DNA of 64,000 nt. It comes from Lachnospiraceae bacterium. Lineage in GTDB: Bacteria; Bacillota; Clostridia; Lachnospirales; Lachnospiraceae. The position numbers and the translations under genes were made by a program. The stretch is from contig JAGAYR010000026.1 in the NCBI GenBank assembly GCA_017940415.1, forward strand, positions 124,001 to 188,000, given 5' to 3'. A model generated the notes under the pieces. The model was not told the origin of the DNA, did not search any database, and worked only from the letters and a program-made list of their open reading frames with translations. Below, piece by piece: positions 1 to 64,000 of this stretch. Each line of letters opens with the position of its first letter. The first letter of the stretch is position 1.

Positions 1-1
1 C

Positions 2-62
2 CGAAGTGTTAGGAAAAGATGTAAGAAACTTTTTCTCAGACCTTCAGAAGAAGGGATATTAA
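2..62 (+). CDS. C-terminal end of an upstream gene (partial)
   Basis: Only the last 19 codons lie in the window; they read EVLGKDVRNFFSDLQKKGY and stop with TAA at 60-62. The next gene starts 21 bases later behind a GAGGTG ribosome binding site, with no room for a terminator, so this gene probably shares a transcript with the pel operon. The fragment is too short to assign to a family. Base composition and codon use match the downstream genes. Confidence 0.5.
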   Translation, partial: EVLGKDVRNFFSDLQKKGY

Positions 63-83
63 GTATTACTTTTGAGGTGAAAA

Positions 84-2261
84 ATGAACGTCCTGCTTAT
101 CGGAGGCGCAAGTACCTTTCTAAACAACCTTATAATCAAAATGAAGAAGGAAGGTCACAGAGTCTACCTTCTTACAGGGTCAAGATACGATAACAGACCT
201 TACCAGAAGGTTTTCGAAAAATATAATTTCAGTTATGACAGTACCTGTCTGAATGAAATATTCGAAAGCATAAGACCCGATCTGACCATCTACATGGGTG
301 CTTATGATACCAATTTCAACTGGGATAAGTCTGATGAAGAAGCCGTAAAATACTCAGCGAGAATGATGAATATTCTAATGGCTTATGTTATGGCAGGCAG
401 CGGAAGATTTGTCTACCTTTCTTCAAGTGAAGTTTATTCCGGTGATTACAAAGAAGAGATAACCGAAGAAGTTATTCCTTCACCTTCGGGATATAAGGGA
501 ATGGTTCTTGCTCAGGCCGAGGAGATGTGTACCAGCTACCGTAAGAGCACCGATAAGGATATCGTTATCCTCAGACTCGATAATGTATTTGTTATTCCCG
601 AGCATGTGGAAGATACTACAGATCCCTGCTCGAGGATGATCATTGAAGGCCTTCATAAATACGTTATCCCTATCGAAAACAACCATAAGATCGCGCTTAC
701 ATATGTTACCGATGCAATCGAGTGCATCTATAAGGTTTCCATGGCTGAAAACCATATGAAGCCTTTGTATAATATTTCGTCATCCGAACCTGTATCCGAG
801 CAGTATGTCGCTGAGCAGATCATTAAGCACATGGGATTCAGGGTTGAGACTGCAAGCACCGGAACGAATGCATCCCAGCTTGTACTTTCCAATGAAGCTT
901 TTTCCTGGGAGTTCGGATATGTATCCCTTTGTGATTTCAGCAGGATAATTGCAAAAGTCGTATCTCAGATGAAGAGATACAGACGTACATTCGTATTCGG
1001 CGAAGCAATGAAGAGAAGCTTTAAAGAAAGACTTCTTGAAAAAGCCGGAACTGCGATCAAAGTACTCATTCCTTTCCTTGAAAACGTTATTGCCTTCGGA
1101 TTGGTTTCACTTATTGTATCCGTTGCGGGCAACAGTACGTTTTTTGCAAAAATGGATTTCTATTTACTGTATGTCCTTCTCTTTGCCGTTTTCTACGGTC
1201 AGCAGCAGGCTACAGTTTCAGCAACACTTTCCGTTCTCGGATATCTCCTCAGCAAGATCACAGGTCAGACCGGCGTATCTGTTCTTATAGACAGCGGTAC
1301 CTATCTGTGGATTGCACAGCTTTTCATCATCGGTCTTGTTGTAGGCTACATGCGTGACACCATCACCAAGATGAAAAGAGAACATGAAGAAGATCATGAT
1401 TACCTTACTCTTCAGCTCCGTGATATCAAGGATATCAACGACAGCAATGTAAGAGTTAAGGATGCGCTTGAAACTCAGATAATCAACCAGAATGACAGCG
1501 TAGGTAAGATCTATGCCATAACTTCCCGTCTGGATCTTTATAACCAGGAAGAAGTTTTGTTCCATGCGGCTGAGATTGTTTCCGACATCATGAAGAGTAA
1601 GGATGTATCCGTCTATACAGTCGGTGCTTCAGAATATGCAAGACTTTTTTCCTATACATCAGAGAAGGCAAAGGTTCTTGGTAATTCCGTAAGGTCTCGT
1701 GATCTTGGAGAGATGTGGGATGCATTTGCTCAGAAGAAAGTATTTATCAACAGATCGCTTTCGGAGGAACTTCCCGTTATGGCTTCCGCTATCTACGGTG
1801 ATGAAGGCGATGTTCAGATAATAATTATGATCTGGTCCCTTCCCTGGGAAAGCATGACCCTCGGACAGGCCAACCAGCTTGTTGTTATCGGCGCACTTAT
1901 CCGAAGCGCAGTTGTAAGAGCCAATAAGTATCTTGCTGCTCTTGAGGATGAGATGTACGTCGGAGAAAGTCATCTTCTTGAGGCTGATGCATTTAAGAAT
2001 CTCGTTACCGCATATACCAATGCAATGAAAGCCGGACTTACCGAATGCGTTGTTGTAAAGCTTCATTCGGAGGGTGCGGATTCGGAAAGCTACAGCGAGA
2101 ATCTTTATTCCAAACTCAGAGATCATGACTATGTGGGATTCCTCGAGGATGGAAGTCTTGGACTTCTTTTGGCTAATTCGGGTGTGGATGATGCCGAGAA
2201 GGTTATGGAGAGACTTAAGCCCTTCGGATATGCCGGCGAGATAATGGAGGAGATCGAGTGA
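84..2261 (+). CDS. pelD: PelD-like c-di-GMP receptor with N-terminal SDR/epimerase-like domain
   Basis: A 725-residue membrane protein expected to be the c-di-GMP-sensing part of the Pel polysaccharide synthase. Residues 1-300 resemble an extended SDR sugar-nucleotide epimerase (YLSSSEVYSG is clear), but the glycine motif is eroded (GGASTFLN) and the catalytic YxxxK reads YKGMV, so this half is probably not an active enzyme. Residues 320-430 hold about four membrane segments as in PelD, followed by a coiled stretch and a GAF-like region. The C-terminus is a degenerate GGDEF domain: RDHD at 679-682 matches the inhibitory RxxD site five residues ahead of the active-site loop, which here is EDGSL. 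That pattern (I-site kept, active site lost) is how PelD binds c-di-GMP without making it. The start follows GAGGTG; the stop overlaps pelE by one base. SDR-PelD fusions are, from memory, known in Gram-positive pel loci. Confidence 0.85.
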   Translation: MNVLLIGGASTFLNNLIIKMKKEGHRVYLLTGSRYDNRPYQKVFEKYNFSYDSTCLNEIFESIRPDLTIYMGAYDTNFNWDKSDEEAVKYSARMMNILMAYVMAGSGRFVYLSSSEVYSGDYKEEITEEVIPSPSGYKGMVLAQAEEMCTSYRKSTDKDIVILRLDNVFVIPEHVEDTTDPCSRMIIEGLHKYVIPIENNHKIALTYVTDAIECIYKVSMAENHMKPLYNISSSEPVSEQYVAEQIIKHMGFRVETASTGTNASQLVLSNEAFSWEFGYVSLCDFSRIIAKVVSQMKRYRRTFVFGEAMKRSFKERLLEKAGTAIKVLIPFLENVIAFGLVSLIVSVAGNSTFFAKMDFYLLYVLLFAVFYGQQQATVSATLSVLGYLLSKITGQTGVSVLIDSGTYLWIAQLFIIGLVVGYMRDTITKMKREHEEDHDYLTLQLRDIKDINDSNVRVKDALETQIINQNDSVGKIYAITSRLDLYNQEEVLFHAAEIVSDIMKSKDVSVYTVGASEYARLFSYTSEKAKVLGNSVRSRDLGEMWDAFAQKKVFINRSLSEELPVMASAIYGDEGDVQIIIMIWSLPWESMTLGQANQLVVIGALIRSAVVRANKYLAALEDEMYVGESHLLEADAFKNLVTAYTNAMKAGLTECVVVKLHSEGADSESYSENLYSKLRDHDYVGFLEDGSLGLLLANSGVDDAEKVMERLKPFGYAGEIMEEIE

Positions 2262-3160
2262 TGAATTCTCATCTTACGATTCTTCTTAGCGTATTCATTA
2301 TCAACTTAATTATTTCAGTCATTTATCTGGTGGTAGGTCTTGGCCGTAAGACTAAGTCTATCGTTCTTAAATTTACGGTAATGGCTTTGTGCCCCGTCCT
2401 TGGACCTATGTTTTTCGGGCTGTCATATCTGTTCTATAAGTTCTTTTTCTCGGAGCCTGTTGATCTCGAGGACGTAATATTCAGCAAGGATAAAGTAAAA
2501 TCAACATTCCGTGCCGAGGAAGACAGAGAGCGAAATCTTGTTTCAATCGAAGAAGCAATCGCTGTCACCAATGAATCGGATCTCAGAACTCTTATGATGA
2601 ATGTCGTAAGAGGTGATGTTCGTCAGACACTCACTTCCATTTCGCTTGCTCTTGAAAGTAACGATTCCGAGACTGCACACTATGCCGCATCCGTTCTTCA
2701 GGATGCTCTCGGTGAATTCAGGGCAAATGTAGAGAAGTACCGCAAGATGATGGGAGAGGATAAGGAAACAAGGATCTATGCGGCAGAGGCTGCGGTCACC
2801 TACATGGATGGTGTTCTCAAGCAGAAAGTATTTACTCCCATTGAGCAGAAACACTATGTGAAGATCATGGAAAGCATATGCGGAGTCATCTATGATGAAG
2901 CTCCCGAATCCATGGAATTGCCATATCTTGAAGCAATATGTATGAGACTTCTTGAGATAGAAGATCACAGTGCATGTGAGAAGTGGTGCGACAGACTTGT
3001 AGAGATGTTCCCCGATACGCTTCCTTCTTTTACATGCCGCTTGAAACTTTATTTCAATAAGCATGACAGAGAGAAATTCTTTAATGTTATAAATGAACTC
3101 AAAGCTTCATCCGTAGTCGTAGACAGGGAGACATTGGAGCTTATAAGAGTTTTTATGTAA
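2261..3160 (+). CDS. pelE: PelE-like membrane-anchored TPR protein
   Basis: A 299-residue protein with two N-terminal membrane helices (residues 5-27 and 35-62) and a soluble helical region resembling tetratricopeptide repeats. The segment around LALESNDSETAHYAASVLQ is typical of PelE, which partners with PelD and PelG in the inner-membrane synthase complex. The ATG overlaps the pelD stop codon (GTGATGA); a GTG one codon earlier is possible, but the ATGA arrangement recurs through this window. It sits between pelD and the DUF2194 gene, the order reported for Gram-positive pel operons. No catalytic residues are expected; the role is scaffolding. Identification rests on membrane topology, helical repeats and position as much as on sequence. 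Confidence 0.75.
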   Translation: MNSHLTILLSVFIINLIISVIYLVVGLGRKTKSIVLKFTVMALCPVLGPMFFGLSYLFYKFFFSEPVDLEDVIFSKDKVKSTFRAEEDRERNLVSIEEAIAVTNESDLRTLMMNVVRGDVRQTLTSISLALESNDSETAHYAASVLQDALGEFRANVEKYRKMMGEDKETRIYAAEAAVTYMDGVLKQKVFTPIEQKHYVKIMESICGVIYDEAPESMELPYLEAICMRLLEIEDHSACEKWCDRLVEMFPDTLPSFTCRLKLYFNKHDREKFFNVINELKASSVVVDRETLELIRVFM

Positions 3161-3170
3161 GGTAAAGGTA

Positions 3171-5042
3171 ATGGTTTCCAGAAGGAATTTTTTTGCGATA
3201 TTTCTGATGATGTTTGTCGTATTGTTCCTGTGTCAGTTCTCACAGGCGATGCACGAGAATATATCGCATTCCGACAATGATGAATATGAGAGCTTGGAGA
3301 TTCCGTCCGCAGGCGATATGTGGGTTCCCGGAAAGCCTTTTGAAATCCCCGAAGGCATCGATCTCACCGGTATCGATACTTTTAAGAAGACGGTTCTTTT
3401 CGTTGCTGCCGATGACAGTGAGGTACTAAACACCGTAACCACATGGTGTGAACTCACCAAGCAGGAACTGGAGGTATCGAGAAAACTGCCTCTGTATTCT
3501 TTCCTTGATCAGGATAAGGAATACATGATCCTGATAGATGCGGCTTCGGTTCCCACCATCGATTATATGCCTTATATCCGCAATTACATTATCCGCGGAA
3601 TAACCGTAGTTTTCTGTACGCTTCCCGAGACGGATGATATCAGGAATGACGACCAGCTTCGTAACTTCCTCGGAATCACCGAAATCCCGAGCGATTCGGT
3701 TTCGGTAGACGGCATCAGAATTTTTGACGGAGCGTTTGTCGGCGGAGAAGCGGTATATAAAGTTGTTTATCCCGAAGATAAGAAGTATCAGGATCTGGAT
3801 CTTGAAATGCCCTGGTATGTAACTGCCGAAGGTTCCAAGACATACATCGTCGGAATGATGGATGAGGATGAATACGACAGAGAGAAATTCCCCAGAATTG
3901 TCTGGCGTTACAGCGGCGGTAATACCAAAGTGTTTGCCGTAAACGGAGATTATATGAAGGGACTTGAAGGACTCGGACTTTTGGATCTGTTCGTTTATGA
4001 GAGTTCCGATTATGCTCTTTATCCCGTGGTAAATGCTGCATCAACAGTACTCGCAGATATGCCCGGTTTTACCGATGAAAACAGTGATGCTTTAAACGAA
4101 GCATACAGCAGAGATTCCCGATCTGCGGGCAGGGATATATTCCTGCCGGGAATAATATCTTCTGCATCCAGAAACGGTTTTGTGCCGACCTTTATGCTGA
4201 TCACTAAATACGACCTTGGAAGTGATGCTGCTACCGATATGAGTCCTCTGGATTTCTATCTGCAGCAGATAAATGAGATAAACGGTGAAGCAGGATTATC
4301 CCTCAGATCGGAATCCGGTTTTACTTTGGAAGATAAGATTGCATTTGACACTCAGGCAATTGCGGGGGCCGGATTACCTTACCGTTTCAGAACTCTTTAT
4401 TATGACAGTGCGGATGAACTGGAAGAATCCGCAGAACTGCTCAGCGGTTATTCGACTGTGGCATGTGCCGGTGCGGATGCCCTGTTCTCTTATCTGACAG
4501 ATGATATAACCTGTCAGATGATAACTCAGGATGCGGCTAAGTATTCCTACAGCGGGGATTTCCTTGCCAGAAGCCTTAATACTTCCGTCGGTTATTCGTC
4601 ACTTTTGATGGATCTTCATCCTACACTCTGGCCTGAGAATTCATCTGATTATTGGGAGAATTATTTTAACGTTCTCGACAGTAACGTTTCCACATATTGG
4701 AGACGTCTTGCTCTCTTTGAACAGACCACACTTTCGGAGAGTGATCTCAGGATCAGAAGAATGCTTAGCCTGGATTATGATTCCTATGCTGAGGATATCA
4801 ATAACGGAAAGCTGATAACACTGATGGTTTCCGGAGGAGGAGACGAAAGCTATTTTCTTCTCAGAACCCATGACCAGAAGATCAGTGAGATCACGGGCGG
4901 TGAATTTACGAGAATAGATGATGACTCGTATCTGATATGTGCCCGTGAAAATACAGTAAAGATACGTATTACGGATTCGGATGATGTTTTGAGGTATTAT
5001 AACCCCTTCAGGATTCCGAGATTTATGCAGGATCAGTTATGA
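3171..5042 (+). CDS. DUF2194-family, PelA-deacetylase-like extracellular protein
   Basis: A 623-residue protein with one N-terminal membrane anchor (residues 7-26) and a large extracytoplasmic part. It resembles DUF2194 proteins that occupy the PelA deacetylase position in Gram-positive pel operons. Visible features are a Rossmann-like beginning (KKTVLFVAADDSEVLN), a central region around GFVPTFMLITKYDLGS, and DLHPTLWP near residue 485, whose Asp and His could be metal ligands. No PelA-type glycoside hydrolase domain is obvious. In the pathway it would partly deacetylate the secreted GalNAc-rich polymer outside the membrane. The gene starts 10 bases after pelE and overlaps pelF by four bases (ATGA). 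The deacetylase role is inferred from position and family; the catalytic residues are not firmly placed. Confidence 0.65.
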   Translation: MVSRRNFFAIFLMMFVVLFLCQFSQAMHENISHSDNDEYESLEIPSAGDMWVPGKPFEIPEGIDLTGIDTFKKTVLFVAADDSEVLNTVTTWCELTKQELEVSRKLPLYSFLDQDKEYMILIDAASVPTIDYMPYIRNYIIRGITVVFCTLPETDDIRNDDQLRNFLGITEIPSDSVSVDGIRIFDGAFVGGEAVYKVVYPEDKKYQDLDLEMPWYVTAEGSKTYIVGMMDEDEYDREKFPRIVWRYSGGNTKVFAVNGDYMKGLEGLGLLDLFVYESSDYALYPVVNAASTVLADMPGFTDENSDALNEAYSRDSRSAGRDIFLPGIISSASRNGFVPTFMLITKYDLGSDAATDMSPLDFYLQQINEINGEAGLSLRSESGFTLEDKIAFDTQAIAGAGLPYRFRTLYYDSADELEESAELLSGYSTVACAGADALFSYLTDDITCQMITQDAAKYSYSGDFLARSLNTSVGYSSLLMDLHPTLWPENSSDYWENYFNVLDSNVSTYWRRLALFEQTTLSESDLRIRRMLSLDYDSYAEDINNGKLITLMVSGGGDESYFLLRTHDQKISEITGGEFTRIDDDSYLICARENTVKIRITDSDDVLRYYNPFRIPRFMQDQL

Positions 5043-6478
5043 AAATTTGTATAGTAGCGGAAGGCTGTTATCCCTATGTTGTCGGTGGTGTATCAGGCTG
5101 GATAAACAGCATGATATGTTCCTTCCCCAACATTGAATTTGAAATACTGGCTATTATTTCAAATAGGGAAGGAAGCGGAAAATTTGCATATGATCTGCCC
5201 TCAAATGTTACTGCGGTATATGAGGCTTATCTGGATGATTATGATTTCAAGTCAGATCATCCCAGATTTGAGAAGAAGAAGCTCAGCCGCAGTGAATACA
5301 ATGCTCTCCGAAGTGTTGTCATGGGACAGAATACCGAGTGGAATGTTTTATTCGATCTGTTTAACAAAAAGAAGATCTCGGTTGACTCGCTCCTCATGGG
5401 AGAGGATTTCCTGCGCATTGTTGAAGAGTGCTATGACGAAGGCTTTTCACAGATCGTTTTCTCCGACTTTTTGTGGACAATGAGATCCATATATCTTCCT
5501 TTGTTCCTGATGCTGGGAACCAAGATTCCCAAAGCAGACATTTATCACTGCGTTGCAACGGGATATGCGGGAGTTCTGGGAGGAATGGCAAAGCATTTGT
5601 ACGGCTGTCCTCTTATGGTCTCGGAGCACGGTATTTATACCAGAGAAAGAGAAGAGGAAATTCTCAAGGCCACATGGGTAGGCGGTGTTTATAAGAGCAT
5701 CTGGATAGATCAGTTCAGAAAGATGTCCAAACTTGCCTATGACAGTGCGGATATTGTTACTTCTCTGTATGCACATGCGGGAAAATTACAGGAACAGATA
5801 GGCTGCCCCAAAAACAAGATAGTTATTACTCCCAACGGAATCACCGTTGAGAATTTTGAAAACATTCCTCTTAAGAGTGAGGATGAAAAGAAATACATCC
5901 AGATCGGTGCCGTACTCAGAGTTGCCCCCATCAAGGATGTTAAGACCATGATCCAGGCATTTTCATATGCCAAGGAAAAGGTTCCAGCTCTTAAGCTGTT
6001 TATCATGGGCCCTGTGGATGAGGATCCCGAATACGTTCATGAGTGTTATGACCTTGTAAGAAATTTGAGGGTTAAAGATGTAGTTTTCACCGGAAGGATC
6101 AATACCAGGGAATATCTCGGAAGAATGGATTATACCATTCTTACCAGTATTTCGGAGGGACAGCCTCTTACCATTCTGGAAAGCTTTGCCGCTCACAAAC
6201 CTGTTATCGCTACGGATGTAGGTGATTGTAAAGGTCTTGTTTACGGCGAAGAAGGAGATGAGTTCGGAGATGCGGGTATCATTACTCACATCATGAATAC
6301 TCAGGAAATATCCGATGCCATAGTAAAACTCGCAGAGTCCGAAAAACTCAGAACCGAAATGGGTGAGGCCGGATACAAGAGAGTATGTGAATATTTCAGA
6401 GTCGAATACATGAAGGATCAGTACAAGGATCTTTATGAGCGACTTCGTGTAATGAAGGTTGAAAGGAGCCGGTCTTAA
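5039..6478 (+). CDS. pelF: PelF, GT4 glycosyltransferase of Pel polysaccharide synthesis
   Basis: A 479-residue cytoplasmic GT-B glycosyltransferase. The N-terminus EGCYPYVVGGVSGWINSMI is the PelF hallmark, and the retaining GT4 signature EX7E is present near residues 373-381 (SEGQPLTILES), followed by AHKPVIATDVG. The acceptor half includes HCVATGYAGVLGG and SEHGIYTREREEE, both usual in PelF. The enzyme uses a UDP-hexosamine (UDP-GalNAc/GlcNAc in characterised systems) to extend the polymer that PelG exports. Length is normal for the family. The start overlaps the preceding gene as ATGA, and the stop precedes the pelG GTG by one base. This is one of the two most certain members of the operon. 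Confidence 0.93.
   Translation: MKICIVAEGCYPYVVGGVSGWINSMICSFPNIEFEILAIISNREGSGKFAYDLPSNVTAVYEAYLDDYDFKSDHPRFEKKKLSRSEYNALRSVVMGQNTEWNVLFDLFNKKKISVDSLLMGEDFLRIVEECYDEGFSQIVFSDFLWTMRSIYLPLFLMLGTKIPKADIYHCVATGYAGVLGGMAKHLYGCPLMVSEHGIYTREREEEILKATWVGGVYKSIWIDQFRKMSKLAYDSADIVTSLYAHAGKLQEQIGCPKNKIVITPNGITVENFENIPLKSEDEKKYIQIGAVLRVAPIKDVKTMIQAFSYAKEKVPALKLFIMGPVDEDPEYVHECYDLVRNLRVKDVVFTGRINTREYLGRMDYTILTSISEGQPLTILESFAAHKPVIATDVGDCKGLVYGEEGDEFGDAGIITHIMNTQEISDAIVKLAESEKLRTEMGEAGYKRVCEYFRVEYMKDQYKDLYERLRVMKVERSRS
6463..6468 (+). promoter_or_regulatory. Ribosome binding site fixing the pelG start
   Basis: AAGGAG lies inside the 3' end of pelF, 11 bases ahead of the GTG at 6480. It favours the GTG start (MAGIG...) over the TTG at 6459. 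Confidence 0.6.
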
Positions 6479-6479
6479 G

Positions 6480-7916
6480 GTGGCAGGAATTGGTGTAAAA
6501 CTTAATAAGATATACAGCAAGAGAACCATAGCCACAGGTATATGGGGTGCGGGTTACAGTACCGTTATTTCCATCGCTCCCATGGTGCTTGTTATCCTTG
6601 CGGTTTATCTGATGCAGAGATTCCTCGGATATTCAAAGCTCAGCTATGCTTCCAGGGAATTATATTCCTGCACGGTCCTTTATATTTTTATCTTCGGACT
6701 GCTTACCGCATCGCCCTTTAATGCAGTGCTTTCCAAGTATATGTCGGATATCATTTATTACGATGAATACGACAACATTATCCCCTGCTATTATGTAGGA
6801 CTGTTTATGAACACTATCCTGAGCTTTATAGTCGGTGTTCCTTTCTGCATCAGGGAATACATAGTCGGAAAGATCGATCCTTATTTTATCTTCCTTGGAT
6901 TTTTCGGATACATGTGCCTCATGATGGTATTTTATTCGATGCTTTATCTTTCCATTTGTAAATCCTATAAGAGAATTTCCGTATTCTTCCTGATAGGAAT
7001 GACGTTAACGGTTCTTCTGTCACTGCTTTTCGTCTATGTATTTAAGATGGAAGTTACCTATGCAATGCTGCTTTCACTTGACCTTGGCTTTATGCTCATC
7101 GGTTCACTTGAATATGCACAGATCAGAAGCTACTTCAGGGAAAACAGCGGACGCTATAAAGAAGTACTTAGATATTTCAAAAAGTACTGGAAGCTGGTTG
7201 CAACAAACTTCCTTTATATCCTGGGTCTTTACGTACATAACTTCGTATTCTGGACTACCGATATGAAGCTGGTGGTTGCAAACTGTTTCGTATGCATGCC
7301 TTCATATGACATGGCTACATGCCTTGCGATGTTCACCAATATCTCCGCAAGCGTAATCTTCATATCACAGGTGGAGATGTATTTCCACGAAAGATACAGG
7401 AAATATTCCGAGGCTGTAACCGGCGGAAGAGGAATGGATATCAGAAATACCAAGTCCAGAATGTTCGAGCAGTTATCCGATGAGATCATGAACCTGGTAA
7501 GAATCCAGTTCATCGTCACCGTCGTAATCTTTTTCCTGGCGGTTATGATACTTCCCAGATTCGGATTTGGCGGACTTGTGCTTGATATTTACCCTTGTCT
7601 TACTTCCGGATACTTCATCCTGTTTATTATGTATTCGGCAATAATATTCCTTTACTATTTCAATGATCTTAACGGAGCACTTCTTACTGCTGTCTGTTTT
7701 GTGGCATTTACATTCGCAGGCTCAATGATGTCCAAGGAGCTTACACCTCTCTGGTACGGACTCGGACTTATACTGGGAAGCTTCGCGGGATGGATCACCG
7801 CATATTACAGACTTCGCAAGATGGAAAAGACTCTGGACGTACATGTATTCTGCAGCGGACATCTTATGAAACGCAGGGAAGGAAAGATGCCTTCCAACAA
7901 AGTTTACTCCAGGTGA
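6480..7916 (+). CDS. pelG: PelG, Pel polysaccharide membrane transporter
   Basis: A 478-residue polytopic membrane protein of the MOP flippase superfamily with about 12 hydrophobic segments. I place the start at GTG 6480 rather than the upstream in-frame TTG at 6459. The GTG gives MAGIGVKLNKIYSK, matching the usual PelG beginning (MAGIGFELRK), and is preceded by AAGGAG at 6463-6468, whereas the TTG would put that site inside the gene. PelG is thought to carry the nascent polymer across the membrane together with PelD, PelE and PelF. It lies one base after pelF and is followed 13 bases later by a DUF2304 gene, so transcription continues into the glycan genes. Confidence 0.92.
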   Translation: MAGIGVKLNKIYSKRTIATGIWGAGYSTVISIAPMVLVILAVYLMQRFLGYSKLSYASRELYSCTVLYIFIFGLLTASPFNAVLSKYMSDIIYYDEYDNIIPCYYVGLFMNTILSFIVGVPFCIREYIVGKIDPYFIFLGFFGYMCLMMVFYSMLYLSICKSYKRISVFFLIGMTLTVLLSLLFVYVFKMEVTYAMLLSLDLGFMLIGSLEYAQIRSYFRENSGRYKEVLRYFKKYWKLVATNFLYILGLYVHNFVFWTTDMKLVVANCFVCMPSYDMATCLAMFTNISASVIFISQVEMYFHERYRKYSEAVTGGRGMDIRNTKSRMFEQLSDEIMNLVRIQFIVTVVIFFLAVMILPRFGFGGLVLDIYPCLTSGYFILFIMYSAIIFLYYFNDLNGALLTAVCFVAFTFAGSMMSKELTPLWYGLGLILGSFAGWITAYYRLRKMEKTLDVHVFCSGHLMKRREGKMPSNKVYSR

Positions 7917-7929
7917 AAGGAGAACGGAT

Positions 7930-8304
7930 ATGAATGCAATGGGCCTTATATTTAAGATAGTCGTAATCCTTCTCGGAGCATTTCTGCTCTGCGATGCGAT
8001 CTTTTCTCTTGCGAAAAGAAAAATGACTGAATCGTTTTGCCTGATGTGGGGTCTCATCTCGGTTATCACTATAATCGTTGGCATTATCATACAGCCCTCC
8101 AAGCTGTCGGATTTCCTTTCTCCGATGAGCTTTGCGCTTATAATTTTGGCACTTTATCCCTTGCTTCATATCGCACTCTTTTTCTCACATACAATTTCTG
8201 ACCTTGTACGTAAGAACAATGAGCTTGCGATAAACGTTTCGCTTCTTATCAGCGAAAACGAAGAGCTGAAGAAGATGATCGAAGAGATCAAAGATGGAAA
8301 ATAA
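7930..8304 (+). CDS. DUF2304-family small membrane protein
   Basis: A 124-residue protein with three hydrophobic segments (about residues 4-22, 35-55 and 65-90) and a charged, probably coiled-coil tail (SENEELKKMIEEIKDGK). The pattern of an early membrane helix, a KRKMTESFCLMWGL motif and a coiled tail matches DUF2304, a small protein usually encoded next to GT2 or GT4 glycosyltransferases in polysaccharide loci. Its biochemical role is unknown; helping membrane attachment of a partner glycosyltransferase is a guess from context. It starts 13 bases after pelG behind AAAGGAG and overlaps the next glycosyltransferase by 11 bases, which suggests translational coupling. Confidence 0.75.
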   Translation: MNAMGLIFKIVVILLGAFLLCDAIFSLAKRKMTESFCLMWGLISVITIIVGIIIQPSKLSDFLSPMSFALIILALYPLLHIALFFSHTISDLVRKNNELAINVSLLISENEELKKMIEEIKDGK

Positions 8305-9523
8305 AAAGATCCTGTTTGTGATCAATACTCTGGGAAGAGCCGGAGCGGAAAATGCTCTTATATCTCTCCTGAACAGATTGGTCAGTGATGACAGATACGG
8401 ACAATTAAAGATTTATCTGTATGTCTTAACGGGGCAGGGTGAACTTTTTTCCGATATACCCGAAGGGGTTACGGTGCTGAACAGGAATTACAGTACCGCC
8501 TCCGTGCTCGATAAAAGCGGCAGAAAAGCCCTCAGGAAAACATGCATCGGTGCTCTTGTAAAGAGATTTGATGCAGTAAGACATTTCCCTTATATTGTCA
8601 CTAATCTGGTCTCCATGGCACGCAGCGGTGAGGTTATGCCGGATAAGCTGATGTGGAAAACACTGGCCGATGAGTGTGAAAGATTCGATGAGCATTTTGA
8701 TCTGGCCGTTGCTTTCCTTGAAGGCGGATCCACTTATTATGTTGCGGATCATGTGAAGGCTGATAAGAAATGTGCCTTTGTGCATGTGGATTATACTCAG
8801 GCAGGTTATTCAAGAAAGCTAGATAAGAATTGTTATGAGAAGTTCGATAAGATCTTCTCCGTATCGGATCAGGTTAAAGAAACGTTTTTGAAGGTATATC
8901 CCGAACTTCAGGATAAAGCGGAAGTATTCCGTAATATCGTGGATTCGGACAAGATCATAAAGCTTGCCGGAGAGGGCGGGGGCTTTGACGACGGCTTTAC
9001 CGGCAAGAGAATAGTTACCGTATGCCGCCTGACAAGACAGAAATCTCTGGAAGTTTCCGCTGATGCTATGAGAATAATCAAAAGCTGCAGGAAGCAGGGA
9101 GAGGAACCTGTCAGATGGTATATCATCGGCGAGGGTGACCGGAGAAATGAGCTGGAAAGTTATATTGATAAGCTTGGCATCTCCGAAGATTTTGTTTTAT
9201 GCGGAGCATATGATAATCCTTACCCGTATATAAATGATGCCGATATATATGTTCACGCCACGAAATTTGAAGGCAGAAGTATTGCGATAAGAGAAGCGAT
9301 GCTTTTGGGTAAAGCGGTTATCGCAAGCGATACTCAGGATAACAGAGATCTTATAGATGACGGCAGTGACGGCCTTTTGTGCAAACTGGATGCCGAGTCG
9401 CTCGCAGGCATGATCCTTGAATTCCTTGATAATTATGAGCTGTTAAGAAAACTTGGAGATATGGCTTCCAAGAAGGAAATAAATAGTACGGACGATACCG
9501 AAAAACTTATTTCACTTTTATGA
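8294..9523 (+). CDS. GT4-family glycosyltransferase
   Basis: A 409-residue GT-B enzyme. The N-terminus KKILFVINTLGRAGAENAL is the classic GT4 start, and the C-terminal half contains VTVCRLTRQKSLEVS, a donor-loop region and EGRSIAIREAMLLGKAVIASD, where the EX7E glutamates bracket SIAIR. It would transfer a sugar from a nucleotide donor to a lipid-linked or protein-bound glycan in the cytoplasm. No membrane helix is seen. The start codon overlaps the end of the DUF2304 gene by 11 bases. The sugar specificity cannot be read from the sequence. It is the first of several transferases appended to the pel genes, so it may act in a separate glycan. Confidence 0.88.
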   Translation: MENKKILFVINTLGRAGAENALISLLNRLVSDDRYGQLKIYLYVLTGQGELFSDIPEGVTVLNRNYSTASVLDKSGRKALRKTCIGALVKRFDAVRHFPYIVTNLVSMARSGEVMPDKLMWKTLADECERFDEHFDLAVAFLEGGSTYYVADHVKADKKCAFVHVDYTQAGYSRKLDKNCYEKFDKIFSVSDQVKETFLKVYPELQDKAEVFRNIVDSDKIIKLAGEGGGFDDGFTGKRIVTVCRLTRQKSLEVSADAMRIIKSCRKQGEEPVRWYIIGEGDRRNELESYIDKLGISEDFVLCGAYDNPYPYINDADIYVHATKFEGRSIAIREAMLLGKAVIASDTQDNRDLIDDGSDGLLCKLDAESLAGMILEFLDNYELLRKLGDMASKKEINSTDDTEKLISLL

Positions 9524-9536
9524 CGACATATTAAAG

Positions 9537-10316
9537 ATGATGGAAAACGAAAATCAGGAAAATAAAAAATCGTTGATAATTATCCCTGCATATAACGAGG
9601 GAGCTACTATCGGGACTCTTCTTGACAGACTTAAAGAGCCGGATATTTCAAGCTATGCTGATATCCTCGTTATGAATGATGCTTCCCGCGATAACACCGA
9701 GGAAGTGGTTAGAAGCAAGGGGGTAAAGACCGTACGACATATTTATAACCTGGGATACGGAAGCGGTCTTCAACTCGGTTATAAATATGCATATTATCAC
9801 GGATATGATTACGTTATTCAGATGGATGCGGACGGTCAGCATGATGTAAGCAATCTGGCTTCCATATACTCTGCACTGACCACACCGGATGAAAAGGGTA
9901 ATTACCCCGATATTATTCTCGGATCAAGATTTACAAACGGATTTAAAGATTATCCGACTTCGTTTGTTAAAAGGATCGCTTACAGACTGTTTTCTTTTCT
10001 CATTAAATGCGGAACCGGATTTAAAGTAACGGATCCCACCACGGGACTTCAGGGCTTAAGCAAAAGAGCTTTTTCACATTACATGAAGTACGGACAGTTT
10101 GATGATAAATATCCCGATGCCAATATGCTGATGCAGATGCTTCTTCTTGGATTTAATGTTCGTGAGATACATGCAGTGATGCACACGAGAACAACGGGCG
10201 AGAGCATGCATTCGGGATTAAAGCCCATCATTTATATGTTCAGAATGGCTGTTTCGATAATCGCGGTATGGATAAGGATCACTTGGTTTAAGGAAAAATC
10301 CGAAAGCTTGGGATAA
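9537..10316 (+). CDS. GT2-family (DPM1/GtrB-like) glycosyltransferase
   Basis: A 259-residue GT-A enzyme beginning SLIIIPAYNEGATIGTLL, with the nucleotide-binding VMNDASRDNT and the metal-binding DADGQHD (near residues 97-103). This is the layout of dolichyl- or undecaprenyl-phosphate sugar synthases, although the long C-terminal membrane tail of some GtrB proteins is absent; only one hydrophobic segment (FRMAVSIIAVWIRITWF) is seen. It probably makes a polyprenyl-phosphate hexose for the membrane GT-C-like protein two genes downstream. Its neighbour DUF2304 is a frequent companion of this family. The stop TAA overlaps the next ATG by one base. A second ATG at 9540 is an equally good start. 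Confidence 0.85.
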   Translation: MMENENQENKKSLIIIPAYNEGATIGTLLDRLKEPDISSYADILVMNDASRDNTEEVVRSKGVKTVRHIYNLGYGSGLQLGYKYAYYHGYDYVIQMDADGQHDVSNLASIYSALTTPDEKGNYPDIILGSRFTNGFKDYPTSFVKRIAYRLFSFLIKCGTGFKVTDPTTGLQGLSKRAFSHYMKYGQFDDKYPDANMLMQMLLLGFNVREIHAVMHTRTTGESMHSGLKPIIYMFRMAVSIIAVWIRITWFKEKSESLG

Positions 10317-11518
10317 TGGCATTTTTAAAACTGTTCAAAAATGCATATACCTTTAAGGCAGCCCGCTTTAAAGAAGATGATATCGATCCTGTTAATCCTG
10401 ACAGGGGTTGGTTTCATTTATATACATTTGATGTCCGGTCCGAAGATATTAAACCCGGGCTTGAGACAGTTGTAACGGATCCTGATCAGTCGGTTGTGCT
10501 GATACTTATATGCATCGGTAAGAAAGTAAATGACGATACTGTTGTTAAGATAAAAGAGATTATCGATCATTTCTGCAATGCAGGTAAGGATATCGTATTA
10601 AGAGTTACTTTTGATACCAACGGACATGCTCTGGAAAAAGAACCCGAAGATATAGAGGATGTTCTTGAGTGTGCCGAAAAAATCGGAAACCTTTTAAGTA
10701 AACTTGGAGACAAGATCTTTGTTTACCAGGGACTTTTTGTAGGCAACTGGGGAGAGATGCATACCACCAGATATGACGATCACGAATCCCTTGGCAGGAT
10801 CTACGAAAAGCTTTCCCGTGATGATGAAGGTGTTTGCGGACCTTATATAACTGTAAGACGCCCCGACATACATATGGCGCTCACTAAACCCGGAGACAGA
10901 CTCGGACTGTTCAACGATGCCATATTTGCTTCTGAGGATGAACTTGGAACTTTTGCGGATCCCGAGATTGATTCCGAATATGAGAGTAAAGTATCTCTGA
11001 ATGTACCCTACGGCGGAGAGACAGTTTACGGAAACGGATATATTAAGACACTTTCGGATAAAGATATTTTTAACAGGTTTGCCAAGAAAAGGATCACATA
11101 TCTTAACAGTGATCATGATGTTAAACTGCTGGATCATCTGAAAGCTGATGATAAGCTTTACGGATATATATCAAAGCATTTGGGATACAGATTATATGTA
11201 TCAGATGTGAAATACTCACACGGTTCTAAGTCACTTACCGTGAAAGTATCGAATTCAGGATTTGCACCGATTTACAGAAGCACGAAATGCACACTTTATT
11301 TTACTGAAAGCGAAGGCAATATCCTGGAACAGGAAACGGATGCGGACCTTTCCAAGGACTCGGAATTTAAAGCGGTAATACCTGAGAAGGTTTATGAAGA
11401 ATTTAAAATGCCTGTCAAAGTATCTCTTAAAACCGTAAGAAGATATGATGACAGAGAAATACATTTTGTGAACACTCCGGTCGAAGACGGAAGAGTGTAT
11501 CTGGGAGAATTGTTTTAA
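10316..11518 (+). CDS. DUF4874/DUF4832-like putative glycan-active protein
   Basis: A 400-residue protein without signal peptide or membrane helix. The N-terminal half contains NPDRGWFHLYTFD and later FVGNWGEMHTTRY, which match the NPdRG and GxWGE(M/W)H patterns of DUF4874, a barrel fold related to glycoside hydrolases. The C-terminal 110 residues look like the beta-rich DUF4832 module. GEMH carries a candidate catalytic Glu (near residue 146). Family members occur in polysaccharide loci but are mostly uncharacterised, so hydrolase activity is not established. A cytoplasmic location is odd for a glycan hydrolase. The start overlaps the previous stop and the stop abuts the next ATG, so the gene is fully embedded in the operon. 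Confidence 0.65.
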   Translation: MAFLKLFKNAYTFKAARFKEDDIDPVNPDRGWFHLYTFDVRSEDIKPGLETVVTDPDQSVVLILICIGKKVNDDTVVKIKEIIDHFCNAGKDIVLRVTFDTNGHALEKEPEDIEDVLECAEKIGNLLSKLGDKIFVYQGLFVGNWGEMHTTRYDDHESLGRIYEKLSRDDEGVCGPYITVRRPDIHMALTKPGDRLGLFNDAIFASEDELGTFADPEIDSEYESKVSLNVPYGGETVYGNGYIKTLSDKDIFNRFAKKRITYLNSDHDVKLLDHLKADDKLYGYISKHLGYRLYVSDVKYSHGSKSLTVKVSNSGFAPIYRSTKCTLYFTESEGNILEQETDADLSKDSEFKAVIPEKVYEEFKMPVKVSLKTVRRYDDREIHFVNTPVEDGRVYLGELF

Positions 11519-14017
11519 ATGGAATTGCTTTATTGGATATTGGAATACAGCAAGGTAAACATCGCATACATGGTGCTGATGTTTGTTTGGCCTTCAATAA
11601 TATTTTATAAGTTCTTAAAGGGAAGATCGTTTTCATTCAGATTCATGTTCTGCTGCGTGAGCAGTGTTATATCCTATAACATGACCGTTATGGTACTGGG
11701 ACTTTTGCATATATTGTATGTCCCTGTATTTCGTTTTCTTTTCTACGGAAGCGTGGTCGCAAGTCTGATCTCAAGGATCCCTGATAAAAGAGGCAAGGTC
11801 AGAGAGTTCGGAAGAGTTCTTGCGGGAAGCTACGGAGTAAAGCAGCTTTTCTTTAATCTCTTCAGAAACACCATCGATACTTATCACAAGAATAAAAAAG
11901 AACTGGCTGAGAAACTCCGCGGACGTAAGCTGGAGTTTGGTTTGCTGTCCGTTGTGCTTATCTTCGGTATGGTCTATTTCACCTACGGAACCATCCAGAA
12001 TCATTCCTTCGGCTTCGGTGATATGTATGTTCACAGTTCATGGATCTATGGGCTGGTAGAGGGAAAGATTTTCTCATCGGGAATCTACCCCGAAGGTATG
12101 CACTGCTTTATCTATGCGATGCATGTTGCTTTCGGTATCAGTCTTTTCAGTTCCGTTCTTTATACAGGTCCCGTTCACTCACTTATCATTATGGTGAGCG
12201 TATATGTATTCCTGAGAAGACTATTCAGATCCAGATTCACCCCTATCTTTTCGCTTGCTCTTTTCCTTACACTGGATGTTTTATGTATCGATGAAGTCTA
12301 CGGAATGTCCAGATTCCAGTGGACAATACCTATGGAATTCGGGCTTGCCTTTGCATTTATATGTGCCACCGCTCTTTGGGATTACCTTGAAGAGGGCGGA
12401 AGAGAAGGCGGATTTCCGAAGCTGTTTAAAAAGAAGAAGAGATCTGCTCTTGCAGAGAAACTTATATATAATGACGCACTGGTTATCTTTATCGGAGCAC
12501 TGATCTGTACGATCATATCTCATTTCTATGCAACGGGAATGGCATTTTTCCTCTGCTTTGCAATCGTTCCTTTTATGCTCCACAAGCTTCTGAATTATAA
12601 GAGATTTATTCCTCTTTTTGTTTCCGTTGCCGTTGTTCTTATCGTTGCTATAACCCCTATGGCTCTTGCTTATGCTTCGGGTATCGAATTCGAGAAGTCC
12701 ATCGGATGGGCTGTGAGCGTTATCGAAGGTGATGAAAAGGATGCCGACGAAAACGGCAATATGGTAAGCGTCGGACAGAATCAGAATGCCGGAAACGAAA
12801 CGGGAACAGAGCAGGGCGCCGAGGGCGGTTCTTCTCAGGATCAGACTACCGTAACAGTTAATCCCGGTGAACCCGGTTCATCCGATATTGCAGCAGATGA
12901 GTCACATGCTGTACATGAACCTGTAAAGGTCAGCATGATCGAGAGGTTGAAAAACTTTGGATTCGCATTCAGACATTACGGATATGATACTCTTTATAAA
13001 GACAGGGGCATTCTGGTAATCGGTTTTACAATTCTTGCATTTGCTGTTTTCGCCGTATGTAAGATTGCAAATATCATCTATGTGCTTGTCAGAAAAGACG
13101 ACTCCGTAAATATGAGAATGTTTGACGGATATTTTGTAATAGCATTTGCATCGGTTCTTTTCATGCTTATGTACAGTGCATACGGAATAGGAATTCCCAG
13201 CCTGTTTGCACCCAGCCGTCTCTGCGGCCTGGAAAGATTTCTTCTGTGTGCTGTATGCTTTATCCCTGTTGATCTGGTATTCATGCTTCTTGAGAAGTTT
13301 ACTCCCGGAGTGGTCGTAAGTATCATCAGCATTGCCGTAACCGCAGGAATCTATGTTGGCTGTATCAAGACCGGTAATTTCAGAGGATATCTCTACTGTG
13401 AATTTACCAGATATAATTCGGTCGTAAATGTAACCGAATCCATCATTGCAAATATGGAGCCCAAGACATTTACCATCGTTTCTCCCGTTGATGATCTGTA
13501 TCATTCCATCGAATACGGCTTCCATGAGGAGCTGGTTCAGTTTGCCAATGACTGCGTTGAGAAGGATTACACCCTTCCCACCGAATATGTATTTATCTTC
13601 TATGAGAAGAGACCTTTGAAGTATGCTCAGTTTAACTTCTTCATGGGACCTTCCTGGATAGCAGAAGATAAATATGTGGAATTCTACGATAACGAAACCG
13701 GAAGCAGATATCCTGATTACATCCGCTCCACAGCGTCACCCGAGATAGCGGTAGGACCTTTCTATAAGTTCCCCGTATCATCAAAGTCATATAAGGACTG
13801 GCTTACCAGAACCGTTCTTGAATCAAGAATGCTCAAATGGGTTGATGACTTCAATAATCTTTATCCAAACGAGCTTCATGTGTATTATGAAGATGAGAAT
13901 TTTGTCTGCTACTATTTCAGACAAAATCCCGCTTGTCTCTACCAGCTTGGATTTGAGATCGATGATTCCAGAGTCAGAACAGAAGATGCAATGAATGGAA
14001 GTACCAAATTTAACTGA
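11519..14017 (+). CDS. Large polytopic membrane protein, possible GT-C glycosyltransferase
   Basis: An 832-residue protein with roughly 12-14 hydrophobic segments. A hydrophilic insert near residues 410-465 (rich in Gly, Glu, Asn and Gln) and a soluble C-terminal domain of about 200 residues flank the membrane parts. FGFGDMYVHSSWIYGL (about 163-178) sits in the first large loop where GT-C enzymes carry catalytic acidic residues, so use of a polyprenyl-linked sugar is possible. I do not recognise a named family. It directly abuts the DUF4874-like gene (TAAATG) and is followed two bases later by the Stealth gene. The upstream GT2 enzyme could supply the lipid-linked donor. The assignment is structural inference only. 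Confidence 0.55.
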   Translation: MELLYWILEYSKVNIAYMVLMFVWPSIIFYKFLKGRSFSFRFMFCCVSSVISYNMTVMVLGLLHILYVPVFRFLFYGSVVASLISRIPDKRGKVREFGRVLAGSYGVKQLFFNLFRNTIDTYHKNKKELAEKLRGRKLEFGLLSVVLIFGMVYFTYGTIQNHSFGFGDMYVHSSWIYGLVEGKIFSSGIYPEGMHCFIYAMHVAFGISLFSSVLYTGPVHSLIIMVSVYVFLRRLFRSRFTPIFSLALFLTLDVLCIDEVYGMSRFQWTIPMEFGLAFAFICATALWDYLEEGGREGGFPKLFKKKKRSALAEKLIYNDALVIFIGALICTIISHFYATGMAFFLCFAIVPFMLHKLLNYKRFIPLFVSVAVVLIVAITPMALAYASGIEFEKSIGWAVSVIEGDEKDADENGNMVSVGQNQNAGNETGTEQGAEGGSSQDQTTVTVNPGEPGSSDIAADESHAVHEPVKVSMIERLKNFGFAFRHYGYDTLYKDRGILVIGFTILAFAVFAVCKIANIIYVLVRKDDSVNMRMFDGYFVIAFASVLFMLMYSAYGIGIPSLFAPSRLCGLERFLLCAVCFIPVDLVFMLLEKFTPGVVVSIISIAVTAGIYVGCIKTGNFRGYLYCEFTRYNSVVNVTESIIANMEPKTFTIVSPVDDLYHSIEYGFHEELVQFANDCVEKDYTLPTEYVFIFYEKRPLKYAQFNFFMGPSWIAEDKYVEFYDNETGSRYPDYIRSTASPEIAVGPFYKFPVSSKSYKDWLTRTVLESRMLKWVDDFNNLYPNELHVYYEDENFVCYYFRQNPACLYQLGFEIDDSRVRTEDAMNGSTKFN

Positions 14018-14019
14018 TC

Positions 14020-15048
14020 ATGAATATTGATATTGTGGTGCCCTGGGTGGATTCTTCCGATCCCGAATGGCAGTCTGATAAAAGTAAATATTCATCAGGT
14101 AATTCTTACGGTGACCGCCCCGAAAGATTTAGGGAAAGGGGCTTGTTAAAGTATTTTTTCAGATGCATCGATAAGAACATGCCCTGGGTCAGGAATGTTT
14201 TCTTCCTTACACGACAGAATGTTCCCGCGTGGATCGATACATCGAATCCTAAGCTTCGCATAGTAAAGCACGAGGATTTTATTCCGGAGAATGCTTTGCC
14301 TTGTTTTAACAGTTCACTCCTTGAAAGGTATCTTCATCTGATTCCGGATCTTTCAGAGCACTTTATATATTTCAATGATGACTGCTATGTTCTTTCACCG
14401 GTCTGTGAAGATTATTTTTTTCATAACGGACTTCCCAGGGACATGCTTGCATTTCAGCCTGTTGTAGCCAATCCCAAAGATCCCGGAATGTCCCATCTGT
14501 TTCTTAATGACGCTTTGGTCCTTTCAAGGCATTTTGATAAAAGGGCAACCGTAAAAGAAAACTTTGGTAAGTTCTTCCACATCGGGTATCCTCTTTTGAA
14601 TTTTGTATATAATGCACTTGAGATGTGCTTTCCCAAATTTTCAGGTTTATATTCCGTTCACAGTGCCGCACCTCTTTTAAAAAGTAATTTCGTAGAGCTG
14701 TGGGACAAAGAAGGAGAGTATCTTGAGTCCCTTGCGGGAAACAGATTCAGAAGCGATTCGGATGTGAATCAGTATCTGTTCAGGGAATGGGGTAAGCTTA
14801 AGGGCAGATTTGTTCCCTCAAACGTCACCCGCCATGTCATGTATACGGAAATTTCCGAAGATAACAGCAAGACTGTCGAATTGATCAAGGCGAAGGGAAA
14901 GAGATATTTTGCTCCCGCTGTTAAGATCTTATGCATAAATGACACTGTAGATTCCCCTGATGATGAAACGTTCTCGAAGCAGCTTATAGATGCATTTGAG
15001 TCATCTTACGCTGAAGCATCAGGTTATGAGAAAAGGTCCGATGAATAA
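14020..15048 (+). CDS. Stealth-family sugar-phosphate transferase
   Basis: A 342-residue protein with the conserved Stealth regions in order: CR1 IDIVVPWVDSSDPEWQ at the N-terminus, CR2 including RERGLLKYFFRCIDKNMPWV and FFLTRQNVPAWID, the acidic core FIYFNDDCYVL, and CR3/CR4-like VHSAAPLLKSNF and later DSDVNQYLFREW. Stealth proteins are capsule-type hexose-1-phosphate transferases (and the core fold of GlcNAc-1-phosphotransferase) that build phosphodiester-linked glycans. This suggests that the glycan made downstream of pel contains sugar phosphates. No membrane helix is seen. The gene starts two bases after the membrane protein and overlaps the nucleotidyltransferase start by eight bases. 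Confidence 0.9.
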   Translation: MNIDIVVPWVDSSDPEWQSDKSKYSSGNSYGDRPERFRERGLLKYFFRCIDKNMPWVRNVFFLTRQNVPAWIDTSNPKLRIVKHEDFIPENALPCFNSSLLERYLHLIPDLSEHFIYFNDDCYVLSPVCEDYFFHNGLPRDMLAFQPVVANPKDPGMSHLFLNDALVLSRHFDKRATVKENFGKFFHIGYPLLNFVYNALEMCFPKFSGLYSVHSAAPLLKSNFVELWDKEGEYLESLAGNRFRSDSDVNQYLFREWGKLKGRFVPSNVTRHVMYTEISEDNSKTVELIKAKGKRYFAPAVKILCINDTVDSPDDETFSKQLIDAFESSYAEASGYEKRSDE

Positions 15049-16267
15049 TATCCGGAACATATTTACTGACATCGTAAAAAATTCTCTTAAGGATAGCAGT
15101 CTTTGCACGGTGGTCTCGGCGGATCTTCCCGGGGCTGAATACGCAGAGCTTGTTCGTCTTGCCAGGATACATAAAATCTCCGCTCTGATATATGATGAAT
15201 TCCGGAAGTTAAGCATCTGTCCACCTGCTCTTATGCAGAAGGTTGAAACCCTTGCCTTAACCACGGTCAACACTTCTTTTGATCTTCTCTATATTTCCAA
15301 GGATATATCCGATCGATTAGCAAATGCTTCGATTCCCGCTGTGCTCATTAAGGGGATTACTGCGGCATCCTATTATCCTCAGCCTTTATACAGGAAAAGC
15401 GGGGATGTTGATATTCTTGTATCCGAAAGCAGACTGGATGACGCGGTGAAAGTATGTGAGGAAATCGGATATTCCGTAAAAGAGATCCAGAGAGCACATC
15501 ACCATGTGGTAATGGGAAAGAGCGGAAGCCCTGATATAGAACTTCATACAATGATTGCGGAACCCTTTGATGATAAGAGGGTTAACGGCCTTTTGAAAAA
15601 ACAGGTATCCGGGCTTTTCGAAGATTTTGAGGGCGAAAAGAAGTGCTTTCAGAATAAGGACATCCTTGGCATTAACTTTACAATGCTGTCCGATGCATAC
15701 ATGGCTTATGAGCTATTACTTCACATGCTTCAGCATTATCTGAGGTCCGGCTTCGGAATAAGGCTTCTTTGTGACTGGGTTGTGTTCTGGAACTGTAAAG
15801 AATGTGAGAGCGCGGCTTCCGAATATCTGACTCTTGTAAAAAAATGCGGCATTAAGGGATTCTCGGATATGATCACATGTGTATGCATCAAATATCTGGG
15901 ACTTGATAAACATGCAGCCGAGCTTTTGAATATTGATACGAAATTTTCCGATCATGAGCTGGAGCTTTTTTACGATGAGTTTATGAATGCCGGTGAATTT
16001 GGGAAGACTTCCAAGGATCGCATGGTTTCCCTTAGGGGAAACAAACTGACGGATTATATCAGGGAATTTCACCATCAGATGAGGCTGAACTTTCCGAAAG
16101 TGTCAAGAATTTGCCTTATCTGGCCGATATTATGGATAGTGACATTTGTGCGTTTTATGGTAAATAATAAAAAGGTAAGGAACGTGAAACTGTCTTCGGT
16201 TATTTCCACAGCCGGAGAACGCGGAAAAAATAATGCAAAACTGAGGCTTTTTTCGCATAATTATTAG
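15041..16267 (+). CDS. NTP_transf_5-family nucleotidyltransferase
   Basis: A 408-residue protein matching the NTP_transf_5 pattern: VLIKGITAASYYPQPLYRKS followed by GDVDILV (the Asp pair that binds metal and nucleotide), then HHHVV and IELHTMI. In lasso-peptide clusters such as paeninodin and pseudomycoidin, proteins of this family sit with an HPr-kinase-like enzyme and add hexose to a phosphorylated peptide. The same pairing occurs here, with a PqqD/HPr-kinase-like protein 2.5 kb downstream. It may therefore belong functionally to the peptide cassette rather than to the Stealth operon that transcribes it. I chose ATG 15041, preceded by AAAAGG; ATG 15026 is an alternative. No terminator was seen after the gene. 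Confidence 0.8.
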   Translation: MNNIRNIFTDIVKNSLKDSSLCTVVSADLPGAEYAELVRLARIHKISALIYDEFRKLSICPPALMQKVETLALTTVNTSFDLLYISKDISDRLANASIPAVLIKGITAASYYPQPLYRKSGDVDILVSESRLDDAVKVCEEIGYSVKEIQRAHHHVVMGKSGSPDIELHTMIAEPFDDKRVNGLLKKQVSGLFEDFEGEKKCFQNKDILGINFTMLSDAYMAYELLLHMLQHYLRSGFGIRLLCDWVVFWNCKECESAASEYLTLVKKCGIKGFSDMITCVCIKYLGLDKHAAELLNIDTKFSDHELELFYDEFMNAGEFGKTSKDRMVSLRGNKLTDYIREFHHQMRLNFPKVSRICLIWPILWIVTFVRFMVNNKKVRNVKLSSVISTAGERGKNNAKLRLFSHNY

Positions 16268-16278
16268 CAATTATTGAA

Positions 16279-16307
16279 TTGACAAAACAGGTGTCATGGA
16301 ATAGACT
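16279..16307 (+). promoter_or_regulatory. Promoter of the precursor-like gene
   Basis: TTGACA at 16279-16284, a 17-base spacer and TAGACT at 16302-16307. The predicted start of transcription, near 16314, leaves a leader of about 74 bases before the ATG. The perfect -35 box suggests strong expression of the small gene apart from the operon upstream. Confidence 0.55.
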
Positions 16308-16387
16308 AACATAGGTTAAGAAAGCGTTTACACGGGATATGGATTTTTTAATTTAAACGGTAAGATCCCGAGATTGAGGAAAAGATT

Positions 16388-16930
16388 ATGTTTAAGTATG
16401 AAAAACCTGTAGTTCTGGAACTTGAAGACATCGCAGAAGGCATCTACGCTGCCAGCGGAGATGAAGAAATCGGCGGTGGAGAAAACGGCGGCGAAAACGG
16501 CGGCGAGAACCGCGGCGGAGAAGAGGGCGGTGAGGATAAGCACCAGGGCCCTTATTACATCGAAGAGAGCGACTGCTGGACCATCGATATAAACTCCGAT
16601 CAGGATGATGCCGGCGGATATCACACATTCCGTCTGTCATGTGTACACAGCACCAACCTTCAGCATATTTCTACTGCAACCACAATTATTATCGTATTTA
16701 ACCAGACTGTTACAAGAGCTGAGTTTGAAGGCTTCGAAGCAGAGTGGAGCGGATCTACCGTTAAGCTTGTCAGAAGACTGCTTGCAGACTCATACATGTC
16801 GGGAGACAATTACAATTCACTCCTCAAGGTTTGGACCGATGGAGATTGCAAGACTCTTATGGTTGTTTCCAAGTACATTAGCTGCACTAAGGAAGTCAAT
16901 GTACAGGGAAATGGCGGAGACGGCAACTAA
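16388..16930 (+). CDS. Precursor-like secreted protein with AEGIYAASG leader
   Basis: A 180-residue protein of no named family that I recognise. Residues 1-24 (MFKYEKPVVLELEDIAEGIYAASG) look like a conserved leader, of the kind that begins with EKP and ends in AEG-x-YAASG in many small Lachnospiraceae proteins (recalled, not searched). The leader lacks the hydrophobic core of a Sec signal. A Gly/Glu/Asn-rich spacer (about 28-55) joins it to a beta-rich domain of about 110 residues with four Cys (in DCWTID, LSCVHS, DGDCK, ISCTK) and motifs FNQTVTRAEFEGFEAEWSG and SGDNYNSLLKVW. The gene is monocistronic, with its own promoter and terminator, and is followed by an ABC exporter and other peptide-processing genes. 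YAA-SG would suit a signal-peptidase-like cut. It could be a RiPP-like or exported adhesive protein. Confidence 0.7.
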   Translation: MFKYEKPVVLELEDIAEGIYAASGDEEIGGGENGGENGGENRGGEEGGEDKHQGPYYIEESDCWTIDINSDQDDAGGYHTFRLSCVHSTNLQHISTATTIIIVFNQTVTRAEFEGFEAEWSGSTVKLVRRLLADSYMSGDNYNSLLKVWTDGDCKTLMVVSKYISCTKEVNVQGNGGDGN

Positions 16931-16952
16931 TCCTTAAACTCCAGTAAGATAC

Positions 16953-16987
16953 AATAACCGCTTTCCGGAAACGGAAGCGGTTATTTT
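16953..16987 (+). terminator. Intrinsic terminator of the precursor-like gene
   Basis: A hairpin of AATAACCGC...TTCCG pairing with CGGAAGCGGTTATT (one bulged T, GAAA loop), followed by a run of six T. It ends 46 bases before the ABC transporter start and separates the two transcripts. Confidence 0.9.
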
Positions 16988-16996
16988 TTCGGTGAT

Positions 16997-17026
16997 TTGA
17001 AACGTCATTAGTCGTTCGTATATAAT
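16997..17026 (+). promoter_or_regulatory. Promoter of the ABC exporter, possibly leaderless
   Basis: TTGAAA at 16997-17002, an 18-base spacer and a perfect TATAAT at 17021-17026. Transcription would start near 17033, which is the A of the ATG itself, and no ribosome binding site precedes that ATG. Confidence 0.6.
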
Positions 17027-17032
17027 ATTTCT

Positions 17033-18787
17033 ATGCTAAAAAAAATATTCAATTTTTTTCGTAAAAAATCGAATATCGCAACGCTTAAAAAAAGAGTGCT
17101 TTGGGTTGGCGGATATGCCGTCAGATACTGGAAGGAAATGCTTTTTTATACCATTCTCGGATTGTCGGGAACGGCCCTTTCCCTGATAAGCAGTCTTGTT
17201 TCGAAGGATCTTGTCGATATCATAACGGGACATCAGACCGGCAAACTGGTGACCACCTTTATTTTCATGATCTGTATGACACTTGGTTCTACCCTTGTCA
17301 CTCAGATATCCGGATATTTTTCTTCCAAGATAAATCTGAGAGTTGAAAATACCATCAGAAATGAGATCTTTGAGAAGATACTTTCTGCTGACTGGGAGCG
17401 CCTCAGCAAATATCATACCGGTGATCTTCTGGCCAGATGGGGAAATGATATTTCTTCACTGTCAAATGCGGTCTTGAGTTACATCCCCAATGCGATTGTA
17501 TATCTGTTCAGATTCGGTGCGGCTTTTGCCATAATGGCGAAGCATGATTTTTCTTTTGCCCTGATAGCCATGGCAGGAATGCCTTTTTCATATTTTATTT
17601 CCAGAAATCTTACGCGCAGAATGCAGAGAAACAACATGCGCAGTTCCGTTATGAATGCAAAGATGTCCGGATTCAATCAGGAGGCTTTCTCCAATATCCA
17701 GACTATCAAGGCATTCGATATGATCGGTCATTACGTAAAAAGACTTAAGGAACTTCAGAACGAATACGTTAAAATGCGTCTGAACTATCAGAAAGTCTAT
17801 ATAGTCATCTCCATGCTGCTGACACTGGTGGGCCTCGGAGTGACTAACTTCTCATACGGATGGGGTATTTACAGAGTCTGGTCCGGAGCAATAACTTACG
17901 GAACAATGACAATGTTCCTGTCTTTGTCCGGAACTCTTTCCGGTACGCTTAACAGTCTGTTATCACTTATCCCTTCGGGAATATCCATAACCACATCCGC
18001 TTCAAGACTTATGGATCTGGTAGAGCTTGAAAAAGAAGATTTTTCCGAGAAAGAAGAAGTAAGAGAGTTTTGCAAGAATCACGGATCTTCCGGTGTCGGA
18101 CTCGAAGTTAAAGATGTTGAGTATTCTTATCTGAACGGCAATAAGGTATATGAAAATGTATCAATCACCGCAAATCCTCAGGAAATTGTTGCGTTGATCG
18201 GACCTTCGGGTCAGGGTAAGACAACCATGCTCAGACTCCTTCTTGCTCTTATCAAACCTCAGGCAGGAGAAGCTTATCTTGTGGGTGAAGGCGGTAACAA
18301 GATGAAACTTACCGCTTCTGTCAGACAGATCATTTCTTACGTTCCACAGGGAAATACGATGTTTTCCGGAACTATTGCGGAAAACATGAGAAATGTAAAA
18401 GAAGATGCAACGGATGAGGAGATAATTGATGCCCTAAAATCCGCTTGTGCATGGGAATTTGTAGAAAAACTTCCTGAAGGTATCAACAGCCCGATAATGG
18501 AAAGAGGCGGAGGGTTTTCCGAAGGACAGGCTCAGAGGCTTTCAATAGCAAGAGCATTTCTGAGACGTTCTCCGATACTTTTATTGGATGAAGCTACATC
18601 GGCACTGGATCCCGAAACTGCGAAACAGCTGCTTAAGAACATAACAGAGGATAAATATCCAAGAACCTGTATTCTTACAACTCACAGACCTGCGATGCTC
18701 AGAGGCTGTGACAGAGTATACAGGATTGCCGATAAGCATTGCCATGAGCTCAGTAAAGAAGAAATCCTGGAAGTTATTAATACGTAA
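17033..18787 (+). CDS. ABC transporter (fused membrane and ATPase domains), peptide-export type
   Basis: A 584-residue half transporter. Residues 30-320 carry six membrane helices of the ABC exporter type, and 350-584 form the ATPase: Walker A GPSGQGKTTMLRLL, Q-loop YVPQGNTMFSGTI, a variant signature SEGQAQRLSIARAF and Walker B ILLLDEATSALD. It lacks the N-terminal C39 peptidase found in bacteriocin exporters, so any leader must be removed by another enzyme; the S24/S26-like protein nearby is the obvious candidate. The likely cargo is the 180-residue protein immediately upstream. The ATG at 17033 has no Shine-Dalgarno; GTG 17096 is the next alternative start. Its end overlaps that of the convergent PqqD/kinase gene by 11 bases. 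Confidence 0.85.
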   Translation: MLKKIFNFFRKKSNIATLKKRVLWVGGYAVRYWKEMLFYTILGLSGTALSLISSLVSKDLVDIITGHQTGKLVTTFIFMICMTLGSTLVTQISGYFSSKINLRVENTIRNEIFEKILSADWERLSKYHTGDLLARWGNDISSLSNAVLSYIPNAIVYLFRFGAAFAIMAKHDFSFALIAMAGMPFSYFISRNLTRRMQRNNMRSSVMNAKMSGFNQEAFSNIQTIKAFDMIGHYVKRLKELQNEYVKMRLNYQKVYIVISMLLTLVGLGVTNFSYGWGIYRVWSGAITYGTMTMFLSLSGTLSGTLNSLLSLIPSGISITTSASRLMDLVELEKEDFSEKEEVREFCKNHGSSGVGLEVKDVEYSYLNGNKVYENVSITANPQEIVALIGPSGQGKTTMLRLLLALIKPQAGEAYLVGEGGNKMKLTASVRQIISYVPQGNTMFSGTIAENMRNVKEDATDEEIIDALKSACAWEFVEKLPEGINSPIMERGGGFSEGQAQRLSIARAFLRRSPILLLDEATSALDPETAKQLLKNITEDKYPRTCILTTHRPAMLRGCDRVYRIADKHCHELSKEEILEVINT

Positions 18788-19973
18788 TGTATTCCTGTAA
18801 AACCTTCCGGGCTTCGGGATCTTTGGTGCAATAGAGCCTGAGTGAAGTTATCTTAGCGGATACAGGCTCAAGATCAAGCATCATTTTTTTCAAAGATTCC
18901 GAGTTCCAAAGAGGAGAGATGGTACGCCTGCTTAAGGTTATCAGTGCTTTTTCGTAAGTGAATTCTTCAATCCTGTTTTCAGCGGCCTGCTTAAGAAAGA
19001 CCACTCCGCCCAAAGGGTAATCCTCTTTTGTGAATATTTCCGATGTTCCGCACCAGGGAATTCCGAATACGTAAGGAGCACCTGCTTTTATACCGATCAG
19101 GTTAAGGTCTCCGTTGATATTGACAGCATCAGAATACTGAGTCCAAAGACGGGCATGAGTTGATTTTCCGGTTCCTGCGGGAGCGGAAAACAGCCATGCT
19201 TTTTCTTTATAGAGAATAGAAGCGGAATGGATGGCATACATGCCTTTCTTTTCCGCAGTCAGTAAAAAAGGAATCCTTATTGCGTGAAATACTTCATCGG
19301 AAGCAGAGGCGGCGCCGTATCCCGTGATAAGGCATATAAGGACTTCGGGTCCTGATTTGCGGATGTACATTTCTTTTACGCAGGTATTCTTTTTGTATCT
19401 GATGATATAAAAGGATTCCGATTCGGAAATTGTCATCTCTGACGCATCAGCAATGATTGTCTCTTTTTCGGAAACTGTGATATCTTTTTCAGTGGTACGG
19501 ATTTGCAGATCAGGGGCAATTGTGAAGTCTGATTCAAATGCCGAAAATTTGGCTTCGGTGAGAGCGGGAGCTGTTGTAAGCTCCAGATTTATACCTGCAA
19601 TGGTGACTTTGGTGACTGCATCAATATCTGCGTTATTGTAGGCCTCGTCAAAGGAAACTCCCCGGGTATCTGTAGAGAGTTCACGGTGGGAGGGCAGCTC
19701 ATCAAGCAGCATTCCCAGATTTTTGAGCTGATCGAGGAATGCCTTGATATCGGAAGGTACTTCACTTACGGAAGAATCCGGTATGTCGCTTTCAGCAATA
19801 TAGCCTGATATGAGATCATCCTCGCAGGCATATTTGTCCGCCAGATTCCAGATATCCGCACCTGTCCGGCTTATTTTTATACCGCGTTTATGATCGCTGA
19901 TACTTTGGCCGAAAGGAAGCAGATACCGGCTTTCCGATATATTTATCATTGTGAAATAAGGGTTTTTGAACAT
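18777..19973 (-). CDS. PqqD-like and HPr-kinase-like fusion protein
   Basis: A 398-residue protein. The N-terminal 95 residues (RYLLPFGQSISDHKRGIKISRTGADIW..., then helices ending in LKNLGMLLDEL) have the winged-helix pattern of PqqD peptide-recognition domains. A middle beta-rich region leads to an HPr-kinase-like P-loop domain: AIHSASILYKEKAWLFSAPAGTGKSTHARLW near residues 245-275, NINGDLNLI, and GIPWCGTSEIFTKEDYPLGGVVFL. HPr-kinase relatives in lasso clusters phosphorylate the peptide C-terminus; PqqD domains bind leaders. The fusion could recruit the AEGIYAASG leader and phosphorylate the core. It is convergent with the ABC gene (11-base overlap) and divergent from the peptidase gene (52-base gap). 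GTGAGG precedes the ATG. A second Met at residue 9 is possible. Confidence 0.78.
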   Translation of the reverse strand: MFKNPYFTMINISESRYLLPFGQSISDHKRGIKISRTGADIWNLADKYACEDDLISGYIAESDIPDSSVSEVPSDIKAFLDQLKNLGMLLDELPSHRELSTDTRGVSFDEAYNNADIDAVTKVTIAGINLELTTAPALTEAKFSAFESDFTIAPDLQIRTTEKDITVSEKETIIADASEMTISESESFYIIRYKKNTCVKEMYIRKSGPEVLICLITGYGAASASDEVFHAIRIPFLLTAEKKGMYAIHSASILYKEKAWLFSAPAGTGKSTHARLWTQYSDAVNINGDLNLIGIKAGAPYVFGIPWCGTSEIFTKEDYPLGGVVFLKQAAENRIEEFTYEKALITLSRRTISPLWNSESLKKMMLDLEPVSAKITSLRLYCTKDPEARKVLQEYITY

Positions 19974-20025
19974 ATGAACCTCACTGCCGGTTTATTTTAT
20001 CATTCATAAGAGAAAACTTCCATTT

Positions 20026-20481
20026 ATGACAGAAACAGAAAAGGAAAAACTGAATCCGGAAACATTGCTGAGAGAGGGGAAGACCGTCAGCATCTCCCCA
20101 AAAGGCTACAGCATGTATCCTCTTTTGATACCCGGAACGGACAGGGTTATCATCGAACCTTCTTCAGGGAAACGACTTAAGAAGGGGGATGTTGCTTTGT
20201 TCAGGCGAAAGGAAAGCAAACTGGTCCTTCACAGGATAGTCAGAGTAGCTGAGAGGCCGGACGGGCTTTCGTTCTATTTTTGCGGAGATAATCAGAAGGA
20301 GATTGAAGGCCCGATTCCGGAAGCGGATATATGCGGAAAGGTGGTCTTTATCGAGAAGAAGAAATTGAAATTTTCCGTCCGGAATCCGCTGTATGTTTTG
20401 TCCGTTTTTGTATGGATGATACTCAGGCCCGTAAGACCGAATATTTCTAGGTTTATCGCCCGTTTTAAGAAGGTTTTTTGA
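20026..20481 (+). CDS. Membrane-tethered S24/S26 signal-peptidase-like protein
   Basis: A 151-residue protein with the peptidase core KGYSMYPLL (Ser29 as nucleophile), DRVIIEP, KKGDVALF and LVLHRIVRV. The position that carries Lys in bacterial signal peptidase I is His69 (LHRIV), as in SipW/archaeal-type enzymes with a Ser-His pair. ICGKVVFIEK completes the fold. Unusually, the single hydrophobic helix lies near the C-terminus (PLYVLSVFVWMILRPVRP), with a basic tail. The first 20 residues are charged, so the protein is a C-tail-anchored cytoplasmic-facing or inverted protease. It is divergently paired with the PqqD/kinase gene. The likely substrate is the YAASG leader of the 180-residue protein. 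Proteins annotated S24/S26 peptidase recur in peptide-modification clusters of this kind. Confidence 0.8.
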   Translation: MTETEKEKLNPETLLREGKTVSISPKGYSMYPLLIPGTDRVIIEPSSGKRLKKGDVALFRRKESKLVLHRIVRVAERPDGLSFYFCGDNQKEIEGPIPEADICGKVVFIEKKKLKFSVRNPLYVLSVFVWMILRPVRPNISRFIARFKKVF

Positions 20482-20510
20482 TTGACTTTTAAACGCTCAT
20501 TTGAGATAAT
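20482..20510 (+). promoter_or_regulatory. Promoter of pckA
   Basis: TTGACT at 20482-20487, a 17-base spacer and GATAAT at 20505-20510, giving a leader of about 55 bases before pckA, which has GAGGAAAAAGT as its ribosome binding site. Confidence 0.6.
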
Positions 20511-20571
20511 GACTTCAAATTCGGTTACATACTAAACCGTAAATAATCAAACTAAGAAAAGAGGAAAAAGT

Positions 20572-22185
20572 ATGGCAAACATCGATCTTTCCCAGTATGG
20601 GATCACCGGCGTATCTGAGATCGTTTACAATCCTGATTACGATACTCTGTACAACGAAGAGCTGAAGACAGAGCTTACCGGCTATGACAAGGGCCAGGTT
20701 ACCGAGCTCGGAGCAGTTAACGTTATGACAGGTGTTTACACCGGCCGTTCTCCTAAAGACAAGTTCATCGTTATGGATGAAAAGTCCAAGGATACCGTTT
20801 GGTGGAACTCTCCCGAATATCCCAATGATAACCATCCTGCAACTCAGGAAGCATGGAATGCTTGTAAGGAGCTCGCTATCAAAGAGCTTTCAGGCAAGAG
20901 ACTCTTCGTAGTAGATGCTTTCTGCGGCGCTAACAAGGATACCAGAATGGCTGTCCGCTTCATCATGGAAGTAGCTTGGCAGGCACATTTTGTTACCAAC
21001 ATGTTCATCAAGCCTTCAGCAGAAGAACAGGCAAACTTCAAGCCCGATTTCATCGTTTACACCGCTTCCAAGGCTAAGGTAGATAATTATAAGGAACTCG
21101 GACTCAACTCCGAGACCGCTGTTCTCTTTAATGTAACCAGCCGTGAGCAGGTTATCCTCAACACCTGGTACGGCGGAGAGATGAAGAAGGGTATGTTCTC
21201 AATGCAGAACTATTTCCTTCCTCTTCAGGGAATGGCTTCCATGCACTGCTCCGCAAACACCGATATGGAAGGTAAGCACACCGCTATCTTCTTCGGACTT
21301 TCCGGAACAGGTAAGACCACCCTTTCAACCGATCCCAAGAGACTCCTCATCGGTGATGACGAGCACGGCTGGGATGACAACGGAGTATTCAACCTTGAGG
21401 GCGGATGCTACGCTAAGGTTATCGGCCTCTCCAAAGAGAATGAGCCTGACATCTACGGTGCTATTAAGAAGGATGCTCTCCTTGAGAACGTAACTGTTGA
21501 TGCAAACGGAAAGATCGATTTCGATGATAAGAGCGTAACCGAGAATACTCGTGTATCATATCCCATCGAGCACATCAAGAATATCGCTAAGAATGTAAAC
21601 GGCGTATCCGCAGGTCCTGCAGCTGAGAACGTAATCTTCCTTTCAGCTGACGCTTTCGGAGTACTTCCTCCCGTTTCAATCCTTACTCCCGAGCAGACTC
21701 AGTACTATTTCCTCAGCGGATTCACTGCAAAGCTTGCAGGAACCGAGCGTGGAATCACCGAGCCTACCCCTACCTTCTCAGCTTGCTTCGGACAGGCTTT
21801 CCTTGAGCTTCATCCTACGAAGTACGGCGAGGAGCTCGTTAAGAAGATGCAGAAGAGCGGAGCTAAGGCTTACCTCGTAAATACCGGATGGAACGGAACC
21901 GGAAAGAGAATTTCCATTCCCGACACCAGAGGAATCATTGATGCTATCCTTAACGGAGACATCAAGAATGCTCCTACCAAGAAGATCCCTTACTTCGATT
22001 TCGAGGTTCCTACCGAGCTTCCCGGAGTATCTACCGAGATTCTTGATCCCAGAGACACCTACGCTGACGCTTCCGAGTGGGAAGAGAAGGCAAAGGATCT
22101 TGCAGGACGTTTCATCAAGAACTTCAAGAAGTATGAGACCAATGAAGCAGGAAAGGCTCTTGTAGCAGCAGGTCCTCAGCTTTAA
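20572..22185 (+). CDS. pckA: Phosphoenolpyruvate carboxykinase (ATP)
   Basis: A 537-residue enzyme, the usual length, interconverting oxaloacetate plus ATP with phosphoenolpyruvate, CO2 and ADP. Visible signatures are the substrate loop [15 protein letters not shown], the kinase-1a P-loop [16 protein letters not shown] (about residues 238-253), the metal motif [24 protein letters not shown] and [13 protein letters not shown]. In rumen and gut Clostridia this enzyme often runs toward oxaloacetate, fixing CO2 for amino acid and succinate supply. Codon use is strongly biased (many CTT, ATC, GGA), consistent with high expression. It has its own promoter and terminator, so it is independent of the peptide cassette before it. 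Confidence 0.98.
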
Positions 22186-22206
22186 TCCTTAAGCAAGTTA
22201 ATATTA

Positions 22207-22245
22207 CGGGGACAGCTTTTTCGGCTGTCCCCGATTTGCTGTTTT
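22207..22245 (+). terminator. Terminator of pckA
   Basis: A 10-bp GC-rich stem, CGGGGACAGC with GCTGTCCCCG, around the loop TTTTTCG. It is followed by ATTTGCTGTTTTT. The T-rich tail overlaps the -35 region of the 6S RNA promoter. Confidence 0.8.
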
Positions 22246-22264
22246 TCCGTTTGTAGGCTATAAT
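22236..22264 (+). promoter_or_regulatory. Promoter of the 6S RNA
   Basis: TTGCTG at 22236-22241, exactly 17 bases, then a perfect TATAAT at 22259-22264. Transcription would begin near 22271, where the conserved RNA begins. Confidence 0.7.
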
Positions 22265-22270
22265 AATCTT

Positions 22271-22452
22271 AGCCCGAGGTTGATCCCTTTCGTATTTTTT
22301 GAACCTACATTTACCTTTAAACGGGATTCCTACATCTCATGACGGCTGTCATGCCCCCGCTTCGTGCGCCAGGGGAAGGCAAAAGCCATGATGCGGTTAC
22401 CCACCTGGCTTAGGCTAGGCGTCAAAAGGCGAGGGGTCTTCTTAGGGTCTTA
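22271..22452 (+). ncRNA. ssrS: 6S RNA
   Basis: A stretch of about 180 bases without an open frame, rich in conserved-looking blocks: GAACCTACATTTACC, ACGGGATTCCTACATCTC, GCCCCCGCTTCGTGCGCCAGG and CACCTGGCTTAGGCTAGGCG. The ends pair (GATCCCTTTCG at 22282-22292 with GCGAGGGGTC at 22429-22438) to make the closing stem, leaving the long interrupted hairpin with a central bubble expected of 6S RNA. From memory this block order is the one seen in Lachnospiraceae 6S RNAs. 6S RNA binds the housekeeping RNA polymerase and damps transcription in stationary phase. A consensus promoter lies directly upstream. Confidence 0.78.
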
Positions 22453-22472
22453 TTGCGTTTTAATGAAGAATT

Positions 22473-23432
22473 ATGATTGAACTGTTTGCAAAAGCAAGAA
22501 GATTTGCCATAACGATGCGGCAGCTCGATATTAATGCCTACTCGGCCAGCGCGGCTTTCTTTCTTTTTATCTCGCTGGTTCCTATTTTGGTGCTCATTTG
22601 CAGCATGTTTCCCTATACGGGACTGACCGAACAGGAACTGATCAAACTGATAGAAGCTTCGACACCGATCATATTCAATGATTTCCTCGAAGAACTGGTC
22701 TACCAGATATACGATTCAACCGCCGGAGTCATTACCGTATCGATCATAGCTACGATATGGACTGCGGGAAAGGGTATACAGGCTCTTATACAGGGACTTG
22801 ATACCGTCAATGAAGTGAAAGAGGAAAGGAACTGGTTCCAACTCAGATTCGTAAGTGCCATTTATATGTTCATCATGATGCTTGCACTTCTTCTGAGTAT
22901 TTCGATAATAGTTATCGGAACCGATCTTTTCAAAAGAATACTTATTTACCTGAAAATCGATGTTTCGGTTTTGAAAGGACTTCTGATGAAGCCGAGACTT
23001 TTATATACATTTATAATCCTGTCGCTGGTTTTTGCAGTGTTTTATACATGGATGCCTTACCGAGGTCCGCAAAACAAGTCAACCCAGATAAAGCTGTTTT
23101 CCGATAAAAAACTTGTTAAGATCTGGAATCAGACAGACCCTTCCATTGATGAGACGGGTCAAAGCCTTCAGACAAGCGGACTGAAGCTGAAATACTTTAG
23201 TCAGCTCCCGGGAGCCATGTTTGCATCAGCGGGCTGGATGGGCATATCGGTGCTCTTTACGATGATTGTAAATATGGGCTATGCGATTACAGTATATGGA
23301 ACCATGTCACTCCTTGTAGTCGCAATGCTGTGGGTATATGCATGTATGTACCTGTTTCTTCTGGGGGCGTATTTCAACCACGTCAGACCTCACGTATTCC
23401 GTGAACTGAAGACATATTTAAATAGAGAATAA
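22473..23432 (+). CDS. YihY/BrkB-family inner-membrane protein
   Basis: A 319-residue protein with six to seven membrane helices. The N-terminal DINAYSASAAFFLFISLVPILVLICSMFPY is typical of the YihY/virulence factor BrkB family, as is IATIWTAGKGIQALIQGLDTVN. The C-terminal YGTMSLLVVAMLWVYACMYLFLLGAYFNH also fits. Members were once taken for tRNA-processing nucleases; their true role is unresolved. Length is normal. A hydrophilic loop of about 40 residues after residue 200 (QNKSTQIKLFSDKKLVK...) is longer than in E. coli YihY. The gene sits 20 bases after the 6S RNA and 30 bases ahead of pheS, so it may be co-transcribed with pheST. Confidence 0.9.
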   Translation: MIELFAKARRFAITMRQLDINAYSASAAFFLFISLVPILVLICSMFPYTGLTEQELIKLIEASTPIIFNDFLEELVYQIYDSTAGVITVSIIATIWTAGKGIQALIQGLDTVNEVKEERNWFQLRFVSAIYMFIMMLALLLSISIIVIGTDLFKRILIYLKIDVSVLKGLLMKPRLLYTFIILSLVFAVFYTWMPYRGPQNKSTQIKLFSDKKLVKIWNQTDPSIDETGQSLQTSGLKLKYFSQLPGAMFASAGWMGISVLFTMIVNMGYAITVYGTMSLLVVAMLWVYACMYLFLLGAYFNHVRPHVFRELKTYLNRE

Positions 23433-23462
23433 TCTTAGGCCCAAGGGTCGGGAAGGAATTAT

Positions 23463-24482
23463 ATGAAACAGAAACTTGAAGAGATCAGGCAGAAAGCACT
23501 TGCCAAGATTGCGGAGAGCGATACTCCGGATAAGCTTAATGAAGTCCGTGTCGCTATCCTGGGTAAAAAAGGAGAACTTACCGAAGTTCTCAAGTCCATG
23601 AAAGACGTATCCCCCGAGGATCGTCCCAAGGTAGGACAGCTTGTTAACGATACCAGAGCAGAGATTGAGAAGGTTCTTGATGAGACCAAGGCTAAGCTTG
23701 AGAATGCTGCTCTTGAACTCAGACTTAAGACTGAGACAATAGACGTAACTCTTCCCGGAGATGTAAATGCTCCCGGTCATCGTCACCCCATCCAGATAGC
23801 TCTCGATGAGATCGAGAGAGTATTCATCGGAATGGGTTATGAAGTTGTTGAAGGTCCCGAGATTGAGAAGGACTATTACAATTTCGAAGCTCTTAATATT
23901 CCTGCAGATCATCCCGCAAAGGACGAGCAGGATACTTTCTACATTAACGGTGAGATGCTTCTCAGAACCCAGACTTCAGGATGCCAGATCCACGAGATGG
24001 AGAAGGGAAGACTTCCCATCAGAATGATCGCGCCCGGAAGAGTATTTCGTTCAGATGAAGTAGATGCTACACATTCACCCTGCTTCCACCAGGTTGAGGG
24101 TCTTGTAATCGACAAGAATATTACTTTCGCAGATCTTAAGGGAACCCTTCAGGAGTTTGCTCGTCAGATGTTCGGAGAAAACACCAAGGTTAAGTTCAGA
24201 CCTCATCACTTCCCCTTCACCGAGCCCTCCGCAGAGATGGACGTTTCCTGCTTTAAGTGCGGCGGCAAGGGATGCAGATTCTGTAAGAACGAGGGATGGA
24301 TCGAAATCCTCGGATGCGGAATGGTACATCCTCACGTTCTTGAGATGTGCAATATCGATCCTAACGAATACAACGGTTTTGCTTTCGGAGTAGGACTTGA
24401 GAGAATCGCCCTTCTTAAATACGAGATCGACGATCTCAGACTTCTCTATGAGAACGATTTCAGATTCCTTAAGCAGTTTTGA
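23463..24482 (+). CDS. pheS: Phenylalanyl-tRNA synthetase alpha subunit
   Basis: A 339-residue class II synthetase subunit that pairs with PheT to charge tRNA-Phe. The N-terminal 85 residues form the tRNA-binding coiled coil. The catalytic domain shows HRHPIQIALDEIERVFIGMGY, motif 2 RVFRSDEVDATHSPCFHQVEG and motif 3 GFAFGVGLERIALLKY. The insert CFKCGGKGCRFCKNEGWIE with its Cys pairs is usual in Firmicute PheS. GGGAAGGAATT provides the ribosome binding site. No T-box leader precedes it; only 30 bases separate it from the YihY gene. The stop is 37 bases before pheT. Confidence 0.98.
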   Translation: MKQKLEEIRQKALAKIAESDTPDKLNEVRVAILGKKGELTEVLKSMKDVSPEDRPKVGQLVNDTRAEIEKVLDETKAKLENAALELRLKTETIDVTLPGDVNAPGHRHPIQIALDEIERVFIGMGYEVVEGPEIEKDYYNFEALNIPADHPAKDEQDTFYINGEMLLRTQTSGCQIHEMEKGRLPIRMIAPGRVFRSDEVDATHSPCFHQVEGLVIDKNITFADLKGTLQEFARQMFGENTKVKFRPHHFPFTEPSAEMDVSCFKCGGKGCRFCKNEGWIEILGCGMVHPHVLEMCNIDPNEYNGFAFGVGLERIALLKYEIDDLRLLYENDFRFLKQF

Positions 24483-24519
24483 TGATAATTACAACCTATG
24501 ACGAAAGGATTTTTACGAT

Positions 24520-26940
24520 ATGAATACTCCATTGTCCTGGCTTAGAGATTATGTGCCCGGTCTTGATGTGACCGATCAGGAATACAGGGACGGAATGACC
24601 CTGTCCGGCACCAAAGTAGAAAATTATTCCAGAAGAGATAAGAATCTCGAGAAGATAATAGTCGGTGAAGTTCTTGATGTTCAGCAGCATCCCGATGCGG
24701 ACAAACTTGTTGTCTGTCAGGTTAATACCGGAACCGAGACCATCCAGATAGTTACCGGTGCACCCAATGTTTTTAAGGGAGCTAAGGTTCCCGTTGTTCT
24801 CGTAGGCGGCAAGGTAGCGGGATCCGCTCATGACGAAGGACCCGCGCCCGAAGAAGGATACAAGATCAAAGAAGGAAAACTCCGCGGAATCGAATCCTTC
24901 GGTATGATGTGCTCCATCGATGAACTCGGAAGTGATGTTAATTTCTATCCCGAAGCCGATCCCGATGGAATCTATATTTTCCCTGAGGATACTGAGGTGG
25001 GAGCTGATGCAGTCGAACTCCTCGGTCTTCATGATACCGTTGTTGAGTATGAAGTTACTTCAAACAGAGTAGACTGCTATAGTATCATCGGTATCGCAAG
25101 AGAAGCTGCCGCAACCTTCGGAAAAGAATTCAAGCCCCCTGTTGTTAAAGAGACCGGAAACTCCGAGAACGTTAACGACTTCGTTAAGGTTGAGGTTCAG
25201 GCTCCCGATCTCTGCCCCAGATATACAGCAAGACTTGTAAGAAATATCAAGGTTGAGCCTTCACCCAAGTGGATGCAGCACAGACTCGGAGCTGCAGGCA
25301 TCAGACCTATTAACAATATTGTAGACATCACCAACTTCGTAATGCTCGAGTATGGCCAGCCCATGCACGCATTCGATTTTGATAAGGTTGCAGGCGGCAA
25401 GATCGTCGTAAGACGTGCCAAGGACGGCGATAAGTTCGTTACCCTTGACGGTCAGGAGCGCAACCTCGATCACGACGTTCTTATGATCTGTGACGGTGAA
25501 AAAGAGATCGGTATCGCTGGAATCATGGGCGGTGAAAACTCCATGATCACCGATGATGCTAAGAATCTTCTTTTCGAAGCGGCTACTTTCAACGGAACCA
25601 ACATCAGAAAGTCTGCCAAGAGAATCGGACTCAGAACCGATGCTTCCGGAATTTTCGAAAAAGGTCTCGATCCCAGAAATGCAGAGGATGCAATGAACAG
25701 AGCCTGCCAGCTCATCGAAGAGCTCGGCGCAGGTGAAGTTGTAGGCGGAATCGTTGATGTTAAGGAGCCCATCCCTGAACTCAAGAGAATCAAATTCGAG
25801 CCCGACCGCATCAATGCACTTCTCGGAACCTCTTATACCGCAGATGAGATGATCGCTGTATTCGAGAAAGAAGAGCTTGTTTACGACAAAGCAAATGAAG
25901 AGATCGTTATCCCTTCATTCAGACAGGATCTGATCGGTAACTGCGATCTTGCAGAGGAAGTTGCAAGATTCAAGGGTTACGACAAGATCCCTACAACCCT
26001 TCCCGGCGGAAATGCAATGGGAGGTCTCGGACTTAAGAACCGTGTTGAGCAGAAGGCCAGAGAGACTGCAGAAATGTGCGGATTCTCACAGGCTTACTTC
26101 TATTCATTCGAAAGCCCCAAGGTATTTGATAAGCTTAATCTCCCTGAAGACTCTAAGGAGAGACAGGCTATCAAGATCAGCAATCCTCTCGGAGAAGATT
26201 TCTCTGTTATGAGAACCATCTCCGTAAACGGAATGCTTAACTGCCTTGCAAATAACTACAACCACAGAAATCCTGAGGTTAAGCTGTACGAGCTCGGCAA
26301 TATCTATGTTGCGGACTCACTTCCTCTTACCGATTATCCCGATGAGAGAATGCAGTTCACATTGGGCTTCTACGGAGAAGGCGATTTCTTCACCATGAAG
26401 GGCGCTGTTGAAGAATTCTTCAATTCCGTAGGAATGAAGAAAAAGAGAGAGTACGATCCCGAAGCAGGAAAGAGCTTCCTCCATCCCGGAAGACAGGCTC
26501 TTGTAAAGTATGACGGACAGACCATCGGATATCTCGGAGAGGTTCATCCTGCAGTCTGTGCTAATTACGACATCAAGACCAGAGTTTATATCGCGGTTAT
26601 CGATATGCCTGCAATGATGGGATTCGTATCATTTGATCATAAGTATGAAGGCATCGCTAAGTTCCCTGCAGTTACCAGAGACCTCTCTATGCTTGTTCCC
26701 AAGAATGTACTTGCGGGACAGATCGAGACCATCTTTGCACAGCGCGGCGGAAAGATCCTTGAGGACATCAAGCTCTTCGATATTTACGAAGGCGAGCAGG
26801 TTACCGAAGGCTTCAAGTCTGTAGCATACTCACTTACCTTCCGTGCTAAGGACCGCACCCTGGAAGACAACGATGTCAACGGAGCAATGAAGAAGATCCT
26901 TAATGGTCTTCAGTCTCTTGGCATCGAGCTTAGAAGCTGA
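24520..26940 (+). CDS. pheT: Phenylalanyl-tRNA synthetase beta subunit
   Basis: An 806-residue subunit of normal length. Domains in order: the EMAP/tRNA-binding-like domain (about 40-155, VGEVLDVQQHPDADKLVVCQVNTG), the B3/B4 editing domain (about 200-400, EYGQPMHAFDFDKVAGGKIVVR), the B5 domain, the catalytic-like core (PLGEDFSVMRTISVNGML) and the C-terminal ferredoxin-like anticodon-binding domain (KYEGIAKFPAVTRDLSMLV). With PheS it forms the alpha2-beta2 enzyme, and its B3/B4 domain hydrolyses mischarged Tyr-tRNA-Phe. It is co-transcribed with pheS, with ACGAAAGGA as the ribosome binding site. Confidence 0.98.
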   Translation: MNTPLSWLRDYVPGLDVTDQEYRDGMTLSGTKVENYSRRDKNLEKIIVGEVLDVQQHPDADKLVVCQVNTGTETIQIVTGAPNVFKGAKVPVVLVGGKVAGSAHDEGPAPEEGYKIKEGKLRGIESFGMMCSIDELGSDVNFYPEADPDGIYIFPEDTEVGADAVELLGLHDTVVEYEVTSNRVDCYSIIGIAREAAATFGKEFKPPVVKETGNSENVNDFVKVEVQAPDLCPRYTARLVRNIKVEPSPKWMQHRLGAAGIRPINNIVDITNFVMLEYGQPMHAFDFDKVAGGKIVVRRAKDGDKFVTLDGQERNLDHDVLMICDGEKEIGIAGIMGGENSMITDDAKNLLFEAATFNGTNIRKSAKRIGLRTDASGIFEKGLDPRNAEDAMNRACQLIEELGAGEVVGGIVDVKEPIPELKRIKFEPDRINALLGTSYTADEMIAVFEKEELVYDKANEEIVIPSFRQDLIGNCDLAEEVARFKGYDKIPTTLPGGNAMGGLGLKNRVEQKARETAEMCGFSQAYFYSFESPKVFDKLNLPEDSKERQAIKISNPLGEDFSVMRTISVNGMLNCLANNYNHRNPEVKLYELGNIYVADSLPLTDYPDERMQFTLGFYGEGDFFTMKGAVEEFFNSVGMKKKREYDPEAGKSFLHPGRQALVKYDGQTIGYLGEVHPAVCANYDIKTRVYIAVIDMPAMMGFVSFDHKYEGIAKFPAVTRDLSMLVPKNVLAGQIETIFAQRGGKILEDIKLFDIYEGEQVTEGFKSVAYSLTFRAKDRTLEDNDVNGAMKKILNGLQSLGIELRS

Positions 26941-27011
26941 TAAGTTAAGGCTGCTTACAGCAATTTAATCTGGTCACTAAGAGAATACAGTGACACTAAG
27001 GAGTTACAGGT

Positions 27012-28430
27012 ATGGAATACGATAAGGTATGGAAAAAGTATTCTCAGGCAGAACTGAAGAAGCTTGAGAAGATCAATGCAGAGTACATTGATTTCCTTTC
27101 TAACGGAAAGACCGAAAGAGAGTGTGTAGATGAGATCGTAAACATGGCTGAAGCAGAAGGCTATGTAGAACTTGAGAAACTCATCGCATCAGGCAAGAAA
27201 CTTAAGATCGGCGACAAGGTTTACTCCGTATGGATGAACAAGTCCGTTGTTATGTTCAAGATCGGCAAGAAGCCTTTCTCTGAAGGAATCAACATCCTCG
27301 GAGCTCATATCGACAGCCCCAGAATGGATGTTAAGCAGAATCCTCTTTACGAGAAGGATGATTTTGCAATCCTCGATACTCACTATTACGGCGGAATCAA
27401 GAAGTATCAGTATGTTGCACTTCCTCTTGCAATCCACGGTGTAGTTGTCAAGACCGACGGAACCACCGTTGAGATCAATGTAGGTGAGGATCCCGACGAT
27501 CCCGTATTCTTTGTATCCGATCTTCTTATCCACCTTGCTCAGGAGCAGATGGAAAAGAAAGCGTCCAAGGTCGTTGAGGGCGAAGATCTTGATATCATCG
27601 TAGGAAACAAGCCCATTGTTTTCGGTAACGATGTTAAGGCTAAAGATAAGAAGGATGAGAAGGAGCCTGTTAAGAAGGCTATTCTTCAGATCCTTAAAGA
27701 TCAGTACGGATTCGAAGAGAAGGATTTCCTTTCAGCAGAGCTTGAGGTTGTTCCTGCAGGCAGAGCAAGAGAGGCCGGCTTTGACAGAAGCATGATCCTT
27801 TCTTACGGACAGGATGACAGAGTATGTGCTTATACTTCACTCAGAGCAATGCTTGATCTTCCCACATGTGACAGAACCGTTTGTACCATCCTTGTGGATA
27901 AAGAGGAGATCGGTTCCGTAGGTGCTACCGGTATGAGAAGCAAGTTCTTTGAAAATGCCGTAGCTGAGGTAATGAACCTTTGCGGAGAATACAAGTCGGA
28001 GCTTGATCTTAAGAGAGCACTCGCAAGAAGCTGCATGCTTTCAAGCGATGTATCCGCTGCAGTAGACCCCAACTATGAGTCTGCATTTGAGAAAAAGAAT
28101 GCATCATTCTTAGGCGGCGGTGTTGTTTTCAACAAGTTCACCGGATCTCGCGGAAAGAGCGGATCAAACGATGCAAATGCAGAGTATATAGCAGCTATTC
28201 GTAAGGTTTATGATGATGCGAAGATTTCTTACCAGTTTGCAGAGCTCGGTAGAGTAGATCTTGGTGGCGGCGGAACTATTGCCTACATCCTTGCTCTCTA
28301 TGGAATGAACGTTATCGACTGCGGTGTTGCCGTTCTCAATATGCACTCACCCTGGGAAGCTACTTCCAAGGCTGATGTATACGAGACCTACAAGGGCTAT
28401 ATCGCATTTTGCAAAGGCATGGATTTATAA
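27012..28430 (+). CDS. M18-family aminopeptidase
   Basis: A 472-residue cytoplasmic metalloaminopeptidase. Metal and catalytic motifs are visible: [35 protein letters not shown] (the base and a metal ligand) and [15 protein letters not shown] near the end. [13 protein letters not shown] replaces the AHAxHPN of eukaryotic aspartyl aminopeptidases, as is usual in the bacterial branch of M18. It would release N-terminal residues during peptide turnover. AAGGAGTTACAGGT precedes the ATG. The stop codon overlaps the queA start (TAATG), so translation is coupled to queA, although the functions look unrelated. Confidence 0.93.
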
Positions 28431-29479
28431 TGAGCGAACTTCGCAGATCGGATTATTATTATGATCTTCCCAAGGAACTGATAGCACAGGATCCTCTTGA
28501 AGACAGATCATCTTCAAGGCTTCTTGTGGTTAACAGGGAAACGGGAGAGTTATCTCATAAGATTTTCAAAGATATAATTGAATACATTAATCCGGGTGAC
28601 TGCCTTGTTCTCAATAACACCAAGGTAATTCCCGCAAGACTTCTCGGACAGAGGGAAAATACCGGCGGTGCGGTCGAGCTGTTGCTTCTTAAGCGTTTGA
28701 CGGGAACAGACTGGGAAACACTTGTCAGACCCGGAAAAAGCTGTAAGCCGGGATCGAGACTTGTATTCGGTGACGGACTCTTGAAAGCTGAGATTCTTGA
28801 AGTTATCGAAGGAGGTAACAGGATCGTAAGGTTTGAATTTGACGGAATTTTCGAAGAGGTACTCGACAAACTCGGAGAGATGCCTCTTCCTCCGTACATC
28901 ACACATAAACTTGCGGATCCCACCAGATACAATACGGTTTATGCCAAATTTGACGGATCTGCTGCTGCTCCTACGGCTGGACTTCATTTTACTCCCGAGC
29001 TTCTTAAACAGCTTGAGAGCAAAGGCGTAAAGCTTGCATATGTTACACTTCATGTGGGACTTGGAACTTTCCGCCCCGTTAAGGAAGATGTGATCACAGA
29101 TCACAAGATGCATACCGAGAGCTATGAAGTCACACCTGAAACTGCTAAGATCATTAATGACACAAAGCTTGCCGGAGGCCGTATAATATGTGTAGGTACA
29201 ACCAGCTGCAGGACCGTTGAAAGCAGCGCGGTTAAGAAGGCTGACGGTTCAGGCTTCGAAGTAAAACCCGGATCCGGGGACACAGACATATTTATCTATC
29301 CGGGGTATGAATTTAAGATAATGGAAGGGCTGATCACCAATTTCCACTTGCCCGAATCCACATTGGTAATGCTTGTTTCCGCATTTGCAGGCAGAGAGAA
29401 AGTACTTGCGGCATATGAGGAAGCGGTTCGTGAAAGATACAGATTCTTTAGTTTCGGCGATGCATGTTTATTTATCTAG
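28430..29479 (+). CDS. queA: S-adenosylmethionine:tRNA ribosyltransferase-isomerase
   Basis: A 349-residue enzyme that adds the cyclopentene-diol part of SAM to preQ1 in tRNA, forming epoxyqueuosine. Hallmarks are [73 protein letters not shown] and [20 protein letters not shown]. The ATG at 28430 overlaps the previous stop; an in-frame ATG 21 bases upstream would only add MQRHGFI and lies inside the peptidase gene. No preQ1 riboswitch is possible in this arrangement. Nine bases later comes the PilZ gene, behind AGGAGG. Confidence 0.97.
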
Positions 29480-29488
29480 GAGGTACAC

Positions 29489-29830
29489 ATGGAGGAAAAG
29501 AGACATTCACAGAGATCCGAAATGACTTCAAAGCTCATGATCAAGAGACTTGATTCCGATGAAGCGGGTGAAGAAGTATCCATCGATATCACCGACGTAT
29601 CAAAGGGCGGTGTGGGCTTTACCTGTAATAAAGCTCTTGAGATCGGTGCCGTTTACGAAAGTTTTCTTGAGATCTGGACCAAGGAAGTTCTCCATACATT
29701 CCTTGAGATCGTAAGGATTGAGAAGAATGGTGATGAATATACATACGGTTCCTCTTTTGTGGGACTTCCCGAGATGGAAGCTCAGAGAATCGCTACATAT
29801 CAGACAGTCACCAATATGAATCAGCAGTGA
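29489..29830 (+). CDS. PilZ-domain c-di-GMP-binding protein
   Basis: A 113-residue single-domain PilZ protein. Both ligand motifs are present: RHSQR at residues 5-9 (RxxxR) and DVSKGG at 36-41 (DxSxxG), so binding of c-di-GMP is expected. The rest is the PilZ beta-barrel (GVGFTCNKALEIGAVYESF, TYGSSFVGLPEMEAQRIATY). There is no output domain; such adaptors usually act by touching a partner protein. It is co-transcribed with queA, a VanZ-like protein and tyrA, which gives no clue to the partner. The Pel synthase and the PilB-like ATPase elsewhere in the window are other c-di-GMP outputs of the same cell. An AGGAGG site precedes the ATG. Confidence 0.9.
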   Translation: MEEKRHSQRSEMTSKLMIKRLDSDEAGEEVSIDITDVSKGGVGFTCNKALEIGAVYESFLEIWTKEVLHTFLEIVRIEKNGDEYTYGSSFVGLPEMEAQRIATYQTVTNMNQQ

Positions 29831-30354
29831 AAGAATTTTTTAAAGTTCTTAAAACAGCTCCTTTACGGAAAAAAGTGCGATGCGCGATTTCCTTTCTGCT
29901 TGCACTTTTTTTCTATTTTATGGTGATAACGAGATTTTCCGCCCAGGATGCCGATACATCCGGTTCTTTAAGTTTCGAGATTGCGGAAGGGATTGCTAAG
30001 TTCTTTTATTCTTTTTCGGAACATGATGCATCGGATGTACTTACACTTGCGGGTTATTTTGAGCATCCGCTTAGAAAGCTTGCACATTTGTGCGAGTACG
30101 GAGTGCTGGGTCTTTTTTTTGCAGGCTCTTTCCTGCCTGTTATAGGAGAGGTACGACTAAACGGCGGAAAAGGACGTTCTCTTTATCTGACATGTATTTT
30201 TACGGTATTTATCCTGGCGGCATTTGATGAGTTTCATCAGTATTTTGTACCGGGAAGATACGCCAGCGTTTGGGATGTATTGCTTGATACATTCGGATGC
30301 GCATTGTTTTGTTTTATTTTATATATGATCAAAGACCGGAAGAAGAACAGATGA
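29827..30354 (+). CDS. VanZ-like family membrane protein
   Basis: A 175-residue protein with four hydrophobic segments. FSAQDADTSGSLS follows the first helix, HPLRKLAHLCEYGVLGLFFAGSF contains the HxxEY-type motif of the VanZ/teicoplanin-resistance fold, and FDEFHQYFVPGRYASVWDVLLDTFG is the second family signature. The function of most VanZ-like proteins is unknown; the namesake gives low-level teicoplanin resistance. The ATG (29827) overlaps the PilZ stop as ATGA-type (CAGTGAAAG context), and the stop overlaps tyrA. No vancomycin-resistance genes are nearby, so a resistance role should not be assumed. Confidence 0.88.
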   Translation: MKEFFKVLKTAPLRKKVRCAISFLLALFFYFMVITRFSAQDADTSGSLSFEIAEGIAKFFYSFSEHDASDVLTLAGYFEHPLRKLAHLCEYGVLGLFFAGSFLPVIGEVRLNGGKGRSLYLTCIFTVFILAAFDEFHQYFVPGRYASVWDVLLDTFGCALFCFILYMIKDRKKNR

Positions 30355-31439
30355 GTAAATACGGATTTATAGGACTCGGACTTATCGGCGGATCTCTCGC
30401 AAGAGCTCTTAAAAGCAGTGATCCCGAAAATGTGATAGTTGCATATAACAGAAGTACAAAACCTCTTGAAGAAGCTGTCACAGACGGCGTTGTTGACGTA
30501 GCTGTTCATGAGATAGGTGAAGGGTTTAAGGACTGCGACGTCATATTCTTATGTCTTCCGGTTATCACTAATGCAGAGGCTCTTAAGACACTTGCACCTT
30601 TCGTGGGAGAAAACACCATTGTTACGGATGTGAGTTCCGTAAAGGGTTCCATCATGAAAGCTGCAGAAGATGCAGGTCTTAAGGAGCATTTTGTGGGAGG
30701 ACATCCCATGGCAGGATCCGAGAGGACAGGATATATTGCCTCATCCAAGGATCTCTACAGGAATGCTTATTACATTATCACTCCTTTTGAAGAGGGGGAT
30801 AAGAAGGCTGAAGTTATCAGAGATATCGCTGAGAAGGCCGGAGCTATCCCCATTATCATGGATGCGAAAAAGCATGACAGGATCGTTGCCGGGGTGAGCC
30901 ACATCCCTCATCTTGCAGCTGCCGCGCTGGTCGAACTGGTTAAAAACAACGATTACAGCGACGGCCTTATGAAGACCGTGGCTGCAGGCGGATTCAAAGA
31001 TATAACACGAGTTGCATCATCATCACCTTCAATGTGGAAGGAAATTTGTTTATCCAATGAGGTTAACATTTCCGGATTCTTGGGAGATCTTATAGACAGA
31101 CTTTCCGAGATAAGAGAGAAGGTTGATGAGGCTGACGGAGATTACATCTCAAATCTGTTTGACGATGCCGGAACTTACAGGAATTCTTTTAACACTTTGA
31201 GTGCAGGTCCCATTAAGGACTCTCATAAATTCTCCATCGACATTTCCGATGAACCCGGTGCCATTGCCTCCGTTGCCACAATCCTTGCTGTTAACGGTAT
31301 CAACATCAAGAACATCGGAATACAGCACAACCGCGAATACATCGGCGGTGATATGACTGTTGGATTCTGGGATGCCGAGAGCAAAGAAAAAGCTGCGGAT
31401 ATACTCAAGGGTAAAGGGTATATTCTGCACGGAATCTGA
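30351..31439 (+). CDS. tyrA: Prephenate dehydrogenase with ACT domain
   Basis: A 362-residue enzyme that oxidatively decarboxylates prephenate to 4-hydroxyphenylpyruvate for tyrosine synthesis. The NAD-binding motif GLGLIGGSLARAL is at residues 7-19; GGHPMAGSERTGY and VAGVSHIPHLAAAALVEL are the substrate-site signatures. The last 75 residues (HKFSIDISDEPGAIASVATIL...) form an ACT domain, expected to mediate feedback by tyrosine. The ATG at 30351 overlaps the VanZ stop as ATGA. An in-frame ATG further upstream would lie within the VanZ gene and give a non-homologous extension. A strong terminator follows at 31528. Confidence 0.96.
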   Translation: MSKYGFIGLGLIGGSLARALKSSDPENVIVAYNRSTKPLEEAVTDGVVDVAVHEIGEGFKDCDVIFLCLPVITNAEALKTLAPFVGENTIVTDVSSVKGSIMKAAEDAGLKEHFVGGHPMAGSERTGYIASSKDLYRNAYYIITPFEEGDKKAEVIRDIAEKAGAIPIIMDAKKHDRIVAGVSHIPHLAAAALVELVKNNDYSDGLMKTVAAGGFKDITRVASSSPSMWKEICLSNEVNISGFLGDLIDRLSEIREKVDEADGDYISNLFDDAGTYRNSFNTLSAGPIKDSHKFSIDISDEPGAIASVATILAVNGINIKNIGIQHNREYIGGDMTVGFWDAESKEKAADILKGKGYILHGI

Positions 31440-31527
31440 TTGTCGGATTATAGGTCAGATGATATAGTTTTCAATAAATTTATAACGCTTGATAACTGTA
31501 TAAATATACAATAGTATGAGAATTGCA

Positions 31528-31560
31528 AGGGGGCTTGCTTTGGCAAGCTCCCTATTTTTA
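31528..31560 (+). terminator. Terminator of the M18-queA-PilZ-VanZ-tyrA operon
   Basis: An 11-bp stem AGGGGGCTTGC with GCAAGCTCCCT around the loop TTTG, followed by ATTTTTA, 89 bases after tyrA. It closes the transcription unit. Confidence 0.88.
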
Positions 31561-31589
31561 TAAACTTGTATTGTATGAGAGGTCTGTGA

Positions 31590-32594
31590 ATGAAAAATAG
31601 TATTTGGGGTAAGAAGAACGCTGTTTTCTTTAGTGCATTGCCGATCATTTTTTTACTGATGGGGATGACAGGATGCAGAGCAAAGGAACATATAGTCGAA
31701 ACTTTCATGCCAACAATTATTGATAATGATCTTGTTGTGGATGTTGTTGCATATGAAGATATTCACTATAAAATCGGTGAGTCCTGGATTGCTACCGATG
31801 ATGATACTCCTTTATGTGTATATCCCGGAGCAAATTTTTTATATTATGTTTCACAGTACGGTGATTTTCCCGAACGCGTGAGCGGAGAGAATTATTTAAA
31901 TACAGTAATCAAGAAACTTCGTGAAGTAGAAGGTGTCAGCAATGTTATTATGACGGACAAGAATGAGCCTTATACTACAGCAGACGGCCGAGAAGCTTTA
32001 ATCACCAGAGTACAATACAATGAACCTGACGGATCTGCTCATGATTCCGCTCTTTTGATATTTCCGAACGAAAAAAAGTATGTTCGTTTTGATGTAGTAT
32101 ACGATCCTGATAAGACGCTACCGCTTGGTATACGTGAGGTTGTTGATACCGCAACTTTTGATTTTGGACCGGTGGTGGTTCTGAAAGGTTTTTCATTTAT
32201 TGACGAAGACAGGAATGCGGCGATTCAGTTCATCGATTCAGAAAACTTCATCACATATATGGATGCCGACTTTAGAGATAATTACTATGTATACGGAACT
32301 TATGAGTATTATTTGGACGATGAGGCAGTTGAACATGTTGCCGGCATGAAAGAGTATGCTCTTACTAAAGAGGAAATTGAGAATGCTAATTTGAATCAGG
32401 TTTCCGAAGGTGAGGTTTTTATTGCAATAGTTTTTGAGATCAAAGGCTATGTTGACGAAGAGGGTAATGACATCGAGAATGAAAAAACAGCATTGTATAT
32501 AGGGGCATACAGTGAAAAAGCCGATTCGATGATTTTGTTTAATTGCAATTCCTTTAGTTTTTATTTTTTGGAGAAGGAAGAAATATCAGGATAA
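31590..32594 (+). CDS. Putative lipoprotein of unknown function
   Basis: A 334-residue protein whose first 30 residues form a lipoprotein signal: a basic start, a hydrophobic stretch ALPIIFLLMGM, then MTGC as the lipobox (not the strict LxxC consensus). The mature part is acidic and beta-rich, with TYMDADFRDNYYVYGTYEYYLDD and a final EKTALYIGAYSEKADSM segment. I do not recognise a family. The gene stands alone between a terminator and the EF-G-like promoter; GAGAGGTCTGTGA provides a weak ribosome binding site. It is likely membrane-attached on the outer face. It is more AT-rich than the operons on either side. Confidence 0.75.
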   Translation: MKNSIWGKKNAVFFSALPIIFLLMGMTGCRAKEHIVETFMPTIIDNDLVVDVVAYEDIHYKIGESWIATDDDTPLCVYPGANFLYYVSQYGDFPERVSGENYLNTVIKKLREVEGVSNVIMTDKNEPYTTADGREALITRVQYNEPDGSAHDSALLIFPNEKKYVRFDVVYDPDKTLPLGIREVVDTATFDFGPVVVLKGFSFIDEDRNAAIQFIDSENFITYMDADFRDNYYVYGTYEYYLDDEAVEHVAGMKEYALTKEEIENANLNQVSEGEVFIAIVFEIKGYVDEEGNDIENEKTALYIGAYSEKADSMILFNCNSFSFYFLEKEEISG

Positions 32595-32643
32595 AAAATA
32601 AGTCAATAAATTATTTGTCTAATAATTTATGCACTATTTAGTG

Positions 32644-32672
32644 TTGATACAAAAGCCGATTTACTGTAAAAT
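32644..32672 (+). promoter_or_regulatory. Promoter of the EF-G-like gene
   Basis: TTGATA at 32644-32649, a 17-base spacer and TAAAAT at 32667-32672, about 65 bases upstream of the start codon. Confidence 0.6.
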
Positions 32673-32733
32673 ATGTCTGTGCGATTCTATAAATTTTCAG
32701 AATATTTGTAAAATTTGCACAAATACCATTTTC

Positions 32734-32740
32734 AGGAGGT
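32734..32740 (+). promoter_or_regulatory. Consensus ribosome binding site of the EF-G-like gene
   Basis: AGGAGGT lies four bases before ATG 32745. It selects that start over the in-frame ATG at 32715, which would place the site inside the coding sequence. Confidence 0.75.
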
Positions 32741-32744
32741 CCTC

Positions 32745-34838
32745 ATGAAAGTTTATACCACAGACAAGATCCGCAACGTTGTTCTACTCGGTCACGGAGG
32801 AAGCGGCAAGACGACTCTCGCAGAGAGTTTTGGCTACATTACAGGTCTTACTTCCCGTATGGGGACCGTGGCTGACGGCAATACTCTCAGTGATTACGGC
32901 AAAGAAGAACAGAAGAGAGGTTTCTCGATTTCCGCATCCGTAATACCCGTAGAGTGGGAGGATCACAAGGTAAATATCATCGACACTCCGGGATATTTCG
33001 ATTTTGTCGGTGAGGTTGAAGAAGCAGTATCCGCAGCCGGTGCAGCAATCATCGTTGTAAACGGAAGAAGCGGCGTTGAAGTCGGAACCAGAAAAGCCTG
33101 GGATCTTTGCGAGAAGTATAAACTTCCCAGAATCATATATGTTTCTAACATGGATGTTGATACAGCATCTTATCGTCAGGTTGTTGAAGATCTCATCGGC
33201 CTCTACGGCAAGAAGATCGCTCCTTTCCATCTTCCCATCAGAAAAGACGAAGAGCTTATCGGTTACGTTAATATCGTATCCGAGCAGGGCCAGCAGTGGC
33301 AGGGCAAGGATGTAGTTCCCTGTGATGTTCCCGATTACAATAAGCCTTATCTTGAGCAGTACAGAGAGTCCCTTATGGAGGCGGTTGCTGAAACTTCCGA
33401 GGAAATGATGGACAGATACTTCTCCGGCGAGAAGTTCTCCGATGCCGAGATCAGAGCAGCTCTCAGAGCAAATATCTGTGACGGAAGCATCGTTCCCGTA
33501 ACAATGGGTTCATCCATTACCTGTAAGGGTGCTTATGCACTTCTTGATGATGTTATTAAGTATTTCCCCGGTCCCGATGTCAGAACCGTTGCAGGTATCG
33601 CCACCAAGACCGGCGAGATCTACAATTGCGATTACGACTTCTCCAAGGCTAAATCAGCCTATGTATGGAAGACCATCGTCGATCCCTTCATCGGAAAGTA
33701 CAGCCTCATTAAGGTTAACTCCGGCGTTCTTAAGACCGACGACCTCATTTATAACATCGATAAGGATGTTGAAGAGAAGATCGGAAGACTCTATGTCCTC
33801 CAGGGCAATAAGCCTATCGAAGTTCCCGAACTTCACGCAGGAGACCTCGGAGCACTTGCTAAACTCAGCCAGGCTCGTACCGGCAACAGCCTTTCAACCA
33901 AGGCTATGCCCATCAAGTTCGGTATGTTCGACATTTCCAAGCCTTATACCTTCATGAGATATAAGCCCAAGGACAAAGCTGATATCGATAAGATTTCTCA
34001 GGCTCTTCAGAAGATCGGACATGAAGACCTTACCATGAAGAATGTCAACGATGCAGAGAATCATCAGACTCTCCTCTACGGTATGGGTGATATGCATCTT
34101 GAGATCATCAAGTCGAGACTTGAAAATGAGTACAAGGTTGTCATTGAACTTTCAACTCCCAAGGTTGCATACAGAGAGACTATCAGAGGAACAGCCGATG
34201 TAGAAGCTAAGTACAAGAAGCAGACCGGCGGACACGGCCAGTACGGACACGTTAAGATGAAGTTCTCACCTAGCGATGATCCCGAGCAGCAGTATGTATT
34301 TGATCAGGAAGTTGTAGGCGGTGCCGTTCCCAAGAACTTCTTCCCCGCTGTTGAAAAGGGTATTGCGGAATCCGTTTCCAGAGGACCCCTTGCAGCATAT
34401 CCCGTAATCGGAGTTAAGGCTGTTCTTTACGACGGATCATATCATCCCGTAGACTCCTCCGAAATGGCATTCAAGACTGCAGCGTCCATGGCATTCAGAG
34501 ACGGCTTCATGAAAGCTAAGCCCGTTCTCCTCGAGCCCATCATGACCCTTAAGGTTACTGCCCCCGACGAGAACACCGGTGACGTAATGGGTGATCTCAA
34601 TAAGAGACGCGGAAGAGTACTTGGTATGAATCCTGCAGGAAACGGTAAGACTCTTATCGAGGCAGAGATTCCCGAGAGCTCACTTTTCGGATATGGAACC
34701 ATTATCAGATCCATGACCGCAGGTATGGGAGATTACTCCTTCGAGTTCGCAAGATACGAGCAGGCTCCTTCGGATGTTCAGGAAGCTGAAGTTGCAGCGA
34801 GAGCACAGAAGGTTGCTGAAGGAAATATAACTGAATAA
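32745..34838 (+). CDS. EF-G-like translational GTPase
   Basis: A 697-residue protein with the five-domain EF-G architecture but diverged from FusA. G1 is GHGGSGKT, the switch region is GFSISASV (EF-G has RGITI), and G3 is DTPGYFDF. G4 is changed from NKxD to SNMD. Domain IV (GHGQYGHVKMKF, GGAVPKNFFPAVEKG) and the C-terminal domain are intact. It belongs to the EF-G-like group kept by many Clostridia alongside the true EF-G; its role (translocation helper, ribosome recycling or protection) is unresolved. It has its own promoter and a consensus ribosome binding site. A large palindrome follows four bases after the stop codon and may end or stabilise the transcript. Confidence 0.9.
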   Translation: MKVYTTDKIRNVVLLGHGGSGKTTLAESFGYITGLTSRMGTVADGNTLSDYGKEEQKRGFSISASVIPVEWEDHKVNIIDTPGYFDFVGEVEEAVSAAGAAIIVVNGRSGVEVGTRKAWDLCEKYKLPRIIYVSNMDVDTASYRQVVEDLIGLYGKKIAPFHLPIRKDEELIGYVNIVSEQGQQWQGKDVVPCDVPDYNKPYLEQYRESLMEAVAETSEEMMDRYFSGEKFSDAEIRAALRANICDGSIVPVTMGSSITCKGAYALLDDVIKYFPGPDVRTVAGIATKTGEIYNCDYDFSKAKSAYVWKTIVDPFIGKYSLIKVNSGVLKTDDLIYNIDKDVEEKIGRLYVLQGNKPIEVPELHAGDLGALAKLSQARTGNSLSTKAMPIKFGMFDISKPYTFMRYKPKDKADIDKISQALQKIGHEDLTMKNVNDAENHQTLLYGMGDMHLEIIKSRLENEYKVVIELSTPKVAYRETIRGTADVEAKYKKQTGGHGQYGHVKMKFSPSDDPEQQYVFDQEVVGGAVPKNFFPAVEKGIAESVSRGPLAAYPVIGVKAVLYDGSYHPVDSSEMAFKTAASMAFRDGFMKAKPVLLEPIMTLKVTAPDENTGDVMGDLNKRRGRVLGMNPAGNGKTLIEAEIPESSLFGYGTIIRSMTAGMGDYSFEFARYEQAPSDVQEAEVAARAQKVAEGNITE

Positions 34839-34841
34839 ATA

Positions 34842-34917
34842 GGCATGACATATGGGGACGCTACTGTTTTGTCACCGAAATCAGGTGACAAAACAGTAGC
34901 GTCCCCTTTGTCATGCC
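34842..34917 (+). repeat. REP-like palindrome (full copy)
   Basis: A near-perfect inverted repeat of 76 bases. The inner arms are 34854-34876 and 34884-34906 (23 bp, GGGGACGC...TTGTCACC and its complement) around the loop GAAATCA. The outer arms are GGCATGACA (34842-34850) and TGTCATGCC (34909-34917), separated from the inner arms by TAT and TT. A 22-base half of the inner arm recurs exactly at 48761-48782. It lies directly after the EF-G-like gene and may double as a transcript end. Confidence 0.85.
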
Positions 34918-34963
34918 AATGGTTCACCCTCCACAATATATAGTGGTTAAACAGCTTTTTACC

Positions 34964-34992
34964 TTGCGTTTACGCACAAGGTGTAATAAAAT
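34964..34992 (+). promoter_or_regulatory. Promoter of leuS
   Basis: TTGCGT at 34964-34969, a 17-base spacer and TAAAAT at 34987-34992. The leader of about 57 bases contains the small hairpin ATGGGTATTTATGCCCAT but no T-box sequence. Confidence 0.5.
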
Positions 34993-35055
34993 TAAATAAA
35001 TTATGGGTATTTATGCCCATTAACGGAATAATTATGAAATAGGAGTATAGAAAAA

Positions 35056-37470
35056 ATGGCAGCCGTTTACGATCATCACAGTGTGGAGCCCAAGTGGCAG
35101 AAGGTATGGGACGATGAGAAAGCCTTCGCCGCAACAAATGATTTTTCCAAGCCCAAGTATTATGCGCTTGTTGAATTCCCTTATCCTTCAGGACAGGGAC
35201 TGCATGTAGGACATCCTCGTCCTTATACCGCTCTTGATATTGTTTCAAGAAAGCGCCGTATGCAGGGATATAATGTGCTGTTTCCCATGGGCTGGGATGC
35301 TTTCGGACTTCCCACCGAGAACTATGCCATTAAGAATAAGATCCATCCCAAGATTGTAACCAAGAACAATGTTGCCCGTTTCAAAGAGCAGCTTCATTCC
35401 ATCGGTTATTCATTTGACTGGGACAGAGAAGTTAATACCACCGATCCCGGATATTATCACTGGACTCAGTGGATCTTCCTTAAACTCTTCAATGCAGGAC
35501 TTGCATATAAGACCCAGATGCCCATCAACTGGTGTACTTCATGCAAGGTCGGACTTGCCAACGAAGAGGTTGTTAACGGTGTCTGTGAAAGATGCGGAGC
35601 TCCCGTAGTACGTAAGATGCAGTCACAGTGGATGCTCAAGATCACCGAGTATGCCGATAAGCTCCTCGAAGGTCTTGACAGCGTTGATTACATTGAGCGT
35701 GTAAAGACCCAGCAGAGAAACTGGATCGGACGTTCCACCGGTGCAGAGGTTGATTTCAAACTTACGGGAACCGAGGATAAGCTCACTGTTTATACCACAA
35801 GACCCGATACCCTTTTCGGTGCTACCTACATGGTAATGAGCCCCGAGCATCCTTATATCGATAAGTACAAGGACCGCATCACCAACTATGATGAGGTTGT
35901 TAAATATCGTGAAGAGGCTTCCAGAAAGTCTGATTTCGAAAGAACCGAGCTTGCCAAGGATAAGACAGGTGTATGCCTTAACGGACTTACCGCAATCGAC
36001 CCTGTCAATGACAAAGAGATTCCCATCTGGATTTCCGATTATGTACTCATGAGTTACGGAACAGGTGCCATCATGGCCGTTCCCGCACATGATGAAAGAG
36101 ACTGGGAATTTGCCAAGAAGTTTAACCTTCCCATCATCGAGGTTGTTGCAGGCTCCGATAAGCCCGTGACCGAGCAGGTTTATACCGATGTTGCTGAAGG
36201 CAAGCTTGTAAACTCCGGATTCCTTGACGGACTTTCCGTTGCAGAGGCTAAGAAGAAGATCACCGAGTTCCTTGAGGAAAAAGGAATCGGACATGCAAAG
36301 ACCAATTATAAACTTCGTGACTGGGTATTCTCACGTCAGAGATACTGGGGTGAGCCTATTCCCATCATTCACTGTGACAAGTGCGGATATGTTCCTCTCA
36401 AGGAAGAAGATCTTCCTCTCGAACTTCCCGAGGTTGAATCATATATGCCCGGAGATAACGGCGAATCACCTCTTGCAGCAATGGATTCCTGGGTTAATGT
36501 AACCTGCCCCTGCTGCGGCGGACCCGCTAAGCGTGAGACCGATACAATGCCTCAGTGGGCAGGATCATCATGGTATTTCCTCAGATATATCGATCCTAAC
36601 AATGACAAGGAACTTGCATCACAGGAAGCTCTTAAGTACTGGCTTCCCGTTGACTGGTATAACGGAGGAATGGAGCATACAACCCTCCACCTTCTCTATT
36701 CAAGATTCTGGCACAGATTCCTCTATGATCAGGGAATCGTTCCTACCAAGGAGCCTTATGCAAAGCGTACGTCTCACGGCATGATCCTCGGATCAAACGG
36801 TGAGAAGATGTCCAAGTCCCGTGGTAACGTCGTAAATCCCGACGATATCATTGACGAGTATGGTGCGGATACTCTCAGAACCTATGAGATGTTCATCGGC
36901 GCATTTGATCAGGCTGCTAACTGGAGCATGGAAGGCGTACAGGGATGCCGCAGATTCCTCGACAGAGTATGGAAGCTTCAGGACATCGTCAAGGATGGTG
37001 ATGAGTACAGCAAGGATCTTGAAGTTAAGATTCATCAGACCATCAGGAAAGTATCCGGAGATTTCGAGACTCTTAAGTACAACACCGGTATAGCTGCGCT
37101 CATGAGCCTTATCAATGATTTCTATAAGGCAGGCAGCATCACAAAGGCTGATCTTAAGACATTCCTCCTTCTCCTTAACCCCGTAGCTCCTCACATCACT
37201 GAGGAAATCTGGGCTGCTGAAGGATTTGAAGGCAGAGTATATCAGGCTAAGTGGCCCGAGTACGAAGAAGATAAGTGCGTAGAAAACACTGTTACCATCG
37301 CTGTTCAGGTTCTCGGAAAGCTTCGCGGAACCTTCGAAGAGGACAGAAATGCCTCCAAGGAGACCATGATCGCTAGAGCAAAAGAGACCGTTACATCCAA
37401 GATCGAAGGCAAAGAAATCGTAAAGGAGATCTACGTTCCCGGAAAGCTTGTAAACTTCGTAGTTAAATAA
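35056..37470 (+). CDS. leuS: Leucyl-tRNA synthetase
   Basis: An 804-residue class I synthetase, normal for Firmicutes. The HIGH motif is HVGH in [14 protein letters not shown], and KMSKS is in [10 protein letters not shown]. The CP1 editing domain is inserted after residue 220 and contains the threonine-rich [16 protein letters not shown] and [19 protein letters not shown], which hydrolyse mischarged tRNA-Leu. [22 protein letters not shown] is the usual zinc ribbon. Two anticodon-binding helical domains and the short C-terminal domain ([18 protein letters not shown]) complete the protein. It starts behind AGGAG and is followed five bases later by the sortase gene. Confidence 0.98.
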
Positions 37471-37475
37471 ACTTA

Positions 37476-38651
37476 ATGGGTAAGATCGTAATAATCGAGG
37501 GCAGAAAATTCGAAGGCGACAAAGAGATAGCTGCGGCAAACGCAGATAAAGCTGCCATAGACCGCATCAAGGCGTCTATGGACAATATGTCGCTTTCGGA
37601 TCTTAAGCTCTTGTCTAAGAAACTACATAGCGGAAGGATCAACTTCGGTACGGTCCTGGGTCAGGATTTCATTGAAGAGGTAGACGGAATCATCTCTAAA
37701 ATGGAGAGAAAAGAAAAAGCGGCCGAAGAAAAGCAGGATCTTCGCGTTAATGTCAAGCGGACTACCGTGAAGAAGACCCTTAAGCCTGACGAAGACCTGG
37801 ATGCGCAGGCCAGAAAGATCCTTGAGCAGCAGGAGAGGACAAGGAAGTTCATTCTTTTTGCCTCACTTTTTGTTGCTGCAGCCTGCATTCTGTACATAGC
37901 AATCTATAATATCACTAAGCAAAGATCCGCCAGTACCACAGATCTTTTGGCCAATTTGAGAGATCAGGCGGTTAATGAATCTAATCAGTCAGCGGGAAAT
38001 AACGGTTCGGATAACAGCGGAACAATCATCCATTATGTGGACGAGGAAGAGGCACCGGACATCCTCCCCGAATACATAGATATATATAATAAGAACAAAA
38101 GACTAATCGGATGGCTCGAAATAGCCGATATAGGTATAAATGGGGCTGATTTAAGTCTGCCCGTTATGCAGACCGTGGACAATGAGTATTATCTGACTCA
38201 CGGATTTAACCAGGAGAATGATAAGAACGGCTGCATTTTCATGGATTGTAATTGTGACGCCATTAAGCCGTCCGACAATCTGATCCTGTACGGTCATCAT
38301 ATGATGAGCGGCAATATGTTCGGAAATCTGGTCAAATATGAGGATTATAACTTCTATCTGACCCATAAGACATTCAAGTTCGATACCATCTACGAGCACG
38401 GTGAATACGAAGTTATGTTTGCTTTCAGGACTTCGCTTAAGACCGATGATGATATTTCTTTTAAATATTATCAGTTCATAGATGCCAACGGAGCCGAAGA
38501 GTTCAATTCATATATGAACGAAATGGCATCCATGGCCCTGTATGATACCGGGGTCAGAGCAGTGTGGGGAGATCATCTGGTAACTCTTTCCACCTGCGAT
38601 TATGAAGAAAAAAACGGCCGATTCGCGGTTGTGGCCAGAAAGATTAATTAG
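37476..38651 (+). CDS. Class B sortase with long cytoplasmic N-terminus
   Basis: A 391-residue membrane transpeptidase. The first 125 residues are charged, probably coiled and cytoplasmic, which is unusual for a sortase. One membrane helix follows (FILFASLFVAAACILYIAIYNI). The catalytic domain has the class B order: NKRLIGWLEIADIGI, VMQTVDNEYYLTHGF, GCIFMDCNCD, the catalytic His in ILYGHHM (near 273), TLSTCDY with the active Cys (near 373), and the Arg in GRFAVVARK. It joins secreted proteins to the cell wall by their C-terminal sorting signals. The gene immediately downstream encodes such a protein. It begins five bases after the leuS stop, so it may be read from the leuS transcript. Confidence 0.93.
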   Translation: MGKIVIIEGRKFEGDKEIAAANADKAAIDRIKASMDNMSLSDLKLLSKKLHSGRINFGTVLGQDFIEEVDGIISKMERKEKAAEEKQDLRVNVKRTTVKKTLKPDEDLDAQARKILEQQERTRKFILFASLFVAAACILYIAIYNITKQRSASTTDLLANLRDQAVNESNQSAGNNGSDNSGTIIHYVDEEEAPDILPEYIDIYNKNKRLIGWLEIADIGINGADLSLPVMQTVDNEYYLTHGFNQENDKNGCIFMDCNCDAIKPSDNLILYGHHMMSGNMFGNLVKYEDYNFYLTHKTFKFDTIYEHGEYEVMFAFRTSLKTDDDISFKYYQFIDANGAEEFNSYMNEMASMALYDTGVRAVWGDHLVTLSTCDYEEKNGRFAVVARKIN

Positions 38652-38680
38652 TTTTTCGTGCAAACGGAGGGCGACCTTTG

Positions 38681-41600
38681 ATGAAAAAGACAACGAGAAG
38701 AATCAAGAGATCCGTACGCAAAACGTTGGGTGCTCTTTTCCTTGCGTCCAGTATTGTTGTTGCTGCGATTCCCACCGGATCATATGCCGGAGGTCAGGCA
38801 GAAGCAGCCAACTCCTGTACGGGTGTTATAGATCCCGAATATTACATCTTGCAGAGTGGAACATCTACCGACCCTAAAACTCCGGTAAGTGAGATTCCTG
38901 TCATTCAGGCGGGCTCCACCATATACACAACCGGTGATCAGACTTATTATTTCGCTTATATCAATTCTCAGGGTGTCGATGAAATCGGTAATGCCGCAAA
39001 GTTTGCTATTATCACCGGCTATAATGCATCCGGTGCTGTTGATGCAAACGGTAATCTTACCATTCCCGATACCGTTAGAAGCTTCCGTAAGATTTCCGAT
39101 GTTGAAGGTTACTGCCTTACTAACGTTTCAAATGAGTTTCTTTTCTACAGAGATACGAACACTTTCATATCTCTTGAAATCACTGTTGATGTGGGCGATG
39201 CCAATCCTCTGGATGCCTACATTGGCAAATATACCGACGGCTCTTCCACTGTATATAATACAATTCAGCCTTATGTCCCTGATACATATAGAGCTAACCC
39301 CGGTTATTATCAGACTGTTGAACCCGATGAAATCGGTGTTTTCCAGAATAGTGTTGTTGAAAACTATGACAGTGATGATCCTGCAACCAGACAGCTTATA
39401 AGCCATACATATACATATAAGGTTGAGAACGTCAGGTATTATCCTTGTACTGCAAGTACAGAGTCTACATGGAAAGAATTCCCTAAAGATTCACTGTATT
39501 ATCGCGAAGGAACTCCGGGAACTTATACATACAAGGCATGTGCTGATTCCGCTCATCAGTATGTTGATGACATTCCCGTAAAATACATCGCTAACCAGTT
39601 CTCTGAATATGATACTGCAACCAGTACTTATGTGCTTTCTACTCAGCCTATAGATGATACCCATAAGAATAATGGTGTATTTGCCGGAACCAAGGGTGCC
39701 AATATCAAGAATCTCTATATTCCCGAATCAATGGAAGGTATTGGAGACTATGCTTTCTATGGCTGCGTTGCATTGAAAGAGATTAATTTCTCAAATCAGC
39801 TGGTTGCTATAGGAAACCATGCGTTTGACGGATGCAGGGCTCTTACTTCTGTCAATATGCCCGACAGCCCCAGACTTGATACCATTGGTGCATATGCGTT
39901 TGCAAACTGTCCTTCACTTGCATCATTCTATGTTCCTCACAGTATAAAGCTTCTTTGTGACGGTGTGTTTGAGAATGACACAGCGCTTACTTCGATTGAC
40001 CTTACCGGAGATATTACTCAGGATCCTACCGGTAACGGATCAAATCTTCAGTATATTGGATACCATCTGTTCTATGGTTGTTCTTCACTTAAGTATGTAA
40101 CCATGGGAACAGCTTTGGGCTCCGGTTATTCCTTAAACAGCAAGAGAGAGATCGATATCAATATTTTTGAGGATTGTACTTCACTTGAAAGAGTAACGGT
40201 TCTCAGTCCCTTTGTTACTTTTGCGGATGATACTCATACAACCGCACCCAAATGTGAATATTCACTTGTTAATTTCCATGACGGACTTACAAATGATCAG
40301 TTCTATTTTGAAAGTGTGGATCCCGCAGGTGCGACCAGACCTAATATAGGTATTGGTGCGCTTCATAACACTTGCCAGAATATGCCTTCCGGAAAAGAGT
40401 TTACTTTCAAGTATTATGGGGAAGAACTCTATGAGAAGACCGTTACCGAACAGGGTGGCGGAAGAGCAATCTATCAGGTCAACGATAATAATACTCTTTG
40501 CGGATTCACTACAGTCGGAACCGTAGAATCACTCAGCTTCCCTGAGCATTTCGGACCTTACTACATTAATGAGATTCCGGATGAGAGGTTCATTGATCAG
40601 AGTGATCTGATAACGGTTAAGCTTCCTTCAACTATTAACATTATCGGAGACAGAGCTTTCAAAGGATGCCGCAATCTTCAGTATGTATATTTCGGCAACG
40701 ACAATGTCCAGATCGGTGACGAGAGCTTCAGGACCCAGCAGGTTTCAGGAGCTGCTCCTTCATCTATTACCCAGCTTTACTTTGTTACGACGATAGGTGA
40801 TGATTCCACTCCCTTCAGATATGCAATGAGTCAGGATGGAATGTTCAGCCACGACAATCAGACAAGAAGCTGGCCCATTATCTATTCGGGATTTCCCAGC
40901 CTTCTTGAGGTTAAATATAATCCCGATAAGGATTGCGCAGAGCTCACCAATTTCCCTACCGCTTCGTCTATTTCCGGATATGCAACTGCATGGTATCTGA
41001 GCGATGAGGAGAAGACCGCGATTTCGAATTATAATCCTTCCAGTCCCTCTACTGCATATGACTATGCACTTAAGGAGTGCTGTGAGACACTTAAGATTCC
41101 ACGTGGCGTAAAGGCTATCAAGGACGGCTTGTTTGCTACCAATACTTCCGCTTCGAATCCTATCGCAGTAATCTCTGAGGGACTTACCGAGATAGATGTA
41201 ACTGCTACACCTAATTCTTCATACAATGAGCTTTCATATGGAAGCAGTTCTATTGATGTCAACTTCAACGGTATAGTTAATGTAGATGAAACCAAGGGTG
41301 ATTTTGCAAATTGTCCCGGACTTACCTCCATTACTTTCCAGGGAAATGAAAACATAACCATTCCCGATTATGCATTCTACGGATGTTCCGGTCTCGGAAG
41401 CGTAACCGTTTCCCAGCATGTTGATTCGATCGGAGAGCAGGCATTCTCTGAGTGCGACAACCTTACCAAAGTTGAACTTACTGGTGTCAGCCAGATCAAG
41501 GACCATGCGTTCCTTGGAGATGATTCGCTTAGCGATGTCACTATTTCCGCTGATACCACCTCACTCGGTCTTGCACCTTTCAGACTTTGCAAGAAACTCA

Positions 41601-44131
41601 ATAATGTAAAATTCGGAGACAACCCTTACTTTACAACATCCAACGGAATCATTTACGCAATAGATTCCAACGGAAACAGATATTCAATCATCGAGTTCCT
41701 TGGCGGAAGAAGTTCCAAGACCGTTCAGACTGCAGAGGTTCAGGGCATTAACGGAATCTCTCAGGAGGCTTTCGCAGATACCGATGTACAGATAGTAAAT
41801 CTTGAAAGCTCAAATATCACCAGCGTACCGGAGTATGCTTTTGATGATTGTGATAATCTGGTATCCGTTTATCTGCCCGACGGATGTGAACTTATTAAGA
41901 GTTATGCTTTCAGAGGTTCATCGCTTTCCAATCTTACTGTTAATGATTCCGATCTTGACTGGCAGTCAAATGGTATGGATCTGATCCAGACCACTTACGA
42001 TTTCGGTACCGGTATTGACCACGGTTCAAGTGAGAGTGAGAACGACCAGCTTACCGTATTTGCTCCCGCAGAAACCGATGAAAACGGAAATGTTACCAAT
42101 ACCAGCCGAACTTATGACAGATTTAAGAATCATAAGTATCTTGTTGAAGCGCTTGTTCCCATTACTCATTACTATGTAACTTACTGGGATTTTGCTTCCG
42201 CAGATGCTACCAAGAGAACCGTTCGTACAGTTGAAGAGTACGTGGACGGTGATACCGTAACCGTACTTGATCCCTTACGTGCGGTCAGTGAAGGTTTTAT
42301 TTTCAATTACTACGAGAACCGTGATGACACGGATGAAACTTACGGATACAGAGATAAGTTTGAGATTCATTCCGATCTTGTTCTGCAGGCTGTATATGAA
42401 GGTGTAGAGGAAGCTACTTATACCGCAACCTTCATGGATATCGATCCTGCTACCGGTGCCGATGGTTCCGTACTTGTATCCGGTATCCCCGTTGAGTCGA
42501 AAGTTGATGCAAACGGAAATACCGTTTACTACGTCAACGGAGCACTCATTTCGGGTATTTCACCTACCAAGACCGGATATACCTTTAAGAGCTGGACACC
42601 TTTCGATCCCAGAAACTCTTATGAGTTTGCCATAACCGATGCCAATATCAGCAGCACCGACAGCTCGGTTCTTGTATTCCGTGCATTCTATCAGGCTGAC
42701 AACGGCGGCGGAAACGGCGGAAATCCGAGTGTTACTCGTTATGCTAAGTATTTTATGGCTGACGGTACTCTGTACAAGCAACTTGAATTGAATGATGGGG
42801 TTACAGCTCCTGACATTGCAATTCCTACGGGTTATACAGGATATGAATGGTCTCCTAAGCCATCAGAAACAGTTATGAATTCTGATAAATCATTTTACTT
42901 GGTCCCTTCGGAAGGCAACAATAACGGTTCGGCTACATCCTATACCGCAACCTATTATTATTCCGACGGTGTTACGATCTATCAGACTCTGACACTTGAG
43001 GCAGGAGCTACACCTCCTGACCTGATAATGCCTGCAGGATATAAGAATTGCATGTGGTCACCTTCGCCTTCATCGATTACCATTGATAAGAATCTCAGGT
43101 TTACGATGGTGGCTAATCCGAATTATGTGGATCCCAGTCCCAGCCCTGATCCCAATTACAACGGACCTTACTATACACTTACTGTTGTAAACGGATCGGG
43201 TTCCGGAAGCTATAAGCCCGGATCACAGGTAATCATTCAGGCTAACGATGCGAAGACAGGACAGCAGTTCTCAAGCTGGACAGTTTCACCTACAAATGTT
43301 CCAATTGCATCCAAGGTAATGTCTGCAACAGTTCTTACCATGCCTTCGGAAAATGTTACCGTAACCGCTAACTTCGTTGCTTCCACTTCCGGAAATAACA
43401 ATAACGGTTCTAACGGATCAGGTTCCGGCGGAAATGGTAACGGAAACGGTAATACCAATTACTGGCCTTCAACCGGAAATGTTGCCAGAAGCAGCGGAAC
43501 TACCGTTGTCATCGAGAAGAACGGTCTGTCCAATACAGGTGTTGTATCTGCAACCGTTAACGGATCAACCGATAACTTCACAATTAAGATCACTCAGAGC
43601 CAGACTGCCGAGAGACAGATTCTTGATGCACTGCTTAAGAAGTACGGAAGCGTAGATAATCTTATCTACTTCCCTATGGACATCAGCCTTTACGATGCGG
43701 CAGGAACTACTCAGATTCATGACACTTCGGGACTGACAATAACCATTACATTGCCTCTTCCCGATTCTATGATCCAGTATGCCGCAAATAACAAGGTTGC
43801 TGTTGTAACAAACGGTGAGATTGATGGTCTCAATGCAAGATTCACAACCATCAACGGAGTACCTTGTGTAACCTTTACATGTACACATTTCTCACCTTAT
43901 GTGATCTATGTAAATACTGTTGAGCTTACGGCAGGTTCGGACGGATCAGGAAACGGCTATGGAACGGGTAACCTCGATAATACCCCCAAGACCGCGGATT
44001 TCATCCATCCCAAGTGGTTCTTATCCATCGCTCTCTTTGCGATATCGATTGTCCTGTTCCTTATGAAGGACAAGAAGAACCTTAAGCCTGTTAAGGCAAA
44101 CAACGGCACTAACAGAACTGTAAGAAAATAA
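38681..44131 (+). CDS. Giant BspA-like leucine-rich-repeat surface protein, putative sortase substrate
   Basis: A 1816-residue secreted protein. A signal peptide (about 1-36, ending GSYAGG) is followed by a beta-rich region. From about 340 to 1090 run many LRR_5 (BspA-type) repeats of the form IGDYAFYGCVALKEINF. Then come InlB-type repeats (about 1160-1340), two related 60-residue repeats (RYAKYFMADGTLYKQLEL and YTATYYYSDGVTIYQTL), a bacterial-repeat module, a Gly/Asn linker and a C-terminal beta domain. The end has cell-wall-anchor layout: TPKTAD at 1768-1773, a membrane helix (WFLSIALFAISIVLFLM) and a basic tail. TPKTAD is not canonical LPxTG but is close to the NPxT(N/G) class B motifs, and the sortase gene lies 29 bases upstream. 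Likely role: adhesion. Start ATG behind GGAGG. Confidence 0.9.
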   Translation: MKKTTRRIKRSVRKTLGALFLASSIVVAAIPTGSYAGGQAEAANSCTGVIDPEYYILQSGTSTDPKTPVSEIPVIQAGSTIYTTGDQTYYFAYINSQGVDEIGNAAKFAIITGYNASGAVDANGNLTIPDTVRSFRKISDVEGYCLTNVSNEFLFYRDTNTFISLEITVDVGDANPLDAYIGKYTDGSSTVYNTIQPYVPDTYRANPGYYQTVEPDEIGVFQNSVVENYDSDDPATRQLISHTYTYKVENVRYYPCTASTESTWKEFPKDSLYYREGTPGTYTYKACADSAHQYVDDIPVKYIANQFSEYDTATSTYVLSTQPIDDTHKNNGVFAGTKGANIKNLYIPESMEGIGDYAFYGCVALKEINFSNQLVAIGNHAFDGCRALTSVNMPDSPRLDTIGAYAFANCPSLASFYVPHSIKLLCDGVFENDTALTSIDLTGDITQDPTGNGSNLQYIGYHLFYGCSSLKYVTMGTALGSGYSLNSKREIDINIFEDCTSLERVTVLSPFVTFADDTHTTAPKCEYSLVNFHDGLTNDQFYFESVDPAGATRPNIGIGALHNTCQNMPSGKEFTFKYYGEELYEKTVTEQGGGRAIYQVNDNNTLCGFTTVGTVESLSFPEHFGPYYINEIPDERFIDQSDLITVKLPSTINIIGDRAFKGCRNLQYVYFGNDNVQIGDESFRTQQVSGAAPSSITQLYFVTTIGDDSTPFRYAMSQDGMFSHDNQTRSWPIIYSGFPSLLEVKYNPDKDCAELTNFPTASSISGYATAWYLSDEEKTAISNYNPSSPSTAYDYALKECCETLKIPRGVKAIKDGLFATNTSASNPIAVISEGLTEIDVTATPNSSYNELSYGSSSIDVNFNGIVNVDETKGDFANCPGLTSITFQGNENITIPDYAFYGCSGLGSVTVSQHVDSIGEQAFSECDNLTKVELTGVSQIKDHAFLGDDSLSDVTISADTTSLGLAPFRLCKKLNNVKFGDNPYFTTSNGIIYAIDSNGNRYSIIEFLGGRSSKTVQTAEVQGINGISQEAFADTDVQIVNLESSNITSVPEYAFDDCDNLVSVYLPDGCELIKSYAFRGSSLSNLTVNDSDLDWQSNGMDLIQTTYDFGTGIDHGSSESENDQLTVFAPAETDENGNVTNTSRTYDRFKNHKYLVEALVPITHYYVTYWDFASADATKRTVRTVEEYVDGDTVTVLDPLRAVSEGFIFNYYENRDDTDETYGYRDKFEIHSDLVLQAVYEGVEEATYTATFMDIDPATGADGSVLVSGIPVESKVDANGNTVYYVNGALISGISPTKTGYTFKSWTPFDPRNSYEFAITDANISSTDSSVLVFRAFYQADNGGGNGGNPSVTRYAKYFMADGTLYKQLELNDGVTAPDIAIPTGYTGYEWSPKPSETVMNSDKSFYLVPSEGNNNGSATSYTATYYYSDGVTIYQTLTLEAGATPPDLIMPAGYKNCMWSPSPSSITIDKNLRFTMVANPNYVDPSPSPDPNYNGPYYTLTVVNGSGSGSYKPGSQVIIQANDAKTGQQFSSWTVSPTNVPIASKVMSATVLTMPSENVTVTANFVASTSGNNNNGSNGSGSGGNGNGNGNTNYWPSTGNVARSSGTTVVIEKNGLSNTGVVSATVNGSTDNFTIKITQSQTAERQILDALLKKYGSVDNLIYFPMDISLYDAAGTTQIHDTSGLTITITLPLPDSMIQYAANNKVAVVTNGEIDGLNARFTTINGVPCVTFTCTHFSPYVIYVNTVELTAGSDGSGNGYGTGNLDNTPKTADFIHPKWFLSIALFAISIVLFLMKDKKNLKPVKANNGTNRTVRK

Positions 44132-44151
44132 ACGTATCTTAAGGGTTTAAG

Positions 44152-46428
44152 ATGAAAACAATAAGAAAGCTGCTCGGAGTAATCCTGATAATAAGCGCTT
44201 TAGTAGTGGTGCAGCTTCCTCCTCTGGGGGCGGATGCTGCATCCGTCCCCGAGTTTTCTATATCGGGTTCGGGAACGCTCCTTTCTTACAACGGAACACG
44301 TACAGATGTAGTCATTCCTTCCAGCGTTATTGAGATAGCTACGGATGCATTCAGAGACAATGATAATATCCGTAAGATAACTATCCCCAACAGCGTTAAG
44401 AAGGTTAATGAGTATGCTTTCTGGGACTGTGATAATCTTGAGACTGTTGTTATCGGAACCGGACTGACCAAGATCGACGATTTCGTATTTGCAAATTGTA
44501 TGGGACTTGTCTCTGTCAGCATCCCTGCAAATGTAACTTCTATCGGAATCTATGCTTTTGAAGATGATGTCAATCTTGAGTCGGTAACCATTACTGAAAA
44601 GACTCATATCATACACGATTCCGCATTTGACGGATGTTATAAGCTTGTTATTTTTGCACCCGAAGGTTCATATGCCTGGGAATATGCAAAGGGATTCTAT
44701 GTAAGACAGGCACAGTTCCCCGTTTATGAGGACACAGGAATGATGGATGATCCCGAGCCTTCAAACACTGACGTCGAAGTGGTTGATAATGATGATGAAA
44801 ACAATGAAACCGATTCTTCAGAGGATTCCGCACAGACTACGGAAGAACCCGGAGCGTATACAACTCAGTATGAGATAACTCAGAGACCTGACGGAACCTA
44901 TACCGCGGTTGCGTATAACCAGAACACCAATGTGTACGGACAGACTCATGTAGTCGGAAATTCTGCCGTGGTATTTATGGATAATTCCGCTCTTCACGTA
45001 ATAGAAGGAAGCCCGGCTCCCGAAGTGAGTGATGATGCACCTGTGAATATTCCATCCGATACGGTTATTTATTCTTCATCAATTCCCAAATACACCATAG
45101 TTGATTCCAAGATTGTTGCAGATAAAGCATATTACCTGTCCGATGATCTTGATAATATGAGTCTGCCCCAGGGCATTTCTGAGATAGGTCAGTTTGCTTT
45201 TTCCAGAACCGATGTCGTCTCTGTAACACTTCCCGATGGTGTTCAGAAGATTGATTACGGTGCATTTTATCATTGCCCCAGACTGGGTAGTGTAAGCCTT
45301 CCTCAGAGCATAATGAAGATTGAGCCTTATGCTTTTTCCGGAACTCCCTGGGTTGAAGGTTTCCTTTCAACAGTCGGAAATATCAATAATAACCTTGATG
45401 ATAATCTTAATGCGTCAGGAGGAGATTTCCTTGTAAGCGGAGGAGCACTGATTGCCTACAGAGGTCACAGTACAAATGTAAGCATACCTAACGGTGTCAG
45501 GATAATTGCAGCGGATTGCTTTAAAGATGTAACATCAATGAAGACTTTGTCCCTGCCTTCATCTCTTATAAGTATCGGAGAAGAAGCTTTTATGGGATGC
45601 TCCAATCTTGAGGAGGTTTCTTTTGGCGGAAATGAGATAGAGATTCTGGACAGAGCCTTTGCGGGAACAAAAGTCAGTGTTAAGGATATCCCTGAAAGAA
45701 TAGTAAATGTGGGTGTGGGTGCATTCGATGATCTTGCTGATGCTACCGGACTTAACATCACTTATGAAGAGACCACTCAGAGACTTTCAAACTCAGGTTT
45801 CAGATCATCCGTAGAAGATAAAGAGAATGCAGGAGTAACTGTAAGTGGTCCCCAGGGCGTCATGGCTTATCTTGATGGAGCAGACAGACCTTTTACACTA
45901 AGTGTCAGTGAGATTGCCACTTCCGAGAGTTTTGACAGAGCGCTTAACAGAGCCAATGATTTTCTCAATGGAAAATACAACGGTGAAAAGGCTTTATATG
46001 AGCTTATCCTTACCGATTCTTCCAATATCCCCATTACCAAGCTTGGAAATCAGGGGCTTGAAGTTGCTATCCCCGTACCTGAATCGCTTTCGGGTAAAAG
46101 ACTGATCGCACTTACCGTTGACAGAAACGGTCAGCTGGAAGATATTCCCGTTACCATCGTTAATACCGAGGGTACGGATTATGCAAGATTTACCACTTAT
46201 CATCTGAGTGTATTTGCGCTTTGCCTAACCGGAGATGAACTTGAAGATTCCGACATCATTACATCCGAAGTTACTTTGAAAGCTAATTCCGGCGGTCCTT
46301 CACAAGTTTCATCCGATAATTCAGCCATGGGCAGACTTATGTCGGTAAGCACTGCCAGATGGATTGTTTGCTGTATGCTTGTGTTATCCGGTGTATTTTT
46401 GATCTTTGTCAGGAAAAAAGCTCGATGA
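44152..46428 (+). CDS. BspA-like leucine-rich-repeat surface protein with membrane anchor
   Basis: A 758-residue secreted protein. A signal peptide (about 1-30) is followed by LRR_5 repeats at about 43-176 (IPNSVKKVNEYAFWDCDNLETVVI) and again at 316-535. An acidic low-complexity linker (DDENNETDSSEDSAQTTEE) lies between them. Residues 560-710 form a beta domain related to that near the end of the preceding giant protein (TVDRNGQLEDIPVTIVNTEG...ARFTTYHLSVFAL against the giant's VVTNGEIDG...ARFTTI...HFSPYVIY). The C-terminus is a membrane helix (ARWIVCCMLVLSGVFLIFV) and basic tail with no LPxTG-like motif, so it is probably held in the membrane. It begins 20 bases after the giant gene and overlaps the YfhO gene as ATGA. 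Confidence 0.88.
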   Translation: MKTIRKLLGVILIISALVVVQLPPLGADAASVPEFSISGSGTLLSYNGTRTDVVIPSSVIEIATDAFRDNDNIRKITIPNSVKKVNEYAFWDCDNLETVVIGTGLTKIDDFVFANCMGLVSVSIPANVTSIGIYAFEDDVNLESVTITEKTHIIHDSAFDGCYKLVIFAPEGSYAWEYAKGFYVRQAQFPVYEDTGMMDDPEPSNTDVEVVDNDDENNETDSSEDSAQTTEEPGAYTTQYEITQRPDGTYTAVAYNQNTNVYGQTHVVGNSAVVFMDNSALHVIEGSPAPEVSDDAPVNIPSDTVIYSSSIPKYTIVDSKIVADKAYYLSDDLDNMSLPQGISEIGQFAFSRTDVVSVTLPDGVQKIDYGAFYHCPRLGSVSLPQSIMKIEPYAFSGTPWVEGFLSTVGNINNNLDDNLNASGGDFLVSGGALIAYRGHSTNVSIPNGVRIIAADCFKDVTSMKTLSLPSSLISIGEEAFMGCSNLEEVSFGGNEIEILDRAFAGTKVSVKDIPERIVNVGVGAFDDLADATGLNITYEETTQRLSNSGFRSSVEDKENAGVTVSGPQGVMAYLDGADRPFTLSVSEIATSESFDRALNRANDFLNGKYNGEKALYELILTDSSNIPITKLGNQGLEVAIPVPESLSGKRLIALTVDRNGQLEDIPVTIVNTEGTDYARFTTYHLSVFALCLTGDELEDSDIITSEVTLKANSGGPSQVSSDNSAMGRLMSVSTARWIVCCMLVLSGVFLIFVRKKAR

Positions 46429-48764
46429 ACAGAAATAAGCACTTTATAATCCTTGTATCATTTATCACGGCCGCATTACTTGCTGCCGTGATATTTGTCG
46501 TTTCGGGGATATATCCGGGAAGTGAAAGGACACTTCTTATATTCGACATGAAAGAGCAGTTTGTATCTTTCTATGCATATATGAGCAGAGTCAGAAGTTT
46601 CTCGGATCTGAAATATACCTTTGAAGGATCTCTCGGGACACCCCTTGCAGGGCTTATCGCTTATTATCTGGCTTCGCCTTTATCGGTTTTATATCTGCTT
46701 TTTGATGTGGCTCATTTACCTGAAGCAATAGCTTTGGTAGATGTATTGAAGGCCGGTTTTATTGCGGCTTCTTTTTCATGTTATGTACTTTTTAAAGGCG
46801 TTAAAGAGCCTGTTAAGGTACTTATTCTATCTCTTTGCTATTCTCTTTCTACGGCTGCGGTTACCTTTTTTATACTTCCCATGTATCTGGATTCTCTTTT
46901 CTGGCTTCCTCTTATAGCAGTATGTCTGGAGAAACTGCTAACCGAAAATAAAACTAAAAAGCGTATTATACAAGGCGCTGTTTATTCGCTTGTTTTATTT
47001 CTCTGCATACTGACACATTATTATTCGGCATATATGGTATGTCTATTTCTGATATTCTATGCGGCCTATGTTCTGACTTTGAGGAACTCAGACAATAAAC
47101 AGACGGTGAAGTATTTTACGGTCAGTTATATAAGGTTCATATTTTATTCGATAATTGCTTCAGGATGCGCTCTTTTGATTTTGATGCCTGCTTTTAAAGA
47201 GCTCCTCCATGGCAAGGTTTACGACTCCGGCGTCTATTCAAACGGAGGGCTTATTGTAGCGCACCCACTTGTACTTCTTAAACAGTTCCTGTGCGGAAGC
47301 TTCGGAGGCTTATACAGCGAAGGCGGCCCCGGAATTTATTGCACACTTATATGTCTCGGGCTTGCGGTATTTGCTTTGTATCAAAAGAAGAGTAACAGAG
47401 CAGGCTTTTTGGTATCTCTGATCATATTAGCAATATTTATATGCAGCTTTCTTTTCAGACCTATGTACCGGATTTGGCATATGTTCAGGGATCCTGTAGC
47501 GTATCCGCACAGGTTTGCATTCCTTTTTGTTTTCTTTGTTATGGTACTTGCGACGGAAGGGATAAAAGATATAAAGACTAAGAATTCGATATCCGGAGTG
47601 GTTTTAGTTCTTGTATCGGGACTTCTTGTTTTCAACGGATACACACAGATTGATATGGATCTAAAGACACTTCCTTCAGCAACACGTTCCGATTACAGAC
47701 TTTTTATTGATACTACAGCCGATCTGGTGGAAGAGGCTCAGGAATTATCCGGAAACTTTTGCAGGATATCCAAAGATTATGAATTCACATCCACGGATAC
47801 TATGCTTCTTGGCTATAACGGATTGGATTATTTTTCATCATCATATGATCCTGAGATGCTCATGCTGTACAAAGAGCTGGGACTCCTTCAATACCATTAC
47901 AAAGCGTGTGATGAAGGAACGACCATCCTTACGGATATGCTTTTTGGAATAGATTATATGATTCATAAGGGACATGCTGATTCGGGATATGTATATCAGA
48001 CCTCTAACGGCTTTGCCACACTGAGCAATAATCCGTATTCGCTTGGTTTGGGATACATGATCAGTGGAAGCGAGATCTATTTTGGAAATGATCCTTTTGT
48101 TAATCAAAACAATTTTGTTAACGGTATTCTCGGGAGAGATGTAAATCTTTTGGAAGAGCTGGATTATTCCGAGGTTGTCACAGATGTTGCCGGGCTTGCG
48201 CCTGAACTTGATAAAAACGGTGAATATTTAATAAGACATCAGATCAACAGAGAGATCACATTTATTGCCCCCGCGGGTAAAAATGTATATCTGAATTTTG
48301 AGCTTTTAAACGAATCAGATCTGGATTATGAGACCAAGTCAGATTCGGATCTAATAGTTGTGACCATTGATGATATAGTTGTTGCGGTATTTACCGGATA
48401 TCAGAAGGCTTATAATATCAGGCTCGGCTGTTTCGAAGAAGATACTGAGATCACCTTAAATATTGAAGGCACAGATGATTACAGAGAAGCTTATCTGTAT
48501 GCCATGGATATGGATTGCTTTGAAGGTATATATGATGAGTTGAGTGAATCAAAACTGGTTGTTACAGGTTTGAGCGGAGATAGAATAGAAGGCTCTATTT
48601 CAGCCAAGGAAGACGAAAGAGCACTTTTACTGACAATTCCTTACTCGGATGATATAGAAGTCTATATTGACGGAGAAAAGGCGCATACAGAGAGATATGC
48701 CGGTGCGCTAATGATGGTTCCTGAGATTGAGGCGGGAGAGCATACAGTATTAATAAAGTTGTGA
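46425..48764 (+). CDS. YfhO-family membrane glycosylation protein
   Basis: A 779-residue protein with about 12 membrane segments in the first 480 residues and a beta-rich extracytoplasmic C-terminus. GSERTLLIFDMKEQFVSFYAYM resembles the acidic first loop of YfhO proteins, and SLGTPLAGLIAYYLASPLSVL follows as in that family. YfhO relatives are GT-C enzymes that use polyprenyl-linked sugars to decorate teichoic acids or other wall polymers. The ATG overlaps the previous stop as ATGA; an earlier in-frame start would lie inside the BspA gene. The stop codon TGA is part of the REP-like half copy at 48761. A paralogue is encoded at 58183-60840. Confidence 0.87.
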   Translation: MNRNKHFIILVSFITAALLAAVIFVVSGIYPGSERTLLIFDMKEQFVSFYAYMSRVRSFSDLKYTFEGSLGTPLAGLIAYYLASPLSVLYLLFDVAHLPEAIALVDVLKAGFIAASFSCYVLFKGVKEPVKVLILSLCYSLSTAAVTFFILPMYLDSLFWLPLIAVCLEKLLTENKTKKRIIQGAVYSLVLFLCILTHYYSAYMVCLFLIFYAAYVLTLRNSDNKQTVKYFTVSYIRFIFYSIIASGCALLILMPAFKELLHGKVYDSGVYSNGGLIVAHPLVLLKQFLCGSFGGLYSEGGPGIYCTLICLGLAVFALYQKKSNRAGFLVSLIILAIFICSFLFRPMYRIWHMFRDPVAYPHRFAFLFVFFVMVLATEGIKDIKTKNSISGVVLVLVSGLLVFNGYTQIDMDLKTLPSATRSDYRLFIDTTADLVEEAQELSGNFCRISKDYEFTSTDTMLLGYNGLDYFSSSYDPEMLMLYKELGLLQYHYKACDEGTTILTDMLFGIDYMIHKGHADSGYVYQTSNGFATLSNNPYSLGLGYMISGSEIYFGNDPFVNQNNFVNGILGRDVNLLEELDYSEVVTDVAGLAPELDKNGEYLIRHQINREITFIAPAGKNVYLNFELLNESDLDYETKSDSDLIVVTIDDIVVAVFTGYQKAYNIRLGCFEEDTEITLNIEGTDDYREAYLYAMDMDCFEGIYDELSESKLVVTGLSGDRIEGSISAKEDERALLLTIPYSDDIEVYIDGEKAHTERYAGALMMVPEIEAGEHTVLIKL

Positions 48765-48792
48765 CAAAACAGTAGCGTCCCCATTGTCACAA
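48759..48792 (+). repeat. REP-like element (half copy)
   Basis: Bases 48761-48782 are identical to the right arm of the palindrome at 34885-34906 (GTGACAAAAC...GCGTCCCC). Here the second arm is missing; instead TTGTGACA (48759-48766) pairs with TGTCACAA (48785-48792), giving a small stem with the conserved segment in the loop. It overlaps the stop codon of the YfhO gene. Confidence 0.75.
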
Positions 48793-48799
48793 AAAAACA

Positions 48800-48828
48800 A
48801 GCCTGCGTGAGATTCACGCGGGCTTATT
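48800..48828. terminator. Bidirectional terminator between convergent genes
   Basis: An 11-bp stem AGCCTGCGTGA with TCACGCGGGCT (one G-T pair) and a GAT loop. TTATTTAT follows on the plus strand and, reading the minus strand, TTGTTTTTTT follows, so it can end both the YfhO transcript and the phosphatase operon. Its last base lies in the phosphatase stop codon. Confidence 0.85.
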
Positions 48829-49615
48829 TATATGTTACGTATATTTCTCTTTCTGTTCCGAGTTCGAAGCATCCGATCCTGCTTGATCTGGAGTTCAGAG
48901 CCATTCCGCAATCAACGTCAACAACATCAATTCCGCCTCGTCTCTGCAGTCTGCAGATCTTTCCACGGCCTTTATCGTCCATGCAACCAAGTCTCTGGGT
49001 GAAAACATGACCTACTATGTATGTATCATCAGGATACGCAAACCAATCATGTTCAAGCATATCGATGGGGGGTCTGTCATCTACGAGAGAATCCCATACT
49101 ACGGATTCGGCATCTACAAGGGCATCTTTGTAAAAGAGTTCCTTACCGAATTTGTAACCAACCGAGTAGGAGTGGGAGATGTGGTAATGCTTATCGCCCA
49201 CCGTAACTCGTTTGATTAGTCTCAGACTTTTAAGATAATCCAGGATCTTATCCTGAGTTTCTCTGTCCAGTCTGCAAAATGCGTTAAATGTCGGCTTTCC
49301 GCCGTTAGCGGGATGGAACCAAAGGTCAACGGGAGTGAATGCTTCGCCGAGATCTTCCTTGGTTACTTTGCCTTCAGATTCGTTCTTACGAATGTAATCG
49401 ATGGCTTCGATCATCATGTATTCATGATTTCCGAGGATCATTTCGGCATTAGGACGTTGCATGACATCAAGGATGATCTTAAGACCATCCCTTCCTCTGT
49501 CAATTACGTCACCAACAACATATATAAAGTCATCATCGGAAAACTTAAGTCTGTTGAGAAGCTTAATATATGTGCTGTAATGACCATGTAAGTCACTTAT
49601 AGCATAAATGCCCAT
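48824..49615 (-). CDS. PPP-family metallophosphatase (Ser/Thr phosphatase-like)
   Basis: A 263-residue calcineurin-like phosphoesterase. The metal-binding signatures are in order: DLHGH (residues 8-12), GDVIDRG (about 36-42) and GNHEYM (about 60-65), then HSYSVGYKFG and VGHVFTQRLG supply the later His ligands. CRLQRRGGIDVVDVDCGMALNSR is the usual end of PrpA-like bacterial protein phosphatases. It lies three bases downstream of a Ser/Thr kinase gene on the same strand, which suggests a kinase-phosphatase pair acting on shared substrates. The enzyme is cytoplasmic with no membrane segment. Confidence 0.92.
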   Translation of the reverse strand: MGIYAISDLHGHYSTYIKLLNRLKFSDDDFIYVVGDVIDRGRDGLKIILDVMQRPNAEMILGNHEYMMIEAIDYIRKNESEGKVTKEDLGEAFTPVDLWFHPANGGKPTFNAFCRLDRETQDKILDYLKSLRLIKRVTVGDKHYHISHSYSVGYKFGKELFYKDALVDAESVVWDSLVDDRPPIDMLEHDWFAYPDDTYIVGHVFTQRLGCMDDKGRGKICRLQRRGGIDVVDVDCGMALNSRSSRIGCFELGTEREIYVTYK

Positions 49616-49618
49616 TAC

Positions 49619-51511
49619 TTATGAAATCCTCTTTATGGAATCACTGCTGACACAAATAACCGGTCTGATTCCGCAACGTTTATTAAGCATCCAGTTCTCG
49701 GGGCCGTCACGACCAATCAGCTGACCAAAGCAATCTTCACTGGCCAGGAAAGACATATCCTTGGAGAATTGTCCTCTAGATCTTAATCCGAAGCAGGGAA
49801 CGAAATCGGGATCCCTGGGAATGGCTGCAGTGTACTGAGATATGGGAGCAGTACAATACACGTTGTCTTTATTTTTCTTGGATCTGTCAATTCGATCCTT
49901 AGATGTATCAAAACCGTAATAAAGCTCGTCAAGTGAAGGTATATACACCTTGTCATTGGTATATCTGTCATCAAGAGCCGAGGTAGGAGTGGAGATCTTT
50001 GTGAAATGAAGCTTGATCTTCTCCTGAGCTGAGAAGGCCATGTTAATGAACGCGGAATTGAGCCATGCTCTGAGCTTTGAATCACCCCAGTAAATTCCGG
50101 TCTTAACCTTCACTATATCTCTATCTGAATACTTCAGATAAGTAGTGCCGTTAAAAGGCAGGTAATCAAGAATGTATTCACTGATAAGAGTTGTTCTGCC
50201 TTTGGATTCGTTGACGACTCTCCAGGGAATAGCATTGTACTTAAAGTATTTATAACCCTCTTTGATTCTGCCGTGCTTCAGATTAAATACACCTGAGAGG
50301 AAATTTGAAGACTCTTTGCTTTTGGCATTCTTATATACCGGAAGACGATAGTACTTTTCCTCGTTTACTACAGCTGTATTGTTTTCATCATATTCGGCAC
50401 ACTCGATGTCACTTGTAATGTTCTCGGGAGTGAGCTCGTTCATGGGATATGAACCGAACCAGACTCTGCCGTCGTGATCCATAACGATTACTCTGCGCTC
50501 TGCAACGGATTCCTGAGCATGGGACTGCTTGGAAGTACGCTTAATTGAGTACAGATCATAATACAGCTCATCGATAGTCTGCTGTCTGTCCTCGGGCTTC
50601 ATGGAAAGTCCCTTCATAATGGACTCGCCGATACCGGGATCCAGATCTATGTTATAGCTGTTGATGGGTGTGATGAGATCGTTTTCTTCACGTTCGATGG
50701 CAGACTGGGGTATATCTCCGGTGCACAGATAGTAGAGAGTAGAGCAGATGCCGTAGATATCTGTCCAGGGACCCTGTTCCGAAACACGTGAAAACATCTG
50801 CTCGGGAGGAGCAAATCCCCATTTACCGAGGAAATCCTGCTTGGACTTGGCACCGTTCTTACGTGAACCGCCGAAATCGATAAGCTTTATCGATCCGTCT
50901 TTATCAAGCATGATATTGTCGGGAGATACGTCTCTGTGAATCAGACCTGACTGATGCAGGTCTCCGAGAATGTCGATGATAGGCTCAATCAGTGTGAGAG
51001 CTCGGTCGGAAGGAAGCCATCCCCCGTGATTATCAACATATTTGAAAAGGTTCCCGTTCTCAAGATATTCCATAACAATATAACCTGTATTATTTTCATA
51101 AAACAGGTCTTTGATGGAAACTATACCGGGATTTTTGGAATATTCGGCAAGGATCCTTGCCTCACGTAAATATGCCTGAGTTTCTTCCTCGTAGGAGTCT
51201 GTATTGACTTCATCCTGAACTACGAGAGTGTGGCCGTCTTCAGCTCTGGTAACGAGTTCTTCAGGAAAAAATTCCTTAATGGCGACCCTGTATTCAAGGA
51301 GCAGATCGAAACCAATATAGGTGATTCCGTATCCGCCCTTGCCCAGGATATTACCGATAAGTATTTTATTGTTTAATATCGTGCCGGGAGTCAGTGCATT
51401 TTGCCATGTCTTTTCGCCGATCTTGTTATGGCCGCAGAAGGGACAAATGTCATTATCGTCACTGATCCTCATGCAACGTAAGCAAAGTCTGCTTATATCG
51501 TATTTGTTCAT
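49619..51511 (-). CDS. Zinc-ribbon Ser/Thr protein kinase with DUF6273 tail
   Basis: A 630-residue protein. It opens with a zinc ribbon (CLRCMR...CPFCGHN, residues 11-27). The kinase domain spans about 45-310: glycine loop ILGKGGYGITYIG, VAIKEFFPEE, catalytic HRDVSPDNIML, and DFGGSRKN as the DFG motif. No PASTA repeats or membrane helix follow. A linker leads to a DUF6273 domain (about 410-625: PWRVVNESKGRTTLISEYILDY, WLNSAFINMAFSAQEKIKL, GLRSRGQFSKDM, RCGIRPVICVSSD), a beta-rich module often appended to Lachnospiraceae proteins and possibly a ligand-binding domain. It lies between the phosphatase and SHOCT-repeat genes in one operon. Confidence 0.92.
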   Translation of the reverse strand: MNKYDISRLCLRCMRISDDNDICPFCGHNKIGEKTWQNALTPGTILNNKILIGNILGKGGYGITYIGFDLLLEYRVAIKEFFPEELVTRAEDGHTLVVQDEVNTDSYEEETQAYLREARILAEYSKNPGIVSIKDLFYENNTGYIVMEYLENGNLFKYVDNHGGWLPSDRALTLIEPIIDILGDLHQSGLIHRDVSPDNIMLDKDGSIKLIDFGGSRKNGAKSKQDFLGKWGFAPPEQMFSRVSEQGPWTDIYGICSTLYYLCTGDIPQSAIEREENDLITPINSYNIDLDPGIGESIMKGLSMKPEDRQQTIDELYYDLYSIKRTSKQSHAQESVAERRVIVMDHDGRVWFGSYPMNELTPENITSDIECAEYDENNTAVVNEEKYYRLPVYKNAKSKESSNFLSGVFNLKHGRIKEGYKYFKYNAIPWRVVNESKGRTTLISEYILDYLPFNGTTYLKYSDRDIVKVKTGIYWGDSKLRAWLNSAFINMAFSAQEKIKLHFTKISTPTSALDDRYTNDKVYIPSLDELYYGFDTSKDRIDRSKKNKDNVYCTAPISQYTAAIPRDPDFVPCFGLRSRGQFSKDMSFLASEDCFGQLIGRDGPENWMLNKRCGIRPVICVSSDSIKRIS

Positions 51512-51536
51512 GACTTACGTAGATGCTCCCGGAGTA

Positions 51537-53390
51537 TTAAAGATCAAGCAGCTTGTTCTTGAAGTCTCCAAATTCGGAATCGTTGATGATACCTGCATCG
51601 TGAATCTTGGTAAGAAGTTCGATCTTCTTCTTGAACAGATCCATGTTTCCGTTGACGGGAGAGGTGATGTCAGCAACGATCTGATTCTTGGCAGCATCAT
51701 ATTCAGCCTCGGTCTCAAGTCCGCCTTCAACAGCGACCTTGTGAAGAGACATTCTGGTTACTTCATCGGGATTGCCGGAGATAGTAGAGATAATCTCAGC
51801 TTTCTTATTGTTAAGCTCGCTCTGGGAAAGCCACTCGCACTCTTTGAGAAGCATCAGCTTCTTGATCTTGGACTTAAGAGTATCGGTGTTGGTGGAATCA
51901 ATACCGTCGAGATCTGCGATAAGTCTGGTGCGCTTTGCTTCGAAATCATCTGTGGTGATAACACCTGCCTCAACCATTGCAGGCCATCTGCCGAGCTTAG
52001 CCTTAAGGGCATCACGGTCGTCGGTGGACTTGGGATTGAGGGCAAGTTTAAGCCTGTTGATCTCATTGGAGTAGTCGCTCTCGGAAAGGATCTCAGCATC
52101 CTTAAGGATAGCCTGCTTCCTGAGATTCATAATGAACTTTTCGTTGTTGTCTTCGTCATCATAAGCGGTTCCGTCAACGAGACCGTCGGAAAGCTTATTA
52201 AACTCGGACTCGGTAATAAGTCCGCTGATCTTGATAACAGGGATCATAGCAACATTGCCTCTGAAATCATCAAGATCAGTGACAGCGGGATCGAAGCAGG
52301 GATCAACAATAGCGCGAACCTGCTTGTTGTAGTCATCATCGGTGATAAGTCCGGTACTCTTGGAGATGAGAACCTTCTGAATCTTCTCATAGAACTTATC
52401 AAGACCCTTTTCCTTGCAGATGAGCTCAAGCTTCTTGCTCTTATAGTCGTCATCACTCATGACGCCCATTTCATGCATAACTTCGATCTTCTTGAGCTTG
52501 TCTTCGAAGGATGCTGCATCAATGGGATCCTTTGCAGGTGCGGGAGCAGGAGCGGGCGCAGGAGCAGGAGCGGGCGCAGGTGCGGCACCGGGAGTATAAA
52601 GAGCATTTCCGAGATTGTCAGGCTGAACGGGCGCAGGAGTAGGCACGGTTCTGACAAGAGAACCGGGCTGCTGAGCCATCTGTGCAGCTTCTTCTGGTGA
52701 ACCATGGAGAGGTCTCTGAACAGGAAAAGGTCCTGCAGGAGCTTCGGCTCCTCTGAGAGTCTCGTTCATTGCAACTGAAGGTGAAGGAGTAATGGTCCTT
52801 GCAGATATGGGACCGGTATATACATTTTCATTCGAAGGTGCTACGGGAGCGGGAGCGGGTGAAGGAGCGGGAGTAGGCACCGGAGTAGGAACGGGCTGAA
52901 CGGGTTCGCCTACAGGACGAGCACCGTTGGATGTAGCTCTTGCTGCTGAAGGAGGAACAGGGCGGGATCCGTTAGAAATAGGTCTTGCTCCGCCTGAGAT
53001 AGGTCTTCCGCCTGATGCCTGTCTTGCAAGATCGTTCTTCTGCTTGAATGAGAGGAGAAGATCGTATGCTTCGTTGGCATTTTTAAGGGTGGGAAGAATA
53101 ACCTTGGTGGATTTCTTGCCGTACATGGTCTCTACGGTAGCATCGATAACGATAGCTTCAGAACCCTGATATTCTTCACGTCTGACATCCTTGATATCGG
53201 TAGATGCAAATTCAAATGTCTCACAGCTCTCAGTTGTAGACCCCGGTGCTTTGATAAATGCTTTACCATTCAGCAGGGTCTTTTCGTAGTCGCTGTCATC
53301 TACCTCCAGCTTCAAATCCTTGACTTTAGTAGCTCCCACAAGTCTTCTCATTGAAGTTCCGTAAGTTGAGTTAAAAACTTTCTTTGCCAT
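51537..53390 (-). CDS. PH-like protein with eight tandem SHOCT-like repeats
   Basis: A 617-residue protein of unusual architecture. Residues 1-125 look like a bacterial PH-type domain (VKDLKLEVDDSDYEKTLLNG, SEAIVIDATVETMYGKKSTKV). A long Pro/Ala-rich linker follows (about 135-290, including runs of AP repeats). The rest is eight helical-hairpin repeats of about 40 residues with the SHOCT pattern, a helix, then (L/A)-x-(E/K)-x-G-(V/I)-(I/M)-(S/T)-(D/E)-x-(E/D)-(F/Y), then a second helix. Clear examples are KKIEVMHEMGVMSDDDYKSK, PAMVEAGVITTDDFEAKR and TKIHDAGIINDSEFGDFKNK. SHOCT modules normally occur once, at protein ends, and bind or oligomerise. No signal peptide or membrane helix. It is first in the operon with the kinase and phosphatase and may be their substrate or scaffold. 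GGAGG precedes the ATG. Confidence 0.8.
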   Translation of the reverse strand: MAKKVFNSTYGTSMRRLVGATKVKDLKLEVDDSDYEKTLLNGKAFIKAPGSTTESCETFEFASTDIKDVRREEYQGSEAIVIDATVETMYGKKSTKVILPTLKNANEAYDLLLSFKQKNDLARQASGGRPISGGARPISNGSRPVPPSAARATSNGARPVGEPVQPVPTPVPTPAPSPAPAPVAPSNENVYTGPISARTITPSPSVAMNETLRGAEAPAGPFPVQRPLHGSPEEAAQMAQQPGSLVRTVPTPAPVQPDNLGNALYTPGAAPAPAPAPAPAPAPAPAKDPIDAASFEDKLKKIEVMHEMGVMSDDDYKSKKLELICKEKGLDKFYEKIQKVLISKSTGLITDDDYNKQVRAIVDPCFDPAVTDLDDFRGNVAMIPVIKISGLITESEFNKLSDGLVDGTAYDDEDNNEKFIMNLRKQAILKDAEILSESDYSNEINRLKLALNPKSTDDRDALKAKLGRWPAMVEAGVITTDDFEAKRTRLIADLDGIDSTNTDTLKSKIKKLMLLKECEWLSQSELNNKKAEIISTISGNPDEVTRMSLHKVAVEGGLETEAEYDAAKNQIVADITSPVNGNMDLFKKKIELLTKIHDAGIINDSEFGDFKNKLLDL

Positions 53391-53420
53391 TTGTTAATGA
53401 CCTCCGGTGAAAATTTGTGA

Positions 53421-53470
53421 AACAAAAAATAAAAAACCAAAGCGGAGAATTTATAGAATGTTTATTCTCC
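53421..53470 (-). promoter_or_regulatory. Attenuator-like hairpin in the leader of the SHOCT-kinase-phosphatase operon
   Basis: GGAGAAT (53444-53450) can pair with ATTCTCC (53464-53470) around a 13-base loop. Reading the minus strand, the stem is followed by GCTTTGG and then T-rich sequence (TTTTTTATTTTTTG), and the gene begins about 30 bases later. That resembles an intrinsic terminator placed inside the leader. A -10-like TATTAT on the minus strand lies just upstream, near 53484-53489. Confidence 0.4.
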
Positions 53471-53523
53471 CCCTCTTATATTTGTCATAATATCACATAA
53501 TTCAGAGAATTGCACTTGATTTA

Positions 53524-53551
53524 TTGGATATTTTTACTTAAATTGTATTAT
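53524..53551 (+). promoter_or_regulatory. Promoter of the PilB/GspE-like gene
   Basis: TTGGAT at 53524-53529, a 16-base spacer and TATTAT at 53546-53551, leaving a leader of about 58 bases before ATG 53616. It is back to back with the promoter of the minus-strand operon. Confidence 0.5.
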
Positions 53552-53615
53552 TATGTCAGAAACGTGCTATAATTCCAAGTTGTACCATCTAAATTTCGAA
53601 AGGATAAGGTTTTTT

Positions 53616-55319
53616 ATGGCAAGAAATTTTAAAAGAGTAAGACTGGGGGAGGCTCTTGTTGAAGATGGTTTTATAACGGAGGAGGCCCTCGAACAGGCTC
53701 TGGAAGAGTCAAAAAAGAAAGGACAGAAACTCGGTGAATATTTTGTGGAAGCCGGCGTTGTATCTGAAGAGGAGATTGCCAAGGTTCTTTCCAGACAGAT
53801 GGATCTGCCTTATGTAAGGATCAAGGATGTAGACATTCCGGAAAATGTTCTTAAACTTGTTAACTACGAACTTCTGAACAAAAAGAAAGTCATTCCTTTC
53901 GGATATGACGAGAATAACCCTAACATCCTGAATCTTGCTGTATCGGATCCTCTTGATTTCGATACTCAGGAAGATATCAGCATGCTCACTAACCTGGAGA
54001 TTCAGCCTTATGTGGCTACCACTTCAGGCATTGTAGAAACACTTGATAAATATTACGGACAGAAGTCCAATACCGAAGACCTTGAGAAGTTCGCTAAAGA
54101 AAAAGGTCTTGTACAGGACGAAGATACTTCACAGCATGACGAAGACGTTGCTAATTCGCCCATCGTTAAGATCGTTAAGGAGATGATCGAAAAGGCGGTT
54201 CGTCAGAGAACTTCCGATATTCATATCGAGGCACTTGAGAGACAGGTTCGTGTCCGTTTCAGAATCGACGGTGTGCTCTATGAAAGAGCAAGATACGAGC
54301 TGGTATTCCTCAGCGCTCTCGTAGCACGTATCAAGGTTATCGGCGGCATGGATATCGCTGAGAAAAGAAAACCTCAGGACGGTCGTATCACTCAGATAGT
54401 TGACCATGTCGAGTACGATATCCGTGTATCCGTACTGCCTACCGTATTCGGTGAGAAGGTCGTTATGAGACTTAACTCCAAATCCGGTATGAAGAGAGAG
54501 AAGAGTAAGCTCGGTCTGAAGGATTACGAGGAGAAGCAGTTTGATACACTTCTTGCCCATCCTAACGGAATTATCCTTGTTACGGGACCCACCGGATCCG
54601 GTAAATCAACAACGCTTTATACTGCGCTTTCAGAGCTTAACTCCGAAGCGGTTAACATCATAACGGTTGAGGACCCTGTCGAGACTAATGTTGACGGTAT
54701 CAATCAGGTACAGACAAATAATAAAGCAGATCTGACATTCGCGTCAGCTCTGAGATCAATTCTCCGACAAGACCCTGACATAATCATGATCGGAGAGATT
54801 CGAGACGAGGAAACTGCGAGGATTGCGGTTCAGGCATCTATCACCGGTCACCTCGTCGTATCAACACTCCATACCAACTCCTCGGCTGCTACCATCACCA
54901 GACTTGAGGACATGGGACTTGAGCCTTATCTCATTGCAGACTCTGTAATCGGAGTTATAGCACAGCGTCTTGTAAGAAGACTTTGCCCGCTTTGTAAGAA
55001 ACCTCGTCTTGCAACCTATACTGAGAAAGAGGTTATGAATATTCCTCCCGAGCGCATGAATGAGGATATAACCATTTATGAGCCTAACGGATGCCAGCAG
55101 TGTGACAACCTCGGATATAAAGGCCGAATCGGTGTATACGAGATCATGGTCATTACCGAGCACATGAGAGAAACAATTTCCAGAAGAGCAACCGTTGGTC
55201 AGATCAAGGAAGAGGCTCTTAGCGAAGGAATGCATACCCTTCACATGTCAGGTACCGAATACGTTCTTGACGGTATTACCAGTTATTCGGAGATGTGCAG
55301 AATTTCCTTCGATTCGTAA
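53616..55319 (+). CDS. PilB/GspE-type ATPase with MshEN c-di-GMP-binding domain
   Basis: A 567-residue secretion or type IV pilus assembly ATPase. The N-terminal MshEN domain has two 24-residue motifs (RLGEALVEDGFITEEALEQA at 9 onward and KLGEYFVEAGVVSEEEIAKV at 38 onward) separated by five residues, the spacing known for c-di-GMP binding. The ATPase shows Walker A ILVTGPTGSGKSTTLYTAL (about 330), the Asp box VEDPVE, Walker B LRQDPDIIMIGEIRDEETA and the His box VSTLHTNSS. A four-Cys zinc motif follows (CPLCKK...CQQCDNLGY). It should power pilin polymerisation, but no pilin or pilC gene is adjacent, so it acts on products encoded elsewhere. ATG 53616 gives the conserved start; an in-frame ATG 63 bases earlier adds non-homologous residues. 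Confidence 0.93.
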   Translation: MARNFKRVRLGEALVEDGFITEEALEQALEESKKKGQKLGEYFVEAGVVSEEEIAKVLSRQMDLPYVRIKDVDIPENVLKLVNYELLNKKKVIPFGYDENNPNILNLAVSDPLDFDTQEDISMLTNLEIQPYVATTSGIVETLDKYYGQKSNTEDLEKFAKEKGLVQDEDTSQHDEDVANSPIVKIVKEMIEKAVRQRTSDIHIEALERQVRVRFRIDGVLYERARYELVFLSALVARIKVIGGMDIAEKRKPQDGRITQIVDHVEYDIRVSVLPTVFGEKVVMRLNSKSGMKREKSKLGLKDYEEKQFDTLLAHPNGIILVTGPTGSGKSTTLYTALSELNSEAVNIITVEDPVETNVDGINQVQTNNKADLTFASALRSILRQDPDIIMIGEIRDEETARIAVQASITGHLVVSTLHTNSSAATITRLEDMGLEPYLIADSVIGVIAQRLVRRLCPLCKKPRLATYTEKEVMNIPPERMNEDITIYEPNGCQQCDNLGYKGRIGVYEIMVITEHMRETISRRATVGQIKEEALSEGMHTLHMSGTEYVLDGITSYSEMCRISFDS

Positions 55320-55332
55320 TTCTATATACGCT

Positions 55333-55365
55333 AAACGGCAGCTCACATCGAGCTGCCGTTTTATA
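55333..55365. terminator. Bidirectional terminator
   Basis: An 11-bp stem AAACGGCAGCT with AGCTGCCGTTT around CACATCG. A-rich and T-rich flanks on both sides let it serve the PilB-like gene and the convergent wecB operon. Confidence 0.85.
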
Positions 55366-55385
55366 TTGCATAACTTTGGATTCTG

Positions 55386-56501
55386 TTAACCGAATGGATT
55401 AAAATCTTTTTCTTCAAGTATGTCCGCTATTCTTGAACATGCATAGCCGTCACCATACGGATTGCAGGTGTTTGACATTCTGCTGTATTCTTCTTCGTTT
55501 TCCAGCAGCAATTTAAATGCATCATAGATTGATTCTTCCGAAGTGCCTACAAGCTTTAATACTCCGGCATCCACTCCTTCAGTACGTTCGGTGGTGTTTC
55601 GCATTACAAGAACCGGTACACCGTATGAGGGACATTCTTCCTGAATCCCGCCTGAATCGGTAAGACACAGGAAGGATCTAGCCTCGAAATTATGACAATC
55701 GAATACGTTAAGCGGCTCAATTATGTGGATGTTTTCGCATCCCGATAATTCTTTATCAGCAATTTCTCTGACAACCGGATTCATGTGTATGGGATATATT
55801 GCTCTGCAATCCGGGTGTTCTTTAAGTACTCTTTTGATGGCTCTGAACATGGTGTGCATCGGTTCACTGAGGTTCTCACGCCTGTGTGCTGTGATGAAGA
55901 TCATTTTCTTATCACCGACCCATTTGAGTTCGGGGTGATCGTAATCCTTGATTACAGTGTATTTCATTGCATCTACTATAGTGTTTCCGACGATAAATAT
56001 CGTATTCGGATTTCTCCCTTCTTTTATCAGATTCGATTTTGAAAGGGAGGTAGGTGCAAAACTGTATTTGCTGATTATATCGATGGCTTCTCTGTTGAAT
56101 TCTTCGGGATAGGGATTTTCAAGATCGTAAGTTCGGAGTCCTGCTTCTACATGTCCTACCGGAATCTGCAGATAAAAACAAGCGAGCGCGGTTGTGAAAG
56201 CAGTAGTAGTGTCACCGTGTACCAGAACCACGTCCGGTTTTGCTTCTTCGATAATGTTTTTTATCCCATTTAAAACGTTAGTGGTTATATCAAAAAGCGT
56301 CTGCTTATCTTTCATGATATTCAGGTCGTAGTCTGCTTTGATATTAAAAGCATCCATAACCTGATCAAGCATTTGTCTGTGTTGTGCGGTAACTGCCACA
56401 ATCACTTCCAGCGATTCTCTTTTCTTCAGTTCCAGTACTAAAGGGCACATCTTTATAGCTTCCGGCCTGGTGCCGAAGACACACATGATACGCTTCTTCA
56501 T
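55386..56501 (-). CDS. wecB: UDP-N-acetylglucosamine 2-epimerase (non-hydrolysing)
   Basis: A 371-residue enzyme, the usual length, interconverting UDP-GlcNAc and UDP-ManNAc for wall polymers. Signatures are MCVFGTRPEAIKMCPLV at the start, VLVHGDTTTAFTTALACF, PVGHVEAGLRTYD, FITAHRRENLSEPM and CLTDSGGIQEECPSYGVPVLVMRNTTERTE. It would feed a ManNAc-containing polymer, for example a teichoic-acid linkage unit or a capsule. Its start overlaps the stop of the upstream glycosyltransferase by four bases. It is the last gene of a three-gene minus-strand operon. Confidence 0.97.
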   Translation of the reverse strand: MKKRIMCVFGTRPEAIKMCPLVLELKKRESLEVIVAVTAQHRQMLDQVMDAFNIKADYDLNIMKDKQTLFDITTNVLNGIKNIIEEAKPDVVLVHGDTTTAFTTALACFYLQIPVGHVEAGLRTYDLENPYPEEFNREAIDIISKYSFAPTSLSKSNLIKEGRNPNTIFIVGNTIVDAMKYTVIKDYDHPELKWVGDKKMIFITAHRRENLSEPMHTMFRAIKRVLKEHPDCRAIYPIHMNPVVREIADKELSGCENIHIIEPLNVFDCHNFEARSFLCLTDSGGIQEECPSYGVPVLVMRNTTERTEGVDAGVLKLVGTSEESIYDAFKLLLENEEEYSRMSNTCNPYGDGYACSRIADILEEKDFNPFG

Positions 56502-57265
56502 ATCATACCCTTCTTGACTTTTAATTTTATAGCTGTAGTCAGGCTGTTTTTTGCGGTTTTACCGACATTCATTTTGCTTTCACCCTTTTTGAAGTCGTAA
56601 CGCAATTTAAAGCCTACTTCGGAAAACTTAGCGCCGCATATGTATATCTTGTAAAGTAATTCCATCATGCAGGCAAAAGATTTTTCATGAATTGGATCGT
56701 TTCCGAATTTGTCCGGTATTTTTTTTATGATTTCATATTTGTATAATCTGTAACCGCATGTATAGTCTCTGACGCCCGGAATACGAAGTATGAGAGTGTA
56801 GTAAAACCTTGCACAATCGGACATCATTTTTCTGTAACCTGCAAGACCCATCACATCTGCATTCTCTCTGTATCTTGATGCAATTACACAATCTGAATTT
56901 TTATCTTCAAGAGAAGAGAGCATATCATGAATGTATATTGGACTTTGAGTATTGTCTCCGTCCATGATGCATAATAGATCTCCTTCATTTCCATTCTCGG
57001 AAAAAAAGGAAATGGCAGTATTAAGCCCGCCACATAGATTTTTGTTGATTTCGTGCTGCAATAATTTTACGTTTTCCGGATATTCATTACATTTTGACAG
57101 AATAACGCCTTTTGTGCCGTCTTTACTGCAATCGTCAATGGGATAGACAAATAGTTCATATCCGTGCTCGTTTAACTTTGACTTTTGCTCCATCCATGTA
57201 TCGATAAGGGTACCGATGTTTTCTTCTTCGTTATAACAGGGGATGATCGCAAATAATTTATTCAT
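56498..57265 (-). CDS. GT2-family glycosyltransferase
   Basis: A 255-residue GT-A enzyme: LFAIIPCYNEEENIGTLIDTW, PIDDCSKDGT and MDGDNTQSP (the DxD region). The C-terminus ends in a basic stretch (KTAKNSLTTAIKLKVKKGMI) without membrane helices. This pattern belongs to the polyprenyl-phosphate hexose synthase branch. VRDYTCGYRLYKYEII is the acceptor-side motif of this group. It overlaps wecB by four bases downstream and the second GT2 gene by four bases upstream, so the three proteins are made together. The donor sugar cannot be read; the likely product is a lipid-linked sugar used by the GT-C-type membrane proteins encoded divergently. Confidence 0.88.
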   Translation of the reverse strand: MNKLFAIIPCYNEEENIGTLIDTWMEQKSKLNEHGYELFVYPIDDCSKDGTKGVILSKCNEYPENVKLLQHEINKNLCGGLNTAISFFSENGNEGDLLCIMDGDNTQSPIYIHDMLSSLEDKNSDCVIASRYRENADVMGLAGYRKMMSDCARFYYTLILRIPGVRDYTCGYRLYKYEIIKKIPDKFGNDPIHEKSFACMMELLYKIYICGAKFSEVGFKLRYDFKKGESKMNVGKTAKNSLTTAIKLKVKKGMI

Positions 57266-57993
57266 GTGTTTGATATTTTTATATGCTGCTCAAATTTTCG
57301 ATTATATATTCTGAAATCTTTTAAACTTTTAATGCCTATACGGATGATTTTTTTGATGTTTATACTTTGGATTCCTTTTTCTCTGGCTTGAAAAGTAATC
57401 GGAAGAAATTTTACATTATCCTTGTTCTTTACATAAAAAGCTGTCAGAAGAATATTGGGAAGAAAGTAGTCTTTTTCAATGATTTCCAGATAATAAGGAA
57501 GTTTTTTGCCGTCAAACAATCTATATGGGGCGTTTGCGTCGGGAACAGAGACATGAAAACATACCTTTACTATCAGGCAAACTATTTTTTCTATGAAAGC
57601 TCTGGATTGGCCATCCCCACGAACAGGGCGGTACCCGAATAAAGCGGAAAAATCGTTTCTTATCTTCCAGAAACCTTCGAACTCCGATGGAAGAGTCTGC
57701 ATATCAGAATCAGTTTGGAAAATAAAATCGGCGTTATGTTCTATGGCATATTGATATCCCGCATATACTGCAGAACCGTGCCCTCCGTTTTTCTTGTTTA
57801 TCACTACAAGCTTTGGATGGTCGGAACTGATCTTTTGTAATGATTCATAGGTGCGGTCCGTGCTTCCGTCATTGATGATGACTAATCTTGATCCGGCACC
57901 TGTATTGTCCAAAATTGGATACCAGGCATTTACGACTGCATCGATATTTTCTTCTTCGTTATAAGCCGGTATTACAATAAATAAATTGTCCAT
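57262..57993 (-). CDS. GT2-family glycosyltransferase
   Basis: A 243-residue GT-A enzyme: LFIVIPAYNEEENIDAVVNAW, VIINDGSTDRTYESL, KKNGGHGSAVYAGYQYAIE and QTDSDMQTLPSEF (DSD as metal site). VPDANAPYRLFDGKKLP is a motif of the same polyprenyl-phosphate sugar synthase branch as its neighbour. The two GT2 proteins are related in their first 120 residues but differ after that, so they probably use different sugars. It is the first gene of the minus-strand operon; its promoter must lie in the AT-rich gap before 58183. No membrane helix is seen. Confidence 0.87.
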   Translation of the reverse strand: MDNLFIVIPAYNEEENIDAVVNAWYPILDNTGAGSRLVIINDGSTDRTYESLQKISSDHPKLVVINKKNGGHGSAVYAGYQYAIEHNADFIFQTDSDMQTLPSEFEGFWKIRNDFSALFGYRPVRGDGQSRAFIEKIVCLIVKVCFHVSVPDANAPYRLFDGKKLPYYLEIIEKDYFLPNILLTAFYVKNKDNVKFLPITFQAREKGIQSINIKKIIRIGIKSLKDFRIYNRKFEQHIKISNT

Positions 57994-58182
57994 TGGTTTA
58001 AATTTAATTATAAGTTGATTTGGTTTACATAAAATTTAAAAAATACGCTTTTGTAAATGGGAAACTCATATTCTTACCGTCTGATTATATATTATATCAG
58101 TGATTTTATGAATGATATATTGTAAAATGATAATTTGGTATAGCTTATACAAAAAGATTTGTGTGCATGAATTGATTGAAAG
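57994..58182. promoter_or_regulatory. Divergent promoter region
   Basis: A 189-base very AT-rich gap between divergent glycan genes. TAAAAT at 58123-58128 could be the -10 of the plus-strand gene, and on the minus strand TATAAT-like sequence lies in the CTGATTATAT...ATATCAG segment (58081-58100), whose ends are a five-base inverted repeat. No -35 box is convincing on either strand and no RNA gene is visible. Confidence 0.35.
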
Positions 58183-60840
58183 ATGAAAAAATCAGTAAAA
58201 CAATCATATATATATATCATTTCCCCTTTTATTACATGCTGCATATTATTGACGGTCTATTTCATGAAGGGCATTTTTCCTTTCGGTTCTCGAAGTGTAG
58301 CATATTACGATATGGTTCAGCAGTATATTCCGTTTTATTATAAGACATGGGATATATTACATGGTTTGTCTTCACTGACTTTTGACTGGTCTACCGGGCT
58401 TGGATCATCATGGGCAGATAATATTGGCAATTACATACTAAGCCCTTTTAATCTGTTTTTTTATTTTGTAAGTCGCGATGGCATTTTTAGCAGTATGTCA
58501 TTTTTTTTGATGTTAAAACTTGCAGTAGCTTCTTTTTTTATGAGTTTTTATGTGCTGAAAAGCCATAAGAACATAAAAGAGATTTTCGCCTTGATTTTGG
58601 GCATTTCATATGCTTTTTGTGCATATAATCTTCAATATTATTCAAATATTCAGTTTCTCGACATAGTGGCTTTGTTTCCGCTACTGGTATATGGACATGA
58701 TCTTCTTTTGAAAAAGTATAGGTATGCTTTATATCTTGTTATGCTGACATTGAGCATGATCATAAGTATATATCTTTCTTATATGATATGCGTTTATCTT
58801 GTTATAAGAACTTTTTTGATTATCAGAAAAGAAGAGCAGGTAAGCAGATTTAAAACAGCTTGTATTTTCTCCGTGATTTCTCTTGTTTCGTTTCTTTTGT
58901 CTTCTGTAGTATCTGTTCCTGCAATTTATGTTCTTCTTTCCTCTAATAGAAGCGATGTTTGGAATTCGCAGGGTGGATATTGGGATATTATCAGGACTCT
59001 GACTTCTGCGTACGGTGATCAGTATAAATATTTTATGCTTTTCGGATGCGAAGGCGCATTGGCAATTATTGTTTTTGTATTGATTTTCAGGCGTGATTAT
59101 GCCGTAAAGATATATGGCAGGATAGTTTTGACTGCTTTGTTAATAGTTCCTGTATTTGTCGAAGGAACAAATCTGTTATGGCATATAGGTGGATATGTAC
59201 ATTTTCCTATGCGCTTTGGTTATATATTGTCTTTTGAATCGCTGTCTTTGATTGCTTCTTATATTTCGACTGAAGAAGAATCTGAATCGATAAAAACAAT
59301 ACGCAAAATTTCTTTATATTTTTCATTTGCCCTGATTCCGGTCGTGTTGTTTGTATTATATAAATTTATAACTCCGTTTTCAGTATATGGTATAAGGGAT
59401 ATTAGCCAATATCCAGCAACTGTATTTTGCATTTTATCTGCTTTTATATGTATTGTTTTTTGCTGCATATGTAATAGAAAAAATCATTTGATCATTCTCT
59501 TATCAGCGATTTTCATTTGTCAGTGTACCATCGGGACTTATGGATTTGTTGGTCCTGAAAAGGAGTGGTCTGCCGAATGTTCCTCTGAATTATTAGCTTC
59601 TTCAATTGAATTAGATGATTTAAAGAATTCTGATTCCGGTTCTTTTGTAAGATATAAAAATATTGGTAGCAGTTTAGTTACAAATTATCCGCTTGTCACA
59701 GAGCTGAATGCATGCTCCGGATGGTCCTCGGGAGTTAATGCCAATCTTTTGCATCTTAGAGATTCTCTCGGGTATTCAACGGCATATACCAGGATTCTGG
59801 ATGAAGGGGGGACTGTATTTTCTGACGAACTGTTTGGCGTCGGCAAGATTATAAGCAGATCTTCAGAGAATACTTCTTTGTATTCTTATGAAAATACAAT
59901 TGGGGATTATAATGTTTATTCATCAAATTATGTACTTCCGTTTGTGATAAATATTGATCATGTTCCGGAAATTCCTGTTGATTCCGATATTTTTGATTAT
60001 CAAAATCTGATATTTTCGGATCTTACCGGAATAGATAAACCTCTGATCACAAATATATATTCCTATTTTGGATCTTTTGATGAATTTAATATGTCAGACA
60101 GGCTTCACTTTGATTTGGAGATAGACGGGGAAAAAACTCTTTATGTTTATGCCTGTGGCTATCAATTTGGAGTTCTTGTTAACTATGATATTAAAGCAAT
60201 TCCCTATTTGAATGACTATGAAAATTTCATTTATCCTACAGCATTTACAAACGGTCTGCTGGAATGCGGAACATATAAAGATGAATATGTGTCTCTGGAC
60301 CTGATACCGGATCCGGATTATTATGCTGAGGCTTCAGATTATTTCTGCATTATGGTTGGAGAAATGGATATGTCACTGCTTCGAGAGGGAAATGCTGCGC
60401 TTTCGTGTGGAAGCGTTTCGGACGTTACTCTATCAAAAAGCAGTTTAAGAGTGACCGGTATGGCCGATTCGGATGGTTATCTTTTGATGCCTGTGGGCTA
60501 TAATGACGGCTTTGAATGTCTTGTTAACGGAAAAAAAATTAATTTGATTCCTGTATTGAATGATGCTTTGATCCTTGTTCCTATAACTGAGGGAGCATAT
60601 GATGTACAAATTACATTTTTACCGAAGGGATTATACATCGGACTTATTCTCACTGCTTTGGGCGCTTTAGCACTAATTGTTTTTATTTTGTATAATCGTA
60701 AATCCTCAGATGAGAATACAATCATATTAAATCTTGGGAAAGCTTTTTATTATCTTATAGTTGTAGCTTGTGTCCTTATTGGTGTTTTTATATATCTGAT
60801 TCCTGTAGCTTGCAACATATTGTTTCGAATAATGACATGA
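58183..60840 (+). CDS. YfhO-family membrane glycosylation protein
   Basis: An 885-residue protein with 12-14 membrane segments. FGSRSVAYYDMVQQYIPFYYKTWDIL (about 32-57) is the acidic first loop of the family, followed by FDWSTGLGSSWADNIGNYILSPFNLF, a strong YfhO signature. The C-terminal third is extracytoplasmic and beta-rich, then a final helix (LYIGLILTALGALALIVFIL) and a hydrophobic tail close the protein. It should transfer a sugar from a lipid carrier to a wall polymer outside the membrane. It is a distant paralogue of the 46425-48764 protein. The DNA is much richer in A and T than the first 50 kb. It overlaps the next gene as ATGA. Confidence 0.88.
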   Translation: MKKSVKQSYIYIISPFITCCILLTVYFMKGIFPFGSRSVAYYDMVQQYIPFYYKTWDILHGLSSLTFDWSTGLGSSWADNIGNYILSPFNLFFYFVSRDGIFSSMSFFLMLKLAVASFFMSFYVLKSHKNIKEIFALILGISYAFCAYNLQYYSNIQFLDIVALFPLLVYGHDLLLKKYRYALYLVMLTLSMIISIYLSYMICVYLVIRTFLIIRKEEQVSRFKTACIFSVISLVSFLLSSVVSVPAIYVLLSSNRSDVWNSQGGYWDIIRTLTSAYGDQYKYFMLFGCEGALAIIVFVLIFRRDYAVKIYGRIVLTALLIVPVFVEGTNLLWHIGGYVHFPMRFGYILSFESLSLIASYISTEEESESIKTIRKISLYFSFALIPVVLFVLYKFITPFSVYGIRDISQYPATVFCILSAFICIVFCCICNRKNHLIILLSAIFICQCTIGTYGFVGPEKEWSAECSSELLASSIELDDLKNSDSGSFVRYKNIGSSLVTNYPLVTELNACSGWSSGVNANLLHLRDSLGYSTAYTRILDEGGTVFSDELFGVGKIISRSSENTSLYSYENTIGDYNVYSSNYVLPFVINIDHVPEIPVDSDIFDYQNLIFSDLTGIDKPLITNIYSYFGSFDEFNMSDRLHFDLEIDGEKTLYVYACGYQFGVLVNYDIKAIPYLNDYENFIYPTAFTNGLLECGTYKDEYVSLDLIPDPDYYAEASDYFCIMVGEMDMSLLREGNAALSCGSVSDVTLSKSSLRVTGMADSDGYLLMPVGYNDGFECLVNGKKINLIPVLNDALILVPITEGAYDVQITFLPKGLYIGLILTALGALALIVFILYNRKSSDENTIILNLGKAFYYLIVVACVLIGVFIYLIPVACNILFRIMT

Positions 60841-62273
60841 ATAAGAAAACTTCGAAATTATATAATTCCATATCATATTTAATACTTGCCGGGATTGCGT
60901 TTCTGACAACTTGTGTTTCGCCTACACTCATTAAGGCGTCTGAATTTGAGAACCCGGACAGCTCAGCATTCAGATATATGGGGATGCTTATGGCTAAAGG
61001 AGGGGTGCCTTACCGTGATGCTTTTGATAATAAGGGACCTTTAATGTATTTTATCGAATTTGTCGGATATATTCTCGGTAAGAAAATCGGCCTGTATTTG
61101 GTTGAGTTTTTATTTGTATTTTCTTTTTTTCTTGTTTCGTACATTATTATTAAAAGGTTCGTTTCCGGTAAAATTGCTGTTCTTACTGTTATTGCAGCAG
61201 CTTCACCTCTTGGGGTTTTCTATATGGGTAATCTGACAGAAGAATATTCCATGCTTTTTCTGGCATTAGGAATTCTTGTTTTCATAGATTTTTTTCTGTT
61301 TGATAAAGATTCATTTTGGCGGATTTTTATATGCGGAACTTGTTTTGGCGCTGTATTACTTATAAGAGCTAATATGGCCGGGATGTGGCCTGTTTTTTGC
61401 ATTTATGTGATTGTTGATCAATTGAAAAAGAATCATAAGCTTCCCGTAAAATATATTTCTGAATTTGTTTTGGGATCTGCCGCGATTATAGTTCCTTTTG
61501 TTTTTTGGTTATTTTCTAAAGGGGCGCTGCCTGAATTCTGGAAAGATTATATTGTTACTAATTTTGCATATGCAGGTGGTGCAGCATCTCTTAAAGGTGT
61601 CTTGTTTTGCTGCATTCATTTTGCCACGGTTTCGTATATCGAAATCTATGTCATATTTTTACTCTTTATAATATTAAAGAAAGAAAATATTGCATTTAAT
61701 GTCGTATATATTGTTTTTATGCTTTTTAATTTGTATATGTCCTGCATGGCGGGGGTTGTATATGATCATTACGGTATGATTCTGATTCCCTCTCTTATAT
61801 ATCCTGCATCGGTGTTGGTCAAATATGTATTATCTTTAGATTTTTTCAAAACCGGGAAATACTATGTTGCAATTTTCCTGACGCTGATTTCCTTAGTGTT
61901 TTTTGTGTTTGTATATAAGAATCTTATTGTTTTTACCGAGCAAATCAAGAATGGCGAAAAAGTAAGCACGGAGAGGACTGAGGTATTAAATCTTATTAAC
62001 GAGTATGCAGGAGAAGATGACAGAATTCTTGTACTTGGCTATGATCCGCAGTATTACATTGATGCCGACAGATTGTGCTCATCCAAATTTTATTATTCCT
62101 TTTTCTATGATCATTATCCCGATGGAACTGATGCGGTTATAGAGGACTTGAATCAAAATCTTCCGAAAGTGGTTGTCTGCTTAAATGCATCGGAAAATAT
62201 GTTCCTTTTTGAGAATTATGACAAGTATGAAAAAGTATATCAACGTGGAGTATGGGTGCTGAGAGAAGAATGA
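60837..62273 (+). CDS. GT39/ArnT-like membrane glycosyltransferase
   Basis: A 478-residue protein with about 10-11 membrane segments. ENPDSSAFRYMGMLMAKGGVPYRDAFDNKGPLMYFIEF (residues 35-72 or so) is the first-loop signature of GT39/PMT-type GT-C enzymes, with Asp as likely catalytic base and the KGP acceptor-side motif. The C-terminal 80 residues are soluble (EDDRILVLGYDPQYYIDADRLC). Such enzymes use polyprenyl-phosphate sugars, which the two GT2 enzymes next door may make. The ATG overlaps the stop of the YfhO gene as ATGA, and its own stop overlaps the next gene in the same way. The DNA is AT-rich like its neighbours. Confidence 0.83.
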   Translation: MNKKTSKLYNSISYLILAGIAFLTTCVSPTLIKASEFENPDSSAFRYMGMLMAKGGVPYRDAFDNKGPLMYFIEFVGYILGKKIGLYLVEFLFVFSFFLVSYIIIKRFVSGKIAVLTVIAAASPLGVFYMGNLTEEYSMLFLALGILVFIDFFLFDKDSFWRIFICGTCFGAVLLIRANMAGMWPVFCIYVIVDQLKKNHKLPVKYISEFVLGSAAIIVPFVFWLFSKGALPEFWKDYIVTNFAYAGGAASLKGVLFCCIHFATVSYIEIYVIFLLFIILKKENIAFNVVYIVFMLFNLYMSCMAGVVYDHYGMILIPSLIYPASVLVKYVLSLDFFKTGKYYVAIFLTLISLVFFVFVYKNLIVFTEQIKNGEKVSTERTEVLNLINEYAGEDDRILVLGYDPQYYIDADRLCSSKFYYSFFYDHYPDGTDAVIEDLNQNLPKVVVCLNASENMFLFENYDKYEKVYQRGVWVLREE

Positions 62274-64000
62274 AAACAATTATTTCAAAATATTTCAAGA
62301 TAAAATGCTTAATAAGCATAGTTCTTGCTTTTTTCATGACAGCAGGCCATTGCATTGCGTTTTCATATACTTGCAATGTTCCTGTTCAAACGATTATTTT
62401 ATTTCCGATAAGAACTATAATTGTATTTTTTGTGCTTTCGTTTTTGTATCATCTTTTTGATTTTTGTAGGCCTCATAAGGCTAAATATAATCTTAACTTA
62501 ATCTATCTTGCTTCGTTTTTGCTTTTATCGTGTTTTTATATTATAGAGTTTCTGGCACTTTATCCCGGAATATTCGCCTATGATGCTCCTTATCAGCTGG
62601 TTATGTATCTGACTGATACAATCTCGGAGTGGCACCCCGCATTACATACATACATATTGGGTAAAATTATCGAACTTTCTTTTACTTGCGGCCTGGACGT
62701 TATTGCAGGAATAGCAGTATATACGATCGTTCAGTTTACGGTTGTTGCTCTTTGCTTTTCATATGTTTTAAGACTGGTTTATGCAAAGAGCGGCAGCATT
62801 ATCCTGTGGCTGGTTTCGATTGTATTTCTCGGTTGTTTCCCAACCATATCGTTGGAAACCATGACGGCATCCAAGGATACATTTTTTATGGGATTCTTTG
62901 TGCTGTCTATTGCTTTGACGATTGAACTGCTTTCGGATGTGGAATCATTTAAAAAATCCCGTATAAAATGCATCTTCTGGGTGATTTCTGCTCTTGGAAT
63001 GATAATATTCAGAAACAATTGTATTTATGCCATACCTGTTCTTTTTATTCTGCTTATATGCGTTTCAGAAAAGAAGTTTTTTGTTATAAAGCTGATAATT
63101 GCGGTTTTGATAGGTTTTGTTTTGTATAAAACCGCTTTTGTCGGTGCGGTTGTTAAAGCTGAAGAAAACGGTGTGGAGACTTTATCACTTCCTGCACAAC
63201 AGCTCACCAAGATATATCTTGATCCGGACTCTGATATTTCCGATGGTGAAAGAATGATCATTGAGAGATTGATAGGAGAGGATGGAAGAACTCACTTTAT
63301 TCCTTCGTCCGCAGATGTTGTTAAGGGCGCTGTCGATGTTGCGTTTTATCGCCAATATAAAAAGGAAATTAAGAAATTGTGGCTGGATCTGGTGCTCAGA
63401 AATCCCGGAAAGGCTACAAGGGCATTTGCTGACTTAACATGTGGTTTCTGGTATCCGGTTTATGATCTGACATTTCTAAACAATGGTGAAAAAGCATATT
63501 GGTGCGTTTACAGCCTTTCTCCATATTATATAGAATCAAGAATTCCGGGTTTGCTTAAGTTATACCTGTTCTTTAATCATACTGATTTTTCTGACTTAAA
63601 GATGATACCGGTATACTTGATATTTGCTCCGGCTACTTTTTTCTATATTTTCATCATTATGCTCGGATATGCTTTGGCACGGAAAAACAAAGCTTTTATT
63701 TCAGTCTTTATATATACTTTTGCCTATTGGGGAACGTTTCTTTTCGGCCCTGTTGCACTGGTCAGATATACAACATATATGTTTGCAATGTTACCGTTGT
63801 ATTTTGTTCTGATTTCGAATAAAACTGATAAAGTTGAAGAAATACCCGACATTTTCAAGAATAAGAACAAAATTTGTGATCTTGCCTCAGGTGCAGCTGT
63901 ATTTTTATTATCTTTTATTTTCTCTCTTCAGAGTAATTCCAATATCTTTGTTTATAGGGAGCAGGGGGTTGATTCTGCCGTATTTCAGTATGTGGCAAAA
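62270..64000 (+). CDS. DUF6020-like polytopic membrane protein (3' end beyond window)
   Basis: The frame is open for 577 codons from ATG 62270 to the window end, so the protein is incomplete. It has at least nine hydrophobic segments. EFLALYPGIFAYDAPYQLVMYLTDTISEWHPALHT (the YPG...DAxxQ...WHP pattern) is the signature I associate with DUF6020, a GT-C-like family of unknown activity. A soluble stretch (about 300-400, ENGVETLSLPAQQLTKIYLD) is extracytoplasmic. The ATG overlaps the previous stop as ATGA. With the YfhO and GT39-like proteins it makes three consecutive GT-C-type transferases, as expected for a locus decorating one wall glycan with several sugars. Confidence 0.75.
   Translation, partial: MKTIISKYFKIKCLISIVLAFFMTAGHCIAFSYTCNVPVQTIILFPIRTIIVFFVLSFLYHLFDFCRPHKAKYNLNLIYLASFLLLSCFYIIEFLALYPGIFAYDAPYQLVMYLTDTISEWHPALHTYILGKIIELSFTCGLDVIAGIAVYTIVQFTVVALCFSYVLRLVYAKSGSIILWLVSIVFLGCFPTISLETMTASKDTFFMGFFVLSIALTIELLSDVESFKKSRIKCIFWVISALGMIIFRNNCIYAIPVLFILLICVSEKKFFVIKLIIAVLIGFVLYKTAFVGAVVKAEENGVETLSLPAQQLTKIYLDPDSDISDGERMIIERLIGEDGRTHFIPSSADVVKGAVDVAFYRQYKKEIKKLWLDLVLRNPGKATRAFADLTCGFWYPVYDLTFLNNGEKAYWCVYSLSPYYIESRIPGLLKLYLFFNHTDFSDLKMIPVYLIFAPATFFYIFIIMLGYALARKNKAFISVFIYTFAYWGTFLFGPVALVRYTTYMFAMLPLYFVLISNKTDKVEEIPDIFKNKNKICDLASGAAVFLLSFIFSLQSNSNIFVYREQGVDSAVFQYVAK

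Follow-up and report, generated by a model that had tools for sequence, protein, structure and literature searches.

The 64,000-nucleotide stretch of Lachnospiraceae DNA analysed here (the window) encodes a gene cassette that is likely a Lachnospiraceae branch of the maturation systems for linear polyphosphorylated peptides (LPP), adapted to protein-sized cargo and working by the mechanism proposed below. We observed a leader shared by varied cargos, its link to the cassette across genomes, conserved putative catalytic residues and a neighbourhood of polysaccharide genes. A sequence-only reading of the same DNA had described a leader-directed cassette for modification, cleavage and export of a protein-sized cargo, and this stands, while its views on class novelty, the single core type, the cut site and the extent of the system are corrected.

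Gene content of the cassette

All five genes that had been assigned to 15041..20481 were found at or very near their proposed coordinates (ORFs, Pfam and NCBIfam scans), but the system runs further, into a Pel-like operon headed by a discrete RRE. The cargo (substrate) gene (16388..16930, plus strand), a 180-aa ORF whose core has relatives at other loci, begins with a leader block of residues 1-24, MFKYEKPVVLELEDIAEGIYAASG (16388..16459, plus strand). Within it, YxKP at residues 4-7 (16397-16408) is the predicted RRE-binding motif and EGIYAAS at residues 17-23 the predicted cleavage and phosphorylation block. A 13-pair stem followed by a T-run, an intrinsic-terminator-like hairpin by pattern match only (16953..16985, plus strand), lies between the cargo gene and that of an ABC exporter with transmembrane and ATPase parts (17033..18787, plus strand; PF00664, PF00005). 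As described earlier, the exporter shows no peptidase domain: no C39 domain was seen among the 25 of its 27 Pfam matches listed, in which ABC_membrane and ABC_tran are strong. Double-glycine/C39 ABC exporters (PCAT, NHLP) release leader-bearing substrates through a dedicated ABC protein, whereas here the listed matches lack C39 and a separate gene encodes a Ser/His-type peptidase; C39/NHLP export was therefore rejected.

The minus strand at 18777..19973 encodes a PqqD/RRE domain (residues 30-89; PF05402 E 3.9e-6, above cut-off) fused to an HprK-like kinase (about residues 205-398). By family the kinase part was matched weakly (TIGR04249 E 0.006, TIGR04352 E 0.044), but its P-loop GxGKST and NGD motif are invariant among the fusion's relatives, which bears out the PqqD/HPr-kinase-like fusion of the earlier reading. 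The fusion family profile also matches TbiB1 (PDB 5v1u, E 0.005). Next to it lies an archaeal/SipW-type signal-peptidase-like leader peptidase (20026..20481, plus strand), which matched TIGR02228 (E 7.7e-11), NF046067 (SipW; E 1.1e-6) and PF00717 (E 1.4e-4), all below cut-off, and whose putative catalytic Ser29, His69 and Asp88 are invariant in 33 aligned rows. SipW of Bacillus subtilis is an archaeal-type signal peptidase dedicated to the extracellular matrix proteins TasA and TapA, which carry Sec signal peptides; the system described here differs in having no hydrophobic signal and in its dedicated RRE, kinase and ABC exporter.

Upstream of the cargo gene, the gene for an NTP_transf_5 nucleotidyltransferase-like enzyme (15041..16267, plus strand; PF14907 E 5.9e-31) closes the polysaccharide gene run. 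Its ORF opens at 14990, overlapping the Stealth gene, and the start was taken as 15041; K121, G122 and D139xD141 are invariant in 20 aligned rows. The Pel-like run (84..15048; Pfam matches, ORF coordinates) is entirely on the plus strand, with gaps below 25 bp as far as the NTP_transf_5 gene. It includes a DUF3492 glycosyltransferase that we take to be PelF-like (5039-6478; PF11997 E 3.4e-75), PelG (6459-7916; PF16933 E 1.2e-142), a Stealth protein, presumably a sugar-phosphate transferase (14020-15048; PF11380 Stealth_CR2 E 2e-37), an epimerase-domain protein, other glycosyltransferases and a DUF4832/DUF4874 protein. At its head stands a discrete PqqD/RRE gene, an 89-aa ORF of which the window holds the 3' end (1..62, plus strand; G000:C19:123793-124062; PF05402 E 7.4e-11 at C19:123904-124056), so that the NTP_transf_5 gene and this RRE share one gene run with PelG. 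The Stealth gene adjoins the NTP_transf_5 gene in this run.

Relation to known systems

The class is not wholly undescribed, because the same enzyme set was published as LPP (lppA-K-B-S-D-N of Paenibacillus alginolyticus; Popov et al. 2026, PMC13381572), and we rejected a wholly new class. In that system Ser phosphorylation and RRE-dependent signal-peptidase-like cleavage were proven experimentally; Ser3 of the core, studied at a length of 45 residues, is (poly)phosphorylated, and cleavage was unimpaired by changes at A1-N5 of that core (PMC13381572). Its precursors of 35-200 aa carry the motif YxxPxVLxHQxIxFETxxS, and its clusters lie in capsule loci (PMC13381572). The window holds all five LPP components, namely an RRE, an HprK-like kinase, a SipW-homologous peptidase (Ser29, His68/69), an NTP transferase and an MsbA-like ABC protein, and further likenesses are precursors with YxxP, a conserved N-terminus and a variable C-terminus, the lack of an own macrolactam cyclase and the location inside polysaccharide loci. 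The peptidase residues S29/H69/D88 correspond to S29/H68/D93 of LppS (PMC13381572), paired by motif rather than by alignment with LppS.

What remains of the "different class" proposed before are distinct variant features. The RRE is discrete in LPP and fused to the kinase here, with a separate discrete RRE heading the polysaccharide run; the FETxxS block is replaced by EGVYAAS, which puts an additional residue between Y and S, while YxxP and the Ser are kept; and, unlike in LPP, the cores are protein-sized and of several recurrent types, beside a Pel-like operon with its own RRE. The host family, Lachnospiraceae, is unmentioned in the main text of the LPP paper (PMC13381572), and among open-licence PMC papers none was found that deals with the leader or describes a PqqD-HprK fusion with these genes in this family.

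RRE leader recognition and an HprK-like Ser kinase are also shared with paeninodin and pseudomycoidin (PadeK, PsmK, PsmN), lasso peptides in which a nucleotidyltransferase-like enzyme is needed for hexoses on phospho-Ser (PMC9266682). The modified Ser there is C-terminal and the peptidase belongs to another family, whereas the Ser predicted to be modified here would lie near the core N-terminus. In 22 genomes, no match to the asparagine-synthase-like cyclase of the paeninodin type (PF00733) lies closer to the fusion than 10 kb, to the extent that the contigs cover this distance, and there is none in the nine genes of the window that were scanned near the cargo. This agrees with the earlier statement that no lasso cyclase is present and with the linear product of LPP, and a lasso peptide identity was rejected.

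Leader and distribution

The AEGIYAASG motif noticed earlier belongs to a gapless 24-residue leader common to proteins without detectable core relation. Among 73 non-redundant leader proteins (duplicates in the first 60 registered residues counted once), Y4 is conserved in 69, P7 in 70, E17 in 72 and S23 in 72. That the leader is not a Sec signal also held: from residue 4 onward, the most hydrophobic stretch of 12 residues has a median hydropathy of 0.87, only 1/73 proteins exceeds 1.6, and hydropathy windows revealed no hydrophobic N-terminal signal as in Sec-secreted proteins in the set. Two leader proteins at one locus had cores of different BLAST groups in 12/12 pairs, and their leaders were on average 75% identical, versus 59% in 1366 between-locus pairs (3/56 leaders, which do not register on Ser23 and Glu17, were omitted); none of 5000 label shuffles gave a within-locus likeness as high. 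Leaders track the locus, not the core, and recent leader duplication could be another source of this likeness.

Within Lachnospiraceae, the leader was detected by its 24-column profile in 23 of 397 genomes at E <= 5e-8, plus one weak partial match, and the fusion in 25 of 397. Both occurred in 22 genomes, the leader only in 1 (a 68%-complete genome), the fusion only in 3 and neither in 371 (Fisher p 7e-32). Leader proteins occurring without the cassette in most genomes would have spoken against the sequence-only reading; instead, a fusion is present in 22/23 leader genomes, or 22/24 when G047, omitted from the leader set (E 2.5e-4, columns 1-16 only), is counted. In G213 the fusion was called from two parts of the kinase that share a 412-aa frame, the PqqD part being unseen, and partial fusion matches in G221 and G047 were left uncounted. 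A genome search with leader residues 1-24, proposed earlier together with a survey of neighbours, placed 28/39 leader matches within 8 kb of a fusion, and 11/39 lie away from any fusion, partly because the assemblies are fragmented. NTP_transf_5 is present in 22/22 cassette genomes, and in 15 of them no more than 8 kb separate it from the fusion. In a phylum-wide sample of 398 genomes the leader occurred in the window's own genome only. A chance motif was rejected on the family-wide and phylum-wide leader searches and the conservation across 73 proteins.

For comparison of loci, the best 80 of 583 matches were split by E-value into 45 core (related) and 35 outgroup loci, a split that agrees with the kinase tree, where a branch with support 100/98 sets the fusions apart, but the core set was picked by likeness to the query, and some loci are one genome fetched twice (e.g. 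L042 and L079). Within these best 80 of 583, the own leader motif appeared in 35/45 core and 0/35 outgroup loci, and the 45 related loci as fetched contained the fusion in 44, an ABC homologue of at least 45% identity in 41, the peptidase in 32 and NTP_transf_5 in 19. The motif search gave no leader ORF in the other 10/45, five of which (L057, L070, L086, L087, L090) are 9.5-15 kb pieces and five (L056, L079, L083, L085, L089) span more than 21 kb; L085, L089 and L090 carry a diverged EGVF/EGVY version of the leader, and in the L079 genome (G135) leader genes lie 37 kb away. Most outgroup precursors have 33-71 residues, and those of L095 and L096, the nearest outgroup loci in the kinase tree, are LPP-like (YxxP...FE[TN]xx[ST]).

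Ser23 and the candidate cut sites

Position 23 is Ser in 72/73 leader proteins and Thr in 1/73, and is the only fixed-register position at which half or more of them have S/T, a test blind to Ser/Thr at variable distance from the leader. Phosphorylation of Ser23 (codon 16454..16456, plus strand) is our best prediction, by analogy with LppA Ser3 and its (poly)phosphorylation: the residue would best be explained as the acceptor since it is near-invariant, although changes in A1-N5 of the LPP core left cleavage intact (PMC13381572).

The cut at YAA|SG suggested earlier remains among three candidates and is not singled out, the invariant Ser being more likely a phosphorylation site. EGVY|AAS is obtained by alignment on the Ser, YAA|S would keep an aromatic P3 as in LPP, and VYA|AS would follow the small-residue rule of signal peptidases; the sequence itself favours none of them.

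Cargo cores

The protein-sized cargo claimed for the window holds across the 73 leader proteins, whose core after the leader has a median of about 112 residues (range 54-157), and conserved columns, Cys included, run along the cores. In the window cargo, the leader is followed by a Gly/Glu-rich linker and a C-terminal domain from about Cys63 that appears beta-rich, with two Cys invariant within its core type. This core is not the single type assumed before, but one of several sharing one leader: 56 distinct cargos formed 10 BLAST groups with a conserved N-terminus and a variable C-terminus, as in LPP precursors.

The window cargo matched no Pfam or NCBIfam family and had no usable PDB-sequence match (best E 0.11, unrelated names), and sequence searches likewise gave no usable match for the fold of CYT and CDSK type cargos. 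Cargo L065:4053-4484 scored 26.0 against PF00553 (CBM_2; cut-off 24) and the L071 cargo 19.8, below that cut-off; there was no CBM_2 match in the other 8 cargos of the same scan or in the window cargo, and most cargos scanned matched no carbohydrate-binding family. A profile comparison of whole cargos was set aside, as its scores were dominated by the common leader, and for this reason it was redone with cores alone and reversed controls. CWT and CYT core types proved related (95%), while other pairings of CWT, CYT, CDSK and CBM_2-like cores gave 0.1-0.65% and three reversed controls 0.1-0.5%; comparison with the CBM_2-like type is weak because its profile has just two sequences. The cargo of some relatives is probably a carbohydrate-binding or disulphide-stabilised domain.

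Proposed mechanism and alternative explanations

By analogy with LPP and pseudomycoidin, the PqqD/RRE domain would bind Y-x-K-P of the leader, and the fused HprK-like kinase would phosphorylate Ser23, 16 residues past the Pro. The RRE would then present the leader to the signal-peptidase-like enzyme, which would cut within EGVYAAS and leave the Ser near the new N-terminus. The NTP_transf_5 enzyme is predicted to decorate the phosphate with a sugar or nucleotide, and glycosylation is suggested by PsmN of pseudomycoidin (PMC9266682). As to the last steps, we infer that the ABC exporter would move the product out independently of Sec, and that the cargo would most likely act in or on the Pel-like polysaccharide matrix.

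Alternatively, the system could make a true peptide RiPP, in which further trimming yields a short modified peptide (a bacteriocin or signal) and the domain is a carrier. The 45-residue LPP core (PMC13381572), the short outgroup precursors and the patchy spread over 23/397 genomes fit such a product, but cores of about 112 residues with conserved columns along their length and a cargo type matching CBM_2 make it quite improbable. It is also conceivable, but similarly improbable, that the leader is an export or processing signal only and the PqqD-kinase an ATP-driven chaperone or docking factor without lasting phosphorylation. The fusion of RRE and kinase in one clade, which makes binding and ATP use physically one unit, would suit this idea; the invariant kinase motifs and a near-invariant Ser23, in a position where LPP tolerates changes without loss of cleavage, argue for phosphorylation.

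A further alternative concerns the role alone and is compatible with the LPP-type mechanism: the polysaccharide link might be mere neighbourhood in variable surface loci, with a cargo that has no matrix role. With thresholds set by hand for the polysaccharide genes, 26/45 related loci (best 80 of 583) had none of those tested in the stretch fetched, and the leader genes away from a fusion point the same way. Conversely, such genes occur in 19/45 related versus 3/35 outgroup loci of the same best 80 of 583, NTP_transf_5 and a discrete RRE lie inside PelG's gene run in the window, and a discrete PqqD adjoins the same epimerase-domain gene in L038, L068, L074 and L079, although BLAST found none in L063, where the epimerase-domain gene is present. 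We therefore regard mere neighbourhood as rather doubtful, and the CBM_2 cargo together with the Pel-like gene run suggests a matrix role. Perhaps, though this is an unlikely extension, the cassette is a Sec-independent conjugate pathway in which NTP_transf_5, with the Stealth protein beside it, joins a polymer sugar-phosphate to the phospho-Ser of the cargo, tying it covalently to the biofilm matrix, and in which loading of the cargo is coupled to synthesis of the polymer by the discrete RRE that heads the run.

Under the LPP-type reading, a maturation system known from a single paper of 2026 would extend to leader-directed handling of protein-sized cargo by common gut bacteria, and the short portable leader might serve Sec-free export of foreign proteins. 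Two questions left open by the LPP authors become testable: the function of the product, for which the CBM_2 cargo and Pel-like run offer a matrix role, and the partner of the NTP transferase, whose gene here lies in one run with those for polysaccharide enzymes. Among the related loci listed are records under the names Fusicatenibacter saccharivorans, Anaerobutyricum hallii, Coprococcus catus and Butyrivibrio.

Conservation of the cassette

The genome that contains the window (2.69 Mb, 48 contigs) encodes, in close succession, an NTP_transf_5 protein (15041-16267, plus strand), a 180-residue leader protein with the N-terminus MFKYEKPVVLELEDIAEGIYAASG (16388-16930), an ABC exporter without a peptidase domain (17033-18787), a PqqD protein whose C-terminal part resembles HprK (18777-19973, minus strand) and a small signal-peptidase-like protein (20026-20481). 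ORF coordinates and profile searches recovered all five genes named in the sequence-only reading, and the cassette is confirmed. The PqqD part of the fusion scores above the Pfam cut-off, and the fusion profile matches TbiB1 (PDB 5v1u, E 0.005), which we take to be the RRE of a lasso-peptide pathway. Profile matches of the kinase and peptidase are weak or sub-threshold; the putative catalytic residues of both are invariant in alignments of their relatives.

Some match to the fusion was found in 47 of 200 family genomes; from named genomes, the best 80 of 583 loci were analyzed and divided by likeness to the fusion query into 45 related and 35 outgroup loci. Within loci from these 80, invariant residues include Ser29, His69 and Asp88 of the peptidase (33 aligned rows), K121-G122 and D139xD141 of NTP_transf_5 (20 rows), the P-loop and N-G-D of the kinase (45 rows) and the nucleotide-binding motifs of the ABC exporter (40-42 rows). 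In the kinase tree of the same 80 loci, all fusion kinase domains (46 rows including the window) lie on the same side of a split supported at 100/98, and the kinase domain is preceded by mostly 182-229 residues in the fusions (range 86-298; n=45) compared to 34-142 in the outgroup (n=35). NTP_transf_5 occurs in all 22 cassette genomes, in 15 of them within 8 kb of the fusion, and no asparagine-synthase-like protein was found within 10 kb of the fusion in the 22 genomes as assembled.

A leader tied to the fusion

Small ORFs sharing the 24-residue N-terminus were found near fusion relatives in family and named genomes. Among the best 80 of 583 loci, a motif search detected at least one such ORF in 35 of the 45 related loci and none in the 35 outgroup loci. 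Across 73 non-redundant proteins, Y4 (69/73), P7 (70/73), E17 (72/73) and S23 (72/73) are nearly invariant, and the leader is real. A profile built from 38 leaders gave strong matches in 23 of 397 family genomes and a weaker one in a 24th; in a phylum-wide sample of 398 genomes it matched only the window's own. Leader and fusion co-occur in 22 of the 397 family genomes, the leader stands alone in one (68%-complete), the fusion alone in three, and neither is found in 371; leaders are thus not mostly found without the cassette, and the proposed tie between the two stands. Counter-evidence comes from the 11 of 39 leader matches that do not lie within 8 kb of a fusion, some of which are located on separate contigs in fragmented assemblies. 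In genome G135, the peptidase, the ABC exporter and two leader genes are clustered (L165:4834-8224) 37 kb from the PqqD-kinase fusion, and no exporter, peptidase or leader gene was detected up to 10 kb from that fusion. Kinase and export genes therefore need not adjoin. Further core types accompany leader genes off the fusion's contig in three genomes, at G304:C2 (loci L138, L163), G029:C51 (L161) and G022:C55 (L162).

Varied cargo under one leader

The 56 distinct cargos of the first loci form 10 BLAST groups, and in all 12 cases of two registered leader proteins at a single locus the cores belong to different groups. Mean leader identity is nevertheless 75% within a locus versus 59% between loci, a value reached in 0 of 5000 label shuffles. 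Because leaders of one locus are alike though their cores differ, leaders correlate more closely with the locus and its maturation proteins than with the cargo; part of this likeness could stem from recent leader duplication. When core-only profiles were compared, the CWT type of the window joined the CYT type (95%), while the four-Cys CDSK type and the CBM_2-like type, the latter comprising two sequences only, were no closer than reversed controls. The cargo of locus L065 passes the Pfam CBM_2 cut-off, and that of L071 falls below it. No family matched the window cargo in Pfam and NCBIfam profile searches; its folded beta domain is putative, and carbohydrate binding, the CBM_2 matches excepted, would likewise be a presumed property of the cargos. 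A Gly/Glu-rich low-complexity linker, GGENGGENGGEN (16460-16567), joins the leader to the C-terminal domain of the window cargo and is shortened or missing in 11 aligned relatives, except for L053, which has its own linker.

Relation to linear polyphosphorylated peptides

The closest published system is that of the linear polyphosphorylated peptides (LPP), in which the kinase phosphorylates core Ser3 and the peptidase (Ser29, His68, Asp93) cleaves after the Thr in an RRE-dependent manner; its authors leave the activity of the NTP transferase and the biological role open (PMC13381572). The outgroup loci nearest in the kinase tree among the best 80 of 583, L095 and L096, bear LPP-like precursors. 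By position, the conserved Ser23 matches LPP Ser3 as described there. No other Ser/Thr keeps a constant spacing to the leader in half or more of the cargos, though one at variable spacing may also serve. As one fused kinase would have to serve differing cores, Ser23 is the best candidate phospho-acceptor. For a possible subsequent decoration of the phosphate by NTP_transf_5, PsmN, an annotated nucleotidyltransferase that puts hexoses on phospho-Ser according to a review on lasso modification (PMC9266682), may serve by analogy as a lead rather than a test.

While LPP systems as published have a discrete RRE and an FETxxS leader block, here the RRE is fused to the kinase and the leader block is new. 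Since these two defining features are lacking, the window system is a variant working like LPP rather than a member. It is a distinct branch, marked by the fused RRE-kinase, the new leader block, several kinds of protein-sized cargo and a Pel-like partner. The maturation and export route first proposed for the window is supported in outline, but its designation as a different class is not, as the class had already been described in 2026 (PMC13381572).

Polysaccharide genes and a discrete RRE

Window positions 84-16267 form a single plus-strand gene run with gaps below 25 bases, which opens with an epimerase-domain protein (84-2261), continues with a PelF-like DUF3492 glycosyltransferase, PelG, additional glycosyltransferases, a DUF4832/DUF4874 protein and a Stealth protein, and ends with NTP_transf_5. 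The first gene of the run encodes a discrete PqqD/RRE protein of 89 aa (G000:C19:123793-124062; window 1-62) and starts just beyond the left edge. Short PqqD genes also adjoin the epimerase-domain homologue in loci L038, L068, L074 and L079 (L042 and L079 being from the same genome); in L063 the epimerase-domain gene is present, though no discrete PqqD gene was found by BLAST. With hand-set thresholds, polysaccharide genes were found in 19 of the 45 related loci compared to 3 of the 35 outgroup loci, and in 17 of the 30 related loci of at least 14 kb (best 80 of 583 loci). This resembles the LPP loci, for which the authors report a capsule setting and two RRE copies (PMC13381572).

Other candidate systems were seen alongside. 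On contig C1 of the window's own genome, a radical SAM/SPASM protein (L035:9578-10972) gives the third PqqD match of that genome, marginal, near its N-terminus and absent in a second search; it is possibly part of another peptide-modifying system. In G047, where the fusion match is partial, a small protein (L153; G047:C8:139298) carries a diverged leader, YNKP then FEPVLAAYS, and is perhaps an LPP-like relative. Several short precursors at outgroup Clostridia loci (L097, L101, L103, L105) combine YxKP with a block of the EE-x-x-A type and may represent a third kind of leader besides the FETxxS of LPP and EGVYAAS. Besides an HprK-like kinase, a Bacteroides locus (L112:7696-9353) encodes three proteins of 131-140 residues with a YVKP motif at the start, and larger cargo may thus exist in Bacteroidota too.
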